Source of the DNA: Siphlonurus alternatus
Lineage: Eukaryota > Arthropoda > Insecta > Ephemeroptera > Siphlonuridae
Assembly: GCA_949825025.1 (NCBI GenBank)
Contig: OX463784.1
Location: forward strand, 1,327,168-1,391,167
Direction: 5' to 3'
DNA: 64,000 nt
Part shown: piece after piece, positions 1-64,000 of the stretch
How the letters are laid out: each line of letters starts with the position of its first letter
Position numbering within the stretch: position 1 is the stretch's first letter
Program-made: the position numbers and the translations under genes
Notes under the pieces: model-generated
The model's database searches: none
Seen by the model: only the letters and a program-made list of their open reading frames with translations
What the model was told of the DNA's origin: nothing

Positions 1-113
1 TATGATTATAGATTCTATTGTAGTTCTGTTCTTAAATTTATCATAAAATTAATAAATTAAATTAACAGTAACTGAGTCTTAAAAATGTTCAGGCATGAAA
101 TGAGACTAATATA

Positions 114-863
114 CAGGGTACGTGTCCACAGAAATTCGCACGAATTGAAAGGCAAATTAAAATATGAAGCAGGATGGTAACATGAACATGTTATACATCA
201 AATTAAAGCTCAACAATCAACATTTTCAAAATTGTAAGCAAAAAAGCATTGTTTGAACTTCTTTTCTTTTAAAACGAAAATGGAACAAAAATGGCCGTTT
301 CTGAGCTCCAAACTCCGCAGAATCAGCTGTCATCTCAAAGAGATTGTCCCTATTTAATTATTCGCTTGAATAAAAATTTACCCACAGAATTTACCACAAG
401 GCTTCTCCACTTGAGCATCGTTGGTACCCCGGCATACGTCCGGACGTCCCTCCAGTTCTCATCACCACAACAATCAGATTAATCACGCCGGCAATTCTAG
501 CAACGTGTGGCGAGAACTGGAGGCCCATCCGGGCGTGTGCCGGGTTTACCAATGGTATATGGTGCTCATGCGGAGATGCATTATGGTAAATTGTGTGGGT
601 GAATTTTTATTCAAGCGAATAATTAAATAGGGACAATCTCTTTGAGATGACAGCTGATTCTGCAGAGTTTGGAGCTCATAAATGTTTTTTTTTTGTTCAT
701 TTTCCGTTTCAAAAGAAAACAAGTCCACACAATGCTACTTTGCCTACAATTTTGAAAATGTTGATTGTTAAGCTTTAATTTGATATATAACATGTTCATG
801 TTACCATCCTGCTTCATACTTTAATTTGACTGCCAATTTCTGCGAATTTCTGTGGGCACCCTT
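114..863. mobile_element. Long-TIR foldback element (MITE), TA flanked
   Basis: The two halves are near-complete reverse complements. Bases 114-425 pair with 530-863, including the blocks around 160-235 and 740-825. Only about 100 bp in the centre are unpaired. The ends read CAGGGT and ACCCTT with TA on each side, which suggests a Tc1/mariner-type non-autonomous element. Reading frames inside it are by-products of the palindrome. Confidence 0.85.
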
Positions 864-1227
864 TATTTCTAATGTCAAACAATAGTACTGGTAATTACTG
901 GTAATGGCATAGACAATTCCCCCCCCCCCCATAAATTGGTGTTGTGGTGTGGGGTATAGAGAAATACTTGGGCAATGGGTGTGTTCACTTTCCCCTACTC
1001 ACTTGTAATGGGAAAAACATTATGAAAGATGGAAGACTTTTTTTGGAACTTTTTTCTGGCTCCGTCACGGAGTACCGGACCAGCATAGAGTGCTAAAAAT
1101 CATTGCGGTGGACTTTAAAAAGAAAAAAAGTAGTTCAAAATTAATTGAAAAGTATGATGCAACGATTTACAGTATGATTTGTGCACTAAATTTTATATCA
1201 GATTCTTTCTAAAAGCTTCATTCAAGT
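864..1227. other. Non-coding gap
   Basis: I see no gene or repeat border here apart from a C tract near 921-930. Confidence 0.5.
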
Positions 1228-1235
1228 AAATACAG

Positions 1236-1846
1236 CAGGGACCGGATGCACGCGTTTTTTCGTGCATCCAGCATGCGCATCCAGATGCAAATCAATTTTT
1301 CGTGCATCCATGGATGCGCATCCGGATGCAAATTTATTTTTCATGCATCTGGGATGCGCATCCAGATGCAAATTTATTTTTATGCCGATGCCCATCCAGA
1401 TGCATTAATTTTTTCCCGTGCATCTGGGATGCACGGATGCGGATGCAAGTCCATTTTTGCGCATCCGTGTGCATCTTGCATCTGCATCCGCATTCGATCC
1501 TTGGTTTTTATATAATACACTTCGTTTCTTGCAATTTTAAACGACAAGTGGCAACTATTATATTTAAAAAATATGCCTCGTATCGTGTTATAAGATTGGT
1601 TTAGAGGCCATGCATTAGCAAAAAACCTGATAAAAAAAGAGAATAAAAAACTGTTAAATGGATGCAAATTTATTTTTCGTGCATCCGTGGATGCGCATCC
1701 GGATGCAAATTTATTTTTCATGCATCTGGGATGCGCATCAGGATGCATTCATTTTTCCCCGTGCATCTGGGATGCACGGATGCGGATGCAAGCCCATTTT
1801 TGCGCATCCGTGTGCATCTTGCATCTGCATCCACATCCGATCCCTG
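1236..1846. mobile_element. hAT-type non-autonomous element built from GGATGC words
   Basis: The ends are CAGGGACCGGATGC and its near reverse complement ending GATCCCTG. An exact 8-bp duplication, AAATACAG, lies at 1228-1235 and 1847-1854; 8-bp duplications and CAGGG termini are typical of hAT. The two arms (1236-1500 and 1657-1846) consist of GGATGC/GCATCC words in both orientations, separated by T-rich spacers. The centre (1503-1655) is unique AT-rich DNA with no transposase. Confidence 0.88.
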
Positions 1847-1851
1847 AAATA

Positions 1852-2053
1852 CAGTAAAAACTTGTTATTACGTAACTTAATTGTAATAAGATAAAAACAA
1901 CAAATTCAATATTGAGAAGAGGAGTAAATGTCCCGTAACAAATAATTAGTATTGCAGGTATAGAAAAAACTAACTTGATATAAGGTATACTCGATATAAG
2001 GTAAACCCAATTTCCTGGGTCCCTTGACTTGACGTTATAATTAGTTTTTACTG
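1852..2053. mobile_element. pogo/Tigger-like MITE
   Basis: The termini CAGTAAAAACTTGTTATTACG and its imperfect complement ending TTTTTACTG, flanked by TA, and the internal CTTGATATAAGG and GGGTCCCTTGACTT blocks resemble pogo/Tigger MITEs. The hAT element at 1236-1846 inserted into its first three bases, so the extreme left CAG is also present at 1233-1235. Confidence 0.75.
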
Positions 2054-2217
2054 TAGTGATGTTCTCTAAAGCCCTTCAAAGTTACCCCATTGAAAGTAAA
2101 AATCTGTAAAAAAAAACAGTTGGAGGATAAATTTAAAATCCTTTGGTACATGTGTCATCAAAGTTTGAAATATAACACTGAATATCAAAACAAGTTCCAA
2201 CTTGTATTTGCTTAAGC

Positions 2218-2313
2218 AAATTAATTAATTAATTAATTAATTAATTAATTAATTAATTAATTAATTAATTAATTAATTAATTAATTAATTAATTAATTAA
2301 TTAATTAATTAAT
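2218..2313. repeat. (TTAA)n microsatellite
   Basis: A perfect tetranucleotide array of about 96 bp. Confidence 0.97.
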
Positions 2314-2611
2314 AAGTAATTACCTTGTGGATAGCTAAATTATTTCCAGACTTCTTATTTTGATCACTTTTTTCATTCTTCAGTAAAATAATAATAATAA
2401 TAATTAACTCCAATTTATCAGCTGCAACCCTTAAATCTATTTTTCTCTCTTAGCTAATAACATGTTCCTACCATATAGTGAGAAAAACTTCTTCAGTGTA
2501 CACAGATTGTTCTATAAAAGTTACAAATCCTAATTTTCCTCATATTCAAAGTTACCTCGGACTCTCTAAGTTACCCCTGTTGACAGGACTATATTTGTTG
2601 TAGCTGCAGCA

Positions 2612-2987
2612 TTAAGGGTAAGATAACACGAACAATCGATTGTTGATAGTTCCATTTGATTAACATGTAAACCTTGGCAACCTCATAATGATTCTTATTT
2701 TTTTTTTTCAAAAAAATATGGAAAAAATTTCAAAACAATCGGACGATCCAATTTTTTTAAATTGATTTTTTAAATTTTCAGTATAGGAATTTCCCATAGA
2801 GACCCAAACTAAGAAATTAATTTAACAAAATTGGATCGTCAGATGGTTTTGAAATTTTTTCCATATTTTTTTGGTGCCAAGAACTGTCTCTCAAAAAAAA
2901 ATTCAGAATCAATATGAGGTTGCCAAGGTTTACATGTTAATCAAATGGGACTACAACAATCGATTGTTCGTGTTATCTTACCCTTAA
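2612..2987. mobile_element. TTAA-flanked MITE, family A
   Basis: The inverted ends are TTAAGGGTAAGATAACACGA and its complement. Subterminal blocks such as TTAACATGTAAACCTTGGCA are mirrored on the right. The same family occurs at 57993-58392 and as a right half at 55660-55868. Confidence 0.85.
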
Positions 2988-3224
2988 AAGTGCTCATGAT
3001 TATATTTTCAGGTAGTTTTGCACTAAAAAAGGCTTTAACAGAATAAAACTCCTTTCAAATTAAAATCCGTTTCAACTGCGATTTTTAAATGCAGTATCTG
3101 TTGTTATATTTCTCAAACTATTAGTTTGAAATTTGACCCCCAACCCCATTTAGGGGTCTTCTGATAATGAATCAAAAAATCATTTTCCTCTGAATTAATT
3201 TAATTAATTTAATGCCAAAAAAGC

Positions 3225-3307
3225 AATTTCGAGTTTTTTTTTACATGGGTTTAGATAGGACGGTGGGAAAACCGCAAAATCAGCTGACTTGAAGCCCCTA
3301 TTAGTTT
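3225..3307 (-). mobile_element. MITE family D fragment
   Basis: The block AATCAGCTGACTTGAAGCCC is the reverse complement of the left end of the elements at 8664-8760 and 52702-53003. Only one end is recognisable here. Confidence 0.55.
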
Positions 3308-3750
3308 GTTGTATAATACCACTTTTAAAAAATTATATACCAAAGTAATGCGAGGTGTGTGCTTATCTAGTGCACAATCTTAAAGGGAATGGGACAATGC
3401 AATCATGAATGCTTAAAAATATTTAAGTAAGATATGTTAATGCGAGTAATGAGTAAATTTCCGTTTTCGGACCATCCCCCAAATTTATAAAAATTAAGTT
3501 AATATAGACAGCCGCAGGGCAATTGCACAGGCAACATCGCACTGGGTACGGCCGGGCGGGAGGAGGGGGGAGTGAGTTCCATGGAAAAGTGGCTTCTATG
3601 TTGCCTTTCGTGATTGCTGATGTCAGCAATCCACACTTTAGTTACTCGGTGGGCGTTTACCCTGAGGCACTCGCCACCGTGTGGCATGTATTCATACTCA
3701 TTTAGTGGGTAACCTTTAAATAAAAAATATACTTATTTTTATGGTCCCCT

Positions 3751-5273
3751 CCCTAGTCGAAAAATAAAGGCAGTAGTCAAGTGGTGACTACTGCTAAGTG
3801 ATATATTGAGCAGTGGTCAAGTAGTCACTGCCCAAGTGGTCGCAAGTAGTCAATTTCAAGTAGTCACCAGTAGTCACTTTCAAGTAGTCACCAGTAGTCG
3901 ATTTCAAGTGGTCAAATTTAACGGTTTTTTAGTATTTTCTCGCGATATATCCGTCCATCATCACAATGCAGTTTTTTCTCGTTTAAGCCAATTAACAGAT
4001 AGATAAATTATAACTGGAACAAGTAAAGAAATTATTCTTTCACATTTTTAACTTGAATTATTAAAATGTAAATTATAATACTTTGTAATAATTCAAGATA
4101 AAAACGTGACAAACAAATAGGACGAGAAACATGTATAATATACATACCAATTTTACGCTCCATGCAATATAAAGCACTTTTTAAAACATTTTTACTTTAT
4201 TAAATTATTCCTAACTTATTAACTTTGATTTAATTTCTTTAGTATTTTGTTTTAATTTTTTACAGCAAAATGAAGGAATAGTATTTTTTAATTCATACTT
4301 TATAAATAAAAAAACATATATATATGAAAAAAAAACACGTTGATATTATTAAAGATTTATAATTATTATATAATAATTAAAATAATAATAAAATATGAAC
4401 ATCTGTCCTATAAACCTCAACATATAACATGTACATGGAAATATGATTGTAGGAAAAAATGGAAATAATAAAAGATTTTGAATTTGAATTTTTAATTTGA
4501 AGAATAATTACCAACGGCTTTAATTTCATCTCGGCGTCTTTTTTTATCAAGTTCCAAGAGCCGATAAACATTGACTGTTTAAGGCTACCTAGAACAAATA
4601 ATTTGACACAAAGTAACGAGAATTTTAATAAATAACATTTCATAATACGTTTTAGGTACTGAAAAGGTACTTATCTGATATAAAACTGCTTGAAAAACAA
4701 ATTGTTCCGGGAGCTCTGCACACACAACCCCGTCTCAAACGTGTTTAGTGCCACAATTTTAGATAACTTTCTTTATCACGAGAACCCCGTACAATTGACT
4801 ACTTCGTAAGTGATCACTTTCTTAAGTAGTCAGAATTTTGTGACAACTAATTAAGTAGTCAAGTGCTAAGTGGTCATGATGTTTCGACTACTTGCATAAG
4901 TAGTCACAAAATTCTGACTATACCAAGTGATCAAAATTTTATGAACACTGAGCGCCGACTACTTGCATAAGTAGTCACAAAATTCTGACTACTTACCAAG
5001 TGGTCGAGATTTTATGAACACTGAACGCCAACTACTTGCATAAGTAGTCACAAAATTCTGACTACTTACCAAGTGGTCGAAATTTTATGAACACTGAGCG
5101 TCGACTACTTGCATAAGTGATCACAAAATTCTGACTACTTACCAAGTGGTCAAGATTTTGAACACTGAGCACCTGAGCACTTGACTCAGTAGTCCGACTA
5201 CTTGACCCAGTAGTCTGACTACTTGTTTTAAGTCGTCAACCACTTGACTACTAGACTCATTTTTTGACAAGGG
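3751..5273. mobile_element. Foldback element built from CAAGTAGTC words
   Basis: The left arm (3751-3915) and right arm (4795-5273) are inverted with respect to each other. Both are dense in AAGTAGTC/GACTACTT words. Similarity outside the words (CCCTAGTCGAAAAAT against its complement at the right end) places the borders. The right arm includes four tandem units of about 73 bp from about 4885 to 5170. The loop is AT-rich. On its minus strand near 4575-4500 there is a short Lys/Glu/Arg-rich stretch reading RLLELDKKRRDEIKAV, which could be a remnant of a lost transposase exon but is too short to name. Confidence 0.8.
4885..5170. repeat. 73-bp tandem repeat, about 4 copies
   Basis: Units begin at 4885, 4956, 5029 and 5102 with CGACTACTTGCATAAGTAGTC or a close variant. 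Each unit contains a small AAGTAGTC palindrome. Confidence 0.85.
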
Positions 5274-5281
5274 CTGTCCCT

Positions 5282-5574
5282 TTAAGGTAGAGATAACACG
5301 GATCATCTGGACCCAGTGCTAAAAAAGTTTTAAATGTTCACCTCTACTGTACATCCCCTATCAGTAGCTAAAATATCAGGTATACAAAAACGAGCTAATT
5401 TTGGAGTTATTAATCAGTCAACTTTAAAAATTAATAACTCAAAAACTGGTTTGTTTTTGTGCACCTAATAATTTAGCTACTGATGTAGAGGAGAACATTT
5501 TAAATTTTTTCATACTTTTCATGAATGGGATTTTTTTAGCATTTTTTAGCTGATCCGTGTTATTTCTACCTTAA
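5282..5574. mobile_element. TTAA-flanked MITE, family B
   Basis: Inverted ends TTAAGGTAGAGATAACACGG flank a body that contains the mirrored block for 'cctctacatcccctatcagtag'. Relatives lie at 12161-12512, 50524-50885 and 53654-54032, with a left half near 49945. Confidence 0.85.
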
Positions 5575-5816
5575 AAAAGTTTACAGCCGGGTTGGACTGA
5601 CTTTTCTTATTTAGATGGTAATAGTTTTATTGACACAAATTCACACTCAAGATTAACATTTAAAGTTAATAGAAATAAAATATATCATTATTATATTTTT
5701 AAACAATTAATTTTTTGTCCTTATTTTTTATATATTATTTATTATGTATTATTAATTTAACAATTTCTCTACAGTAAAAAAAATTAGTATCGTGCAAATT
5801 TAATTTTTTTTTTCAG

Positions 5817-5978
5817 ATGACCTTCACCAGACCAGGTTATCACAAACTCGGCTTGCACCTTTTAAACCTGATATTAAACATTTGTCCTCCTGGCAACGAA
5901 GAAAATGAGGCAGCAATGATGACCAGTCTCAAGAAAGTGATAAGCAATGAAGAACATGATAATAATCTATTCCTTGTT
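5817..5978 (+). CDS. Putative exon 1 of the Ser/Arg-rich host gene
   Basis: A long pyrimidine run ending TTTCAG directly precedes ATGACC, and the open stretch ends at a consensus donor, GTAAGT (5979). The exon is 162 nt (54 codons) and leaves phase 0, which matches the next exon. The peptide begins MTFTRPGYHKLGLHLLNL and becomes acidic towards its end (EENEAAMMTSLKK, SNEEHDN). The ATG follows the acceptor directly. It could be the start codon after a non-coding exon, or an internal Met if coding exons lie outside the window. I do not recognise the family. Confidence 0.6.
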
Positions 5979-6165
5979 GTAAGTGATATCTCATATTTGT
6001 AATGTAAAATTGATCCACTGAGCTCTATACAAGCAGAGAGTATAGAGCTCAATGACTTGATACTCTATACTGTAGTACTGTGGGTCTTCGACCTTGCCAA
6101 ATATTCAATGCTCTAGATAAACTCTCATTAATCTAATAATGGACAAGTAGAATCAATTCTTTTTA

Positions 6166-6559
6166 TTAGCTCAGTTGAAAGAGGAGTTCGAAAAGTACAC
6201 CTGTGAATTTTTAAGATTTTTATTTTTACTGCATCATTCCTAAAATAGAGATGTAAAGAGGTCAAGTGACCTGGAAGTGGCGCCTGTGACGTCATTGAAC
6301 TGTCCGGTCAAACAAACGGTGGACTTTATAACGCTTGTAAACAACCACGTTGCTATGGAAACAATCAACAATTAATTAATTCTTTACGAGCTTTATATAG
6401 TCCATCATTTGTTTGACCGGACAGTTCATTGACTTCACGGGTGCCACCTCCAGGTCACGTGACCTCTTTACATCTCTATTTTAGGCATGATGCAGTAAAA
6501 ATAAAAATCTCAAAAAAATCACAGGTGAGTTTTTTGAACTCCTCTTTTGACTGAGCTAA
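6166..6559. mobile_element. TA-flanked foldback MITE
   Basis: The ends are TTAGCTCAGT and ACTGAGCTAA. The arms mirror each other through GGTCAAGTGACCTGG and GAACTGTCCGGTCAAACAAA and their complements, with about 70 bp of loop. It lies in the intron between putative exons 1 and 2. Confidence 0.85.
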
Positions 6560-6689
6560 TAAAAAAAAATTGATGCTATACTTGTACATTAAATTTCATA
6601 AATTTACATGTCAGTCACTGATAAAATATTCAGGTCGCATGAAAATATTTCAAAAAATGTTGACAAGTACGTACTTGTGTTTTTGACAG

Positions 6690-6794
6690 GACCATATGTC
6701 ATCCACTGACATGCCTCCCCCCCTGCAGGAGGGCTGGAGCCGCGTGCGAGTGCCAGCAGAGAACGCCCAACCTTCTCAGGCTAGTCAGCACGAG
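6690..6794 (+). CDS. Putative exon 2 of the Ser/Arg-rich host gene
   Basis: The acceptor is TTTTTGACAG and the donor is GTGAGA at 6795. The exon is 105 nt, phase 0 to phase 0, coding a 35-residue Pro/Gln/Ser-rich peptide that includes PPPLQEGWSRVRVP. The motif resembles PPVQEGFIQRT in the exon at 44307-44477, which is one reason to link them. The family is unrecognised. Confidence 0.62.
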
Positions 6795-6817
6795 GTGAGA
6801 AACTACCTTTCAACATC

Positions 6818-7145
6818 CACCTCAATTTTTTTATTGCAAGAAACGGATAGAGGGTGCAAAATTTTGCTATATACCCTGATTTTCTTTCAGATTATTTAGA
6901 GCACTGTAACTAACTTATATTTTTAAAAAATTATTGAAAGTCCTTATTTTTGTGACATAACAAGACGCCGCTCTTTAAGAAAAAGATAGGACTTGCTGCC
7001 GCGTGACGTCACAAAAAAGACCTTCCATAATTTTTTAAAAATAATTACCGGGCTCTAAAAAAATCTGAAAAAAAAATTAGGGTAGCATAACTTTGCACCC
7101 TGTATCCATTTCTGCAGTAAAAAAAATTGTGGTCAATAGTCCATT
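6818..7145. mobile_element. MITE family C, palindromic, with TGACGTCAC core arms
   Basis: A near-perfect palindrome related to 16982-17300 and 62391-62707. The arms contain GGATAGAGGGTGCAAA, AATTATTGAAAGTCC and GTGACGTCAC. They flank a spacer with CGCCGCTCTTTAAGAAAAAG. The left terminus is degraded in this copy. Confidence 0.82.
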
Positions 7146-7260
7146 TCAACTTGTAAAATTTTACAATTTTTTTTATCACAATGTATTTTGATTCTGATTT
7201 TTTCTTGATGTCATTAAAATGATCATCAATTATTTTTAAAAATTATTATCAGACGTTGAA

Positions 7261-7736
7261 AAATATTTCATAATATTGTACAATGGGGGGGAAGGGGGGG
7301 GGGCAGAATAAAAATCATACATGGGTGCCACCAGCCAGTAGCGTAAAAGCAAGTGTTTTTTTCAAATAGTGCTTGCTATTGTTCGATTCCAGTTATGCCA
7401 CCTAAATGTCAATGTTGCATCTTATTATCTAATTAATTGTTTCGTGCCAACATTTAGATGCTACCTTTAGCTTGGCCCTAGTGTACTTATAATTATATGT
7501 TCTATTAATGCAGTTTTTTTTAATGCTCTAGCGTTATATTTTAAATTTAATGTACTGTTAATAAGCTGTGAGAGCCTGGCCTGTTCGTAAACTCTGCTTG
7601 AAGTACTCTGAGTAACAAAAACCGTGACATCATTTGCACTGCCTACCCCACTGGTGTAGTTGGTGTACTCAGAGCAGGGTTTACGAACAGACTTAATGTT
7701 ACGTTTAACAAATTTTAATTAAATTTATCTCAATAG
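7261..7736. other. Intron segment with G tract and weak tRNA-like boxes
   Basis: A G tract lies near 7276-7302. Bases 7320-7395 contain a TAGCGTAAAAG box and GTTCGATTCC about 45 bp later, which could be a decayed tRNA-derived SINE head. Nothing coding is supported before the exon at 7737. Confidence 0.3.
7581..7690. mobile_element. Short foldback repeat
   Basis: CTGTTCGTAAACTCTGCTTG at the left is the imperfect complement of GCAGGGTTTACGAACAG at the right, with about 60 bp between the arms. Confidence 0.6.
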
Positions 7737-7999
7737 GTTGAGCGTTCCGTGCCAGAAGTTGCTGCACACTCTCCGGAGAATTGGTCTCCAGTGACACCAA
7801 GCACCGTCTCGTCCAGCGGCAGCAAACTACTTCTCCTGGCTCTCCACGCTCCACCTCATCCAGTCGGCAGCAAACTACTTCTCCTGTCGCTCCACGCTCC
7901 ACCTCGTCCCGGCGATTGTCATCACGCTCACGAGGAACCAAGTCCTGCAAGCGTCCTCATGACGGCAGCTCCCATATCAACAACAGGAAAAGGATTAGG
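7737..7999 (+). CDS. Putative exon 3 of the Ser/Arg-rich host gene, with a frame conflict
   Basis: The acceptor is CTCAATAG and the donor is GTGAGA at 8000. The length is 263 nt, one short of a multiple of three. Entering in phase 0 gives VERSVPEVAAHSPENW and later a stop that overlaps the donor. The frame that leaves in phase 0 is Ser/Arg-rich with two SPRSTSS-like repeats, and it ends in a basic KRPHDGSSHINNRKRIR stretch that looks like a nuclear localisation signal. Possible explanations are a one-base deletion in the exon, an error in the sequence, or use of a downstream in-phase acceptor at CTCGTCCAG (about 7815). The C-terminal half is better supported than the start. Confidence 0.5.
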
Positions 8000-8001
8000 G
8001 T

Positions 8002-9404
8002 GAGACAAAATACTTTATTTATTGACATGCTCCCTCCTCGAATACTATTATTGTCAGTGTCATATTTTGGTGAACTGATCATCGTGACTTGTATTTTAAA
8101 TAGCATTCTTTTAAATGATGTAGTTTTAGTCAAATGATACAACTTAACCATTAAAAAACAAGCCAGTTTTTGTTTCTATATTACTTTACATATTTTAAAT
8201 ATTTTATACATGTATTTTTTTTTTTTTTTTTGACGAAGTAGTTTAATTTCTTTGAAATGTCTGATAATGGTTAGTTAGGTGGCAGAACACTATGTGAATG
8301 GGATGTCCTTTTTCAGCCACCGGCGTTTTTATACATTTTGTATAAAGATATATATTATGTATTTTGATGTTCTGCTCAATCAAAATTGATATTATTATTA
8401 TATATTAAATATTTTTTCACCAATTAAGGACATTAAAGACCTTGCAATACCTAATAGCTTTGAGAGAATCACAAGAACAAATTTTTATTTTAATCAGTTA
8501 TGAAATTGACATGTTTTTAAATACTTAACTGAAAGTATGGGACAACTAATTATGGTGTTGTCAATTCTGTAAATTAAGCTGAGGCTGATGCTGTCTAAGC
8601 ATTTATTTGATTTTACAATATTAAATCATCGGAAAGGGCCTTGATAGGTTCATGTCATCTCTTATGATACAATAGAGACCTCAAGTCAGCTGATTTTGTG
8701 GTGTCCTATGCAAACATACTATGTAAAAAAAATATGCTTTTCTCCTTTTTTACTTCAGAAAGTGCAGAACAGTCATATGTTCTCTATGTTCTGATCTAAA
8801 TTTTATATTTTCTTGTTATAAAAAAATAATTATCATAGTTGAGCGTGTAGCGTGGGAGCCACTTTCGCATGAATAAAAAGCGAGTCCGCACTGCCAGTCA
8901 GTCTGCTAGATACTTCGGGTCACTAGACGGACTGGCTTCTCTCTGCTGATGAGACCCAGTAAGATCAAAACAGCTGTCCAGGGTTAAAGAACGTTGCCTG
9001 TTATTTATAATAACATACTCATATTCCCATACCTCTCCTTCTTTATGTGGCCAGAGATGAAATATAACATGTGTGTTAATTTCACTCATAAAAGAGCCAA
9101 AAAATCCCAACTTTTTGTGTGTCACTTAACATTGCGTGAAACTCGTTTTTTTGCTATTTTCGGCTTTAAACATCAAGTAATTCTTCGCTATAACTAATCA
9201 CTTTTCTTTTACCTAAAAACATCCAACCGTAATGGTTCGTTTCCTTTATATTATATTAGCATATTTACAATAATCCTTAAATATCTAAATTTTGCTTTAC
9301 AGAAAAATATATTGAAAAGTTTCTTAGTTGAGAGTTATTTTAGCTACAGCTAGAATCTTATATTATTGATATAGTTGTTAAACATGTTGTATTGTTGTTT
9401 TTAG
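8002..9404. other. Intron 3
   Basis: This AT-rich intron holds a family D MITE end at 8664-8760. Two stretches (8757-8830 and 9282-9320) have diverged copies at 11234-11300 and 11320-11355, marking the start of the tandem segmental duplication. I see no other gene. Confidence 0.5.
8664..8760 (+). mobile_element. MITE family D fragment
   Basis: The stretch AGACCTCAAGTCAGCTGATT and the following TTGTGGTGTCC match the left end of the complete element at 52702-53003. No right end is visible. Confidence 0.5.
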
Positions 9405-9512
9405 GGAATGCTGGAGCATGAGAGGCAGGAGGTCAGTCATGGTGTGACAAGCCGCAGAGTAGCACACCACTACTGTACCAGACAAAGAGTCAGGGAGATG
9501 GCCATGGAGGAG
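9405..9512 (+). CDS. Putative exon 4 of the Ser/Arg-rich host gene
   Basis: The acceptor is TGTTTTTAG and the donor is GTGAGT at 9513. The exon is 108 nt, phase 0 to phase 0. The 36-residue peptide is charged and basic (LEHERQEV, TSRRVAHHYCTRQRVREM). Sequence after the donor (CATCTTGGCTTCCATGA) recurs after the exon at 11940-12056, so the two exons are probable paralogues from a tandem duplication. Confidence 0.62.
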
Positions 9513-9544
9513 GTGAGTTCCATCTAACATTCAAGAACATCTTG

Positions 9545-9896
9545 GCTTCCATGAGGCGAGAAGAGAAAGAGTCTTTCTATTGGCTTGCTAGAAGTAGAAT
9601 GGTTTAATAACCAATACGTGGGCATAAGACAAGAAGAAGACATTTCATTTTATTAATTTTTTATTATTTTTTATTACAAACAACTGGTTGTACAAGACAG
9701 CATGGTTCACGTCAACATATACTTCAATATATAAACAAAAATAATATATGTAAAAAAACATAATAACATATAACATCTTGGCTTCCAATTTTTCATCTTT
9801 TCTTATGCCCACATATTGGTTATTAAACTTATTGAATCATTTTACTTCTAGCAAGACAATAGAGAAGAGATTCTTTCTCTTCTGTCTTCATGTTGC
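9545..9896. mobile_element. Foldback element in intron 4
   Basis: The left arm at 9545-9640 (GGCTTGCTAGAAGTAGAATG, TAATAACCAATACGTGGGCA) is mirrored at 9790-9896. The loop is A/T-rich. Confidence 0.8.
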
Positions 9897-9956
9897 CTGG
9901 CAACAAGTCAGGTTCTGTAGTTAATGCAGAGAGCATCTAAATAGATGCCCTCTGTC

Positions 9957-10562
9957 TTAAGATTCATTTTTACATAATTTACAAACGTCACTATCCTGGA
10001 TTTTAAACTTCTTCTGATAGCATGCAAGATAGTCGTTGTGGCCTCTGCCTAATCTTAATTTTGCAGTGCCCATGCGTCTATTATAAGAATGAGTTTTGGC
10101 TGATTTAAATATGAGATTTCCCCATGCCTTCGTACTTGTTTGTTCTTTCCAGGTTAAGGTAACTTTTTGTTTCACTGCACATTTAATATGAGCTTTAATT
10201 GAGTGAATGGATATGTTTGATACTGGCTGTTTCAAATTGCTGCCCATCTTGGCTAGGTAGTCTGCTTGCTCAATACCATGAGCTGGTATAGCCACTGTAG
10301 AACTATTTTTATGTTGTTATTTTGATGTTCTTAGATTTGTTTTTTACATTCAATTACTCTTTAGTCTTGAGAATCTGGGGATGCTATTGATTGTATTGCA
10401 GCAATTGAGTTTGAGAGTTTGACTTTTTTTATATTCATTTTTACCATTGATTTAGGTTATTTCTTTTGCATGTACTTCTCCTTCAAAGTTGCTGCCATGT
10501 TTGCTTGTTGGGACAGACTCTTTTGAAACAACTTGCAATAAACACCGGCCCCTGCGTATATT
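9957..10562 (-). pseudogene. LINE fragment: decayed RNase H domain
   Basis: Read on the minus strand from about 10562, the pieces fall in RNase H order but in different frames. They are GAGVYC and FEGEVHAKEI, then SIAAIQSIASPDSQD, then IVLQW, then IPAHGIEQADYLAK, followed by LRLGRGHNDYLACYQKKF and CKLCKNES. This is the C-terminal RNase H and Cys-rich tail of a jockey/I-like non-LTR retrotransposon. No RT remains. Stops and at least two frameshifts make it inactive. It sits inside an intron of the host gene, in the opposite orientation. Confidence 0.75.
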
Positions 10563-10637
10563 ATTTTTTACTCCAATTATTTTTTTAATGACTTTAAAGT
10601 TTTTGCAATTTCCCATCTGATTATATGGTTTTTGCAG

Positions 10638-10784
10638 TGTGCGGATTTTGAGCGTTTATCGTGGGACCTTTCAAGACACAGTCGTGGCTATGCAGGCAGT
10701 GAGAGTTCTAGCTCGTCTCATGTTCCTCCGGTCCATGATACTGCGTTTGTGGAGTCCTCGGAGTCTGGTGGATCAGAGAGACTG
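10638..10784 (+). CDS. Putative exon 5 of the Ser/Arg-rich host gene
   Basis: The acceptor is TGGTTTTTGCAG and the donor is GTGAGA at 10785. The exon is 147 nt, phase 0 to phase 0. The peptide has DLSRHSRG, a Ser run (SESSSSSH) and DTAFVESSESGGSERL. It is homologous to the exon at 12607-13038, which shares DLSR near the start and an AFVE-S-S block at the end. The downstream introns are also alike, so the two exons come from the same segmental duplication. Confidence 0.65.
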
Positions 10785-10830
10785 GTGAGAAAGCAGGATG
10801 ACATACGGTGCAACAGATCTTACCTCTAGA

Positions 10831-10943
10831 CACTTCAGTAGACTAGACGGCGCCAGATATATCAGCCAATCAAAAGACTGGAATGACAGCTGGCCACCTT
10901 TTCATTGGCTGATATATCTGGTGCCGTCTAGTCCACTGAACTG
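10831..10943. repeat. Intronic hairpin element, copy 1
   Basis: Arms ACTAGACGGCGCCAGATATA and TATATCTGGTGCCGTCTAGT flank about 40 bp. The second copy is at 13084-13207. Confidence 0.85.
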
Positions 10944-11452
10944 TGATAAACTAAGATTTGTTATACTGTATAGGAACATAAAAATTCTATAATGTAAAAA
11001 TGACAAATAATTTATTTTTAATGAAAAAAAACTTCATATATATTTGGAAAGAAGACCTTGAGTAATATTGTCAAAAAAATGAAGCAATAATCATTCTAGT
11101 TTTTGAGATATACAGTATATAAATAGTGAGAATATCATTAGAAATCTGGCGGCCATTTGTCAAATCAGCATATTTTTCAACTAAAAATATTAATATCTCA
11201 AAAACTGGACTGAATAAATATTTTATTTATTTCAGAAAGTGAACAGTGATTTTGTTCTCTATGTTTTGTTGTAAATTTTATATTTATTTACCATCAAAAA
11301 AATAATTAAAATATTCCTTAAAGATCTAAATTTTGCTTTACAGAAAAATGTCTTAAAATGCCTCTTGGTTGAGGATTATTTTAATCCTCAACCAACAATA
11401 ACAATAACAGCTAGAATCTTTTATAGTGTTGATATTGTTGTTAAGGCTTAAC

Positions 11453-11907
11453 CTGTGAGATATTCGGACGAAAAAAGTCATATCGACAGATCTGATGTTC
11501 TTGAAATTAATTTTGTAGACTTGCAACAATTGACCAAATACTGCTGATTTTATTTCAGATTTTTTTAACTGTTGGTTTAATTATAATTATTTTATTCAAA
11601 TGTGTATTTTGTATCCTTTCAATGTTAAATTTTTCAATCAATATTACACAAAAACGGCTCGAGATATTTTTTTTTAATTTTATATAGATTTAAAGCTAAT
11701 TTTTTGGACTATTTTCATGAAAGTTTTCATATATTTCGAACTGCTGCGTTGATTGTTTTTCATATGCCCTAAGAAACTTAGCAACACTCTCAGGGACTGT
11801 AGTCACCTAACCCTCCTGCCAGATTATTTGAATTACTAGTGCAACAGTGTTGCCAATGTAGCCACGCCTCTTTTTATGTGTGACCTTGACAGACAAATTC
11901 TCAGCTT
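11453..11907 (+). repeat. Dispersed repeat of about 455 bp, copy 1
   Basis: It is a diverged inverted copy of 38424-38880. Shared blocks include GGCTTAACCTG near the start, GTTGGTTTAATTATAATTA in the middle, and the complement of CTGTCAAGGTCAAGAGGCGT at the end. I cannot see an ORF or class signature. Confidence 0.7.
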
Positions 11908-11939
11908 ATACATTAAACAAGTTGCATCGTTGTTATCAG

Positions 11940-12056
11940 GAACAGAGAACATCTGGATTGTCATTGCTGGAGGGACAGCACAGTGGAGGTACAGGCAACA
12001 CATTCGTGCATCGCCACTCAGCTCGGAGGAGAGCCAAGGAGACGTCCAGAAATGAG
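11940..12056 (+). CDS. Putative exon 6 of the Ser/Arg-rich host gene
   Basis: The acceptor is GTTGTTATCAG and the donor is GTAAGT at 12057. The exon is 117 nt, phase 0 to phase 0. The 39-residue peptide is Gly/Ser-rich and then basic (GQHSGGTGNTFVHRHSARRR). Its position and flanks make it the duplicate partner of the exon at 9405-9512. Confidence 0.62.
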
Positions 12057-12160
12057 GTAAGTAGAAGTTTGTTCCATCAAACAGTAAAGCACATCTTGGC
12101 TTCCATGACAAAGAATCAATTTGCAAACCAAGGTTTTTTGTTTTTACTCCAATTATATTT

Positions 12161-12512
12161 TTAAAAGTAAAATAACACGGATCAGCTGACCCAATGTTAA
12201 AATAATCCCACACATAAAGATTATGAAAAAAAAAATTGAAATGTTCTCCTCTACATCCCCACATCAGTAGCTAAAATATCAGGAATACAAATTCGAGCTA
12301 GTTTTTGAGTTACGAATTTTTCAAGTTGACTATACTTTAACATGGAAAACTCAAACATCCATGTTAAATTATCCAACTTTAAAAATTAATAACTCAAAAA
12401 CTAGATTGTATTAATTTGTATACCTGATATTTTAGCCACTGATAGGGGATGTAGAGGAGAACATTTTTAATTATTTTCATGGGTCAGCTGATCTGTGTTA
12501 TTTTACCCTTAA
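12161..12512. mobile_element. MITE family B, intronic copy
   Basis: It has inverted TTAA-type ends with AATAACACGGATCAGCTGAC and the complement at 12478-12510. The body matches the copies at 5282, 50524 and 53654. Confidence 0.85.
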
Positions 12513-12606
12513 CGACCTGCCTTAAATACAAAGTTTTTGTACACAGAATTTGCAAGGTGAGCCTCAACATTCTCAATTTACCGTCTGATTTAAAATGTTT
12601 GTGCAG

Positions 12607-13038
12607 GGTGCCCCGTCTGGAAGCTCTGCACGGGACCTCTCAAGAGCTGATACTCCTGGCTCTGGTGGCAGTACAGCATCCAGACGCTCTGCTGGCTCTG
12701 GTGGCGGTACAGCATCCAGACGCTCTGCTGGCTCTGCAGGCCGTGGGGCATCCAGACGCTCTGCTGGCTCTGCAGGCCGTGGGGCATCCAGACGCTCTGC
12801 TGGCTCTGCAGGCAGTGGGGCATCCAGACGCTCTGCTGGCTCTGCAGGCCGTGGGGCATCCAGACGCTCTGCTGGCTCTGCAGGCCGTGGGGCATCCAGA
12901 CGCTCTGCTGGCTCTGCAGGCCGTGGGGCATCCAGACGCTCTGCTGGCTCTGCAGGCAGCGTGGCTTGTGGCTCGCCCCATGCTCCGTTTGAAATGGACG
13001 AGGCGTTTGTTGAAGTCTCCAAGTCACCAGAGATACTG
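12607..13038 (+). CDS. Putative exon 7 of the Ser/Arg-rich host gene, with 12-residue repeats
   Basis: The acceptor is TTTGTGCAG and the donor is GTGAGA at 13039. The exon is 432 nt, phase 0 to phase 0, giving 144 residues. After GAPSGSSARDLSRADTPG come eight units of the type ASRRSAGSAGRG (12676-12963), then a non-repetitive tail with DEAFVEVSKSPEIL. The repeats carry RRS in a Gly/Ser/Ala context, like low-complexity nuclear or RNA-binding regions. That is composition only, and no domain is recognised. The unit is 36 bp, so every frame on both strands stays open here. The splice context and homology to the exon at 10638-10784 decide the frame. Confidence 0.66.
12676..12963 (+). repeat. 36-bp coding minisatellite, 8 copies
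   Basis: The unit begins GCATCCAGACGCTCTGCTGG. The copies are nearly identical apart from GGCCGTGGG/GGCAGTGGG variants, which implies recent expansion. The duplicate exon at 10638-10784 lacks it. Confidence 0.95.
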
Positions 13039-13083
13039 GTGAGAAAGCAGGATGACGTACAGTATAACAGATCTTATCTCTAG

Positions 13084-13207
13084 ACACTTCAGTAGACTAG
13101 ACGGCGCCAGATATATCAGCCAACCAAAATACTGGAATGACAGCTGCATGGCCACCTTTTTATTCGCTGATATATCTGGTGCCGTCTAGTCCACTGAACT
13201 GTCTAGA
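13084..13207. repeat. Intronic hairpin element, copy 2
   Basis: The same 20-bp arms as at 10831-10943 follow a matching post-donor sequence (GTGAGAAAGCAGGATGAC). This shows that intron and exon were duplicated together. Confidence 0.85.
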
Positions 13208-13259
13208 GGTAAACTAAGATTTGTTATACTGTATCGGGACATAAAAATTCTATGATGTA

Positions 13260-13492
13260 AAAATGATAAATAAGATGTACATTTAACACTCATTGACCCA
13301 GTAAGAAGACAATTAAAAAATAGTAATAAACATCATAATATGTAAACATGAACATGATTGGTTCATTACAGTTATTGACTAAAAAGACTTTTAACACAAA
13401 GCAAAACTGAATATTAGTACACTTGGCTCTTTTCCGATAGGTCCCCGTTTCAAATCCCGAACATTGCAGACTTTTTGCAACTTGGGATGGGT
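13260..13492 (+). repeat. Possible tRNA-derived SINE tail
   Basis: Bases 13430-13465 include GGTCCCCGTTTCAAATCCCG, which resembles a pol III B box. I cannot define an A box or borders, so this stays tentative. Nothing else is seen in the stretch. Confidence 0.25.
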
Positions 13493-14392
13493 CCCACACA
13501 ACACACGATGGATATTTTTTAGATGATATCTATACAGATATAATCTGTATAGAACTTTTTACTTATCTAAAAATTATATAGATATTATCTATGAACTTTC
13601 ATGGATATTTTCTAGCTAAATGTCCTCTATTTTTTGGATAAAGTTATCTTGTTAATATCTTATCCTATAATTATACAGTTTTTATCTTGCTATATTATCC
13701 TCCTATATACTATGCTTCTATTTTTAAGTAAAAACACACATAATAATTTAATTTAACATACATTTTTATTATTTATAACATTTCTCAATCAACATACATT
13801 ATAGGAAATTTTAAAGAACTTGTGATAAATCATCATACATGTAGAATGATAAAAAAATAATATTATATGACAAAATTGGTTCTCATTTCTTAACAAAACT
13901 TAACTACTGCTGACATATTATAACATAAACACATATATTATATAATACTGTATGCATATTCATTAATATTTCAATATATATTAAAAATTATAATATTAAA
14001 TGCATACATAGTCATTGCATGCATGGCATACAGTATAACAAATTCCATATAAAACAATTAACTGTATGCATACAGTATGCATTATATATGTTTTGTTTTA
14101 ATGGTTATTAAAAAAGTAAAAGAACCTTAATTGAGCAATACAGATATGTACTAAATTATTCTAAATATGCAAGAGTATATAAAAATACAAGGAAAACAAC
14201 TGCAATTTAGTATGCAATGCATACATTAAAAATTATCTCACTTATTCATTTAAAAAACATATACACACTGTTCTCCCTACTTGCTTGGCTTCTTTTGCTG
14301 GTCAGCATTGCTGATCTGTAGTGATGATCTGATGATATTGCCCATTACAGCTGGCTGCAGTTTTCAGGAACCAATATGTTGCACTATATAAT

Positions 14393-14449
14393 TTATGCCA
14401 TGGGTAGAAAAGCTGGGTCTAGGTATTGGATGTTGTCATGTCTGCACCC
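14393..14449 (-). CDS. Putative terminal exon of a minus-strand gene in the transposon shell
   Basis: On the minus strand a strong acceptor (TTTTACTTTACAG) precedes a phase-0 stretch of 18 codons, GCRHDNIQYLDPAFLPMA, ending in TAA. The exons at 16170-16237 and 16424-16509 could join to it in phase. I do not recognise the protein. A poly-A-like tract on the plus strand (14459-14475) lies just upstream and forms the T-rich part of the acceptor. Confidence 0.4.
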   Translation of the reverse strand, partial: GCRHDNIQYLDPAFLPMA

Positions 14450-14970
14450 CTGTAAAGTAAAAAAAAAAAAAAAAACATATAAACATCACTACCCTATCTC
14501 TACGGTCTGGTTGAACCTGGTAAGGTGCCTGGTAACAAACTTGGCCATCTGCAGGTACAATTTAACATTATATCCGTACCAGCCTGGCTGGTAAGAAATG
14601 GTCACTCTGCATAGCCTGGCTGGTAAGATTTTACCTGGTGTGCTGGTATGGGATACCAGGTCTTACCTGGCAAGCTTAGATCAAAATTTCCCTCCCCCTC
14701 CTCCTGCCTTAAAATATGCTGTTTGCTAGTTTATTTTAGTATCAAAAATCATTTTTTAATTTTCTATATACGAAAAAGTACGGAAAAAATAAATTAAAAA
14801 TTTTTATTTGGTACTAAAATGATACATTCAAAACTTGTTTTGACTTATGCAGTGCTGACATCTGAGAGGTGGGGACGGGGTGGGGATATGCGCGGGTAAC
14901 ATGGCGGCCACAGAAATCATATTTAGAAATAAATTTAAGGAATGGAAGGAAACTTTTTAAAGGGACTCGT

Positions 14971-16169
14971 CCCAGTGACCACATGGACGTCTCCGGGACG
15001 CCCCTGGGACATCCCTCTAAGGTCCCCGTTGGACGTCCCCAAGGACATCCCCCATGTCCATCAAAAAAGGACGTCCCTGCGGACGTCTTGTGGACATCCC
15101 TCGGGGATGTTCCCTAATTTTCACTTGCCAATTATGTATTAATTCATCTTAAAATTTATATTAAAGAAGTTTAGGGTCTTTTAGAATGAGGACTACAAGA
15201 TTACCAAATAAAAAATTTGGATGCGTCGGGAATCGAACTCGGACCTTTTGGTTGATAGACGACGTCGTAGACAACTTGGATATTGCTCTTCGTTACTAAA
15301 GTGTGGTTTATTTGGGTATATAAATTGTAAAGTTTTGGGTGTTGTATAATATTTGAATATTACGAGCGAAGTTGCGTTTTTTTATTTTTTTAAGCAAACT
15401 GGTACATTGGGAGATTGTTATTATTTAATACAACATTAAATATATTGAGATTTAAATTTATTTAAAATAAATTAAAATAAAATTTTATAATTTTAATTAA
15501 AAAATGTTTATTCATTAATAAATTATAAATTGCAACGCTCAAATGCATCTCTAATTGTTAACAGACTTCGACATTAAAAAAAAATATTTTTAATTTTTTA
15601 GAAATTTTTAAAGGTCCCTCCGAGGACATTTGTGGGACGTTCAAGCGTCCCTCTAAAATCCCCGGGGGACTTTGATGGGACCTTGTTTATTTTTCATAGA
15701 TATTTTTTTCTACGAGTATATTTTATTAAAAAAAATTATTTTTCTGTGCAAATTACGCACTTTAATATTAAGTAAAATTTCACGTCTTATTTTAAATATT
15801 AATATTATCATATAATATTTTAAATAATATTAACTATATTTTTATATTTTTAAAATCAGTACATAATAATGAACAGCACATGTTATGATTTTAATGAAAA
15901 CATTGACTAAAGGGTCCTTTCAAAGTCCCCCGGGGATGTTCAAGGGACAGCCGTGTTGCATCCCCAGGGGATGTTCTGAGAGACTTTCATAAAAATATTA
16001 AAAAACCTAGAAAATTATTTTCGAAGTGTAGCTAAAACCGTTTTTAGAACACGGAAAACATGTTTAAAGTTAAAGGGTTTTGAAAACTAGCACGTAAAAC
16101 GTTCAGGGATGTTGGGGGATCTTGCGGGGATGTTCGCAAGGTCCCCGGGATGTCCATGTGGTCACTGGG
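14971..16169. mobile_element. Foldback element built from GGGACGTCC-like words
   Basis: The TIR is CCCAGTGACCACATGGAC at 14971 with its complement ending at 16169. Word clusters with GGACGTCC, GGGGATGTTC and CCCCGGGG lie at 14971-15115, 15610-15690, 15908-15985 and 16105-16169, separated by AT-rich spacers. It interrupts the putative minus-strand exon whose remaining part is 16170-16237. Confidence 0.8.
15215..15300 (-). repeat. tRNA-like (SINE-type) sequence
   Basis: Complemented, it contains GGTCCGAGTTCGATTCCCGA, a good B-box/T-arm match, close to a TTTGGATG tail shared with the sequence at 19083-19160. No complete tRNA fold could be drawn. Confidence 0.35.
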
Positions 16170-16237
16170 TTCTTGCATCTCTTCCATCCATAAAACTGTA
16201 GTCTGGGATCTTTCAGTGGCTCACAGTATGCCAATTC
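16170..16237 (-). CDS. Putative interrupted exon of the minus-strand gene
   Basis: The acceptor CTGTGCCCTGCAG is followed in phase 0 by ELAYCEPLKDPRLQFYGWK and then RCKN. The frame then runs straight into the TIR of the foldback element at 14971-16169. The upstream partner exon (16424-16509) ends in phase 0. The family is unrecognised. Confidence 0.4.
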
Positions 16238-16423
16238 CTGCAGGGCACAGTATATTAAACATTTAAACTTTGATTCAAAATGTTGTGGCAATCTTGATCC
16301 TGATCATTCAATTCGATCTTTGAAATAAATAAAAAAAACATGAAGGTATGCTTTTATTAAAAATTTGATTTTAAATTGAATGATGAGAAACATAAAATAT
16401 TCAAAATAAAAATATGTACTTAC

Positions 16424-16509
16424 CATGCAAGAGCAGGAAAAACAAACTGCTGGCATTGTGTCTGCAATGATCTGCAGTTGACTTATGGTTTTTCCTTGAT
16501 TATGGGTTT
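16424..16509 (-). CDS. Putative internal exon of the minus-strand gene
   Basis: The acceptor is TTTGTGCTCACAG and the donor is GTAAGTA. It is 86 nt, phase 2 in and phase 0 out, coding ISQLQIIADTMPAVCFSCSCM at its end. The Cys residues near the donor might be part of a metal site, but there is no recognised motif. Confidence 0.38.
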
Positions 16510-16981
16510 CTGTGAGCACAAAAGTAAATCATTAATGCCTACACCTAAGCAGCATGATTTATTTATTACTGTTAAGATGTTTTTTTACCTCCAAAATCAC
16601 TTTATAGCACAATTTTAACAGTAAAACAGGTCATTTTCACGGTTGTTGACATCTTCAATCACTTCCATATGTTTTGCTATGATGCTTCACTTTTTCACCA
16701 CCAGGTGTCAGTGTCTAATAAAAACGACTGAAAAAAAATTTATATTAATTTTTAAATAAATTATTAATTAAAATAAATCAATTCATTCCATAATTAATGT
16801 GCAAAAAAATTGTTTTTTTTTTTTTTTAGTATTTTGGTAAATTCTCATCAACAGTCGATCCACACAGTATAAAAATTAAATTATATAATTAATCTATATA
16901 TATTTACAGTGTATATCAATAAAATATTTAAATAATTTATGTATAAATTATAAATATAATATAAAATATTATTATATTATA

Positions 16982-17300
16982 ATGGAGTATTGTCCTCAAT
17001 TTTTTTTATTGCAGAAATGGATAGAGGGTGCAAAGTTATGCTACCCTGATTTTTTTCAGATTTTTTAGAGCCCGGGAACTATTTTTAAAAAATTATTGAA
17101 AGTTATTTTTGTGACGTCACAAGACGCCGCTCCTTAAGAAAAAGATAGGACTTGTCGCCGCGTGACGTCACAAAAAGGACTTTCAATAATTTTTTAAAAA
17201 TACTTCCCGGGCTCTAAAAAATCTGAAAAAAATCAGGGTAGCATAACTTTGCATGCTCTATCCATTTCTGCAATAAAAAAAATTGAGGACAATACTCCAT
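16982..17300. mobile_element. MITE family C, best-preserved copy
   Basis: The ends ATGGAGTATTG and CAATACTCCAT are flanked by TA. The 319-bp element is palindromic throughout except for the spacer around GCCGCTCCTTAAGAAAAAG. It can serve as the family reference for 6818-7145 and 62391-62707. Confidence 0.9.
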
Positions 17301-18043
17301 TAATATGTTAAATTATTAATATTTAAAAAATAATAACAATTTAGTATATAGTTACAAGATCTTCTGGTAAATCATACCAGGCAATACCAGACAGTGGCTG
17401 GTATTGCCTGGTATGCCCTGGTTCGGCTTATCAGCATTTCATGATGGCTGGTAAGAACAGGTACGGCTTACCAGCACTGCTGGTTTAGTGCTTGTAAGAG
17501 TCTACCAGCCACCTTACCACAGGTTCAACCAGACCGTAGAGATAGGGTATATTTATGTTTATGCTGCTTGCAGAATGGCTGCATTTCGGTCATTATGAAT
17601 ATATATAGCCACTGTATGGCCAATGTGAAATTTGCTCCTAGAAAACAATAGAGGTGGTGAAAACTAATATAAATATGTATGCATACTGCGCGCACTTGCA
17701 TATGAAATACTGTACTGAAACTTTAAAATAAATATGCTGCTTATTTGTGACATATTGTTATAGAATTATACTGTGTATACAGAAATTACAGTATAAATAT
17801 TTGCAGTAATAAATATTATAGTAAAAATACAGTATCCATAAATACACAGCTGTAAAACGTATGCATACATATACAGTATATATGCATATGATATCATAAG
17901 CGCCGCGGTCGGTGAAAATAACGAACCTAAAATTGTTAATAATATATCATCCATATTATAATATAATTACAAATGCTGGCCTGAAATAATGTTAATTTTA
18001 ATACTGGCAAAAACATTGTAATAATTAAACCCTCATTGCATAC

Positions 18044-18150
18044 CTTATAAATTATTAGACGACTTGAAACCTGCATGGCTACTCCAATACTCCAAGGCTT
18101 ACATTGGTGCATCATGCAGTCAACCGCCGCAGCCCATATAATCCACTTTT
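18044..18150 (-). CDS. Putative internal exon of the minus-strand gene
   Basis: The acceptor is GTACTTTTTGTCCAG and the donor is GTATGC. The open phase (2 in, 0 out) reads KWIIWAAAVDCMMHQCKPW and on to SSRLIIYK. At least one exon between this and 16509 would be needed to reconcile the phases. A further donor-like GTAAGAAA on the minus strand near 18232 could end a 5' exon. The function is unknown. Confidence 0.35.
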
Positions 18151-19082
18151 CTGGACAAAAAGTACACACATTGTTAAAGCCGACCAAAGATTTATGAGCA
18201 GAAAATACTCATAATTGATTTCTTACCTTCCACTTGAAGATATTTTCGGTTTTAGATGAGAAATTGATATATTTTTCACGATAAAACCGTTGTGTTTACA
18301 ACAAACATGCAGAATTTTCGAAGTGCGCATGACGTCACATAAAAATTGTACCCGCGATGCAAAAAAATCGCTCCAGATAGAGAATAGATAAAATTATCTA
18401 TAAAATATCTAGATAAAAATATCCTCAGATAAATTATAGATAAAATTATCTATAAAATATGCAGTAAGTTTTAAAAAGTTTACATACGCATTAATTATTT
18501 TAATTTATTAATGAAAGAAAATTTTAATTAATTTAGGTTTCAAAATTTAATTAATTCAAAATTTCAATGGAATAAACAATATGTACATAAAATTTATATA
18601 TCAAAATTATTAATTTGAAGTATATAATATAACATTAAATAATAATAACTTTTGTTCATTCTTTTTTTTATACATTATATACAATAAATCTATTAATATA
18701 TTATTTATTATTTATTATAAATTTTAACTGTCATGTGCATGTTTAAAATTTGGATAACTTTATCTATATAATATCTCTTCCAAAATAAGCAAAGGTAAAA
18801 GATAGCACCCAGCTAACACGCAGAAGCTGGCCAAGACCTGGCCAGATTCTGGCATGCCAGATTGGCAGACGCTTGGTCAGCCATTCATGGGCCATTTAAT
18901 TTATGGCAAGCTGGGCTTAAAACGGCCAGAGGTTTTTGCCGTTCTTGGGCCAGGCTTGGCGGGCCAGGGTCATTGCATTTCACCTTTATTTCAGTAAAAT
19001 TTGCTTCCCTCCCTTTTTTTTTGTATTTATTTATTATTTTCTACGCATTTGGGTCCCAAAAAAACAAAAAAAAAATGTAAAA

Positions 19083-19160
19083 AATTTGGATGGGGAGAGA
19101 ATCGAACTCGGCACCTTTGGATCCGCAGCTGAAGGTCCTTACCGCTAGGACACTGCCTTT
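19083..19160 (-). repeat. tRNA-like (SINE-type) sequence
   Basis: Complemented, it reads GTCCTAGCGGTAAGGAC (a D-arm with an A-box-like TAGCGGTAAGG), followed about 30 bp later by GCCGAGTTCGATTCTC (B-box-like). No proper anticodon stem could be drawn, so I call it tRNA-derived rather than a tRNA gene. Confidence 0.4.
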
Positions 19161-19257
19161 CTTAGAAGAGAATGGTAAATTTAGGTTTATAAACTTTACA
19201 TTTGGAATACTTAACAAAAATATTTTTATTCCGACCTAAGTTTTTAGCTATACATTT

Positions 19258-19618
19258 TGTCATGTCTGTAATGGTCTATTTTGATGCTTCATCGGTGACC
19301 AAATACCTTACCTTATATGGTCATATAACGATGCCTGCCCCTCCACGGTTTACCTATTCTCCCACCTGTCTTACCCCTCCTAGTTAGAATCCGCGCCAGC
19401 CAGCGCCAGTTACCGCCTGACAACCTAACCTGACAGTTCTACCGCTATTCATACAGTGCTTTATTATAATATATATCATACTTGTGTTATATAGAATATA
19501 CACTAATCTTACCAGAATATACGCGTGTGTGATTTCGTATACAGGTTATACCCTTCCCCTAATTAGTCTTTTACATAATCTGAGACTCAATTAGGTAGAA
19601 GCAGCATCAAACATAACA
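19258..19618 (+). repeat. 5' LTR of the outer element
   Basis: It is a TG...CA terminal repeat. It differs from the 3' LTR by one base near 19471 (AATATATATC against AATTTATATC). Confidence 0.92.
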
Positions 19619-19619
19619 G

Positions 19620-19633
19620 TGGCGACGAGGAAG
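19620..19633 (+). promoter_or_regulatory. Primer-binding site of the outer element
   Basis: TGGCGACGAGGAAG begins one base after the LTR, as expected for a tRNA 3'-end (CCA) primer site in gypsy-type elements. Confidence 0.7.
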
Positions 19634-19657
19634 AAAGTGATGAGAAAAGTGCTGTAA

Positions 19658-22081
19658 GTGCGTATGAGTGACAAGTTACCTCCGGTTCGAGCTTTTACCC
19701 GAATAGAAGATTTACCGTCGAGTATGTCACCTCCTGAGAACGAGACGGCGGCCCAGCGCGAAGCACGCGAGAAACAGGAAGCGGAACAAGCAGCGCGGGA
19801 TGCAGCTGCATTAGAGCTAGCTAAGTGTATTACAACATGGTCTGCACTTGGTGGCTCCAGTCTGCCAATGCAAACTGGCCAGGTTCAGGTACAGTCAGGG
19901 ACATACGGTAACGTTAGTGAGTTCGTGCATGGTGGTGCCGAGACTTGGGAAACTTATGTAGAACAATTAGAAATTTTCTTTTTCACCAATAACATTAATG
20001 ATCCAGAAAAACGTAAAAGTACATTATTAACAGTTATGGGAAAAAATTGTTATCTGCAATTAAAAAAGTTATGTTCACCTAAAAAACCTTTTGATTTGAG
20101 TTATAAAGAATGTGTTGATCATCTGGGTAAATTTTATGATCCAGTACCAAATATCTGGGTTAAAAGAAACACTTTTCATAACAGAAAACAAGAGCCTGGA
20201 GAGTCATTTTCAGTTTTCCTAGCAGAGCTAAATGGCTTGAGTGAACATTGTAATTTTACAAGTCTTGAAGAATCCTTGTTAGGACAAGTGTTAGCTGGAA
20301 TGTCTGACATGAAACTGAAAGTACAAATTTTACAGATTCCTGACTTAACCTTCAAGAAAGTGCAGGACAAGGCGTTGGCCGAGGAGGCAGCGCGCAAGAA
20401 TGCTTTGCAGTTTCAGACAACTAGCAACGCTGGAGAGCAAGCAGCAGCCTCTGACGTGCTCCAGGTGACGTCACGTGTGCAGCGCTCGCAGCGAGGACAC
20501 CGGCAGGCACCTACCAGCAGCGCACCACCACACGCAGCAGCGCGCGGAGCGAGACATTCCTCGCCACCACCCGCAACTCGATGTTTTCGCTGCGACGGTG
20601 AACACTCACCAAACGACTGCAAGTACATTAACACGCATTGTGGATTTTGTTCCAAGACAGGTCACATTGAAAGGGCTTGTATGACAAAAAAATCGCAGGC
20701 TAAACGTGCAAAGTGTACTTGTAAGTGTGATGCAGGAAACCCTCAGAGTCGTGGCCAGACTACGACAAAGAGTGGACACACCAACTACGTTGCAGATCCC
20801 GGAGAGAGCAGCGAGACGGTGCATTTCCATACAGAGGAGAAGCCAGTGGAGCTCCCGAAGCGTTCACTCCTTTTCTCCACCATCGATGACGCAAGCGAGG
20901 GCCCCATGGTTATGTCAATGATCCTCGACGGACATGCCATGAGCATGCAAATTGACACAGGGACGGGGTACAGTTTGATTGGTTTGGACACTTATAATAA
21001 ATTTTGGTCACAAGTGCATCTACTGCCTGTAGACTCTATGTTTACTACTTGGTCAGGTCAAGATTTATTAGTTAAGGGTTGTTTCATGGTCCAGGTGACG
21101 TGGAATAATGTTAAGTGTGCATTACCTCTTCTTGTCCTGTACAAAGAAGGACAATCATTAATCGGTAGGAACTGGTTTGCAGCGCTTGGCATCTCACTGA
21201 GCGTGCCACCAGAACTTCACGGCACCCGGAGTGACGTGGCAGCCGCAGCAGGAAGGAGCGAGGTCGCGACGGCTAGCACCACTCATGGAGAGACGTATCT
21301 TCGGGGGGAGGAGATGCCGCAGCGCGCGTCCCATACGCTCCAGTACGAGAAAGACGGAACCGCGAGTGTTGGAGTAACGCCCTCCGTGAGTCTCAGCACC
21401 ACAGAGGAGCCGCCAAGCCAGCCCAGCGCCGGCGACGCACCATCACAAGAGGCACACAGCACGGCTCTCTCGGTAAGTAACGTTCTTGTTCTTACAGATG
21501 AGAGAGGAGTCGTGCCGGGTGCGCACCGTGGGACCGTGGATCGTTCAACAAGCATGGACGATAGTGGAAGTGTGACGTCACAGCATCATCTTGTTCAAAA
21601 CAATGTTGACATTATTTGTGACAGTATTGAAAGTGTGGCTATTGACTGTGACGTTGTTTCTTTTGTATCGCTGGAACCCATGGTTACTGACTTTATGAAC
21701 AATTACAGCATCCACAGCAAGTATGCAGCTACAGCAACGGAGCAGACGACAAATAATCATGAACTTCTCTCATATCATTGTTCGAGTGTTGCAGGGACTT
21801 CCCGCAGGTCTACAACACCGCGCTCTGGTGTGGAGAAGCGCGAGATGTCGTCGCCCGGTCGTCTAAGTGGACGCGGGAGTGGCCGCGGGCACCCCCGAGG
21901 TCGCACCGCCGCACACAGCCCTCACCGCCGTAACGCGGCCGAGCACAGCCCCAAGCTCCACGGCAAGAGCGGTGGCCTCATCCCCGTGCCAGCCGCGAGC
22001 CGCAATCCAACTGAGAAGCAAGCGAGTCGATCCCGAGCTCGCCCGCATCAACAAGTTTGCATGGAACGCGAGCCCCCGTAG
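19658..22081 (+). CDS. Gag-protease polyprotein of the outer gypsy-type element
   Basis: The protein has 807 residues. A charged N-terminus (AREKQEAEQAARDAA) precedes the capsid-like region at about residues 75-245. Next is a CX2CX3HX4C knuckle beginning at C309 (CFRCDGEHSPNDC), then a canonical CX2CX4HX4C knuckle at C328 (CGFCSKTGHIERAC). A retropepsin domain carries the catalytic D433-T-G and the LIGRNWF motif near 501-507. Residues beyond about 520 are low-complexity Ser/Thr/Arg/Gly-rich (GRGSGRGHPRG) with no polymerase similarity. Related elements normally continue into RT, RNase H and integrase, and here a stop ends the frame. The ORF has no internal stop. It probably supplies structural protein only. 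Confidence 0.85.
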   Translation: MRMSDKLPPVRAFTRIEDLPSSMSPPENETAAQREAREKQEAEQAARDAAALELAKCITTWSALGGSSLPMQTGQVQVQSGTYGNVSEFVHGGAETWETYVEQLEIFFFTNNINDPEKRKSTLLTVMGKNCYLQLKKLCSPKKPFDLSYKECVDHLGKFYDPVPNIWVKRNTFHNRKQEPGESFSVFLAELNGLSEHCNFTSLEESLLGQVLAGMSDMKLKVQILQIPDLTFKKVQDKALAEEAARKNALQFQTTSNAGEQAAASDVLQVTSRVQRSQRGHRQAPTSSAPPHAAARGARHSSPPPATRCFRCDGEHSPNDCKYINTHCGFCSKTGHIERACMTKKSQAKRAKCTCKCDAGNPQSRGQTTTKSGHTNYVADPGESSETVHFHTEEKPVELPKRSLLFSTIDDASEGPMVMSMILDGHAMSMQIDTGTGYSLIGLDTYNKFWSQVHLLPVDSMFTTWSGQDLLVKGCFMVQVTWNNVKCALPLLVLYKEGQSLIGRNWFAALGISLSVPPELHGTRSDVAAAAGRSEVATASTTHGETYLRGEEMPQRASHTLQYEKDGTASVGVTPSVSLSTTEEPPSQPSAGDAPSQEAHSTALSVSNVLVLTDERGVVPGAHRGTVDRSTSMDDSGSVTSQHHLVQNNVDIICDSIESVAIDCDVVSFVSLEPMVTDFMNNYSIHSKYAATATEQTTNNHELLSYHCSSVAGTSRRSTTPRSGVEKREMSSPGRLSGRGSGRGHPRGRTAAHSPHRRNAAEHSPKLHGKSGGLIPVPAASRNPTEKQASRSRARPHQQVCMEREPP

Positions 22082-22604
22082 TCGATCCCGATCGACGAGC
22101 GTATCGTTTATTTTTTATCAAAATTTGATATTTGTTTTGCTTGTGTCAATGCCTCATTGAAAAAGTAGTTTTCTGTTTTGTTTAATAACAACATAAAACA
22201 TATACTTTTATGTTACTTTCATAAATAGTTTTCCAGTAAAGTTGTTTAGTATTTTATATTCAAAATATAAATACATTGTAACTTAACAATGTATGTTTCA
22301 TGTTGTTTCTTAATTTCCTTTAATTTCTATTAATATATTAATAAATCGGCATTGATTAATATTGTAAAATAAAGTTAATTTTATAAAGTATTAATTATGT
22401 TAAATCGTTATTAATATTCAATTCAACTCAATATTAAGTAACACCTAGTTTCAATAACTATTATTTGCATTAATCAATAAAATTGTATTGCTATACAAAC
22501 TCAATGTTATAATATGCAGTATTCAATTTTATCGTAATTCTTGCATTGTTAATTAATATTTTGATCCTCATTTTGCTATGTTTCTCAAACTAGTGGGGAG
22601 GAAT
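22082..22604 (+). other. 3' untranslated region and polypurine tract of the outer element
   Basis: The region is very AT-rich with no ORF. It ends in GTGGGGAGGAAT immediately before the 3' LTR, which fits a polypurine tract. Confidence 0.65.
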
Positions 22605-22676
22605 TGTCATGTCTGTAATGGTCTATTTTGATGCTTCATCGGTGACCAAATACCTTACCTTATATGGTCATATAAC
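22605..22676 (+). repeat. 3' LTR of the outer element, first 72 bp
   Basis: It is identical to the start of the 5' LTR up to CATATAAC, where the inner element begins. TAAC (22673-22676) is repeated at 30126-30129. Confidence 0.92.
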
Positions 22677-23139
22677 TGTAAGATGCTAGTTCTATGCTTG
22701 GTAGAACTTTGTCTCTCAGACAACATGAGTGCGAGTATCGCACAACCGGAGCATTCAAGTCTCCTATTACCGCCGTGCAGACGCCAGCCAGGCAGTGGAA
22801 AACTACTGGCAGCTAGCTGCATGTGGGAAATGCAACCTCAGCAGGGGGAGCGAGAAGAGCGAGCTGTGCCGCGCGCTCCCGCCTGCCCGCGAGAGGGGCA
22901 TTCGTGGTTGGGCAGTCTGAGCTGTAGCCTGCTCTCCACACAGCATCTTATACTAGAGCAAAATAATATTCATAATTACTAATACACATTCTCATATTTT
23001 ATAAAGGGGTTTACTTTATTATAATCTTGTGTTCATAAATAAAAACCATAAAACCCATACACGTACACCGAATTATTAATTGTAATAATTACTCCAGCAA
23101 CCCATCGAACATACAAAGTAATAGGAAAGGCCTATTACA
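22677..23139 (+). repeat. 5' LTR of the inner element
   Basis: It is 463 bp, from TGTAAGATG to CCTATTACA. By eye it equals 29663-30125. The R/U5 region probably holds the AATAAA-like signals near 23035. Confidence 0.95.
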
Positions 23140-23142
23140 AGT

Positions 23143-23153
23143 GGTGTCAGAAA
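23143..23153 (+). promoter_or_regulatory. Primer-binding site of the inner element
   Basis: TGGTGTCAGAA lies four bases after the LTR. It begins with TGG, as a site pairing with a tRNA CCA end should. Confidence 0.65.
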
Positions 23154-23573
23154 AAAAAACGGACTACGCCGGGAAGAGACCAGTGAAGTGACAATAATTA
23201 ATAATAATAAAAAAAAATATATAGTTGGTTATAACTATATTTTAATACTTCAACTCGCCGCTCGTCTAACCTCATCGTCTACACGCCTTGCAATCAACGA
23301 GCATCTTCAACGAGAGCTGCCGCTGACCAGCCACATCGCTGCTGCTACCAGGACATCGTTGACCATTACCAGGCCCACGCTGACCACTACCAGGCCTTCA
23401 AGGACCATTTGCTGCCATCGGCTGTTGGAAGGGCAAACTCCAAGAAAGTTAAAGAGACGAGGTATGCCGATTTTATGTTTTTTTAAAATTCTCCCCAAAA
23501 CCTTTTAAATAATGATGCATGTTAGAGTGCATGGATGTGCATGAAGTAGTGAAGTCTGTTACAAAGCTACAAA

Positions 23574-24830
23574 ATGGCGGAAAAGTGTATAGTGGCGGGT
23601 AGATCAGTGACGCTGCAGGAAGCTATAGATACATTAACTAGATCCTTAGCAGCCGTACAAACTGAGAATGGCCAATTGAAGGAGAGAATGGCAAATTTTG
23701 ATCAAGCAGTAGAACGTAGAGTAAAAATAGAACTAGATGCTGCGAAACAAGAGTTAAATCAAAATTCTCTGATGTCGGGAGTCCCTCAAAGTAAAAAGAA
23801 TTACGCAGTTATGACTTCAGTTCCAAATTTCAGTGGTACTAGCTCAGAGAGCATTGTGTCATATTTTACAAAACTTGAGCAAGCAGCGCAGCTGGGGGTA
23901 TGGGCAGATGCGGATTTGCTAATAATAGCAAGGCAGAAATTAGATGGGGGTGCGATGGAGTTTGTCATGAGTGATGACAAGTGTAAAGTAGCTGAAACTT
24001 ATGCAGTTTTCAAAAATTTACTATTTGAGAGATACTCTGATAAAAACACGACAAGTTATTATCGCGAACAGCTGTCATCCATTACAAAGAAAGCCGATGA
24101 AACAGTTGAGGTGTATGCTGACAGGGTTAAGAAAGTGAATGCGAAAACATATACACTAGGGGAAAACACTGATATGAACATTGCAATCAAGGCCGAGGCA
24201 GACCACCGAGCTTTAGATGCATTCTTAAGAGGGCTCAACAGTGACCCCACACTAGAGGAGAAAACGAGGCTCAGCAAGCCTGAGAGCTTCCAGGCCGCGG
24301 TGTCTGCTGCTGTCAGTATTGTTGAGATTATGAGTAGATGCAAAACTAAAGAGGCCCCTACCACAAAGAGTATTTTTACGGCAGAAGCGTTAGAGGTAGG
24401 AAGATGCACACGCTGCAATCGTGCAGGACACCAAGATACCAACAGCACACCATGCTATAGAGCTATGTTTTGCACCAAATGCTTCAGGGAAAATCATCCT
24501 GCATCCCTGTGTAGGTCAAAGCCTCATCAGGGAGGTTACCAAGCCAGGCAAGGTGCTGGCAATATGCAACAGCCTAGGCGCATGTACTATGACAGTCGCG
24601 CAAGCAAGGGGGGGTATAATCAGCGCTATCAAAGTGACCAGTACCGTCAGCAGGACGCTAGGAGAAGCTACGTACCCAGGTTCCAGCATAAATCTGGGCC
24701 AACACGTGCCAACAGTCACCAGGAGCGCGAGAGCGCTGTAGAGAAAACCCGCCAAATCACGGCATCCCCAAACGGCCAGGGGGCTCGGCAAACCGCGAGG
24801 CAGAGCTCCCCACACGCCAGATCCCAGTAA
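23574..24830 (+). CDS. Gag of the inner gypsy element
   Basis: The protein has 418 residues. A coiled-coil-like N-terminus (about residues 12-65) with a heptad-rich SLAAVQTENGQLKERM is followed by a capsid-like domain (about 80-265) and a Cys/His cluster starting CTRCNRAGH and continuing CTKCFRENHPASLC (about 280-320). This departs from a single CCHC knuckle. The C-terminal tail is basic, Gln/Arg/Tyr-rich and probably binds RNA. The stop at 24828-24830 overlaps the open pol frame, which begins after a stop at 24689-24691. Pol is therefore probably made by -1 frameshifting within 24692-24827, but I could not identify a convincing slippery heptamer. Confidence 0.88.
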   Translation: MAEKCIVAGRSVTLQEAIDTLTRSLAAVQTENGQLKERMANFDQAVERRVKIELDAAKQELNQNSLMSGVPQSKKNYAVMTSVPNFSGTSSESIVSYFTKLEQAAQLGVWADADLLIIARQKLDGGAMEFVMSDDKCKVAETYAVFKNLLFERYSDKNTTSYYREQLSSITKKADETVEVYADRVKKVNAKTYTLGENTDMNIAIKAEADHRALDAFLRGLNSDPTLEEKTRLSKPESFQAAVSAAVSIVEIMSRCKTKEAPTTKSIFTAEALEVGRCTRCNRAGHQDTNSTPCYRAMFCTKCFRENHPASLCRSKPHQGGYQARQGAGNMQQPRRMYYDSRASKGGYNQRYQSDQYRQQDARRSYVPRFQHKSGPTRANSHQERESAVEKTRQITASPNGQGARQTARQSSPHARSQ

Positions 24831-27800
24831 GTGAGGTGCAAGGTGCTGAGCAAGCTGATGGTCTCCTCTTAGATTTCAAATATAAGGGGAGAAACTACAA
24901 ATTTCTAGTAGACACAGCTGCTCAAATTACTGTAATGTGGAAAAATACTTGCGGTACCAAGAATCTGACATCGAAAAAATACGATGTTCAAGGCTTAGGG
25001 GGTAACAAAGTTCAATGTTATGGCTACTCAGATCTTCCTATAAAAATAAATAATAAGAAATATGTAATTGAAACTCACGTAGTGGATAATTTCCACAAGC
25101 TTTACGATGGAATACTAGGCTTAGACATGATGGTGAAAAATCAGGCTATTATAGACGTGGGGGGCAGACAGATAGAGATAGGGGGCATCAAAACTCCGCT
25201 CATCCTCTGCTCTCACGAGGTACAGAAACGTGTGAATGCAATCAATAAGGGAACGCCCGGGCCCTCTGATGCTGATAGACTCATACAATCTACTTTACGT
25301 CTTCGACAACCTGAGACAGTCCCGCCAGGGACCGCCAAAACAATCCTTATGCAGATTCCCAAATCGTTAGCTCCCAGTGACTTGTACTTAGTTGAGCCAA
25401 TAGAAGTAAATAATGCTTTAGACGAGCAAAGATGTTATGTAGCTCGGAGCATAGGCCATGTAATAATGAAAAATGAGGTACAGTACATACCAGTCACACT
25501 TGCCAATATGAGCAATATAAAAGTACAGCTATACAAGGGGACGCCCATCGCTCTGATTAGCACAACGAGCGACGCTGTTATTCGTGAGACATCTGAGATT
25601 AATTTAAATGATAATGCCACACCCCAAAACTCGCTTCATAGCAAAAATATTAATGTAACGCAAACCGCACATGACGTCAGCAGGACAGCTGATTCACGTC
25701 CTCCCACAGTAAGTAGCAAAGATTTTCAGCTCAAGGAGGAGATCTTATCAACAAAGCTCAGCCACCTTACGAGTGAACAAGCAACAGAAATGAGGAAATT
25801 ATTACAGGAATTTAAAACTCTTTTCAGTGAGGAACACAAGCCAACTGCTCCTAACATTGTCCAACATAGGATAGATACTTATGATGAAATTCCAGTTAGG
25901 AGGAAGGGCTACAGAACACCACAAGGCTTACAAGCTCACTTAGATAACACTATCGAGGATCACCTGCAGCGAAAAATCATTTCGCCTAGTTTCAGCGCTT
26001 TCGGTGCAGGTATAGTGTTAGTTCAAAAAAAAGCCACAGATGGCTCTGCTAACATAACGTATAGGTTTTGCGTGGACTGGCGGGGTTTGAATAAAAAAAC
26101 AGTCCCCGAAACATACCCCCTACCGAATATTCAATTTACAGTGGATAATTTGGGTAAAAGTTGCTTTTTCACTCTATTAGATCTACGTGATGCATTCCAT
26201 CAGATCCCCATAGCACCAGAACATAGGCACAAAACAGCCTTTGTAGTAGATTCAGGAAAATACGCAGGAAGTTATGAATATAATTACATGGGCATGGGCC
26301 TCAGGAACGCTTCCACGACCTTCCAGCGGTTTATGGACGGTCTGCTGTTTGGACTCAAACCCACACAGGTCTGCGTTTTCTTAGACGACATTTTAATACA
26401 CGGGGCCTCATTTGAACAGCTGATGGAGAGACAGAGAGAAGTATTTACCAGGCTAAAAAATGCAAATTTAACATGTAAGTTACAAAAATGCTCCTTTGCC
26501 ACACAAAAAACGAAGTATTTAGGCCATACAATAAGCAGTCAGGGCGTAGAGCCTGATGAAGCTCTCATAGCTAAAATAAAAAATTTTCCCACCCCCACAA
26601 ACGTCAAAGAACTGCAATCAATATTAGGAATAATTAATTACTACAGGAGATGGATTGAGGGACATTCCAGGATAGCCAAACCACTTACAGATTTGCTAAA
26701 GACAAAAGGCCCAAAAGTAAAATTTGAATTTACAGAAGAATGCCAAAAAGCCCTAGATACACTGAAAGAAAAGCTCATCACAGCACCCATATTAATGTAC
26801 CCCGATTTCAGTAAGCGAATGACGCTGGCATGTGACGCGAGCGCATATGCTATAGGCTCCGTATTAAGTTTCACGGACGACGAGGGTAGAGAAAGGGTGA
26901 TTGGGTATGCGTCCCGCAAATTAAACCCCCGAGAGCAGCGGATGAGCACAACAGAAAGGGAGTTCTTGTCTATAGTATGGAGCTGTCATCACTTTAGGTA
27001 TTATTTACAGTACCAAGAAGACTTCCTCCTACTCACTGACCACGCAGCGCTTCAATATATATATAATATGCGCGATCCGTGCGCTAGAATTATGCGCTGG
27101 ATTCTCCGATTACAGGACTATAGGTTCGAAATAAAGCACCGACCTGGGTACCTCCACGGAAATGCCGATGGTTGTTCAAGATTAATAAATGTAATAAACA
27201 CATTTACCCCAGGTGAATTGCAGCGCAGGCAGGAGGAAGATTTGAAATGTAGAGAACTAAGTACACAGGAAAATTTTGTTACTGAAAATGGAATTTTATA
27301 TAAAAAAACACCTTTGGGGAACAGAATAGTTTTACCTCAGTCACTCATAGAGACAGTATTACAGCAAAACCATGATTCAATATTGTCAGGTCATATAGGA
27401 AAAAATGCAATGAATAGGAAAATAGCAGCAGACTATTGGTGGAAAGGCAGGAAAAAACATGTAGATTATTATGTCAGTACATGTAAGGCATGCGATAAGA
27501 GGAGAGAGACAGGAAAAATTAAAATGAAAATACATGAGCTACCTGAAACTACCTGCCCATGGGAAAGAATTGGCATTGATATTACACAATTGCCTAGTAC
27601 CACTGAAAATCACAAATATATCTTAACAATTTTAGATCATTTTTCCCGCTATCTTATTATGGTACCCCTAAAAACCCAGACCACAGAGGAAATTGCAGCT
27701 GCTCTTGTAAAAAATTGCTTCTTACCATTTGGTGTTCCAAAAGCCATTATATCCGATAATGGACAGAATCTAGTCTCATTTCTTATGCAAGACATATGTA

Positions 27801-28672
27801 AACTTATGCGCATTAAAAAACTCAAAATTTTGCCATATTCTAGTTTTCAAAATGGCCGTACTGAGAGAGTACACAAAACTATTAAAAAAATGTTGTCTTA
27901 TTATGTAAACTTCCAGCAAAACAATTGGCACACATTGCTGCCTTACGTGCTTTCTGCATACAACTCGAAACCCCACACAAGCACTTGTCTTAGCCCGTAT
28001 GAGATAGTATTTGGCACAAAAATGAACTCCGCATTTAGCGCAGTTAAAAACCCAGCAAAAATCCCAAAATTACATACTGTATATGCTCAGCAACTCGCTA
28101 CAAAACTCAGAGATATATGGGACAATGTGAAGTTATCTAATCACGAGTCATTCATTCAGCAAGCGAAACAATGTAATAAAAAAGCGCATGAGCATAGCTT
28201 CAAAATTGGGGATTTTGTTTGGCTAAATAACCCGGTTATTGAACAGGGAAAAAGTAAGAAATTGAGGGCAAATAATAAAGGACCATATCAGGTCACTAAA
28301 ATTAATAAGCCATACTCAATTGAAATAGAGTTGCCAGATAAAAAAATCTCAGTGCACGCTAATCGGCTACGCCCTTGTAAACAAAATCGGCAGGCAACAA
28401 CCTCAGAAAAGTCTCTTTCTTTACAGCCCGCCCACCCAGCTAGCCGAGACAACAAGCGCGAGCAGCCTGCAAGCAGTGACTCGCAAGAGAGAGGAGAGAG
28501 AGTTCATCGACCCAGCACAGCTGTGACCGACTCCCAGCCGGCCGCGACCTTGCCCGCACAAGCATCCAGCAAGCCAGCCGCCCCCGCCCCACCCCCTCTC
28601 CGCGCGCCTACAGCCCGCGACAACCTGCGACAAACAACTGCGAGACGAGTGAAAGGTTTCTATAAACAATAA
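24692..28672 (+). CDS. Pol of the inner gypsy element (protease, RT, RNase H, integrase)
   Basis: The frame is open from 24692. Residues are numbered from the GTG codon at 24836 (1278 residues onward). The protease active site is D26-T-A rather than DTG or DSG, followed by ILGLDMM. RT carries the FLDDIL catalytic pair D517/D518. RNase H has D667 (CDAS) and TEREF with E707/E709. Integrase has an HHCC-type N-terminus near 845-892 and the triad D915, D974, E1010 (35 residues between the last two). It is followed by a GPY-type module (NKGPYQV, HANRLRPC). The tail is Pro/Ala/Ser-rich. All catalytic positions I can check are present apart from the unusual protease Ala. Confidence 0.93.
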   Translation: MWANTCQQSPGARERCRENPPNHGIPKRPGGSANREAELPTRQIPVSEVQGAEQADGLLLDFKYKGRNYKFLVDTAAQITVMWKNTCGTKNLTSKKYDVQGLGGNKVQCYGYSDLPIKINNKKYVIETHVVDNFHKLYDGILGLDMMVKNQAIIDVGGRQIEIGGIKTPLILCSHEVQKRVNAINKGTPGPSDADRLIQSTLRLRQPETVPPGTAKTILMQIPKSLAPSDLYLVEPIEVNNALDEQRCYVARSIGHVIMKNEVQYIPVTLANMSNIKVQLYKGTPIALISTTSDAVIRETSEINLNDNATPQNSLHSKNINVTQTAHDVSRTADSRPPTVSSKDFQLKEEILSTKLSHLTSEQATEMRKLLQEFKTLFSEEHKPTAPNIVQHRIDTYDEIPVRRKGYRTPQGLQAHLDNTIEDHLQRKIISPSFSAFGAGIVLVQKKATDGSANITYRFCVDWRGLNKKTVPETYPLPNIQFTVDNLGKSCFFTLLDLRDAFHQIPIAPEHRHKTAFVVDSGKYAGSYEYNYMGMGLRNASTTFQRFMDGLLFGLKPTQVCVFLDDILIHGASFEQLMERQREVFTRLKNANLTCKLQKCSFATQKTKYLGHTISSQGVEPDEALIAKIKNFPTPTNVKELQSILGIINYYRRWIEGHSRIAKPLTDLLKTKGPKVKFEFTEECQKALDTLKEKLITAPILMYPDFSKRMTLACDASAYAIGSVLSFTDDEGRERVIGYASRKLNPREQRMSTTEREFLSIVWSCHHFRYYLQYQEDFLLLTDHAALQYIYNMRDPCARIMRWILRLQDYRFEIKHRPGYLHGNADGCSRLINVINTFTPGELQRRQEEDLKCRELSTQENFVTENGILYKKTPLGNRIVLPQSLIETVLQQNHDSILSGHIGKNAMNRKIAADYWWKGRKKHVDYYVSTCKACDKRRETGKIKMKIHELPETTCPWERIGIDITQLPSTTENHKYILTILDHFSRYLIMVPLKTQTTEEIAAALVKNCFLPFGVPKAIISDNGQNLVSFLMQDICKLMRIKKLKILPYSSFQNGRTERVHKTIKKMLSYYVNFQQNNWHTLLPYVLSAYNSKPHTSTCLSPYEIVFGTKMNSAFSAVKNPAKIPKLHTVYAQQLATKLRDIWDNVKLSNHESFIQQAKQCNKKAHEHSFKIGDFVWLNNPVIEQGKSKKLRANNKGPYQVTKINKPYSIEIELPDKKISVHANRLRPCKQNRQATTSEKSLSLQPAHPASRDNKREQPASSDSQERGERVHRPSTAVTDSQPAATLPAQASSKPAAPAPPPLRAPTARDNLRQTTARRVKGFYKQ

Positions 28673-28762
28673 AAAGAGTTGGTGCATATAAGACACTTTG
28701 GTAATTTTTATTATTAAAAAATTATTTTCTTTTCATATTTAATTTTTAACACATATTTCATA

Positions 28763-29155
28763 ATGGATAATAAAAATCAACTCGAGCTAAACACGTACTA
28801 TCGTAAACTCATGCATTCAAATATTGATGAAAATGAAACTCTGATTAAATATAAAAACGGAATGAAATCACTTCTTAAATTCCTCCTTGAATCATCCCTC
28901 CTAGGCCAAGATGCCAACTGCAGCACTGATGAGTGTTACAGTAAACTCATGCATGTTAGTGCAAATGCAGAGGAGGAGAATCCCCTTCTCAATTTTAAAC
29001 AGGGGATAAAATCAATGCTTGAATTTCTCCGTGACAATTACGAGCTCACGGATTGTTGGGAGTGCAAGATCAACAAGATCTCATGCCCAGAAAATGAGTG
29101 CATGCAGAAATTGGCTCTGCGTTACAATCCACGTGTAAATGTTCCAATAATCTGA
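28763..29155 (+). CDS. Third ORF of the inner gypsy element, internally repeated, function unknown
   Basis: This 130-residue protein lies between pol and the 3' LTR, where env or accessory genes sit in some gypsy elements. It has no signal peptide or membrane segment, so it is not an envelope protein. It consists of two similar blocks: residues about 12-48 (YYRKLMH, then IKYKNGMKSLLKFLLE) and about 57-95 (CYSKLMH, then LNFKQGIKSMLEFLRD). A degenerate third start follows (CMQKLALRYN). Conserved Cys residues (CWECKINKISC) lie near the end. I recognise no family. The lack of stops in a young element argues that it is maintained. Confidence 0.7.
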   Translation: MDNKNQLELNTYYRKLMHSNIDENETLIKYKNGMKSLLKFLLESSLLGQDANCSTDECYSKLMHVSANAEEENPLLNFKQGIKSMLEFLRDNYELTDCWECKINKISCPENECMQKLALRYNPRVNVPII

Positions 29156-29662
29156 GGAATTATAGCAACAGTTAATCCATATGTGAGCATGTAATAAATA
29201 GAAATCTTAGTTTCATACCATTGTTGTCTTATAAATTTTATATTTTTTATTCATTTCTATATTAATTTTTCATAAAATGTCAAATGAAGGTTATAATACA
29301 TCAACAAAAATTTTCAAATCAAAATATGTTTATGCAATCCAAGAAATGCCTATGTTCATCTAATAATAGATGCAAAAAATGTTGATCGTATTATAAGCAA
29401 TAATTATAAAAAAATTTTAAATTTTTTATCATAATATCTAATTTTATACAACTGTAAGCAATGTGACAAATAATATCTTTGAAATAGCAATTATTCAATC
29501 AATATAATTTATACAATTATATCAATAAATAAAAAATATAATAAATTTCAATTTTTAAATACAAAAAAAAAAATCAAAGATATTATTTTATAACTATGTC
29601 TGTTAAACTAACCCTTACATTTATATAGACACGGGACGGTCTATTTTTTCTGAAGGGGGACG
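29156..29662 (+). other. 3' region and polypurine tract of the inner element
   Basis: AT-rich and non-coding. GAAGGGGGACG at the end is the likely polypurine tract. Confidence 0.6.
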
Positions 29663-30125
29663 TGTAAGATGCTAGTTCTATGCTTGGTAGAACTTTGTCT
29701 CTCAGACAACATGAGTGCGAGTATCGCACAACCGGAGCATTCAAGTCTCCTATTACCGCCGTGCAGACGCCAGCCAGGCAGTGGAAAACTACTGGCAGCT
29801 AGCTGCATGTGGGAAATGCAACCTCAGCAGGGGGAGCGAGAAGAGCGAGCTGTGCCGCGCGCTCCCGCCTGCCCGCGAGAGGGGCATTCGTGGTTGGGCA
29901 GTCTGAGCTGTAGCCTGCTCTCCACACAGCATCTTATACTAGAGCAAAATAATATTCATAATTACTAATACACATTCTCATATTTTATAAAGGGGTTTAC
30001 TTTATTATAATCTTGTGTTCATAAATAAAAACCATAAAACCCATACACGTACACCGAATTATTAATTGTAATAATTACTCCAGCAACCCATCGAACATAC
30101 AAAGTAATAGGAAAGGCCTATTACA
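29663..30125 (+). repeat. 3' LTR of the inner element
   Basis: It is 463 bp and appears identical to 22677-23139. The translated frames in both LTRs are shadows and not genes. Confidence 0.95.
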
Positions 30126-30129
30126 TAAC

Positions 30130-30418
30130 GATGCCTGCCCCTCCACGGTTTACCTATTCTCCCACCTGTCTTACCCCTCCTAGTTAGAATCCGCGCCAGC
30201 CAGCGCCAGTTACCGCCTGACAACCTAACCTGACAGTTCTACCGCTATTCATACAGTGCTTTATTATAATTTATATCATACTTGTGTTATATAGAATATA
30301 CACTAATCTTACCAGAATATACGCGTGTGTGATTTCGTATACAGGTTATACCCTTCCCCTAATTAGTCTTTTACATAATCTGAGACTCAATTAGGTAGAA
30401 GCAGCATCAAACATAACA
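30130..30418 (+). repeat. 3' LTR of the outer element, last 289 bp
   Basis: It continues the LTR begun at 22605-22676; TAAC at 30126-30129 is the duplicated target. It ends CATAACA and is followed by CATTT, the outer target duplication. Confidence 0.92.
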
Positions 30419-30488
30419 CATTTATTTTTTAAACGTTAATAATTATGTAACAACGATATGTTAATTACTTATTATTTATTATGTGAAT

Positions 30489-32405
30489 CCCTAGTGGAAA
30501 TTTACAATTGTAATTATTACAATTGTACAGCCATCAAAATTACGATTGTGTTTTGGCAATATTACAATGGTAATTTTTACAATTGTAAAGGCCTTATTAC
30601 AATTGTATTGAACTACAATTGCAATTATTACAATTGTAATAATTACGATTGTAAAATCTACAAAAAGCGGTCACCGATCTAACTACTAACCCAAACCTGC
30701 GTTGCTGTACTTCGGTTACCACTGCTGATCATACACTTACCATTGCGCTGCTACTGCTTTCTTAATAGGGAGAAGATTATTGAGCTCTATATAAATAAAT
30801 AATAAGCTATGGGAAAAATACGGGTTAACTTCATTGCAGCGTTGTATAAATTTTGCTTCTAGGGTAAAATTTGATGGCGGTTCTAATGAAGACCTTTACA
30901 TGTGCGACCCTTTGACCCTTCAGGGTCAAAAGACCCTGAAATTTAGTTCACTTCATTGCAACGTTATATAAATTTCGACCCTAGGGTAAAATTTGATGGT
31001 GGTTCTAATGGTGACCCTTAAATTTGCGACCCTTCGACCCTTAAGGGTCAAAAGACCCTGAAATTTATTTCACTTTATTGCAACGTTATATAAATTTCGA
31101 CCCTAGGGTAAAATTTGATGGTGGTTCTAATGGTGACCCTTTGACCCTTAAGGGTCAAAAGACCCTTAAATTTGTTTTTTCGTAAAAAATTGCAAGACTG
31201 AAAATGACAATCCTTTTAATTTCCTTCAGAGCTGTAATTTACGTATTTTAAGGGTCGACCCTTGGGCATACCAGGGGTCATTATTAAAAGTATGCAAATA
31301 TTTATAACAAAATATGTGACAAAAACTGTGAGGACTAGGTTCAATATAAGTTCATTGCAGCATCGAGTTCTTTTGATGAAGTATAATGATCGACTACCTA
31401 AGGGTCGATTACGCATCATGCGACCGACCCTTAACGTATGATAAGATATAAATGAATTCATTTTCTTACTATATTTGCTACATTTCAAATTAATGTACAT
31501 CTTCAACTGACCTTTTTACATTTTTAATTATATGACCCTTCAAGGGGTTGACCCTTATTTTTTTCAATTTATATATTTAAAAAAAAATATCGCAAAACTA
31601 AATGAGAACTACACAGGTTCATGCAGAATAGATGAATGTTTATGTTAATTGATGTAACCATAATAAGTCGTTGGGGTTGGGGGTTGACCCCTAATTTATT
31701 ATAGTATAAATTATTAAAATTGATTTTTTATGAACATTATTTTTTCATATATTAAATGAAGATGCATCACGATCTGAATTATTATTATTATTATTTTTTA
31801 AATTGAAGGGCGGTACGTACCCTATTAAGGGGTCGAGCCTTTCCAAAATAATGAAAATTTAATAAATTAATACTTTCAATTGAAGCTTAATAATAGTACC
31901 TATACTACCTATATAAGATATACGTTAAAGCCAAAAAATTGACATAAAAAATATTAAGTTAAATAAATTAATGAATGTAAATGTATAATATATTAATTCT
32001 ACTCTGTAGTATATATATTATATATTATGTAGTATATATAACATAAATATAAAATTATTATAAAATTGTATAAATTACAACCCCAAAAGTATTATAATTG
32101 CAATCATGAATATTACAATTGTAATCCAAGTGTTGCAATTGTATCAGAACCAGAGTACAATTGCAATTCCAAGTATTACAATTGTAATCATTAACATTAC
32201 AATTGTAATCAAAAGTTACAATTGCAATTCCAAGTATTACAATTGTAATTAAAGAACATTACAATTGTAATCCGAGTGTTACAATTGTAACCAAGTGTTA
32301 CAATTGCAATCCAAATTTTACAATTGTAATCAGCCAAATTACAATTGTAATGAGGCAAATTACAATTGTAATTTGGCTGGTTACAATTGTACATTTCCAA
32401 TAGGG
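30489..32405. mobile_element. Foldback element built from TTACAATTGTAA words
   Basis: The ends are CCCTAGTGGAAAT (30489) and its near complement ATTTCCAATAGGG (32405). The arms at 30500-30660 and 32080-32390 consist of the palindromic word TTACAATTGTAA and variants at irregular spacing. The interior holds a 121-bp tandem repeat and many GACCCTT/AAGGGTC words up to about 31850. There is no transposase. Confidence 0.8.
30830..31175. repeat. 121-bp tandem repeat, about 2.8 copies
   Basis: Units begin near 30830, 30952 and 31073 with TTCATTGCA or its variant. Each contains AGGGTAAAATTTGATGG and a GACCCTTAAGGGTC-type palindrome. Confidence 0.88.
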
Positions 32406-32764
32406 ATATGTTATTGAAAATATTCTAAGTCCTTGTTACGGCTTGTGGTTTGAAGCCCCAGTCCGGCCCAGGTCTGGCAAGCCATTTACGGCTGACAGTA
32501 AGACGGCCAATGAATGGCCCGCTTCTGGTAGGCCATAGCCAGAAGCTCGCCAAGACGGCCACCAGAGGGCCAGCTCTGGCCCGGCCTGTTCGTGCTAGCT
32601 GGGCAGTATCCAATTTTTATCTACATATTATCTCGGCACTTTAGATAAATATTGTATAAATATTAGATATCGTTATCTTGAATTGTGGCATATCCACTAA
32701 ATATCTGCATATACAAAAAATATCCAAAAAATATCTAGATATTGAGTTTTGTGTGCTGTGTGGG

Positions 32765-34239
32765 GTGTGACTGGCTTCCACGGATGAAGGAGTTTGTAGG
32801 AGGAAGACAGCTTATGGCTGTCTATATACTCCGCTGGGGTGATTAAGACCGTGGAATGATGTGCAAACAACATGCGTGCCCCACTTAGAAACGGTACTGA
32901 AGTGTCTGGCGTGCAGACCGGGCATTAGGAGCCCCAGAGAGCACTGTGAACAATGTTGAAAAATGAGTGCCGCCATTGGTAACCAACGAACCAACCAATT
33001 TTAGGTGAAGTGTTAGCCTTATAGATATCTGCTAGCTGATCTCTCTCGAGTTGACTGAAACAAAGACTGCGTGACTTTAATGTTCAATGTTCATGATATT
33101 TTGTGACATTTTGTGATCATTCTCTCAGTATACATGTTGTTTTGTGTATCTGTGCATTGATCAATGTCCACTGTCTTTCAGCAATATCTTACACTATTAA
33201 ATTTTATTACCACGAAGGTATTAGACTTCATAACTTTTTACCAGTTCCGTCTTTAACGATTAATCTCAGTTACTGCTGGAGTCAAAGAATATTTCCCTGC
33301 AAACGAATTGAATGAAAATTTTTTTAAAAAATCGAGAATATTCTAAAACTTAATCGCTTATGGTTTGAGCAAATTCAGTCTTGCAGTTTTCTTACAACAG
33401 CTCCATTTCCGGATTTCGTCCATAAGGCCAATGTTAAACTTCTACCTCAGTTTTCACAAAACTAATAAGACGGATTCGCTTCAAAATTTGTATGCCACCT
33501 ATTAATGGTGAGTTCTAAGTCCCCTGCAAGTCTTGTTGTATTCAGGTGCTACGATTGCGAGATATCAACCTACTGAGATACATCCTTAAATAAATATTTT
33601 TTTTCTAAAGCAGTACTGCTAAATTTACTGCATTTAGCATTTGCTTAAATTTTAAATTTTGTGTTTAATTGTTGCATAAATTATAATAATTCGTAAGTTT
33701 TAAAAGCCAACAAATAGTTTGGCCGCACTTAATTACGCGTACATTAAATTAATATAAAAATACTTCCTGGATTCGGAAGTATACCAGCATGGGGGAGGGA
33801 AATAAATTAAAAAATATTATAATTATCCCAAAGAATTAGTAGATATTAATTCTTTGATTATACCTTCGAGTTCGAGAGCTCGAGATATTCGAGAACCGTG
33901 TTATAGGTTAATTGTTCACTGGATAAATATATAAGACCGTGGCCGCCCCCGTTCCAGAAGAGCCTGCGAAACGCTCAAGTTAGGGTTTCGGAAGGTTCGG
34001 GGTTTCAAGTAGTATGTAATTAATTTGTAAATAGAAGTACCCAATAGGGTTAAAATTAAACAAATAGGACATATTATACATATGGAGAAATATATTTAAG
34101 GATTTTAGATTCCAAACAAATTTAAAATGTTAATTAATTTATAAATTTACTAGGAGTTTGGGAAAGTACTTTTCAATCAAACTGACTAACACTCTGCTCT
34201 AACACTAACATTTACCCCTATTTTTTTCTTTCTGACTGG
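32765..34239. other. Non-coding stretch
   Basis: Bases 32765-33010 are moderately GC-rich and look like part of a dispersed repeat, but I cannot identify it. The rest is AT-rich. I see no supported exon. Confidence 0.4.
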
Positions 34240-34241
34240 CG

Positions 34242-34302
34242 TCCCACATTTGCCACGGCGGCCCACATTTGCCCCGGCGGCCCACATTTGCCCCGGCGGC
34301 CC
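34242..34302. repeat. 19-bp minisatellite, 3 copies
   Basis: GGCCCACATTTGCCCCGGC is repeated three times. It lies within the 3' part of the minus-strand LINE. Confidence 0.85.
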
Positions 34303-34366
34303 ACCGACCCATGCTCGGTGGATCAGTTGGCCAGTCCGTGCCTGACAGACACAGTCTAGTAGTCTT

Positions 34367-34712
34367 TTAAAGGTATACAGGCCTCAAATTACAAATTAGA
34401 CAGACATTAAGTCTTGCTCAAGTTTATTATCAACATTCATATTATTTTTACCTGCGCGCGGTGCGTCTGTGCGAAGTTGCGCTGTAAAGAAAGTCCTTGC
34501 TGACGTCAATACTCACAGCTAGCACCGATTAGCATTCAGTTGTGACGTCATCAAGGACTTCGTGACGTCATCAAGGACTAAATTTCTTACTTTGAAGTGC
34601 GACTTCGCACGGATGCATCACGCTTGGAAAAAAATGATGCAAATGTTGATTATATACTCTAAACCCACTTGGTGAGTGTCTAATTTGTAATTTGAGGCCT
34701 GTATGCCTTTAA
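34367..34712. mobile_element. TTAA-flanked MITE inside the LINE
   Basis: The ends TTAAAGGTATACAGGCCTCA and the complement CCTGTATGCCTTTAA continue through CAAATTACAAATTAGACA on both sides. The core has TGACGTCATCAAGGACT repeats. Removing it restores a continuous LINE reading on the minus strand. Confidence 0.85.
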
Positions 34713-37539
34713 CAAACATAGCTTTTACTGATTCTAATTTATCAAGGTCAGATACAGATAAATGAGGCCATACGATTTCAATACTTTAAATGGCCATAGG
34801 GGCGACTTTTAAATTGAATAGTTTGAGCCCTGTTTTGACGGATAGACCAGACAGACCTGAGATAGTGTACATAGCGGTGATAGCATTCTTACATCTTTCT
34901 GTTATATGTTTAGAGAAAGAGAGCCCTGTCATTTGAAGTATTATGCCAAGATATTTAAATGAGTTTAGGAATTCATTCTTGTGACCGTCACAATATATTT
35001 TATCGTTTTTGCACAGCGGTCCGCCTCTTCTAAACTTTACAACCTTGGTTTTCTCTGTGTTAATTTCTAGATCATTTGTTTTGGCCCAGATAGATAGATT
35101 ATTTAGTGATTTTTGTAGCTTGACTTTGCTCTTTGAAATAATAGCAAGATCATCTGTATATAAATTTAGTAAGACTTGATCATTTTTATTTTCCCAGTTT
35201 ATATCTTTTGTAATCTCGGTTATATCTGCAGTAAAAAGATTGTAAAGGAGAGAGCTGCTCGGGTCTCCTTGCAAAACTCCGTTAGATTGAATAATATTAC
35301 TAGAACATGATAAACGATCTTGAACGCATACATAATTGATATTTAGAATAACAGCTAAGATATTCAAAATTTCAAAAGGAATTACATTAAGTGACTTCAG
35401 CTTTTCAATGAGCAAATTCCTACTGACTGAATCAAAAGCTGTTCTGAAGTCTACAAAAGCAATGTATTAATGACCCTTTGGCTTCTCCAGTGCTAATTTA
35501 ATTTGATTATGTACTGTGGATACAGCTTGTATTGTGGAGCGTCCTGGCGAAAAGCCGTATTGCTCTTTTGGAATAAGATAGTGGGTGGAATAAAAAAGCC
35601 TGTTTGCAAATAATCTCGAGAAGAGGTTGTACATGGTATCACCATGGATAATACCTCTGTAAGAGTCGGGTGACATAATATTACCCTTCCCTTTGTATAA
35701 TACCATTAGGTAGGCGATCCGCCACAATTCCGGAATTGTAGCCGTTTCGGTACAAAGATTAAACATGTTGTTGATTGTTGGGGTTTACGACTTGCTTACT
35801 ACCTTCAAATAATCATTTGTAATAAAATTTGGGCCCGAAGATTTATTGTTTTTTAGGCTTTGCATGCAATTATAAACTTCAAATTCATTAAAAGGAATAA
35901 AATTTGAGTTACAATTACAGTCTCTTGTTAATGATAAAAGATTGAGAGTTTGGTCGGATTGTAATTTATTTGTATTTAGGATATTTGTAAAATGGTTTTC
36001 CCACTTGTCTATATCGATTGGGCATGATTTAATTTGCGGTCTATCTTTCCTAAGATATGTATATGGTTCAAGCTCTGCGTCTTTAATCATTTTATCTTCC
36101 GATTTAATTTTAAATTCTAATTATTTCTGTTTCAATAAAGCCTTATAACAATTTCTTGCCTAAATGAATTGCTCATGCAAATTTGGGCTTTTGAATAAAT
36201 ATAATTTGCTGGCATGAAATTTTGATAGAAGATCAAGCCTTGATAGATAACATTCGCTATCAAACCAGGGTTTAGATACTCTTTTATTGTTTTTCTATGC
36301 AAAAGTGGAATGAAGAATGACATTAGTAATCAAAGTATTTAGACTATTTACATCTTTATTATTGATATGAGTACACTGTAAAAAAATTCTTTGTACTTTT
36401 ACAAAAAATAATAGGAAATAAAACGCCAAATTAAAAACGTGTATTTAAACTTAAAATTTTGTAATTTGAGATTACAAATTTAAATGTATAATCACAAAAC
36501 TTTAATATTTGTAAAAATACATAAATTTTTGTTATTCAACAATTACAATATTTTTCGTTTTTTTTTACACGTTTAAAATGTGGCGTTTTATTTCCATTTT
36601 TTTAATGTAATTTTACATTTTTTTTTTGTCATCTGAAAAGTTACAAACCTGTTTGTTTTTTTACAATAATAAAAGTTGCATTCAATACACGTTATTTACT
36701 ATCTGTCGAATCAAATTTAAGGAAATAATTGATCCAATTTTTTTTATCTATTATATGTAACAATTTTTTTTATTAAAATAATTTACTAAAATTGCTAGTA
36801 ACAATTTTTGGAATCTATCGCGAAAAATCATTCTAACGTCTATGGCATAGTAGTTTTGGGCCTTATATAATATATGTACGAGTATATATAGTTCTACATT
36901 TCCCTTACTTAACATCTCGCACGCAAATTCTGTTGAATAGTCAATCGGACTGATACACAGAATTAAATATTATATCTGCCATAAAAACCAAGCAGCAATT
37001 TTGATTTTTAATTCTCCAGGACAAGCAACATAGAAATTGTAGGATGAATTTTCTTCAACATAATGCTATATCAAATTAAAATCAAATAAAAAAAAGAATT
37101 TCTTTAACATAAAAATTATTTTTTTTAATAAAAAAAATACCTTAATATGAAAGGCCGTGTTGTCTTCCGGCAGAGCGTCGTATCTGGTCAAATTCAGAAT
37201 AGCGTTGTTGTTGTTGATTTTTTTATTTTATCAAATCATTATAGTGTTTTACAGGACCTTCTCTATCACATGGTAAATTCTCTTGGTCATCAGACCACTG
37301 CAAGCATGCAAAAATGCCTCCAATGTGCATTTTTCATGGTAAAACTGCATATTAATTTCCAAATTATTGTCTGGTAGAACAAAAGCGTATCTGACAAAAA
37401 TAGCTCACAGGACAGTCTGACAAAAGGGCGTATGTGGTTAAATTTCATACTTGCATCTGACAAAGGGGTATATCTCGCAATGTATACAACCAAAAGGGGC
37501 TATGTAACTATTGCTTATACCTTATGCATAACATTATAC

Positions 37540-38077
37540 TTAAAATAGAGTGAGCGGTTTCATTATTTTTAATATTTTATTTTCTAAAAACAGTTTAACT
37601 CGCCCTCTATTAAGAAATGAAAACCACCAAAAAATTCCATCTCAAATAGCTTCACCACAAAAAAATCCCAAAGTTGGTGTTTCGGAGGCCTTTATTAACA
37701 TGCATCCTTATGGAACAGTAAACAGCTTTTTTTACCAACTTCGTCTGAACTATGGTACCAATTAAGAAATACCTACGTAATCTATGATGAATTCTTTAAT
37801 GGATTTTCAAATATTTTTTTTTTACGGAACCGTTTTTCCGGAAAAAATCTTAAAAATCCTTATGGGAATTAACCCGCAAAAATTTCAATATTTTTTTTTC
37901 TGTTCCATATATAAGGATGCATGATAAAGGCCTCCGAAAAACCAATTTTGGGAATTTTTTTGTGGTGAAGCTATTTGAGATGGAATTTTTTGGTTTTAAT
38001 TTCTCAATAGAAGGCAGGTTAAACTATTTTTAGAAAATAATATATTCCAAAAAATGAAATCGCTCACTCTACTTTAA
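37540..38077. mobile_element. Foldback MITE
   Basis: TTAAAATAGAGTGAGCGG and the complement CGCTCACTCTACTTTAA bound two long arms that share blocks such as ATCTCAAATAGCTTCACCAC and GCCTTTATTAACATGCATCC (as complements on the right). Confidence 0.85.
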
Positions 38078-38130
38078 AATCTGAACCTGTATGAGTTGCA
38101 ATTTTTAGCATGCAACAGCAATTAAATTAT

Positions 38131-38292
38131 TTTTTTTTTTACAAGGATAAACCCCCATGAGCTTGGAGCTTGAGGCAACGTAATGGGACATAAAGAAGGG
38201 GAGAGTGGTGGCCACGGCCCGTTACGCGTCCCAGCATTCGCTGAGTTGAGACTGAGGGAACCGTGGAAACTCTGTCAGAACGGACAGTATTA
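38131..38292 (-). mobile_element. SINE 3' fragment
   Basis: It matches the 3' part of the 5S-derived SINE at 60614-61023. It has the same T-run followed by ACAAGGATA, then GGCCACGGCCCGTTACGCGT and CCAGCATTCGCTGAG. The 5S-like head is missing. Confidence 0.75.
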
Positions 38293-38423
38293 TTGAATAT
38301 TTTATATGCACGTAAAGGAAAAACTTCACGATTTTTTTGTATTGCTTAACTGGATAGACGACCTCTAGTTATGTACTCACGTTATTTTTTTTAACTTATT
38401 TCAACCCTTTATAATACTTAAGG

Positions 38424-38880
38424 TATAAACTGAGAATTTGTCTGTCAAGGTCAAGAGGCGTGGCTATAGTGGCAACACTGTTTGCATTGGAATGAGCTTA
38501 AATTTTTAGGAGGGGGTGGTAACAACATTCCTTGAGAACGTTGCCACATTTCTCATCACATATAGGAAACGATCATCGCCACGGTTCAAAATATATGAAA
38601 ACAATTCAGAAAAATAGTCTAAAAAATTAGGTTTTAGTAAAAAAAAAAAGTAAAAGAATCTGTTGTATAGTTTTTTTGCAATGCTAATTAACAAATTTAA
38701 CATTGGAAGGATACAAAATTCTCATTTAAATAAATTAATTATAATTAAACCAACGGTTAAAAAATTCCGAAAAAATTCAGAGCTAATTTGACGATTGTTG
38801 TGAGTCCACCAAATTAATTTGAAGAAAATCTGTTGTAGCGAATTTTTCATCCAAATTTCTCAGGTTAAGCCTTAAAATGT
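38424..38880 (-). repeat. Dispersed repeat of about 455 bp, copy 2
   Basis: It is the inverted diverged copy of 11453-11907. See the blocks listed there. Confidence 0.7.
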
Positions 38881-40522
38881 AATTTTGAAAATTTTTAAAA
38901 AATTCTTAAATATTTGACAACACAGAACTTGAGATACCAAAAAAAAAATAAAAATAAAATTATAATTAGAAAAGGTAAATAAATCTTAGGTCATCCATTA
39001 TATAGTTATCGAAGTATTATTTGACAAATACATTTAAATATATAAATAATTTAATAATAAATATATTATATATTTTATTCGTTTAACAAAACTGCTTGCA
39101 AGTTCGTAAAAGCAGACAATGAATTATTTTTATCATGCAATGGTTGAGACGAAATAGTCGTAAGAACGGGCAAATTTTCTATGTTAAAGCTGTATGCAAA
39201 TAGTGCAACACATGTACGATAATAATTTTTTTTTGTATAGTTTGAGAGTATTAAACGCACTCAAAAACAATGGATATTTGATATAGCGCAATATACACTG
39301 AATTCAATTACAAATTATAAAAAAAACTTGCATATTATTAAGATTGAGCATTAATTAAAAATAATTAGACCATACAATTATTATAAAATTGCAAAGAAAT
39401 TACAACCAACAGAAAGGTTATATTATTAAATATTTGTTTCTCTATACCGGTAGTTACATATTAATATTCCCGAGTTTTTATACTCTAATAACAAGTAATT
39501 TTATTAATTGCAAAAACCTCTATGTATGCATCTGGAAGAATAACATTAGAATCTCATAAAAAGACGTATCTAGTAAAAGAAAATTTTAAAAATGCTAATT
39601 GATTCCGACACAAAGGCGTATCTGCTTGGCAGAAAAATCGTTTGCTTTATTCCGGCAGAATGTAGTATCTGGCTTTTTCCATATTTAAAATAATTTTCCT
39701 GCACGGAGTTTTGCTCGTATCCTAATTTAATAAACAAGAACCATAGATGTTCATGTCATCTGTCAGCAGTAAAAAAATGAAATACATCGAGACATAAATA
39801 AAGATTTTGTGACAGTTGCATAGAAAAAAAAATCTTATTTTTGCTCTCCTGAACAATTATAAAAAATCCAGATACGACGTTCTGCCGGAAGACACCAAAT
39901 TATGCATATAGTCCTTTTTATATTATTGTAAAAAAATTAAAATTGCATTAAAACTACCAACACGCGAACTAACTTTGTAAGCGTCTGTAAGCCGTAATGA
40001 TGCTTTCATCATTGCTTACAGAAAAGTACATAAAATGATACAAATCACTGCCCAAAATATAGAGTAACACTTACCGAAGAATTTGAGCACTGAATCTGGG
40101 GTCCTTCACTAATTATATCACCATAAATTGTTAACTTACTAAGCTGGAGAACTACGTGGTGTCATGGCGTCTCTTTGTGACGCTTACGACTGTCTCATAT
40201 CATGTAATAGTACATAATATTTTGTAATATGAACAAACAAAAATGTAGTTTTACATTTTTTTTAAGTAATATTACATTTATTTAGAGTAATTTTACGTTT
40301 TCTTATGCGTTCTTTGAATACATTTTACAATGTAAAAATATTAAAGTAAATTTTTGTAACAATACGTAACATTTCGTATGTTTATTATTTTTACGTTTAG
40401 CTCAGTGATTTTACAAATTCTTTCATAAATCTGCAATTTCTAATGAAAAAATGACAAAAACGTTAAAAAATGTAGAATTACATGTTAAATTTTACGACAA
40501 ATTACAAATATTTTTTACAGTG

Positions 40523-41320
40523 TAATCATGGTATCACCATGAGTATAAATTTGGTCATTATAATTTCTAATGTCAATTTTGTTTGAATAATTTGGTCTGT
40601 AAAAAAGTATTTCATTGGGAGGTTTGCTAGGGGTAAGTTTTAAAATAATTTCACCGGGTAGGTGACTCTTTAACAGTGACGAGTTTGTCTCAGAAATAAT
40701 GACATGCTTTATCAATGTAAAATTCTTAGGTTTATAAAAAAGCAGGTCGATTGTACTTGACCCATTTGCGTTTACAAAAGTTTTTTCTAGAGGGCTATTA
40801 GAGAGTAAGTAGCCATTTGAATTTAAAATGTCTAATAGAATGTCTATCTTGTTTCGTAAATGTTTCGGGACATTTGAAAAGTCAATTCTACAATTGAAGT
40901 CACCCGTGAAAATTACATTAGCATCATTTTCTGTGAGGCTTATTGCATATAGTACTACCTCCATTAGTTCGAAAACTGTAAAATATTGATTAAAGCACAT
41001 GGCAATAACTGTAAAATATTTAGTTTTGATGATGATAGAATCTTTAAGCCTTAAGAAATTTAAAATTGGACCATGCTTTGGGTTTATGAAACATGAGATG
41101 CCTCCAAACGGTCTCTCTTCTCTCTCTGCCATTTGAGGACAAAGTTGTGGAAGGAGTAGTAGCCATTTATGTCAAGTGATTCAAGTAAAGAGGTCTCTGT
41201 AAATACAATAATATCTCGGTTATGAAGAATATTGTCTGAGATTAACGGTAGTAGCCTTTTCAGGCCTTCCACATTCCATAAGAGAATGTTTAGTCTTAGT
41301 GGTGAGTTTGAGACTACCAC
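40523..41320 (-). pseudogene. Non-LTR retrotransposon: APE-type endonuclease, frameshifted
   Basis: On the minus strand, LNILLWNVEGLKRLLP and IVFTETSLLES (41300-41180) form the start of an apurinic-endonuclease-like domain. After a frameshift near 41130-41100, in a GAGA-rich run, the frame continues with GGISCFI, then TGDFNCRID (D78-N80 of this frame), then SSTIDLLFY and LLKSHLPGEI where the family has an SDH motif. The catalytic GDFN is present. The frame runs into the TIR element at 40522 and resumes beyond it at 36371. The start overlaps the stop of the macrodomain ORF, the tight ORF1/ORF2 spacing common in LINEs. Confidence 0.82.
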
Positions 41321-42435
41321 CTCGTCAACTTTGGACGGGGTGGAGCAGAGAGGGTTGCGCGAAAATGCGGGCTCGGATTGGTTGAGCTTGTTATATGTTG
41401 AGGCGGGTTGTTAAGTTTGGGGAGATGGGGGGGGGGAGAGTTGTAGTGGAAATGCTGAAGAGAGCTAGAGGGGGACTTAGAACTTTCAGAGAGCATGTTG
41501 AGCCTGTAGTAGTAGGGAGCCTTGATGAGGCGGGGAGGGCCTGATGGCATTGGATGGGAACTGTTTGTATTTGGGACACATGAGGGGCGAATGGAGGTGG
41601 TTGACTGCGAAGTGCAGAGACGGGTGAGCACGGGATGATAGGACTTAGGGGGAGATGAGGGTGGATGGACATTTTGGGGGGTGGGATGTGCCATTGTAAG
41701 TGGGGATAAGGAGAGGGGTGGGGCAGAGGGATGGGGGAGAGTAGTGGGTGGAGTTTTGGGTTAAGGAGGAGGGGCAGAAGGTTTAGGGAATTGGGAATTT
41801 GGAGGGGAGATTTGAGGAGGGTGCATGAGACCATCGTTTGATGATAAGGAGGTGAGATGATCAGATAGGAAAGTTTTGGGTTGGGTTTGGTTGTCAACTT
41901 GGGATGTTGTTGAAGACGCCATGTGGCGAGGACTTCTTCTCCTCTGCTTCAGAGAGTAGACCTCAATAAGGATGTCCACATTGATGAAGATGGATTCGAT
42001 TTTGTTCTTGACATAATTCCAATTGAGTCCATCTAGGCCGGAGCCGATACGAGGGATTGCGATTCTTTTAATTTCATTTTTGACGCAGTGATTTTTAAAA
42101 CCATTCAGACCTTTAAGGAAATTCTTCAAAAATTGATTTTTGTTTTGGTAATACTTTTGTTTGGACTTAAACTTTGTAATTAAGTACAAAATGGTTTCAC
42201 CATCTACTTGCAGTGTAGCGATATCACCAGGGAATCTTTGTTTGTTTCTGAGGTGTTCCAAGTTGACGTAGATATTTTTAAATTTCTTGGCTATGCCTGC
42301 ATTCATCTTGAGGTCAGCGATTCTTTCCCTTAGCCAAGAAGGATGAGATGAAAAAACGTGTGATCTGGACAGAACCGGCAACACTGTAAGCTTTCCGGTT
42401 TCTTCTGAATAATAAAAGTCCCCCTTCCAAATTTT
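41314..42435 (-). CDS. LINE ORF1 with a TARG1/OARD1-like macrodomain, one internal stop
   Basis: On the minus strand the frame from about 42435 gives a possible first strand (KIWKGDFYYSEETGK), then LKMNAGIAKKF, ILYLITKFKSK, a helical FLKGLNGFKNHCVKN, AIPRIGSGLDGLNWNYVK and ILIEVYSL. This is the order of a macrodomain of the TARG1/OARD1 class (ADP-ribosyl-glutamate and O-acetyl-ADP-ribose hydrolase). The two residues known to matter in TARG1, the Lys of YLITK (K71 counted from the TTG codon at 42384) and the Asp of GLD (D118), are both present. A basic KQRRRSPRH segment and a long Pro/Ser-rich tail follow in the same frame, broken by one TAA at 41761-41763. The ORF ends at 41314, overlapping the endonuclease ORF. 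The upstream border is unsure because of a tandem repeat. Confidence 0.8.
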
Positions 42436-42565
42436 GAGTTCCGGTTTCTTCTGATTAAAAATTCAATTAATTCCCCCTTCCGATTTACACTTTCCGGTTT
42501 CTTCTGATGAAAAGCCCCCCTTAAGTTTCGCTTTCCGGTTTCTTCTGATTAAAATCTTCTATCTA
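42395..42565. repeat. Irregular tandem repeat upstream of LINE ORF1
   Basis: CCGGTTTCTTCTGAT-type units begin at 42395, 42441, 42494 and 42535, each followed by a C-rich run. Another partial unit lies near 42730. On the LINE strand this is the 5' leader and start of ORF1, so it may be a promoter-type monomer array. Confidence 0.75.
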
Positions 42566-44306
42566 GGGGTCATATAAACTTGGCAACGTTTTCACGTTTT
42601 TTCACTCTCATTATTCTGGGCTGTAAGTCAGATTAGAGGTCAGCAGCGACTGCATGAGCTTATACGACGGAACTGGGAACTTCGAGAATATTTCCTGTTT
42701 TTTCTATAATTTGACAAGTGATGTCTGACTCGGTTTCTTCTGATTGTCTGACGAGTGATGTTGGGGGGAGGAATGATAGCAGCAAGGAATTCCAGATATT
42801 CCTTGAGCTCTGGGTGCATATTTTAAAGGAATGACAACACCTTAATTAGTTGTCAAATACTTTCGGACAAATAATATAAAAAAATATTTTAACTTCGTAA
42901 GTGATTTCTTTCCTAAAAATTTTATTATTTTTGTGATTCTGCCCATGCTGTATCGATGTATTGCCGTATCCTCGATGCAAAGAGCAAAATTTTCAGACGT
43001 CAGCGCCATCTCTTGGTCCTTTATGTCCTCTATATTTACAAGGAGAGGAGGAAAGGTGTTGTAATTGAAATTGGAATTGAACTATCTGAGATTTAGCCTG
43101 CTCCTCTGCTTGGAAGTTTTGATACGCTAGTTCCTATGAATGATTGACAAATCCTGTAATTTGACTGTGAAAATCTTACTAAGATCGTTAATTTGGTGTG
43201 GGGTCTCATGATCGGACAAGAGGTCGTTATACATCAAATCTTTCATGGCCAGTCATGTGTTCTCGAGTAGCCTGTGATGTGAGGTCTATTATGAGAAAAG
43301 ATTTTTAAATGATAGTATAGTCTACTGCGCATGGCTCCGCATAGTGTGTTTAATAAGAAAAATAGAATCCAAATTAGGTTACGCAAACGCTAGGAGACTA
43401 ATCTGCGCACAGTCAATAGAAGCTTTGTTTGCTTTATGAACAAAGATATGACCTTCTACCCCAGATTGCTTGCTAATTGCAGTGTTTAAAAATTCCTATA
43501 ATACATTACTGCAATTGGTTTGGCGTGTAGTAATGCAAATAAATATAAAATTTGAGATGAAATGAAAAACAACGTTTTTGTTAATGTTGAACAAAAACTC
43601 TGCTCCGGTAGGGGCCCCTCGTGCAGCGGAATAGCTGTTTTGAGCTCACTACGTGACGTCACCTTGGGTGATTTGAGCCAAAATGCGCAGATCAGTGTGA
43701 ATTCCTAGGGCTGATGGACCTTTCTATGTATTATAGTTGTATCATGTACATATTGTGCATTCTAACATGTATATTGCATTTTCTGATGTTCATTGATTTT
43801 TGATTGGGTAGGACATGTTTGTAGCTGGACATGCAATTTGCTTGTTTTTTTTTATAAAATGAATTGCATTGAATATAATAAAATCTAACATCAAAAGAAC
43901 CAAACTACCGGTTTATACACTGAAAATAATAAAATTACATTTATTCATACAATACAAGAAAATGGTGGTAAAGTAGCAATAGGCATGCATTCATTGATCA
44001 TGTTTTTTTTTTTTTTTTAAATATAGTAGTTTCATGTATAAATCAGCTAAACTACCAGAAAATATAACCAACCAGTCTTAATATAAAAATATTGTAATTT
44101 ATTTATTTTGGTAATAAATATTCTACTTTTTTTATATTTTTATGATAGTTTTTAATGTTTTATTTTTTGGTACTGATATTTTTTTTTTAATGACGTGATC
44201 TATATTTGTTAAATATGTACAACATTAACGATTAAATAAAGAATTTGAATAACGAAATATTTCCAAGTATACCTTGATAATAATTTTTTAACTTAATTTG
44301 TTACAG
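42566..44306. other. Probable LINE 5' leader, then AT-rich non-coding DNA
   Basis: Bases 42566-43000 may still belong to the LINE leader. No ORF or repeat border is supported from there to the exon at 44307. Confidence 0.35.
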
Positions 44307-44477
44307 ACGCCCCCATCTCAGACCAGCCTGGCAACAAGACGCAGCTTTAGAAGCATCGGTTGCCAGGCGCAACTCAGACGAGCCCGGATGTCTGATTCGT
44401 CGACGAATACTCCGAGAACAAGGGATGCTGCCAGCCAGTGGGTGCCACCCGTCCAGGAAGGATTTATCCAAAGGACT
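44307..44477 (+). CDS. Putative exon 8 of the Ser/Arg-rich host gene (or an exon of a neighbour)
   Basis: The acceptor is TAATTTGTTACAG and the donor is GTGAGA at 44478. The exon is 171 nt, phase 0 to phase 0. The 57-residue peptide is Ser/Thr/Arg-rich (TSLATRRSFRSIGCQ, RARMSDSSTNTPRTRDAA) and ends WVPPVQEGFIQRT. Composition, donor type, symmetric phase and the QEG motif shared with the exon at 6690-6794 support membership of the same gene, which would imply an intron of about 31 kb filled by transposons. A separate gene is possible. Confidence 0.55.
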
Positions 44478-44604
44478 GTGAGACGGTGGGCATCCCTTGC
44501 TTTATCCCCTCTTCTATATTTACGTCCTAAAAAAATATGAACAAAATCAGATTAGCATAATTGACCTTCAAAATTGACAGAAAGATATATTCATAAAGAA
44601 ATTT

Positions 44605-44632
44605 CTTCTTCTTCTTCTTCTTCTTCTTTTTT
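44605..44632. repeat. (TTC)n microsatellite
   Basis: About nine TTC units. Confidence 0.9.
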
Positions 44633-45177
44633 TATTGCATGATGTTATAAAAATGTTTACAAAATTTGATTAAGAGTTAAAACTTTACTCTGACATTCAG
44701 ATTTTTATTATTATTATTCAACGAGTTTTGTTTTAATTTAATTGTATATTTCTAAGAATTAAATATCACAAGGGAGAGGCTTTTTTTTTTTTTTTTTTTT
44801 GTAAAATACCGTTACACCTCACAAGCCACTAACAGAAGGTATATAAACCTGCTTTGTAAATCTTGACCTTATAGCTTATTTATGAAATAATTTGATAAAC
44901 TCTATGTTTAACATTGTAGAAATTATCATTTTTTTCTACTGTAGGTTAGCCCGAAAAGAAAATAGGGTTTTAATTTTTTAATTAGATCAAATTATTAACT
45001 ATTATTATTATTGAAAATAATAAAGGCTATGCAGTGCAATTATAGGTAAAAAAAAGTATATACGTTAAGAAAAATAACCATCATATAAAAGATATTCGTA
45101 AAAACAATTGAAGCTAACAACATTTTTTTTTTTTAAAGTTACTAATAAATATAAGATAGACAATTAATTGTTGTGAA

Positions 45178-45370
45178 GAGAGATAGTTTTAGATTTTAGC
45201 TGGCATTGAGCCAGCAAGAAGAGAAAGTTTATCATAACTCAATGTGTGAATTGGTTTGAATTGTCGCTCGGCCAAACGACAATTCAAACTTGATTGATTC
45301 ACACTCACACATTAAGTTGATGTCAATTTTTTGTTTTTGCTGGGTAGCTAAAATCTAAAACTCTTATCTC
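45178..45370. mobile_element. Foldback MITE
   Basis: AGATAGTTTTAGATTTTAGCT and its complement at 45346-45370 bound arms that also share AATTGTCG/CGACAATT at the turn. Confidence 0.85.
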
Positions 45371-45544
45371 CCATACCAAAAAATAAAAAATTGTGATAGT
45401 GTAAGAACATACCAAATTAGTATCACGTTACAAAAAATTATAGAAAACTGCATATTAATATATCTTCCGTATATTATATATGTAATTATATAAAAATAGT
45501 AAAAATATATATTATAAATAAATTTATAATCCAAATCGTGAGTT

Positions 45545-47102
45545 TCAGTGCCTTCAGTTCAACGACAGTGATTTATTTTTTCTAATCTTGGAGATGAGAC
45601 AAGATTGCTAGTCAAATCTTCAAACTAGTCAATTTTTAAGGTATTCAGAAAACAATGCTTCTATACACTATCAAGTATAGTAGCTTTGGTACTGGGTACT
45701 TTAATAACTGACTGTTAGTGAGAAGAATTGAATCACAATCTTGTTTCTTCTCCTTGATTAGAAACATAAGTCGCTGACGATAAATTGAAAGTACTCATGA
45801 TAGTGTGGTATTATACTCCACAAAAAAAAATCCGTTTTTCTCCCCCTTCCTCCTGGAACAGCCCCTGAGATCACCCTGGTATGCTGCTTTAAATATGAAG
45901 AAACAAGACGAAAGTTTGTATGTAGTACAATATCCTTTCTTAACAAAAGGTTTTGGCACCCTATTTTGTATATAATGTTAAACATTAACTTCCTTCCTTT
46001 CCCTTCCTCAAATTGAACTCGTATGACAACTTTTGTCTTCCACCTTTTCTTCTTATTTCAAGTGGCAGCCATTTGCAACGATTTCAGAGTGGATATCAGG
46101 AGGGAGGAGGAGAAAAATGGCATTTTTTTGTAGAGGACAATACCATGCTACCATGCGTACAACACCAGGTATGCGACTCAAATGACCTTCACCACATGTC
46201 CAGAGTAACCACGGATTATATTCAGGGCAGGAATCGATTGCCTGTAATTGAACGAGATTCTGATTGCTTATGTTATTCAGGCCTTTTAAATTCACATTGA
46301 GATAATTTTATTTTAGCTAGTCCTTTATAAAACACACATCATTATATTATATATGTAAACAAAGTGCAGTATCAAGCTTTTAAGTAGATTAACTTGATCA
46401 ACATGAAAATTATTCACAAATTTATAAAAAATTGTGATATAAATTAAACTTGATAATAAATATTTTTAAATAATAGAGTTGTGTGCCTTCAATTCAACGT
46501 CATTTGATTTATTTTTTTTTAATCACGGAGATGAGACAAGATTGCTAGTCAAATCTTCAAACTAGTCAATTTTTAAGGTATTCAGAAAACAATGCTTCTA
46601 TACACTATCAAGTATAGTAGCTTTGGTACTGGGTACTTTAATAACTGAATAGTGAGAAAAATTGAATCACAATCTTGTTTCTTCTCCTTGATTAGAAACA
46701 TAAGTCGCTGACGTTAAATTGAAAGTACTCATGATAGTGTGGTATTATACTCCACAAAAAAAAATCATTTTTCTCCCCCTTCCTCCTGGAACAGCCCCTG
46801 AGATCACCCTGGTATGCTGCTTTAAATATGAAGAAACAAGACGAAAGTTTGTATGTAGTACAATATCCTTTCTTGACAAAAGGTTTTGGTACCCTATTTT
46901 GTATATAATGTATAAATATTAACTTCCTTCCTTTCCCTTCCTCAAATTGTACTCGTATGACAACTTTTGTCTTCCACCTTTTCTTCTTATTTCAAGTGGC
47001 AGCCATTTGCAACGATTTCAGAGTGGATGTCAGGATGGAGGGGGAGAAAAATGGCATTTTTTTGTAGAAGACAATACCATGCTACCATGCGTACAACACC
47101 AG
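45545..47102. repeat. 0.93-kb tandem duplication with inverted exon-like blocks
   Basis: Unit 1 (45545-46168) and unit 2 (46478-47102) are highly similar at an offset of 934-937 bp. Each contains a block on the + strand (about 45790-45950 and 46720-46885) and a diverged inverted copy (about 46015-46180 and 46945-47105). The + block and the complement of the inverted block translate to related peptides (MIVWYYTPQKKIIFLPLPP against MVAWYCPLQKNAIFLLLPP). Acceptor- and donor-like sites flank 46063-46168, but the lengths are not in phase and no gene can be built. Confidence 0.75.
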
Positions 47103-48465
47103 GCTTATAGTGGTACTCTGGACATCGTACATTCCAACCAAAGTCAAAGTGTTTGTATTTCCAAACAGTTTTTTTTTTATAAGACAGAAAGCCTAATGTT
47201 TGAATTTAATCTTGTACAGTTACCGTGGTTTATTTTGAATGCATTGCATAGCCAAAATTGAAAAGGATTCGGAAGTTGAAAGTCGAGCTTTGAGATTACG
47301 CTAATTAAGTCACATTAATACCGACTAATCAATTCAAATTAGTAAAATTTGTCATACACTTAAATTATATAAATTTAATTTTAAACACTGCTATTTTTAT
47401 AGAAAAAAAAATTGATATTTTATAAAAAAAATAAACTAAAATTAACTAGACAAAAATAAATAAAAAAAAATAATTTTTTAAAATTATTCAAATAAAATTT
47501 TCAATGATAATTCTTTTTTTACGATCGATTTTCACTTTAAACTCATTCTCAGAATATGATGAGTTCAAAACATATATTTTGAGCATCGTGTTAGTTACAT
47601 GATTTGAATTTGATTTCGCCCGGCAATATGAAGAAAAAGAATCTCTGACAATACTCCATTATATAAATTTATTTTTTACCCTGTCGTGTAACAGACTTGT
47701 TATATTTTGTAGTTATATTTAAAAAAGATTACATTTTGAGTCACAAATTTACCTAAAGCAATAGTGTTAACTCGTTCGTTGGTACGTAACTTAATTTTTT
47801 GTACGAAAAGTGCAAGAGCAGGTTTTCAATAGCATCTGTTGGTGGCTTATGAGGTCAAAGGTTTTTTTCCATAATATAAATATAATATTGAGTATTTTTT
47901 TAATGTGAATACATCACACATCTTACATATATCTTATTTTTAAACCTTCAAGTCCCTTCTTTACCAGTTTTTAGACTATATTCTTGCAAGTAATTTTCTA
48001 ATGGTCAGAAAATTGACTGAGATGACCTGCAAAGGTCAAATTTCTGACCATATGACACGGAGATCTCTATTATAACAGTCTCCGAGACGTATGTAGACGG
48101 TGAGACACATTTATGGTTTGAGCTAAATTGTGTGAGCTCGATCCAGTGACATTATTGATAATTTAACTAATGTTTTAAAAAAAAGAAGAAGAAGAAATTT
48201 AATTTGTTTGCGTTTTTTTTTTTTTTTTGAGAATTTATTTTTTTAAGTAAATTTAAATAGAAAATATTAAATGTTATAACTTATAACAAATTATCTTTCT
48301 GGTTTAGCACATACTTTAAATTATTAAGTAAGATATCTGACATTAATTATCATTTTGTCATAACTAGGTCTGTTACGAAGATATACAAGGTCAAGCTAGA
48401 TGACAGAAATGTCACAAAAAGGAACAGGCCTAATATTGACTGGACCTAGCTACCTTTGCCTAATT
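47103..48465. other. AT-rich non-coding stretch
   Basis: The only recognisable unit is a transposon-end-like sequence at about 48025-48075 (TCAAATTTCTGACCATATGA). It is related to the ends of the foldback at 57027-59470. Confidence 0.4.
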
Positions 48466-49616
48466 AATGAGATGTATATAATTATAACTGGAGAGAGATT
48501 AATTTAATCAAGTATTTTTTTTTATTTGTCTTTATTTATGTATGGAAACACATTTATTATGAAACTTGATTAATACAGTATATAATTATAACTGGAGAGA
48601 GATTAATTTAATCAAGTATTTTTTTTTATTTGTCTTTATTTATGTATGGAAACACATTTATTATGAAACTTGATTAATACAGTATATAATTATAACTGGA
48701 GAGAGATTAAATTAATCAAGCATTTTTTTTTATTTGTCTTTATTTATGTATGGAAACACATTTATTATGAAACTTGATTAATACAGTATATAATTATAAC
48801 TGGAGAGAGATTAATTTAATCAAGTATTTTTTTTTTATTTGTCTTTATTTATGTATGGAAACACATTTATTATGAAACTTGATTAATACAGTATATAATT
48901 ATAACTGGAGAGAGATTAATTTAATCAAGCATTTTTTTTTTATTTGTCTTTATTTATGTATAGAAACACATTTATTATGAAACTTGATTAATACAGTATA
49001 TAATTATAACTGGAGAGAGATTAATTTAATCAAGTATTTTTTTTTTTGTTTTTTTTTATGTATGGAAACACATTTATTATGAAACTTGATTAATACAGTA
49101 TATAATTATAACTGGAGAGAGATTAATTTAATCAAGCATTTTTTTTTATTTGTCTTTATTTATGTATGGAAACACATTTATTATGAAACTTGATTAATAC
49201 ACTATATAATTATAACTGGAGAGAGATTAATTTAATCAAGTATTTTTTTTTAATTGTCTTTATTTATGTATGGAATTACATTTATTATGAAACTTGATTA
49301 ATACAGTATTTATAACTGGAGAGAGATTAATTTAATCAAGCATTTTTTTTATTTGTCTTTATTTATGAATGGAAACACATTTTTTATAAAACTTGATTAA
49401 TACAGTATATAATTATAACTGGAGAGAGATTAATTTAATCAAGTATTTTTTTTTTTATTTGTCTTTATTTATGTATGGAAACACATTTATTATGAAACTT
49501 GATTAATACAGTATATAATTATAACTGGAGAGAGATTAATTTAATCAAGTATTTTTTTTTTTATTTGTCTTTATTTATGTATGGAAACACATTTATTATG
49601 AAACTTGATTAATACA
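48466..49616 (+). repeat. Satellite array, 11 units of about 105 bp
   Basis: The segment AACTGGAGAGAGATTAA recurs eleven times at 98-110-bp spacing. Within each unit TTAATCAAGT and ACTTGATTAA can pair as the stem of a hairpin whose loop holds the T-run and TTTATTTATGTATGGAAACA. Units differ mostly in T-run length and a few bases. The array is non-coding. Confidence 0.95.
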
Positions 49617-49944
49617 AAATGTGATTTTTATCTGGTCTTGTTAGTATATAAAATTATAGTTATAATTAGCTTATAATTTAATTTTAATAACATTAAATTG
49701 GTGTTCAAAATATTTCATTTAACTTAATGTATTTTTTATTAAATGATTCATACAACAAATAAACAATTATGTTAAGTAGGACCTAAATATACATACAGGT
49801 CAAGGATGAATTATTAATTTTGAATGAGATTTTTTTTGTACTCCTTTTTATAAAAAAATAAAAATAAAGCCATGAGAGTTTTACTTTCTTATTTTATTCA
49901 GACATCACCTTTATTACACATTTCTGTCAGATTAAGCTTCTATT

Positions 49945-50040
49945 TTAGGGTAAGGTAACATGCCTGCCCAATGTTAAAAAAAATTCCACACATGAAAATT
50001 GTGAAATATTTTAAAATATTCTACATCCCTTATCAAGCGG
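49945..50040 (+). mobile_element. MITE family B, left half
   Basis: It begins AGGGTAAGGTAACATG and includes CCCAATGTTAAA and CTACATCCCTTATCA of family B, then stops. No right end is present next to it. Confidence 0.6.
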
Positions 50041-50091
50041 GTACACTCCCTGGTTACTTTCAATAAAAAAGAGCTTACAAGATCATAAAAT

Positions 50092-50455
50092 ACGATAAGT
50101 TTAATGAGATATTAGAATGTGACAATTTTAGTGGCTTAATCGAAAGAAGGGGTAAAAATATGGTACTGTGAATTTTTTCATATTTTTCTGAGACCAGGAA
50201 CTATTTTTAAAAAATTATTGAAAGTCTCTTTTGATGACGTCACAGCTAGGCAGCACTCCTTAAGAAAAAGGATAGGGCACGCAGTGCCGCCCGTGACACG
50301 TCATAAAATAGACTTTCAATAATTTTTTAAAAATAGTTCCCGGTCTCAGAAAAATCTGAAAAAAATCACAGTACCATATTTTTACCTTTTTTTTTTTTTT
50401 TGATTAAGCCACTAAAATTTTCACATTTTAATATCTCATTCAATGAATTTATTAT
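50092..50455. mobile_element. Palindromic MITE, family C relative
   Basis: The arms share TTTAAAAAATTATTGAAAGT and a GACGTCA-containing centre with family C, but the ends differ: ATTTTAGTGGCTTAATC and its complement GATTAAGCCACTAAAAT. Confidence 0.78.
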
Positions 50456-50523
50456 TTGAAGCATATTAAAGACATTTCTATCAAATTTTATAGGTATTAT
50501 TATTATTATTATTATTTTCTTCT

Positions 50524-50885
50524 TTAAGGGTAAGATAACACCACCAATGTTAAAAAATTCCCTCACATGAAAATTATGAAAAAAATTTGAAATGTTCTCC
50601 TCTACATCCCCTATCAGTAGCTAAATAAATTATCAGGTGTACAAATAGGATCTAGTTTTTTATTTCTAAATTTTTAAAGTTGACTAATTTAACATGGAAG
50701 TTCCATTTCTCCATGTTAAATTAGTCAACTTTAAAAATAAATAAGTAAAAAACTAGCTCGTTTTTGTATATACCTGACATTTTACCTACTGATAAGGTAT
50801 GTAAAGTAGAACTTTTTAATTTTTTTTCATAATTTTCGTGTGAGTGATTTTTTTTTCAACTTTGGCTGCGTTATCTTACCATTAA
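50524..50885. mobile_element. MITE family B
   Basis: TTAAGGGTAAGATAACACCA and the complement ending TTATCTTACCATTAA. The body matches the other family B copies. Confidence 0.85.
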
Positions 50886-51717
50886 TTGTATGATTTTAAA
50901 ATTTTAATAAAAAGTTTAAAATTATATATACATCATTAATATTTGATTACATTTCCTAATAAAACAAACAAAAATTAATACTTTTCACATACAACGCCCA
51001 GCTTTTATGCAGCCCGCTTGACACTAATATAAAAGAAGTTTCATACTTTTCAGGCGGTACAAATTTCTCGAGAGACTTTAATGGCTGTATGAAATTCAGA
51101 TGTAGAGTGTATTGCGAAGTCTGTTTTCGCAATAAGAGAATAAATAAATAAATAAATATATTCTGAATAATATTGCAACATTTTTAACGTTATTTTCCAC
51201 ATTTTAGTGCTATTCTTTCATGTCAATTAGTGATGATGTAAATTACATGGACAATCGAGAAAGGATTTTTATTTACAAATCTGAACCAAAGGGAAATATC
51301 AATATTTAAAATATATAATAATAATGTTGTGAATATTAACAACAAATTAATTAAAAGCCTCTTTTACATGCAATTTTTAACAAAGCAATTATATATATGT
51401 AATTAAATCAAAGACACAACAATTTTAGAGAGGTCGTCCTGACAATCTAAATTTCTTACTGAAACTGCAAGAGAGAGTTCATCCAAATATAGCTATCCCA
51501 TCAAACCTGAGTGCCACCAGCTTCTATGGATGAGTAGCTTAAAATCAAGCAAACGTTGCCACATAGTGCAGCGCCGCTATTGTTCATCAGCTCCATCTGT
51601 GTCACCAAAATCCAAAATGGCAACGTATGTTGCACCTTTTTCATTGACTTGCGGCATCCGTTAGATGTCCTTCCAGTGTATATTAATGTCATTGTATGTG
51701 AAAATGAGCTCGAGTGA
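50886..51717. other. Non-coding stretch
   Basis: AT-rich with an (AATA)n run near 51140. I see no supported gene. Confidence 0.4.
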
Positions 51718-51725
51718 CCACTATA

Positions 51726-51888
51726 CAGGCGCGGATCCAGGAGGGGCTCTGCAGCCCCCCCCCCCCAGTTTTGGATTTAATTTGGGCAATATAGGCATTT
51801 CCCCTACTCTAAATCTTTTTTAACTTTGGCCTTATATGGAGGCAGCCCCCCCCCCCCCCCCCGAAATTTTTTTCTGGATCCGCGCCTG
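51726..51888. mobile_element. hAT-type MITE, CAGGCGCGGATCC ends
   Basis: The ends CAGGCGCGGATCCAG and CTGGATCCGCGCCTG are perfect inverted repeats. An exact 8-bp duplication CCACTATA lies at 51718-51725 and 51889-51896. The inside is C-rich on both arms. Relatives lie at 60298-60492 and 63139-63433, with a fragment at 55270-55361. Confidence 0.93.
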
Positions 51889-52548
51889 CCACTATATATA
51901 TATAATGGGGAATTCTCTTACAACTCAAATTTTAATTTAACCACTATATTATGATATGGTTCATACTAACAATAAGTTTGACTTAAGTTTCAAGTTTTTT
52001 AACTCAAATTTGGGGACTCTGAAGGGATTATTAGAATAGGGGCAAAGTATGCAACCCGCGCGCGAACCTAAAAATTGTGACATGGAAACTCCCTAGTTAA
52101 CACACAACAACTGCCTGATATCATAGTTTGAGCGTCAAGGAGTCATTGGCTATAAATTTTAGTAACACGATCGAAATCAGTATAGGTTTTTATACCCTTA
52201 GTATCAATAGTTTTTTCTCTAATATCAGTTTACTTTAAGAGTGATAATCGAAAATATAAATTTATTGCCGGAAAATTTCGCCTGCTAGGCAGTTTCTACG
52301 TCACGTTTTGGCGCTAAATTCAAAAGGAGGAAGATTTTTAGAAAAAGCCCATGCCTCCAATTTTGAAAATTGAAACTTTTTCGTTTTAGGACATTTAGTT
52401 TCAAGGCATAGAGCATCTGAAAAAAAATTAAAATAAATGTAGGAGAATTCCCCTTATATACGATCGAGGTCACGCAGTGTAATTCAAGGGCGGTAACACT
52501 GCGACTTACGTGTATTATATAAGTGTATGATATACTCTATTATAGCTG

Positions 52549-52695
52549 TGGTTCACATTTAACTTTTGGTTTTCCTCGTGTTTGTAACGTCTTCAGTCAT
52601 TAAAATTGGTGCTTTTTATTTGTAACGAAGAACTGTACTGGCTGAGCCGAAGGAGACCCGAGAGTTTCCTATTAAAACAAAGTTAAATTATATCT
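52549..52695. repeat. Dispersed short element, copy 1
   Basis: It starts GTTCACATTTAACTTT and ends AAAGTTAAATTATATCTGAAC, which pair as imperfect inverted ends. The inside shares TTTGTAACGTCTT and TTTGTAACGAAGAA with 62084-62223. Confidence 0.7.
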
Positions 52696-52701
52696 GAACC
52701 C

Positions 52702-53003
52702 TAATAGAGGCTTCAAGTCAGCTGATTTCTCGGTGTTCCCACCCGCTATACCAAACTTATGTAAAAAAAAAACGTGAATTTGTTTTTCCACTAAGATTAA
52801 TATTTTTTAGGGAAAATTCCTTTACGGCCCGGAACTTTGGTCCAAACTGAAAAATAAAGTAGTAGATTCAAGATTTAGATTTTTTACTTGATTTTATAAC
52901 CGAGAAAAGTTAAAAAAACACTTTGGCGCTTCATTTTCAAGATGGACCTTTTAGGGGACAAACAGTTGCGCAGCGAGAGCGCATGACTTGAAGCCTCTAT
53001 TAT
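52702..53003. mobile_element. MITE family D, complete copy
   Basis: The ends TAATAGAGGCTTCAAGTCAG and GACTTGAAGCCTCTATTA are inverted repeats. Fragments lie at 3225-3307 and 8664-8760. Confidence 0.75.
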
Positions 53004-53230
53004 ATAGTATATAGCTATATGACAGAGAGCGCAGGGGATGTAAGGAATTTTATTGTTCCCCTTAAAATTTCTAACGTTTTGTGTTCGCTTCCACTCCTCG
53101 CACGCACGCATGCAGTGTCGTTGGCACATTACACGGTCGTATATATTATATAGTGCTGGTCACTCGAAAGCTCACGTACATGCAAGTTCTTTTATGTTAT
53201 ATATGTCATCTTCTTCAAAAAGACATTATA

Positions 53231-53232
<2 letters not shown>

Positions 53233-53292
<60 letters not shown>
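53233..53292. repeat. (TA)n microsatellite
   Basis: About 30 TA units. Confidence 0.95.
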
Positions 53293-53296
<4 letters not shown>

Positions 53297-53653
53297 TATA
53301 ATATAAAATATTGGACGATTTTTTTTAAAAGACAAAAATATATGAATTGAACCATCATTAATTATATATTATGTATGTTATACAGTACCTCATCAACTAT
53401 AATATATAACCTCTAACTCGATCACTATATATAGCTATCATCAAAATGATTAACCTATATAAGTACGTTATAGCTCTACTCTGAACATGACGTCCAAGTT
53501 TTAGCTGCAGTTATATAATATATATGAGAGGATATGGTTTTACCTTAATAATTGTTCATGATTATGAAATTATCTGTCACCACAACAATGAAGATAAAAA
53601 AACTTGACTTTTTGTTTCACAGCAAAAGCAAATTAAGTCGTAACAATTTTGGT

Positions 53654-54032
53654 TTAAGGTAGAGATAATACGGAACAGCTGGCCCAATGCTAAAAAAATC
53701 CCATTCATAAAAATTATGAAAAAAATTTAAAGTGTTCTCCTCTACATCCCCCTATCAGTAGGTAAAATATCAGGTATACAAAAATGAGCTATAAGTTTAT
53801 GAGTTATGAATTTTTAAAGTTCTCTAATTTAACATGGAGAAATAGAACTTCCATGTTAAATTGGTCAACTTTAAAAATTAATAACTCGAAAACTAGCGCG
53901 TTAATTTTGTATACCTGATATTTTACCTACTGATAGGGGGTGTAGAGGAGAATATTTTAAATTTTTTCATAATTTTTATGAATGGGATTTTTTTAGCATT
54001 GGTCCAGCTGATCCGTATTATCTCTACCTTAA
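53654..54032. mobile_element. MITE family B
   Basis: TTAAGGTAGAGATAATACGG and its complement at 54011-54032. It is palindromic over most of its length, including CATGGAGAAATAGAACTTCC at the centre. Confidence 0.87.
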
Positions 54033-54560
54033 AGTTTCTGCTTATAAATTTATCGGCTCTAGCTAAAAAACCCTCACCCATGGCATTTATTACACAACCA
54101 CTGCCCCCTCCACCAAGACCTGCGCACTATAATATCGATCTAGATTGTTTTTTGAATTAGATTCTCAATTTTACATCGAGTTATATGCAACTTTGACACC
54201 GAAATTTTCATGGAAGGAGAGTGGTTTTAAAATTTTGAAACTTATGGCAAGATATGGGGTTTAGAAATTACGCTTGGGGTGTGAAAATATCAAGAAAAAT
54301 TTATTTCTATTGAAATTTACAATGCTATAGCAAAGGGGATGGACTACTATTTTTATTCGCGCGCTTTGCAGTTCGTGCAGGCCTTGTGTGGTGGAGTGGG
54401 CAGTGACAATTAAACAATTCAACGTCGAATTGTATAAAATATGCCCGGATTTCTGAAGGTGATATTTAATTTCTTTTTATCAACAATAATATATTATAAT
54501 TTTATGAATTCTTGCCAATTACCAAATTATATCAGTAATCTTAGATCTTACTGTATTTAA

Positions 54561-54787
54561 GGCGGATTCAGATGGCGACAACGGCGATGCGACGCGATTT
54601 CGACGCAAAAGCGGTGAAATCCTTATATATGCTGCGAGCAAATTCGCGGTTACGGCGGCGAATGTCGCGCGCTTTAAATTATGATGCTCTTTTTTCAATC
54701 GCCAAATATGACCGCCAATGGATGTTACAGCAAATGCGCATTATTCGCTTCGCTTCGCATGATAAAAATCACCATATGAATCCACCT
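54561..54787. mobile_element. CpG-rich foldback element
   Basis: GGCGGATTCAGATGGCGA at the left pairs with TCACCATATGAATCCACC at the right. TCGC/GCGA words are concentrated inside, in contrast to the AT-rich surroundings. Confidence 0.6.
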
Positions 54788-55659
54788 TTTTAGCCCGCAA
54801 TGCATTATATCAGTTATAAATTTTAATAAGAAATTACTATACTGCTCAAGATTTCAATTTAATTTGCAATTTTTATGGCAATTTTTACCTTTAGTCATGC
54901 CTTAAATTTTAACTTTTTTATCTAAAAAGTCCAAATTTCAAGGATATGAAAAGTTTGGGAAACAAAAAAACACAACTGCAACTTTACAGCAGTTGCTGCA
55001 GGACGAGAATGACCTGATATAGTCCAAAAAATTTTTTTTTTTTTCTTTTTTACAAAATGCGTACAGAAAATGTTTACAAAATAACTGTCGACGTTCCCCC
55101 TCGATCTCGGCTGCAGTCTTCCTGCAACATACAGACAACATTAAATTTTATATTCCTTCCGGAGTGGGATGAAGTTTGCAGCTCTTCTGTTTGTATATAA
55201 TTCAACTTTGAAACTTTACAGAGTAAAGAAATAGAAATGACGTAGAAATACCACCCGTCACCCCCCTCCCACCAGGCCCACCCCAAATAAATTGGAACAT
55301 TTCGGGATGGGGGACGGCCCTTCCCCCCCCTCCCCAGAGCCGCGGTCTGGATCCACCCCTGCCAGAAACATTACACTTCCTGCTATAACTTCCGGAGGAA
55401 ATATCATGTAAATTTGCCTATATATTATAGTCATTGTATGAATTATGTTCTAGGTTTTGCATATACGGAAAGAAGATTTTTTAAACATTAATTAGCAATT
55501 AATACTTAATTATAGTAATTTTTCAATTTTTTAACCCCTTGTTACATAATCATGTACGTACTGTGATAAAAAATTAAAATATGATCATGCAAATAATAAA
55601 GATGAGAGTTGACGAGGTGGGAAAGCGTTATTTGATTATGATTTTTTTTTATTATAATT
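54788..55659. other. Non-coding stretch with a hAT-MITE end
   Basis: CTGGATCCACCCCTG ending near 55361, preceded by C/G tracts (55255-55340), is the right end of an element like 51726-51888. The left end is not clear. The rest is AT-rich. Confidence 0.45.
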
Positions 55660-55868
55660 TTCAGCATCCCATAGAAAGAAAAATTAAAAAAATTAATAAA
55701 AAAAAAATTGCCTCGAATAATTGTTTTTAAATTTTTTTCTGTGACTTTTAAAGTACTAAAATAGGTCTCTAAAAAAAAATTCAGAATTTTCTGTGAATTT
55801 GCCAAGGTTTACATGCTGATCTATTGAGACTAAAAAAACAGCTGATCCGTGTTACCTTATCCTTAATT
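55660..55868. mobile_element. MITE family A, right half
   Basis: It contains TTTGCCAAGGTTTACATG and CAGCTGATCCGTGTTACCTT and ends TTAA. The left arm is decayed or missing. Confidence 0.65.
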
Positions 55869-56447
55869 AACATTATTCCTGCTCCCTCCGAGGGATAATT
55901 TTTAGTGTCAAGTAGGCAACTATTTAAGCACTGAAGTATCGCAGGTTGTATAAGCTACAGGCTGAAGGGAATCTGAACTGACGTTGGAACTTTCACGAAT
56001 CAGCCCTCTCTTTATTCACGTTAAATGCAGTTATTATTTATTTCGGCTATATAACCATAGAAAGATGGAAATTTTGGTTACTCTTATTCATAAGAAGACG
56101 CTACATATTTTAATTGGTGAAAGATTTGTGTAAAAAATTTAATGTTGCAATTTTCAATTTAACTTTTTTAAAAAAATTTCACTAATTGACAATGTTTATC
56201 CTGTTTAGAAACGATATTACTACAAAATTAGACAGTACCTCGTTGAACTTATAATATATATTACCGTTATATTATATCAAAGGTTCAAGCAATTATCACA
56301 CTCCAAACACCTTCTAGCCCTGGTGAAAGTTTTGTTAACACTCGTTAACGTAATACATACATCTCTAGTCACAATAAATTTACATATTATATATTAATAC
56401 TATCTGGTACAACACGTCCGTGTAATTAATGCACACTGGGCTCTTTA

Positions 56448-56620
56448 ATGCGCACGAAGAGCATGTGTTTACATTCGGCCTGCCCAGAAGTGTACAATAT
56501 TCCCACCTGGAGAAGACACGTGTGATCCTTGCAGGCCGGACGAACGATCGTGGTGACGTGGGGTCTCTGACCGACGAAGATTCTTGGCTGGGGGGCTTCG
56601 TAAATTGTCCACCGCGCGTC
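56448..56620 (+). repeat. Dispersed sequence shared with 62035-62330
   Basis: Blocks CCAGAAGTGTAC and CTGGAGAAGACACGTGTGAT, then TTGCAGGCCGGA and GTGACGTGGGGTCTCTGACC, recur at 62065-62290, where a short element (62084-62223) is inserted. The translated frame here is open for 84 codons, but I see no gene context. Confidence 0.6.
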
Positions 56621-57026
56621 TGGTGGGGCGGCCTCTCGAGTGATCGTGAGGGTGGACAGACGAGTGCTAGGAGAAGGAAATAATTAATTAATTTGGCAGT
56701 AGTGAACGATAAATTGTGTTTTATAATATTTTAGGAGAGTTTAAGTAACATTTTCTAATAATTTCAAAAACTGACATTTCAATAACAAAATATATTGCTA
56801 ATGAATAAAGCGAAAGACTTTAATTTCATTGTTGTTCAATTATTCGTAGACACCATATATATTAGAGACCTCTGCTATTTCTTAATGGCCAGAATTTTTA
56901 CAAACATTTTCAGAATTTTGTGCATGGGGTTTGAGGGTGGTTGGCGCTAGTGTAGCTCATAAACAATCAAGGTAGCTATATTTTACCAAAGTTATACGAT
57001 GATATTTTATGGTAGCAGAGACCCTT

Positions 57027-59470
57027 ATACAGAGACCTCTGTGTCTTTTGACCAGGGATTTCATCAGAGTTATACGCTGGAACTGAAAGTGGCAGTGCCG
57101 CTGCGATTCTGTACGTGAAGTGAGCCCTCCACTTTCAGCACTAATTCCAATTTTGGGTGCAATAATTGGTGCTCGATTATTGCTAATTAGTGCCGTACGA
57201 CACACATCAGCCCCCCTGTAAACACGTGTTCAAGTCAATTTTGAAAAATGGGGGGCCCACTTCACGGCAGCCCCCCCACTTACAGCACTTATTCTAATTT
57301 TAGGTGCAATAATTAGTGCTCGATTATTGCTAATTAGTGCCGTAAAAAGTTTTGCTCCAGCTAAATATCTTCATTTTCAAATAAAATTGGATTTATGGGG
57401 GGCTCACTTCACGGCAGACCCCCCACTTACAGCACTAATTCCAATTTTGGGTGCAATAATTAGTGCTCGATTAGTGCTAATTAGTGCCGTAAAAAGATTT
57501 GCTCCAGCTCAATATCTTCATTTTCAAATAAAATTGGATTTATGGGGGTTCACTTCACGACAGCCCCCCCCCCCCCCCCACTTACAGCACTAATTCCAAT
57601 TTTGGGTGCAATAATTTGTGCTCGATTAGTGCTAATTAGTGCCGTAAGAAGATTTGCTCCAGCTCAGTATCTTCATTTTCAAATAAAATTCAAACACATG
57701 AGGGCAACACCCCCCTCCCCCCCAAACTTGCAAGTTTTGCCGCAAGGATTCCAAAATTAAGTGGAATAAAAAGTGCTCAATTAGTGCTCTATAATCTCAC
57801 AATTTCATTTATTTTAACTCTTAAATTATCATGGGACAATGTATTATGGTGGGAGGGAAATTCAAATCTATATTTGTTTCATATTAATGGAAAGTTAATT
57901 GTATGCTGCAGCAAAATAAGTTCTTTCCACTTTTCTTTTGACATTGAAGCATTAAATTTATAAAGTCTCTCCAATTAAAATTATGTAAATGATTAAGGTA
58001 GAGATAACACAGATCAGCTGTTCGACGTAGTCCCCTTTGATTAACATGTAAACCTTAGCAAATTCATGCACAAAATGTCAGAATTTTTTTTAAGAGGCAG
58101 ATATTAATTCCTAAAAGACATAGAAAAAGTTTTGAAACAATTTAACTAGCCGATTTTTTTAAATTAAGGCTGTAGTTTGTTTCTCAATGGAAAGGCCCTA
58201 TGCAAAAAATTAAAAAAATTAATTTAAAAATAATCGGCTCGTTTAATTGTCTTGAATTTTCTATAATACGGCTTTTAGGCACTAATATGTGCCTCTCAAA
58301 AAATTTTCAGAATTTTTGTCAATTTGCTAAGGTTTACGTGTTAATCAAAGGGGACTACGTCGAACAGTTGATCGGTGTTATCTGAACCTTAATAAATGAA
58401 ACAATTTTTTTTTTTATAAATTTTAAATGCTAAATTTTAAATGTGTGAATGTACGTATTTTGTGTATGGACTTTCGTCTTTTGCATTCACCAATTAGGTA
58501 TAGTTTGTTTATTTAATAATATTTTTCCCTCCAAACAGTCCAAACTATGTATAAAAACCCAATAAACAATTATTATTATTAAAATTATGTCTTTTTAATA
58601 TGGTACTAGAAAAACACCAGAAAAAAACATTATTGATTCGTACTATACTAGTACTACTATAGTATATATGTATTATTCTATTACATTATTTCATGTAATG
58701 TGTAGTAAGGACACAAAGCAGTTTATGAATTATAACGTTATCACTCTGCAACTTTTTTTTTATTTAATATTTTCCACTACTTAGCTTAGCATGGGCTTGA
58801 AAAATAAATTACAAGGCTTATTTTTCTTTATTTTCAATCAAGATGTATGAAGTAATATAGGTTTACGTGTAACAAAATACTCAAAATAAAGATTTTAATT
58901 TTTTTTTATATTAAAAGCTGGATGTTTAGCTTTCCTTCCAGAGAAACATAGGCAATTAAAAAAAATACATTGTATTAGTTAATATTAGCTGTAAAACAAA
59001 TTAATGTTGCAGCATTCCAATTTTCCAATGAAACTAATATAGATTTGAATTTCCCTCCCACCATGATACATTGTCCCATGAATTATTGCAAATAATTTAC
59101 GAGTTAAAATAAATGAAATTTTGGGATTATATAGCACTAATTGAGCACTTTTAATTTCACTTAATTTTTGAATCCTTGCGGCAAAACTTGCAGGTTTGGG
59201 AGGGAGGGGAGCGCTGCTCTCAAGTGGTTAATGTTTATATTTGAAAATGAAGATATTGAGCTGGAGCAAAACATTTTACGGCACTAATTAGCACTAATCA
59301 AGCACTAATTATTGCACCCAAAATTGGAATTAGTGCTGAAAGTGGGGGGGGCTCACTTCACGTACATGCTGCGATTCAGTGGCGACGCCACTCTCAGTTA
59401 CAGTGAAGCTCGGCCAAGCTGGTCAAATTTCTGGCCATAAGACACGGAGCTTAGGTCTCAGCTACGGTAG
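57027..59470. mobile_element. 2.4-kb foldback element with tandem repeats in one arm
   Basis: The left arm is complementary to the right arm over about 57045-57890 and 59040-59440. Shared blocks include CTGCGATTC, CACTAATTCCAATTTTGGGT and CATGGGACAATGTATTATGG (as complements). The ends are near ACAGAGACCTCTGTGTCTTT (left) and GACACGGAGCTTAGGTCTC (right). The left arm has expanded to about four units of 145-165 bp, each with GTGCTCGATTA and TAATTAGTGCCGTA; the right arm has one. A family A MITE sits in the loop. Confidence 0.8.
57993..58392. mobile_element. MITE family A in the foldback loop
   Basis: TTAAGGTAGAGATAACACAG and the complement ending GAACCTTAA. It shares the TTAACATGTAAACCTTAGCA block with 2612-2987. 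Confidence 0.85.
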
Positions 59471-59758
59471 TGCCACGATCGCTTACTTTTGAATTTCGTT
59501 TGTAAATTGTTTCAATTTTTAGCTAAACAGGGCTTCATTATACTCTGAAGTTACAACAATTAAGCACTCTGATTGGCTGATGGGTCTTATTCATTAATTT
59601 TCTTGGTCTGTAGTTTCCTGGTAAGCAATTTTAAGAGCTGTAAAATAGTATAAAGTTCATTGTTGCGCTCACCTAAAATAGCAGATAGCTCATTATTGAA
59701 ACGACCGAGATTTGTGGTAGGCATGCAGATATGGCTTATTATTCCGGACGTGAGATTA

Positions 59759-59783
59759 TTTATATATATATATATATATGTGT

Positions 59784-59860
<77 letters not shown>

Positions 59861-59862
59861 CG
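59759..59862. repeat. (TA)n(TG)n compound microsatellite
   Basis: About 10 TA units followed by about 38 TG units, interrupted once by TACG. The long His-Thr frames on the other strand are artefacts of it. Confidence 0.95.
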
Positions 59863-59969
59863 CGCTACGTACACTAGCGGCACCACGATCAAACCCCGCA
59901 AAGCTCTGAAAAAGTTGGTCCAATTTCTGAGCATAAAACACGTACGGCAGGTATATTAGTCTTTGATTC

Positions 59970-59971
<2 letters not shown>

Positions 59972-60036
<65 letters not shown>
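59972..60036. repeat. (TA)n microsatellite
   Basis: About 32 TA units. Confidence 0.95.
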
Positions 60037-60042
<6 letters not shown>

Positions 60043-60297
60043 GTAATAGGAGTACATTTAAATGTATTAACAGAGCTATATATTAAATTAAAAAAAAACA
60101 GCATTTACCGCACATATATAATATTTATATAATCTGGACATGCCCCAAAATGGAACATTCAAACAAGGTGAGTGACCCGAAATGCTACCATTGGTGACAT
60201 TCAGACTGCCCAAATAGTACAACAAAGCTGATCTAACAAGGTGAGACCAAGAGAAAAGTAAAACACAAAAATTGAGGATATAAATATGATCGAGGGG

Positions 60298-60492
60298 CAG
60301 GCGCGGATCCGGGAAAAAATTTCGGAGGAAGCTGAAATATTTGCAGGGGATGAAGGGGGAGCTGCCTCCATAGGGCCAATTTTAAAAAACATTGGAGTGG
60401 GGGAAGTGCCTATATTGCCCATGTTAAATAAAAAATTTCGGGGGGGGGGGTGGGCTGCAGCCTTCTCAGCCCCCTCCATGGATCCGCGCCTG
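60298..60492. mobile_element. hAT-type MITE, CAGGCGCGGATCC ends
   Basis: CAGGCGCGGATCCGGG and the complement CATGGATCCGCGCCTG. ATCGAG occurs just outside both ends, a partly decayed 8-bp duplication. The inside is G-rich, like 51726-51888. Confidence 0.85.
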
Positions 60493-60613
60493 ATCGAGTG
60501 TAAAGAAACTTTCTCCAAACTCATTTTTTTAATTCACTTAACTGTATTTTTATATGACAAATGTATTGTCAGAGATTTTTGTAAGAGCGTTGCAAATACG
60601 TTACTTCACACTT

Positions 60614-61023
60614 CTTCTTTTTTTTTTTTTTTTTTTTTTTTACAAGGATACACCCCTTAAGAGCTTACAGCTCGCGGCCGGGTAAAGGGTAGGGATAAGG
60701 TAGGGAACGGATAGTACATAGTGGCCACGGCCTGTTACGCGTCCCAGCATTCGCTGAGGTGAGACTGAGGGAACCGTGGAAAACCTCAGTCAGGACGGAC
60801 ACCTCTACTTTCTCTCAATGGACCAAAGCGATGTCCAAAGCCTGGGGAACCACACACAAGTGCATCACTGCACTGGGTAGAAAGCGAGACGAATTTACCC
60901 CAGGGAGGGAGCAACGTAATTTTTACTTGAATCGGTCACCCATCCAAGTTTTAACCACGCTCGACGTAGCCTGACTTCGGTAATCTAACGAGAACCGGTC
61001 AATGCTCTGCGTTACACTCGACC
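60614..61023 (-). mobile_element. 5S-rRNA-derived SINE (SINE3 type)
   Basis: On the minus strand the head (61023-60932) follows the 5S rRNA sequence: CCGGTTCTCG, GATTACCGAAGTCAGGC and GGTTAAAACTTGGATGGGTG with the internal pol III control region. A 5S-unrelated body of about 290 bp follows. It ends in a run of A on the minus strand (T on +, 60618-60641). It is a retroposed element and not a 5S gene, because the 3' third of 5S is replaced by the body. Confidence 0.85.
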
Positions 61024-62034
61024 TTTTGCTGTGATATCTTTTAACAAACTTAAAATCAAGATGAAAAATGCTGTGACGTCATAATTAATCCTGTAAAGTA
61101 CATCCTTTTGATTAAGGGATGACTCACACAGATCGCAGGATTTTGCACGATATGATTAAAAATTGAGATCCTATGCGATAAGGTGTACGGGCGACAAGCT
61201 TCGTATTTTATCGCATGGTATCATATGTTTTTTTTTTTCTTTTTTTCCTTTCATTTCTAAATTTTTATCATACAAAGTCATAATATACGATTCCATACGA
61301 TACGAAGGTAGTGTGCGACCCCCTTGGTGTAAATTACACAACGATACAACAGCGATTTGAAACTATTATAATGATATAATAATGATAATAATAAATAATA
61401 AGCCTTATGATAATAGGGACCCGGTGTTAGAGTATATATAAAATATAAAGAGCTAGCCTGAATAATGTTATCATTACATAATTATCAGGAGATATTTTAT
61501 CAATTTGTATACTATAATAAAAATTACGTTTTTCTTTCGATAGCTTAATTCTGCTTGACATTCCCCAATTGCTTTCTTTCATGCCCATAAGTCGAAAGGC
61601 AATCTTAAAACTGCAGTTAAAACATTACATGATAAATGCTTGTTCACAAACAAGGTTTACAATCGACATGACAGAGTGATGTAATGAGAACAGACGTAAC
61701 GTTCGGGATGTCGAGAGGTGTATGATGTGACGTCATAACGAGAGATCTCTGTAAAATTGGCAACTGTTAAATTGTCACAGGTTGCAGGATGGGACTATAT
61801 AAGATTGACTTTGCACCGTTAATACTAACGACCCGTAACTCTGTTAATCGGGAAAAGTGTAAAATACTGCTCCAAAAATTCTGAAAAAATTTGAAATTCT
61901 TAGTTAGCCAACCAACAATTTATTGACGCAAAAAAAAAAAAAAAAAAAATAGTGAGAAAAGAACTTAAACTTTCCATTTAACATGTCATTTAAATTTTAC
62001 ATAGAGGGCGGAAGACCGTATTGCATATTGCATA
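61024..62034. other. Non-coding stretch with a possible decayed MITE
   Basis: Bases 61114-61325 begin AAGGGATGACTCACACAG and end AGTGTGCGACCCCCTT, weakly inverted. The rest is AT-rich with an A run at 61929-61949. I see no gene. Confidence 0.35.
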
Positions 62035-62083
62035 CTAAGAGCATGAGTAAACGTTCGGACAGGCCAGAAGTGTACTGTACTCT

Positions 62084-62223
62084 GGTTCACATTTAATTTG
62101 GTTTTCGTCGCGTTTGTAACGTCTTACGTCATTGGTGCATTGTTTGTAACGAAGAATTTTACTGGACGAGCCGAGCCGAAGGACACCCGATTTTTTCCAA
62201 CGAAACCCAAGTTAAATATGAAA
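62084..62223. repeat. Dispersed short element, copy 2
   Basis: GTTCACATTTAATTTGG and CCAAGTTAAATATGAA are inverted ends. It is related to 52549-52695 and inserted in the repeat shared with 56448-56620. Confidence 0.72.
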
Positions 62224-62390
62224 CTTAGTTACCTGGAGAAGACACATGTGATCCTTGCAGGCCGGATCGTGGTGACGTGGGGTCTCTGACCGACGAGGAG
62301 TCTTTCTCTCGCAAGTCGAAGGGTTAATCTCTTGAGCGAACGATCGGTCGTGCATGGGATGTGGCAAGTTCTAGGAAGGAGAAAGGTGCA

Positions 62391-62707
62391 ATGGAGTATC
62401 GATCTCAAAATTTTTTATTGCAGAAATGGATAGATAGTGAAAAGTTATGCTACCCTGATTTTTTTCAGATTTTTTAAGCCCTGGAAGTATTTTTCAAAAA
62501 TTATTGAAAGTCCTTTTTGTGAAGTCACGCGGCGGCAAGTCCTATCTTTTTCTTAAGGAGCAGCGATTCCTGACGTCAAAAAAAAATTTTCAATAATTTT
62601 TCTAAAATAGTTCCTTAGTTCTAAAAAATCTGAAAAAAATCAGGGTAGCATAACTTTGCACCCTCTATCCATATCTGCAATAAAAAACTTTGAGGTCGAT
62701 ACTCCAT
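62391..62707. mobile_element. MITE family C
   Basis: ATGGAGTATC and the complement GATACTCCAT. Internal arms are as in 16982-17300, but the centre is inverted relative to that copy (CCTATCTTTTTCTTAAGGAG). Confidence 0.88.
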
Positions 62708-63138
62708 TATTCATACAATAATAATGGTAGCATTAAGTAAGAGATTCTACTTTTATTTTCATTACTTATTCGTGTATTATATTTTTTGCGATTGATATAT
62801 TATGAATTAAAGAAAGCCCATTGCAGTTATATATTATTATTAATTGATTAATATATTTTTTCCATGCACTGAAATCTTCCAATTTAAGATAACATCTTAT
62901 ATAAAAAAAGTCAATTATATTTTTTCAAATTTGCAGTTTCTTAAAAAAAAGTCAAATGGTCAAATCATTATATTTACATGGCAGTTATCAACAATGACAT
63001 CATCGGTAGCACTCAGACTCCCTCAAAGTGTATGACAAAGACGTACAAACAAGGAGGGAAATTGGTCTCTACATGAGAATTATTAATATGAAAGGGAAAG
63101 ATCCTCCATTTCTTAATTAACATTGACTTCGTATGTAG

Positions 63139-63433
63139 GTTCAGCAGTGTGGATCCAAGGTGGTAGCCCCCCCCCCCCCAAAGGTCCCAACATACATGAA
63201 AAGTGTTATTAACCCCCCACCACCAAATGTCCCAAAATACTTGGAAAGTGTTACCTCCGCGAAAGGTCCCAAAATACTGTACATGGAAAGTGTAACTCAC
63301 TTCCCCCACCCAAAGGTCCCAAAATACATGGAAAGTATTACCCCACCCCCCTTTCGCCCCAACCTCCCACCTCAAATTTAACATTACAGGATAGGGCACC
63401 GCCCCCCCCCCCCCCCCCTGGATCTGCCCCTGA
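63139..63433. mobile_element. hAT-like MITE with 45-bp internal repeats
   Basis: The left end has GTGTGGATCCAAGG and the right end CTGGATCTGCCCCTG, both next to long C tracts. Between them AAAGGTCCCAAAATACATGG and variants repeat about four times. The long open frames on both strands reflect these repeats. Confidence 0.65.
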
Positions 63434-64000
63434 GTTTCAGACCCCCATGAGTTTGTTTGTTCGAGTCCACGTCGAACGGAATAGTCTATCTGAGATTGGT
63501 CCATCTGACGTCACGTGACCCTCTCAGTAGGATTGTATTGGAGGACAAAAGATCGTGACGTCAGATCAACCTATCCCGGACAGGCTATACATTATGATCC
63601 CTACCTGGCGAGGACATGCTGAGTCATTGAGGCAAGCGACCACGGATCGCATCTCGTGGTATCACTTGGGGTGTTTCCTCGTCCTTACAAAGTTATTGAA
63701 GATCTATCGAGAGTCCACAGTCAGTTGAAGGGTCCTAAAATTAAAAAAAAAATAATTTTTTATTTTTTATTATTTTCATGTCATTTTATAATTGTTCAAA
63801 TTCTTTTAAGAGATTATTTTTAACATAATATATAATAGTGCATGCCAAGGTATTTCAAACTTATTTTTAAATGGTGACTGAATGCATTTATTATGCAAAA
63901 AAAGAGAGGTATGTAAACAATGAAATTGTTTTTAAATTAATAGTACCAATTTTTAATATTTCAGGAATATATATATATATATATGTATATATTTTTAGTT
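63434..64000. other. Non-coding right end
   Basis: CATCTGACGTCACG (63502-63517) and CGTGACGTCAGATC (63553-63568) form a hairpin with about 35 bp of loop. AT-rich sequence and a short (TA)n follow to the window end. Confidence 0.5.

What the first reader, a model, noticed from the sequence alone, without database searches (positions are those of the whole stretch)
41314..42435. LINE ORF1 encoding a TARG1/OARD1-like macrodomain
Immediately upstream of, and overlapping, the APE endonuclease of a non-LTR retrotransposon, the minus strand reads as a macrodomain: LKMNAGIA, ILYLITK, AIPRIGSGLDGLNW and ILIEVYSL in the right order and spacing. The Lys of YLITK and the Asp of GLD, which TARG1 needs to cleave ADP-ribose from glutamate, are both kept. 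A basic linker and Pro/Ser-rich tail follow in the same frame with only one stop. An ADP-ribosyl hydrolase as a retrotransposon's first ORF could counter PARP-type defence or repair signalling during target-primed integration. The macrodomain assignment is strong; the biological role is inference.
Basis: partly seen in the sequence, partly recalled or inferred. Interest (0 to 1): 0.9.

Follow-up and report, generated by a model that had tools for sequence, protein, structure and literature searches.

The report
Jumping gene carrying an ADP-ribose eraser
In this invertebrate-like genome, several families of jumping genes (LINE retrotransposons) carry, as part of their first protein, a well-preserved copy of an enzyme domain that in human cells removes ADP-ribose tags; the copy in this window is broken, but unbroken ones exist elsewhere in the genome.

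The parts
34708..42815 (-). dead LINE copy of the window family, as far as it aligns to the copy L031 (L031 2471-6068), interrupted by two inserts
   Evidence: blastn to L031: 42815-42636 (81.7%), 42318-40522 (93.7%), 36373-34708 (93.7%)
42636..42815 (-). 5' part of ORF1 preserved here, including the N-terminal beta-alpha-beta of the macrodomain (about 42719-42636); frameshifted by a 22-nt net insertion and with one stop
   Evidence: alignment to L031 2471-2628; translation; the frame of L031 reads through here
42319..42635 (.). 317-bp insert splitting the macrodomain; 9-bp flanking repeat GCTGACCTC; holds copies of CAGAAGAAACCGGAA
41950..42318 (-). macrodomain, remaining ~123 aa: ADLKMNAGIA ... 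YLITK (Lys84 of TARG1) ... PRIGSGLDGLNW (Asp125) ... VYSL
41314..41949 (-). Pro/Ser-rich ORF1 tail in the same frame, one stop at 41763-41761
   Evidence: open in L031 ORF1
40522..41410 (-). ORF2 N-terminal part, APE-type endonuclease, frameshifted (pieces 41410-41084 and 41171-40522)
   Evidence: Pfam Exo_endo_phos_2 2.3e-7 on the second piece, none on the first
36374..40521 (.). 4.15-kb insert with terminal inverted repeats CACTGTAAAAAA...TTTTTTACAGTG and TA on both sides, parting EN from RT
34708..36373 (-). ORF2 reverse transcriptase region, one frame with three stops (first bases 35787, 35469, 34788)
   Evidence: RVT_1 9.7e-37 in the open ORF2 of L031

Best explanation
This is a remnant of a non-LTR retrotransposon family whose ORF1 protein carries a TARG1-type macrodomain between an N-terminal part (with a short helix likely to be a coiled coil, seen in the L036 model, and basic or Gln/Asn-rich linkers) and a disordered Pro/Ser/Thr-rich tail, followed by an overlapping ORF2 (endonuclease and reverse transcriptase). 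Shown: the macrodomain is inside the mobile unit, occurs in several families some of which moved recently, is under strong purifying selection where that could be measured, keeps the TARG1 fold and, with one exception, the catalytic dyad, and has been exchanged between ORF2 lineages. Inferred: the domain is an active ADP-ribosyl hydrolase carried on the LINE RNP. It would erase mono-ADP-ribose from acidic residues of RNP or chromatin proteins, or from nucleic-acid ends, that host ADP-ribosyltransferases put there during cytoplasmic RNP life or target-primed integration. In that sense it would work like viral macrodomains, but in a selfish genomic element and with a host-type (TARG1) enzyme.
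Against: No activity was measured. One family (L037) has Asn for Asp125, so binding alone may do there. One human study describes PARP as protecting the ssDNA intermediates of TPRT (PMC12824672, passages), which does not favour a simple 'PARP is the enemy' story. Synonymous changes are near saturation in the macrodomain pairs and more so in ORF2, so the ratios are rough. Six of the 19 loci have a broken or short ORF2.
Confidence: 0.6

Rival explanations
1. The macrodomain is a reader or nucleic-acid-binding module: it takes the place of the RRM/CTD of other ORF1 proteins, binding the LINE RNA, or ADP-ribose at nicked chromatin, to hold or steer the RNP. Catalysis is incidental.
For: Pfam found no RRM, transposase-22, zinc knuckle, PHD or esterase in the 9 LINE ORF1s tested. 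The whole-ORF1 model of L036 (mean pLDDT only 52) shows just a helix (79-109), the macrodomain and short C-terminal helices as ordered, so the macrodomain stands where RNA-binding domains usually stand. L037 lacks the Asp.
Against: Lys84 in 16 of 16 and Asp125 in 15 of 16 LINE rows is more than binding alone would ask. The basic or Gln-rich linkers could bind RNA by themselves (inference).
Confidence: 0.25
2. The domain keeps LINE nucleic acid clean: it removes ADP-ribose from the 5' phosphate of LINE RNA or from thymidines of the cDNA or target, for example against DarT-like enzymes or RNA-modifying ADP-ribosyltransferases.
Against: No DNA- or RNA-modifying transferase was looked for in this genome; substrate preference cannot be read from the sequence.
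Confidence: 0.2
3. Host TARG1-like gene or retrocopy next to which a LINE landed.
For: The genome does have TARG1-type frames without an ORF2 in the stretch read: L053, which groups with human TARG1 (92/85, 84/87), L051, L052 (only 1.1 kb each read), and the double-macrodomain L039.
Against: Mobility, linkage and selection evidence.
Confidence: 0.01
4. Captured host gene fragment kept passively by recent, fast amplification, without function.
For: The window family is very young (150 of 3675 candidate RT matches scored, all 150 at 96-100% identity), so open frames there say little by themselves.
Against: Between diverged families the macrodomain is the best kept part of the element in the three usable pairs, and families only 30-40% alike keep the dyad in 15 of 16 rows.
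Confidence: 0.03

Closest known systems
Human TARG1/OARD1 (C6orf130), PDB 4j5q/4j5r/4j5s
   Different: TARG1 is a small single-domain host protein; here the domain sits inside a retrotransposon ORF1 of 489-821 aa (from the first Met)
Type IV ORF1 (esterase) of CR1/L2-lineage LINEs (PMC4120745, passages)
   Same: ORF1 of a non-LTR element that carries an enzyme-type domain in place of RRM/CCHC; ORF1 types move between lineages
   Different: Esterase versus macrodomain; 'macro' does not occur in that paper's main text; the five types as described there do not include it
Virus-derived helicase in ORF1 or ORF2 of insect Jockey/TRAS LINEs (PMC5563155, abstract and passages)
   Same: LINEs that captured a foreign enzyme domain with a possible counter-defence role
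   Different: Helicase from RNA viruses; here the nearest relatives are TARG1-type genes
Viral macrodomains (alphavirus nsP3 and others)
   Different: 9-14% identity, another macrodomain class; the counter-ADP-ribosylation role of viral ones is recalled, not from a call
DarG macrodomain (DarT/DarG)
   Same: ALC1/TARG1-like class; second-best fold match
   Different: 21-23% identity; according to a PMC9411070 passage DarG has no Lys/Asp dyad, whereas nearly all of these ORF1s do

Membership tests
TARG1-type macrodomain | Sequence homology to TARG1 above all other macrodomains | tested here: met
   (among solved structures)
TARG1-type macrodomain | TARG1 fold | tested here: met
   model pLDDT 92.6. 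The model is of L031's domain with a 21-row alignment, not of the broken window copy
TARG1-type macrodomain | Catalytic Lys84 and Asp125 | tested here: met
   Lys in 16 of 16, Asp in 15 of 16 LINE rows; numbering checked; both kept in the window copy
TARG1-type macrodomain | ADP-ribosyl hydrolase activity | not testable with these tools
   no assay
Non-LTR retrotransposon (LINE) | APE endonuclease and RT in ORF2 | tested here: met
   RVT_1 in 9 of 9, an EN family at E<=0.1 in 8 of 9 ORF2 tested (L049 none; L040 weak, 0.022)
Non-LTR retrotransposon (LINE) | Dispersed copies with shared ends and 5' truncation, no LTRs | tested here: met
   LTRs were not looked for by a separate test
Non-LTR retrotransposon (LINE) | Target-site duplications | tested here: inconclusive
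   no clear duplication seen at L031, L032, L033, L034 by eye
ORF1 types I-IV (RRM/CCHC, transposase 22, PHD, esterase) | Presence of one of these domains in ORF1 | tested here: not met
   none in the 9 LINE ORF1s tested at E<=0.1 by Pfam; a remote RRM is not excluded by this, though the L036 ORF1 model shows no ordered second globular domain
Viral macrodomains | Direct sequence kinship to viral macrodomains | tested here: inconclusive
   Among solved structures the nearest by sequence are TARG1 and then DarG; animal-virus chains match only by fold at 9-14% identity. IMG/VR contigs hold TARG1-like domains at 26-39% identity to L031's, in contexts not examined

The most novel reading that the evidence does not exclude
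LINEs have domesticated a host ADP-ribose eraser as an ORF1 enzyme: an active TARG1-type hydrolase, captured from the host and passed between LINE lineages by ORF1 exchange, that overrides host ADP-ribosylation during retrotransposition. It would be a selfish-element counterpart of viral macrodomains and would point to ADP-ribosylation as an anti-transposon barrier in this host group.
Probability: 0.45. Interest if true: 0.92.

Novelty: new variant of a known kind. Interest (0 to 1): 0.85.

Why it matters
ORF1 is the least understood part of LINEs. An ORF1 built round a conserved ADP-ribosyl hydrolase domain gives a concrete, testable link between ADP-ribosylation and retrotransposition, and a natural panel of diverged families, one of which (L037) lacks the catalytic Asp, for telling catalysis from binding. 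If active, it suggests that ADP-ribosylation matters to LINEs strongly enough to select for an eraser that, in the pairs measured here, is better conserved than reverse transcriptase itself.

Tried and rejected
Host-gene neighbour: rejected (see rivals). 'L031 starts at the true 5' end': my first reading, rejected (L031 is itself truncated by about 170 bp). Single origin of the LINE macrodomains: neither shown nor rejected (p-AU 0.217 for 17 LINE rows, P0002 among them, against 8 others). Clade of the ORF2s: not settled; the non-window group looks CR1/L2-like to me by recalled motifs only, the window family's clade is unknown. A PDB search with L031 ORF2 matched 13 sequences: L1 and R2-type elements first, bacterial group-II-intron-type RTs below. 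The first protein search, with the 233-aa window frame, found nothing; candidates there could be at most 1.75 times the query's length, so whole ORF1s fell outside. The viral-contig scan kept 80 of 86 loci at 26-39% identity; I read none of them. Host name: COI reads as invertebrate mitochondrial and looks arthropod-like to me from recall; species not identified. Novelty: ten paper searches in all; seven asked for macrodomain/macro domain/OARD1/Appr-1 together with retrotransposon, LINE or transposable-element terms. Three listed no paper, the other four three papers between them, none of whose titles or abstract beginnings concerns a LINE macrodomain. The one that recurred, PMC5434184, I opened: its 'macro domain' is the gene MACROD2 (passages); the other two (PMC10301789, PMC4695847) I did not open. 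Only open-licence papers are held. Repbase was not available, so an element with this ORF1 may be listed there.

Full report
WHAT IS IN THE WINDOW. The minus-strand frame 42462-41761 (233 aa) matches human TARG1/OARD1 at E 1.5e-21 over residues 49-171 (phmmer against PDB); Pfam's Macro model alone is below its cut-off, so the assignment rests on TARG1 itself. The copy is dead. Aligned to the related copy L031 it falls into 42815-42636, 42318-40522 and 36373-34708. A 22-nt net insertion shifts the ORF1 frame, a 317-bp insert with a 9-bp flanking repeat splits the macrodomain, one Lys codon of the domain is a stop, the tail has a stop, EN is frameshifted, a 4.15-kb insert with terminal inverted repeats parts EN from RT, and the RT frame has three stops.

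MOBILE UNIT, NOT HOST GENE. The window is G000:C7:1327168-1391167 of a 455.7-Mb assembly in 102 contigs. That search scored 150 of 411 candidates; 28 places besides the window have 90-92% identity to the window protein over residues 48 to 232 or 233, in open frames of up to 553 aa. Of the 29 near copies fetched (L002-L030; 97-100% alike to L031 at the DNA level), 17 start at the same point about 370 bp before the ORF1 ATG (L016 and L020 are identical with their flanks, hence 16 insertions) and 12 start at graded points further in: the pattern of 5'-truncated LINEs. RT matches of the family: 150 of 3675 candidates scored, all 150 at 96-100% identity. In another family, L032 and L033 are 99.97% identical over 6344 bp with different flanks. 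The 3' ends seen carry short repeats, TAA-type in L031, TTTGAA-type in L032-L034, GAATT-type in L044/L047; clear target-site duplications were not seen by eye.

ARCHITECTURE. I chose 20 of the hits, not at random, for full reading (L031-L050). 19 of 20 have a macrodomain ORF1 followed by an ORF2 frame on the same strand; in 13 it is unbroken (989-1035 aa), in 6 broken or short (L035, L037, L038, L042, L046, L050); it overlaps ORF1 in 18 of 19. The exception, L039, is a double-macrodomain gene without ORF2. Pfam gives RVT_1 in 9 of 9 ORF2 tested and an EN family in 8 of 9. Of 10 frames tested (9 LINE ORF1s and L039) it gives Macro in 9 at E<=0.1 (L047 missed), over cut-off in 4 (L037, L039, L040, L049), and no RRM, PHD, CCHC or esterase. 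AlphaFold of the whole L036 ORF1 (mean pLDDT 52) orders only a helix at 79-109, the macrodomain and C-terminal helices. By position alone, a macrodomain match lies at the expected distance upstream in 26 of 42 long-ORF2 copies of the window family, 29 of 33 of the L040 family and 34 of 51 of a group 69% like it in RT. The search lists were capped; the rest may be truncated or uncounted, and I could not check them.

SELECTION. For the three pairs with measurable divergence (L036-L045, L036-L043, L043-L045) Nei-Gojobori dN/dS is 0.046, 0.074, 0.062 in the macrodomain, 0.36-0.50 in the ORF1 N-part, 0.52-0.56 in the C-part, 0.12-0.24 in ORF2. Synonymous differences are 0.51-0.66 per site in the macrodomain and 0.60-0.74 in ORF2, so the values are rough, but the macrodomain is lowest in all three. 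Of the other seven pairs in that call, six had no macrodomain dS estimate (saturation), and L033-L046 gave 0.19.

TWO LINEAGES AND EXCHANGE. The window family's ORF2 (L031) is 23.5-29% identical to the 15 other ORF2 rows, over 293-498 residues; among themselves those 15 are 30-99%. ORF1 groups L043 with L036/L045 (100/100) and rejects L040+L043 (p-AU 1e-5); ORF2 groups L043 with L040 (100/100) and rejects L036+L043+L045 (p-AU 4e-70) (I had seen both trees before naming the groups). L033 and L046 group by ORF1 (100/99, with a warning about their letter make-up); holding their ORF2 together is only marginally rejected (p-AU 0.03), with long branches. So this ORF1 is a cassette that changes partners, as known for other ORF1 types (PMC4120745, passages). 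One capture or several cannot be told (p-AU 0.217). A protein outside this genome's loci, P0002 (unnamed, 3902-base contig), is a whole ORF1 45% identical to L040's; its organism is unknown. The two further hits, P0003 and P0004, have a macrodomain in other settings and are not claimed as LINE ORF1s.

MECHANISM. Shown: position, mobility, constraint, fold, dyad. Inferred: hydrolase activity and its target. TARG1 erases ADP-ribose from Glu/Asp, nucleic-acid ends and thymidine. PARP1 is part of human nuclear L1 complexes (PMC5821459, passages), while one paper describes PARP as protecting TPRT intermediates (PMC12824672, passages), so host ADP-ribosylation can be friend or foe. I rate erasure of host-laid ADP-ribose on the RNP or at the integration site first, RNA/ADP-ribose reading second. 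The roles overlap, and the confidences given to the explanations do not sum to 1.

NOVELTY. An ORF1 with a macrodomain is outside the five published ORF1 types as described in PMC4120745 (passages); seven targeted paper searches listed no paper on it (one listed paper opened). Only open-licence papers and no Repbase could be searched. I call it a new variant of a known kind.

Noticed in passing
L031-L050, ORF1/ORF2 junctions: ORF2 overlaps ORF1 by 37-112 nt in 18 of 19 loci, in the -1 or the +1 frame. In L031, L036, L040/L042, L043, L044/L047 and L045 the first Met of the ORF2 frame lies 135 aa or more in, past the EN start where Pfam placed it, so ORF2 may be made by frameshifting or reinitiation, perhaps as a macrodomain-EN-RT fusion. 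Among the loci whose ORF2 is in the -1 frame, a slippery heptamer in the fitting phase is seen only in L032/L033/L034, L037, L038 and L041.
   Followed up: partly
G000:C3:50095846-50096607: RT match in an unbroken frame of 1783 aa, long enough for ORF1 and ORF2 in one frame; not read, and no macrodomain match was found upstream.
   Followed up: no
L039:1686-3389: 568-aa frame with two tandem TARG1-type macrodomains, the first with Arg and Asn at the dyad positions, and a Ser/Tyr/Gln repeat tail; no ORF2.
   Followed up: partly
P0004: 364-aa protein joining a TARG1-type macrodomain to an OSK/GDSL-esterase-like domain; esterase is the hallmark of another LINE ORF1 type, but whether P0004 is LINE or host is unknown.
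   Followed up: no
P0003: 739-aa protein with a likely coiled coil, a macrodomain and, by eye, a second degenerate macrodomain.
   Followed up: no
window 36374-40521: 4.15-kb insert with terminal inverted repeats and TA on both sides, Tc1/mariner-like by its ends; no frame of 100 aa or more in it.
   Followed up: partly
window 19325-30418: Two nested pairs of direct repeats, each 100% identical (19325-19618/30125-30418 and 22677-22976/29663-29962), around gag-like frames and a Ty3/gypsy-like frame of 1326 aa (24692-28672): young LTR-type elements, by eye.
   Followed up: no
window 48474-49616: Tandem array of 104-bp units, 11 copies, 95% matches.
   Followed up: no
IMG/VR loci L055-L134: 80 viral-contig loci encode TARG1/DarG-like macrodomains at 26-39% identity to L031's domain; contexts not read.
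   Followed up: no
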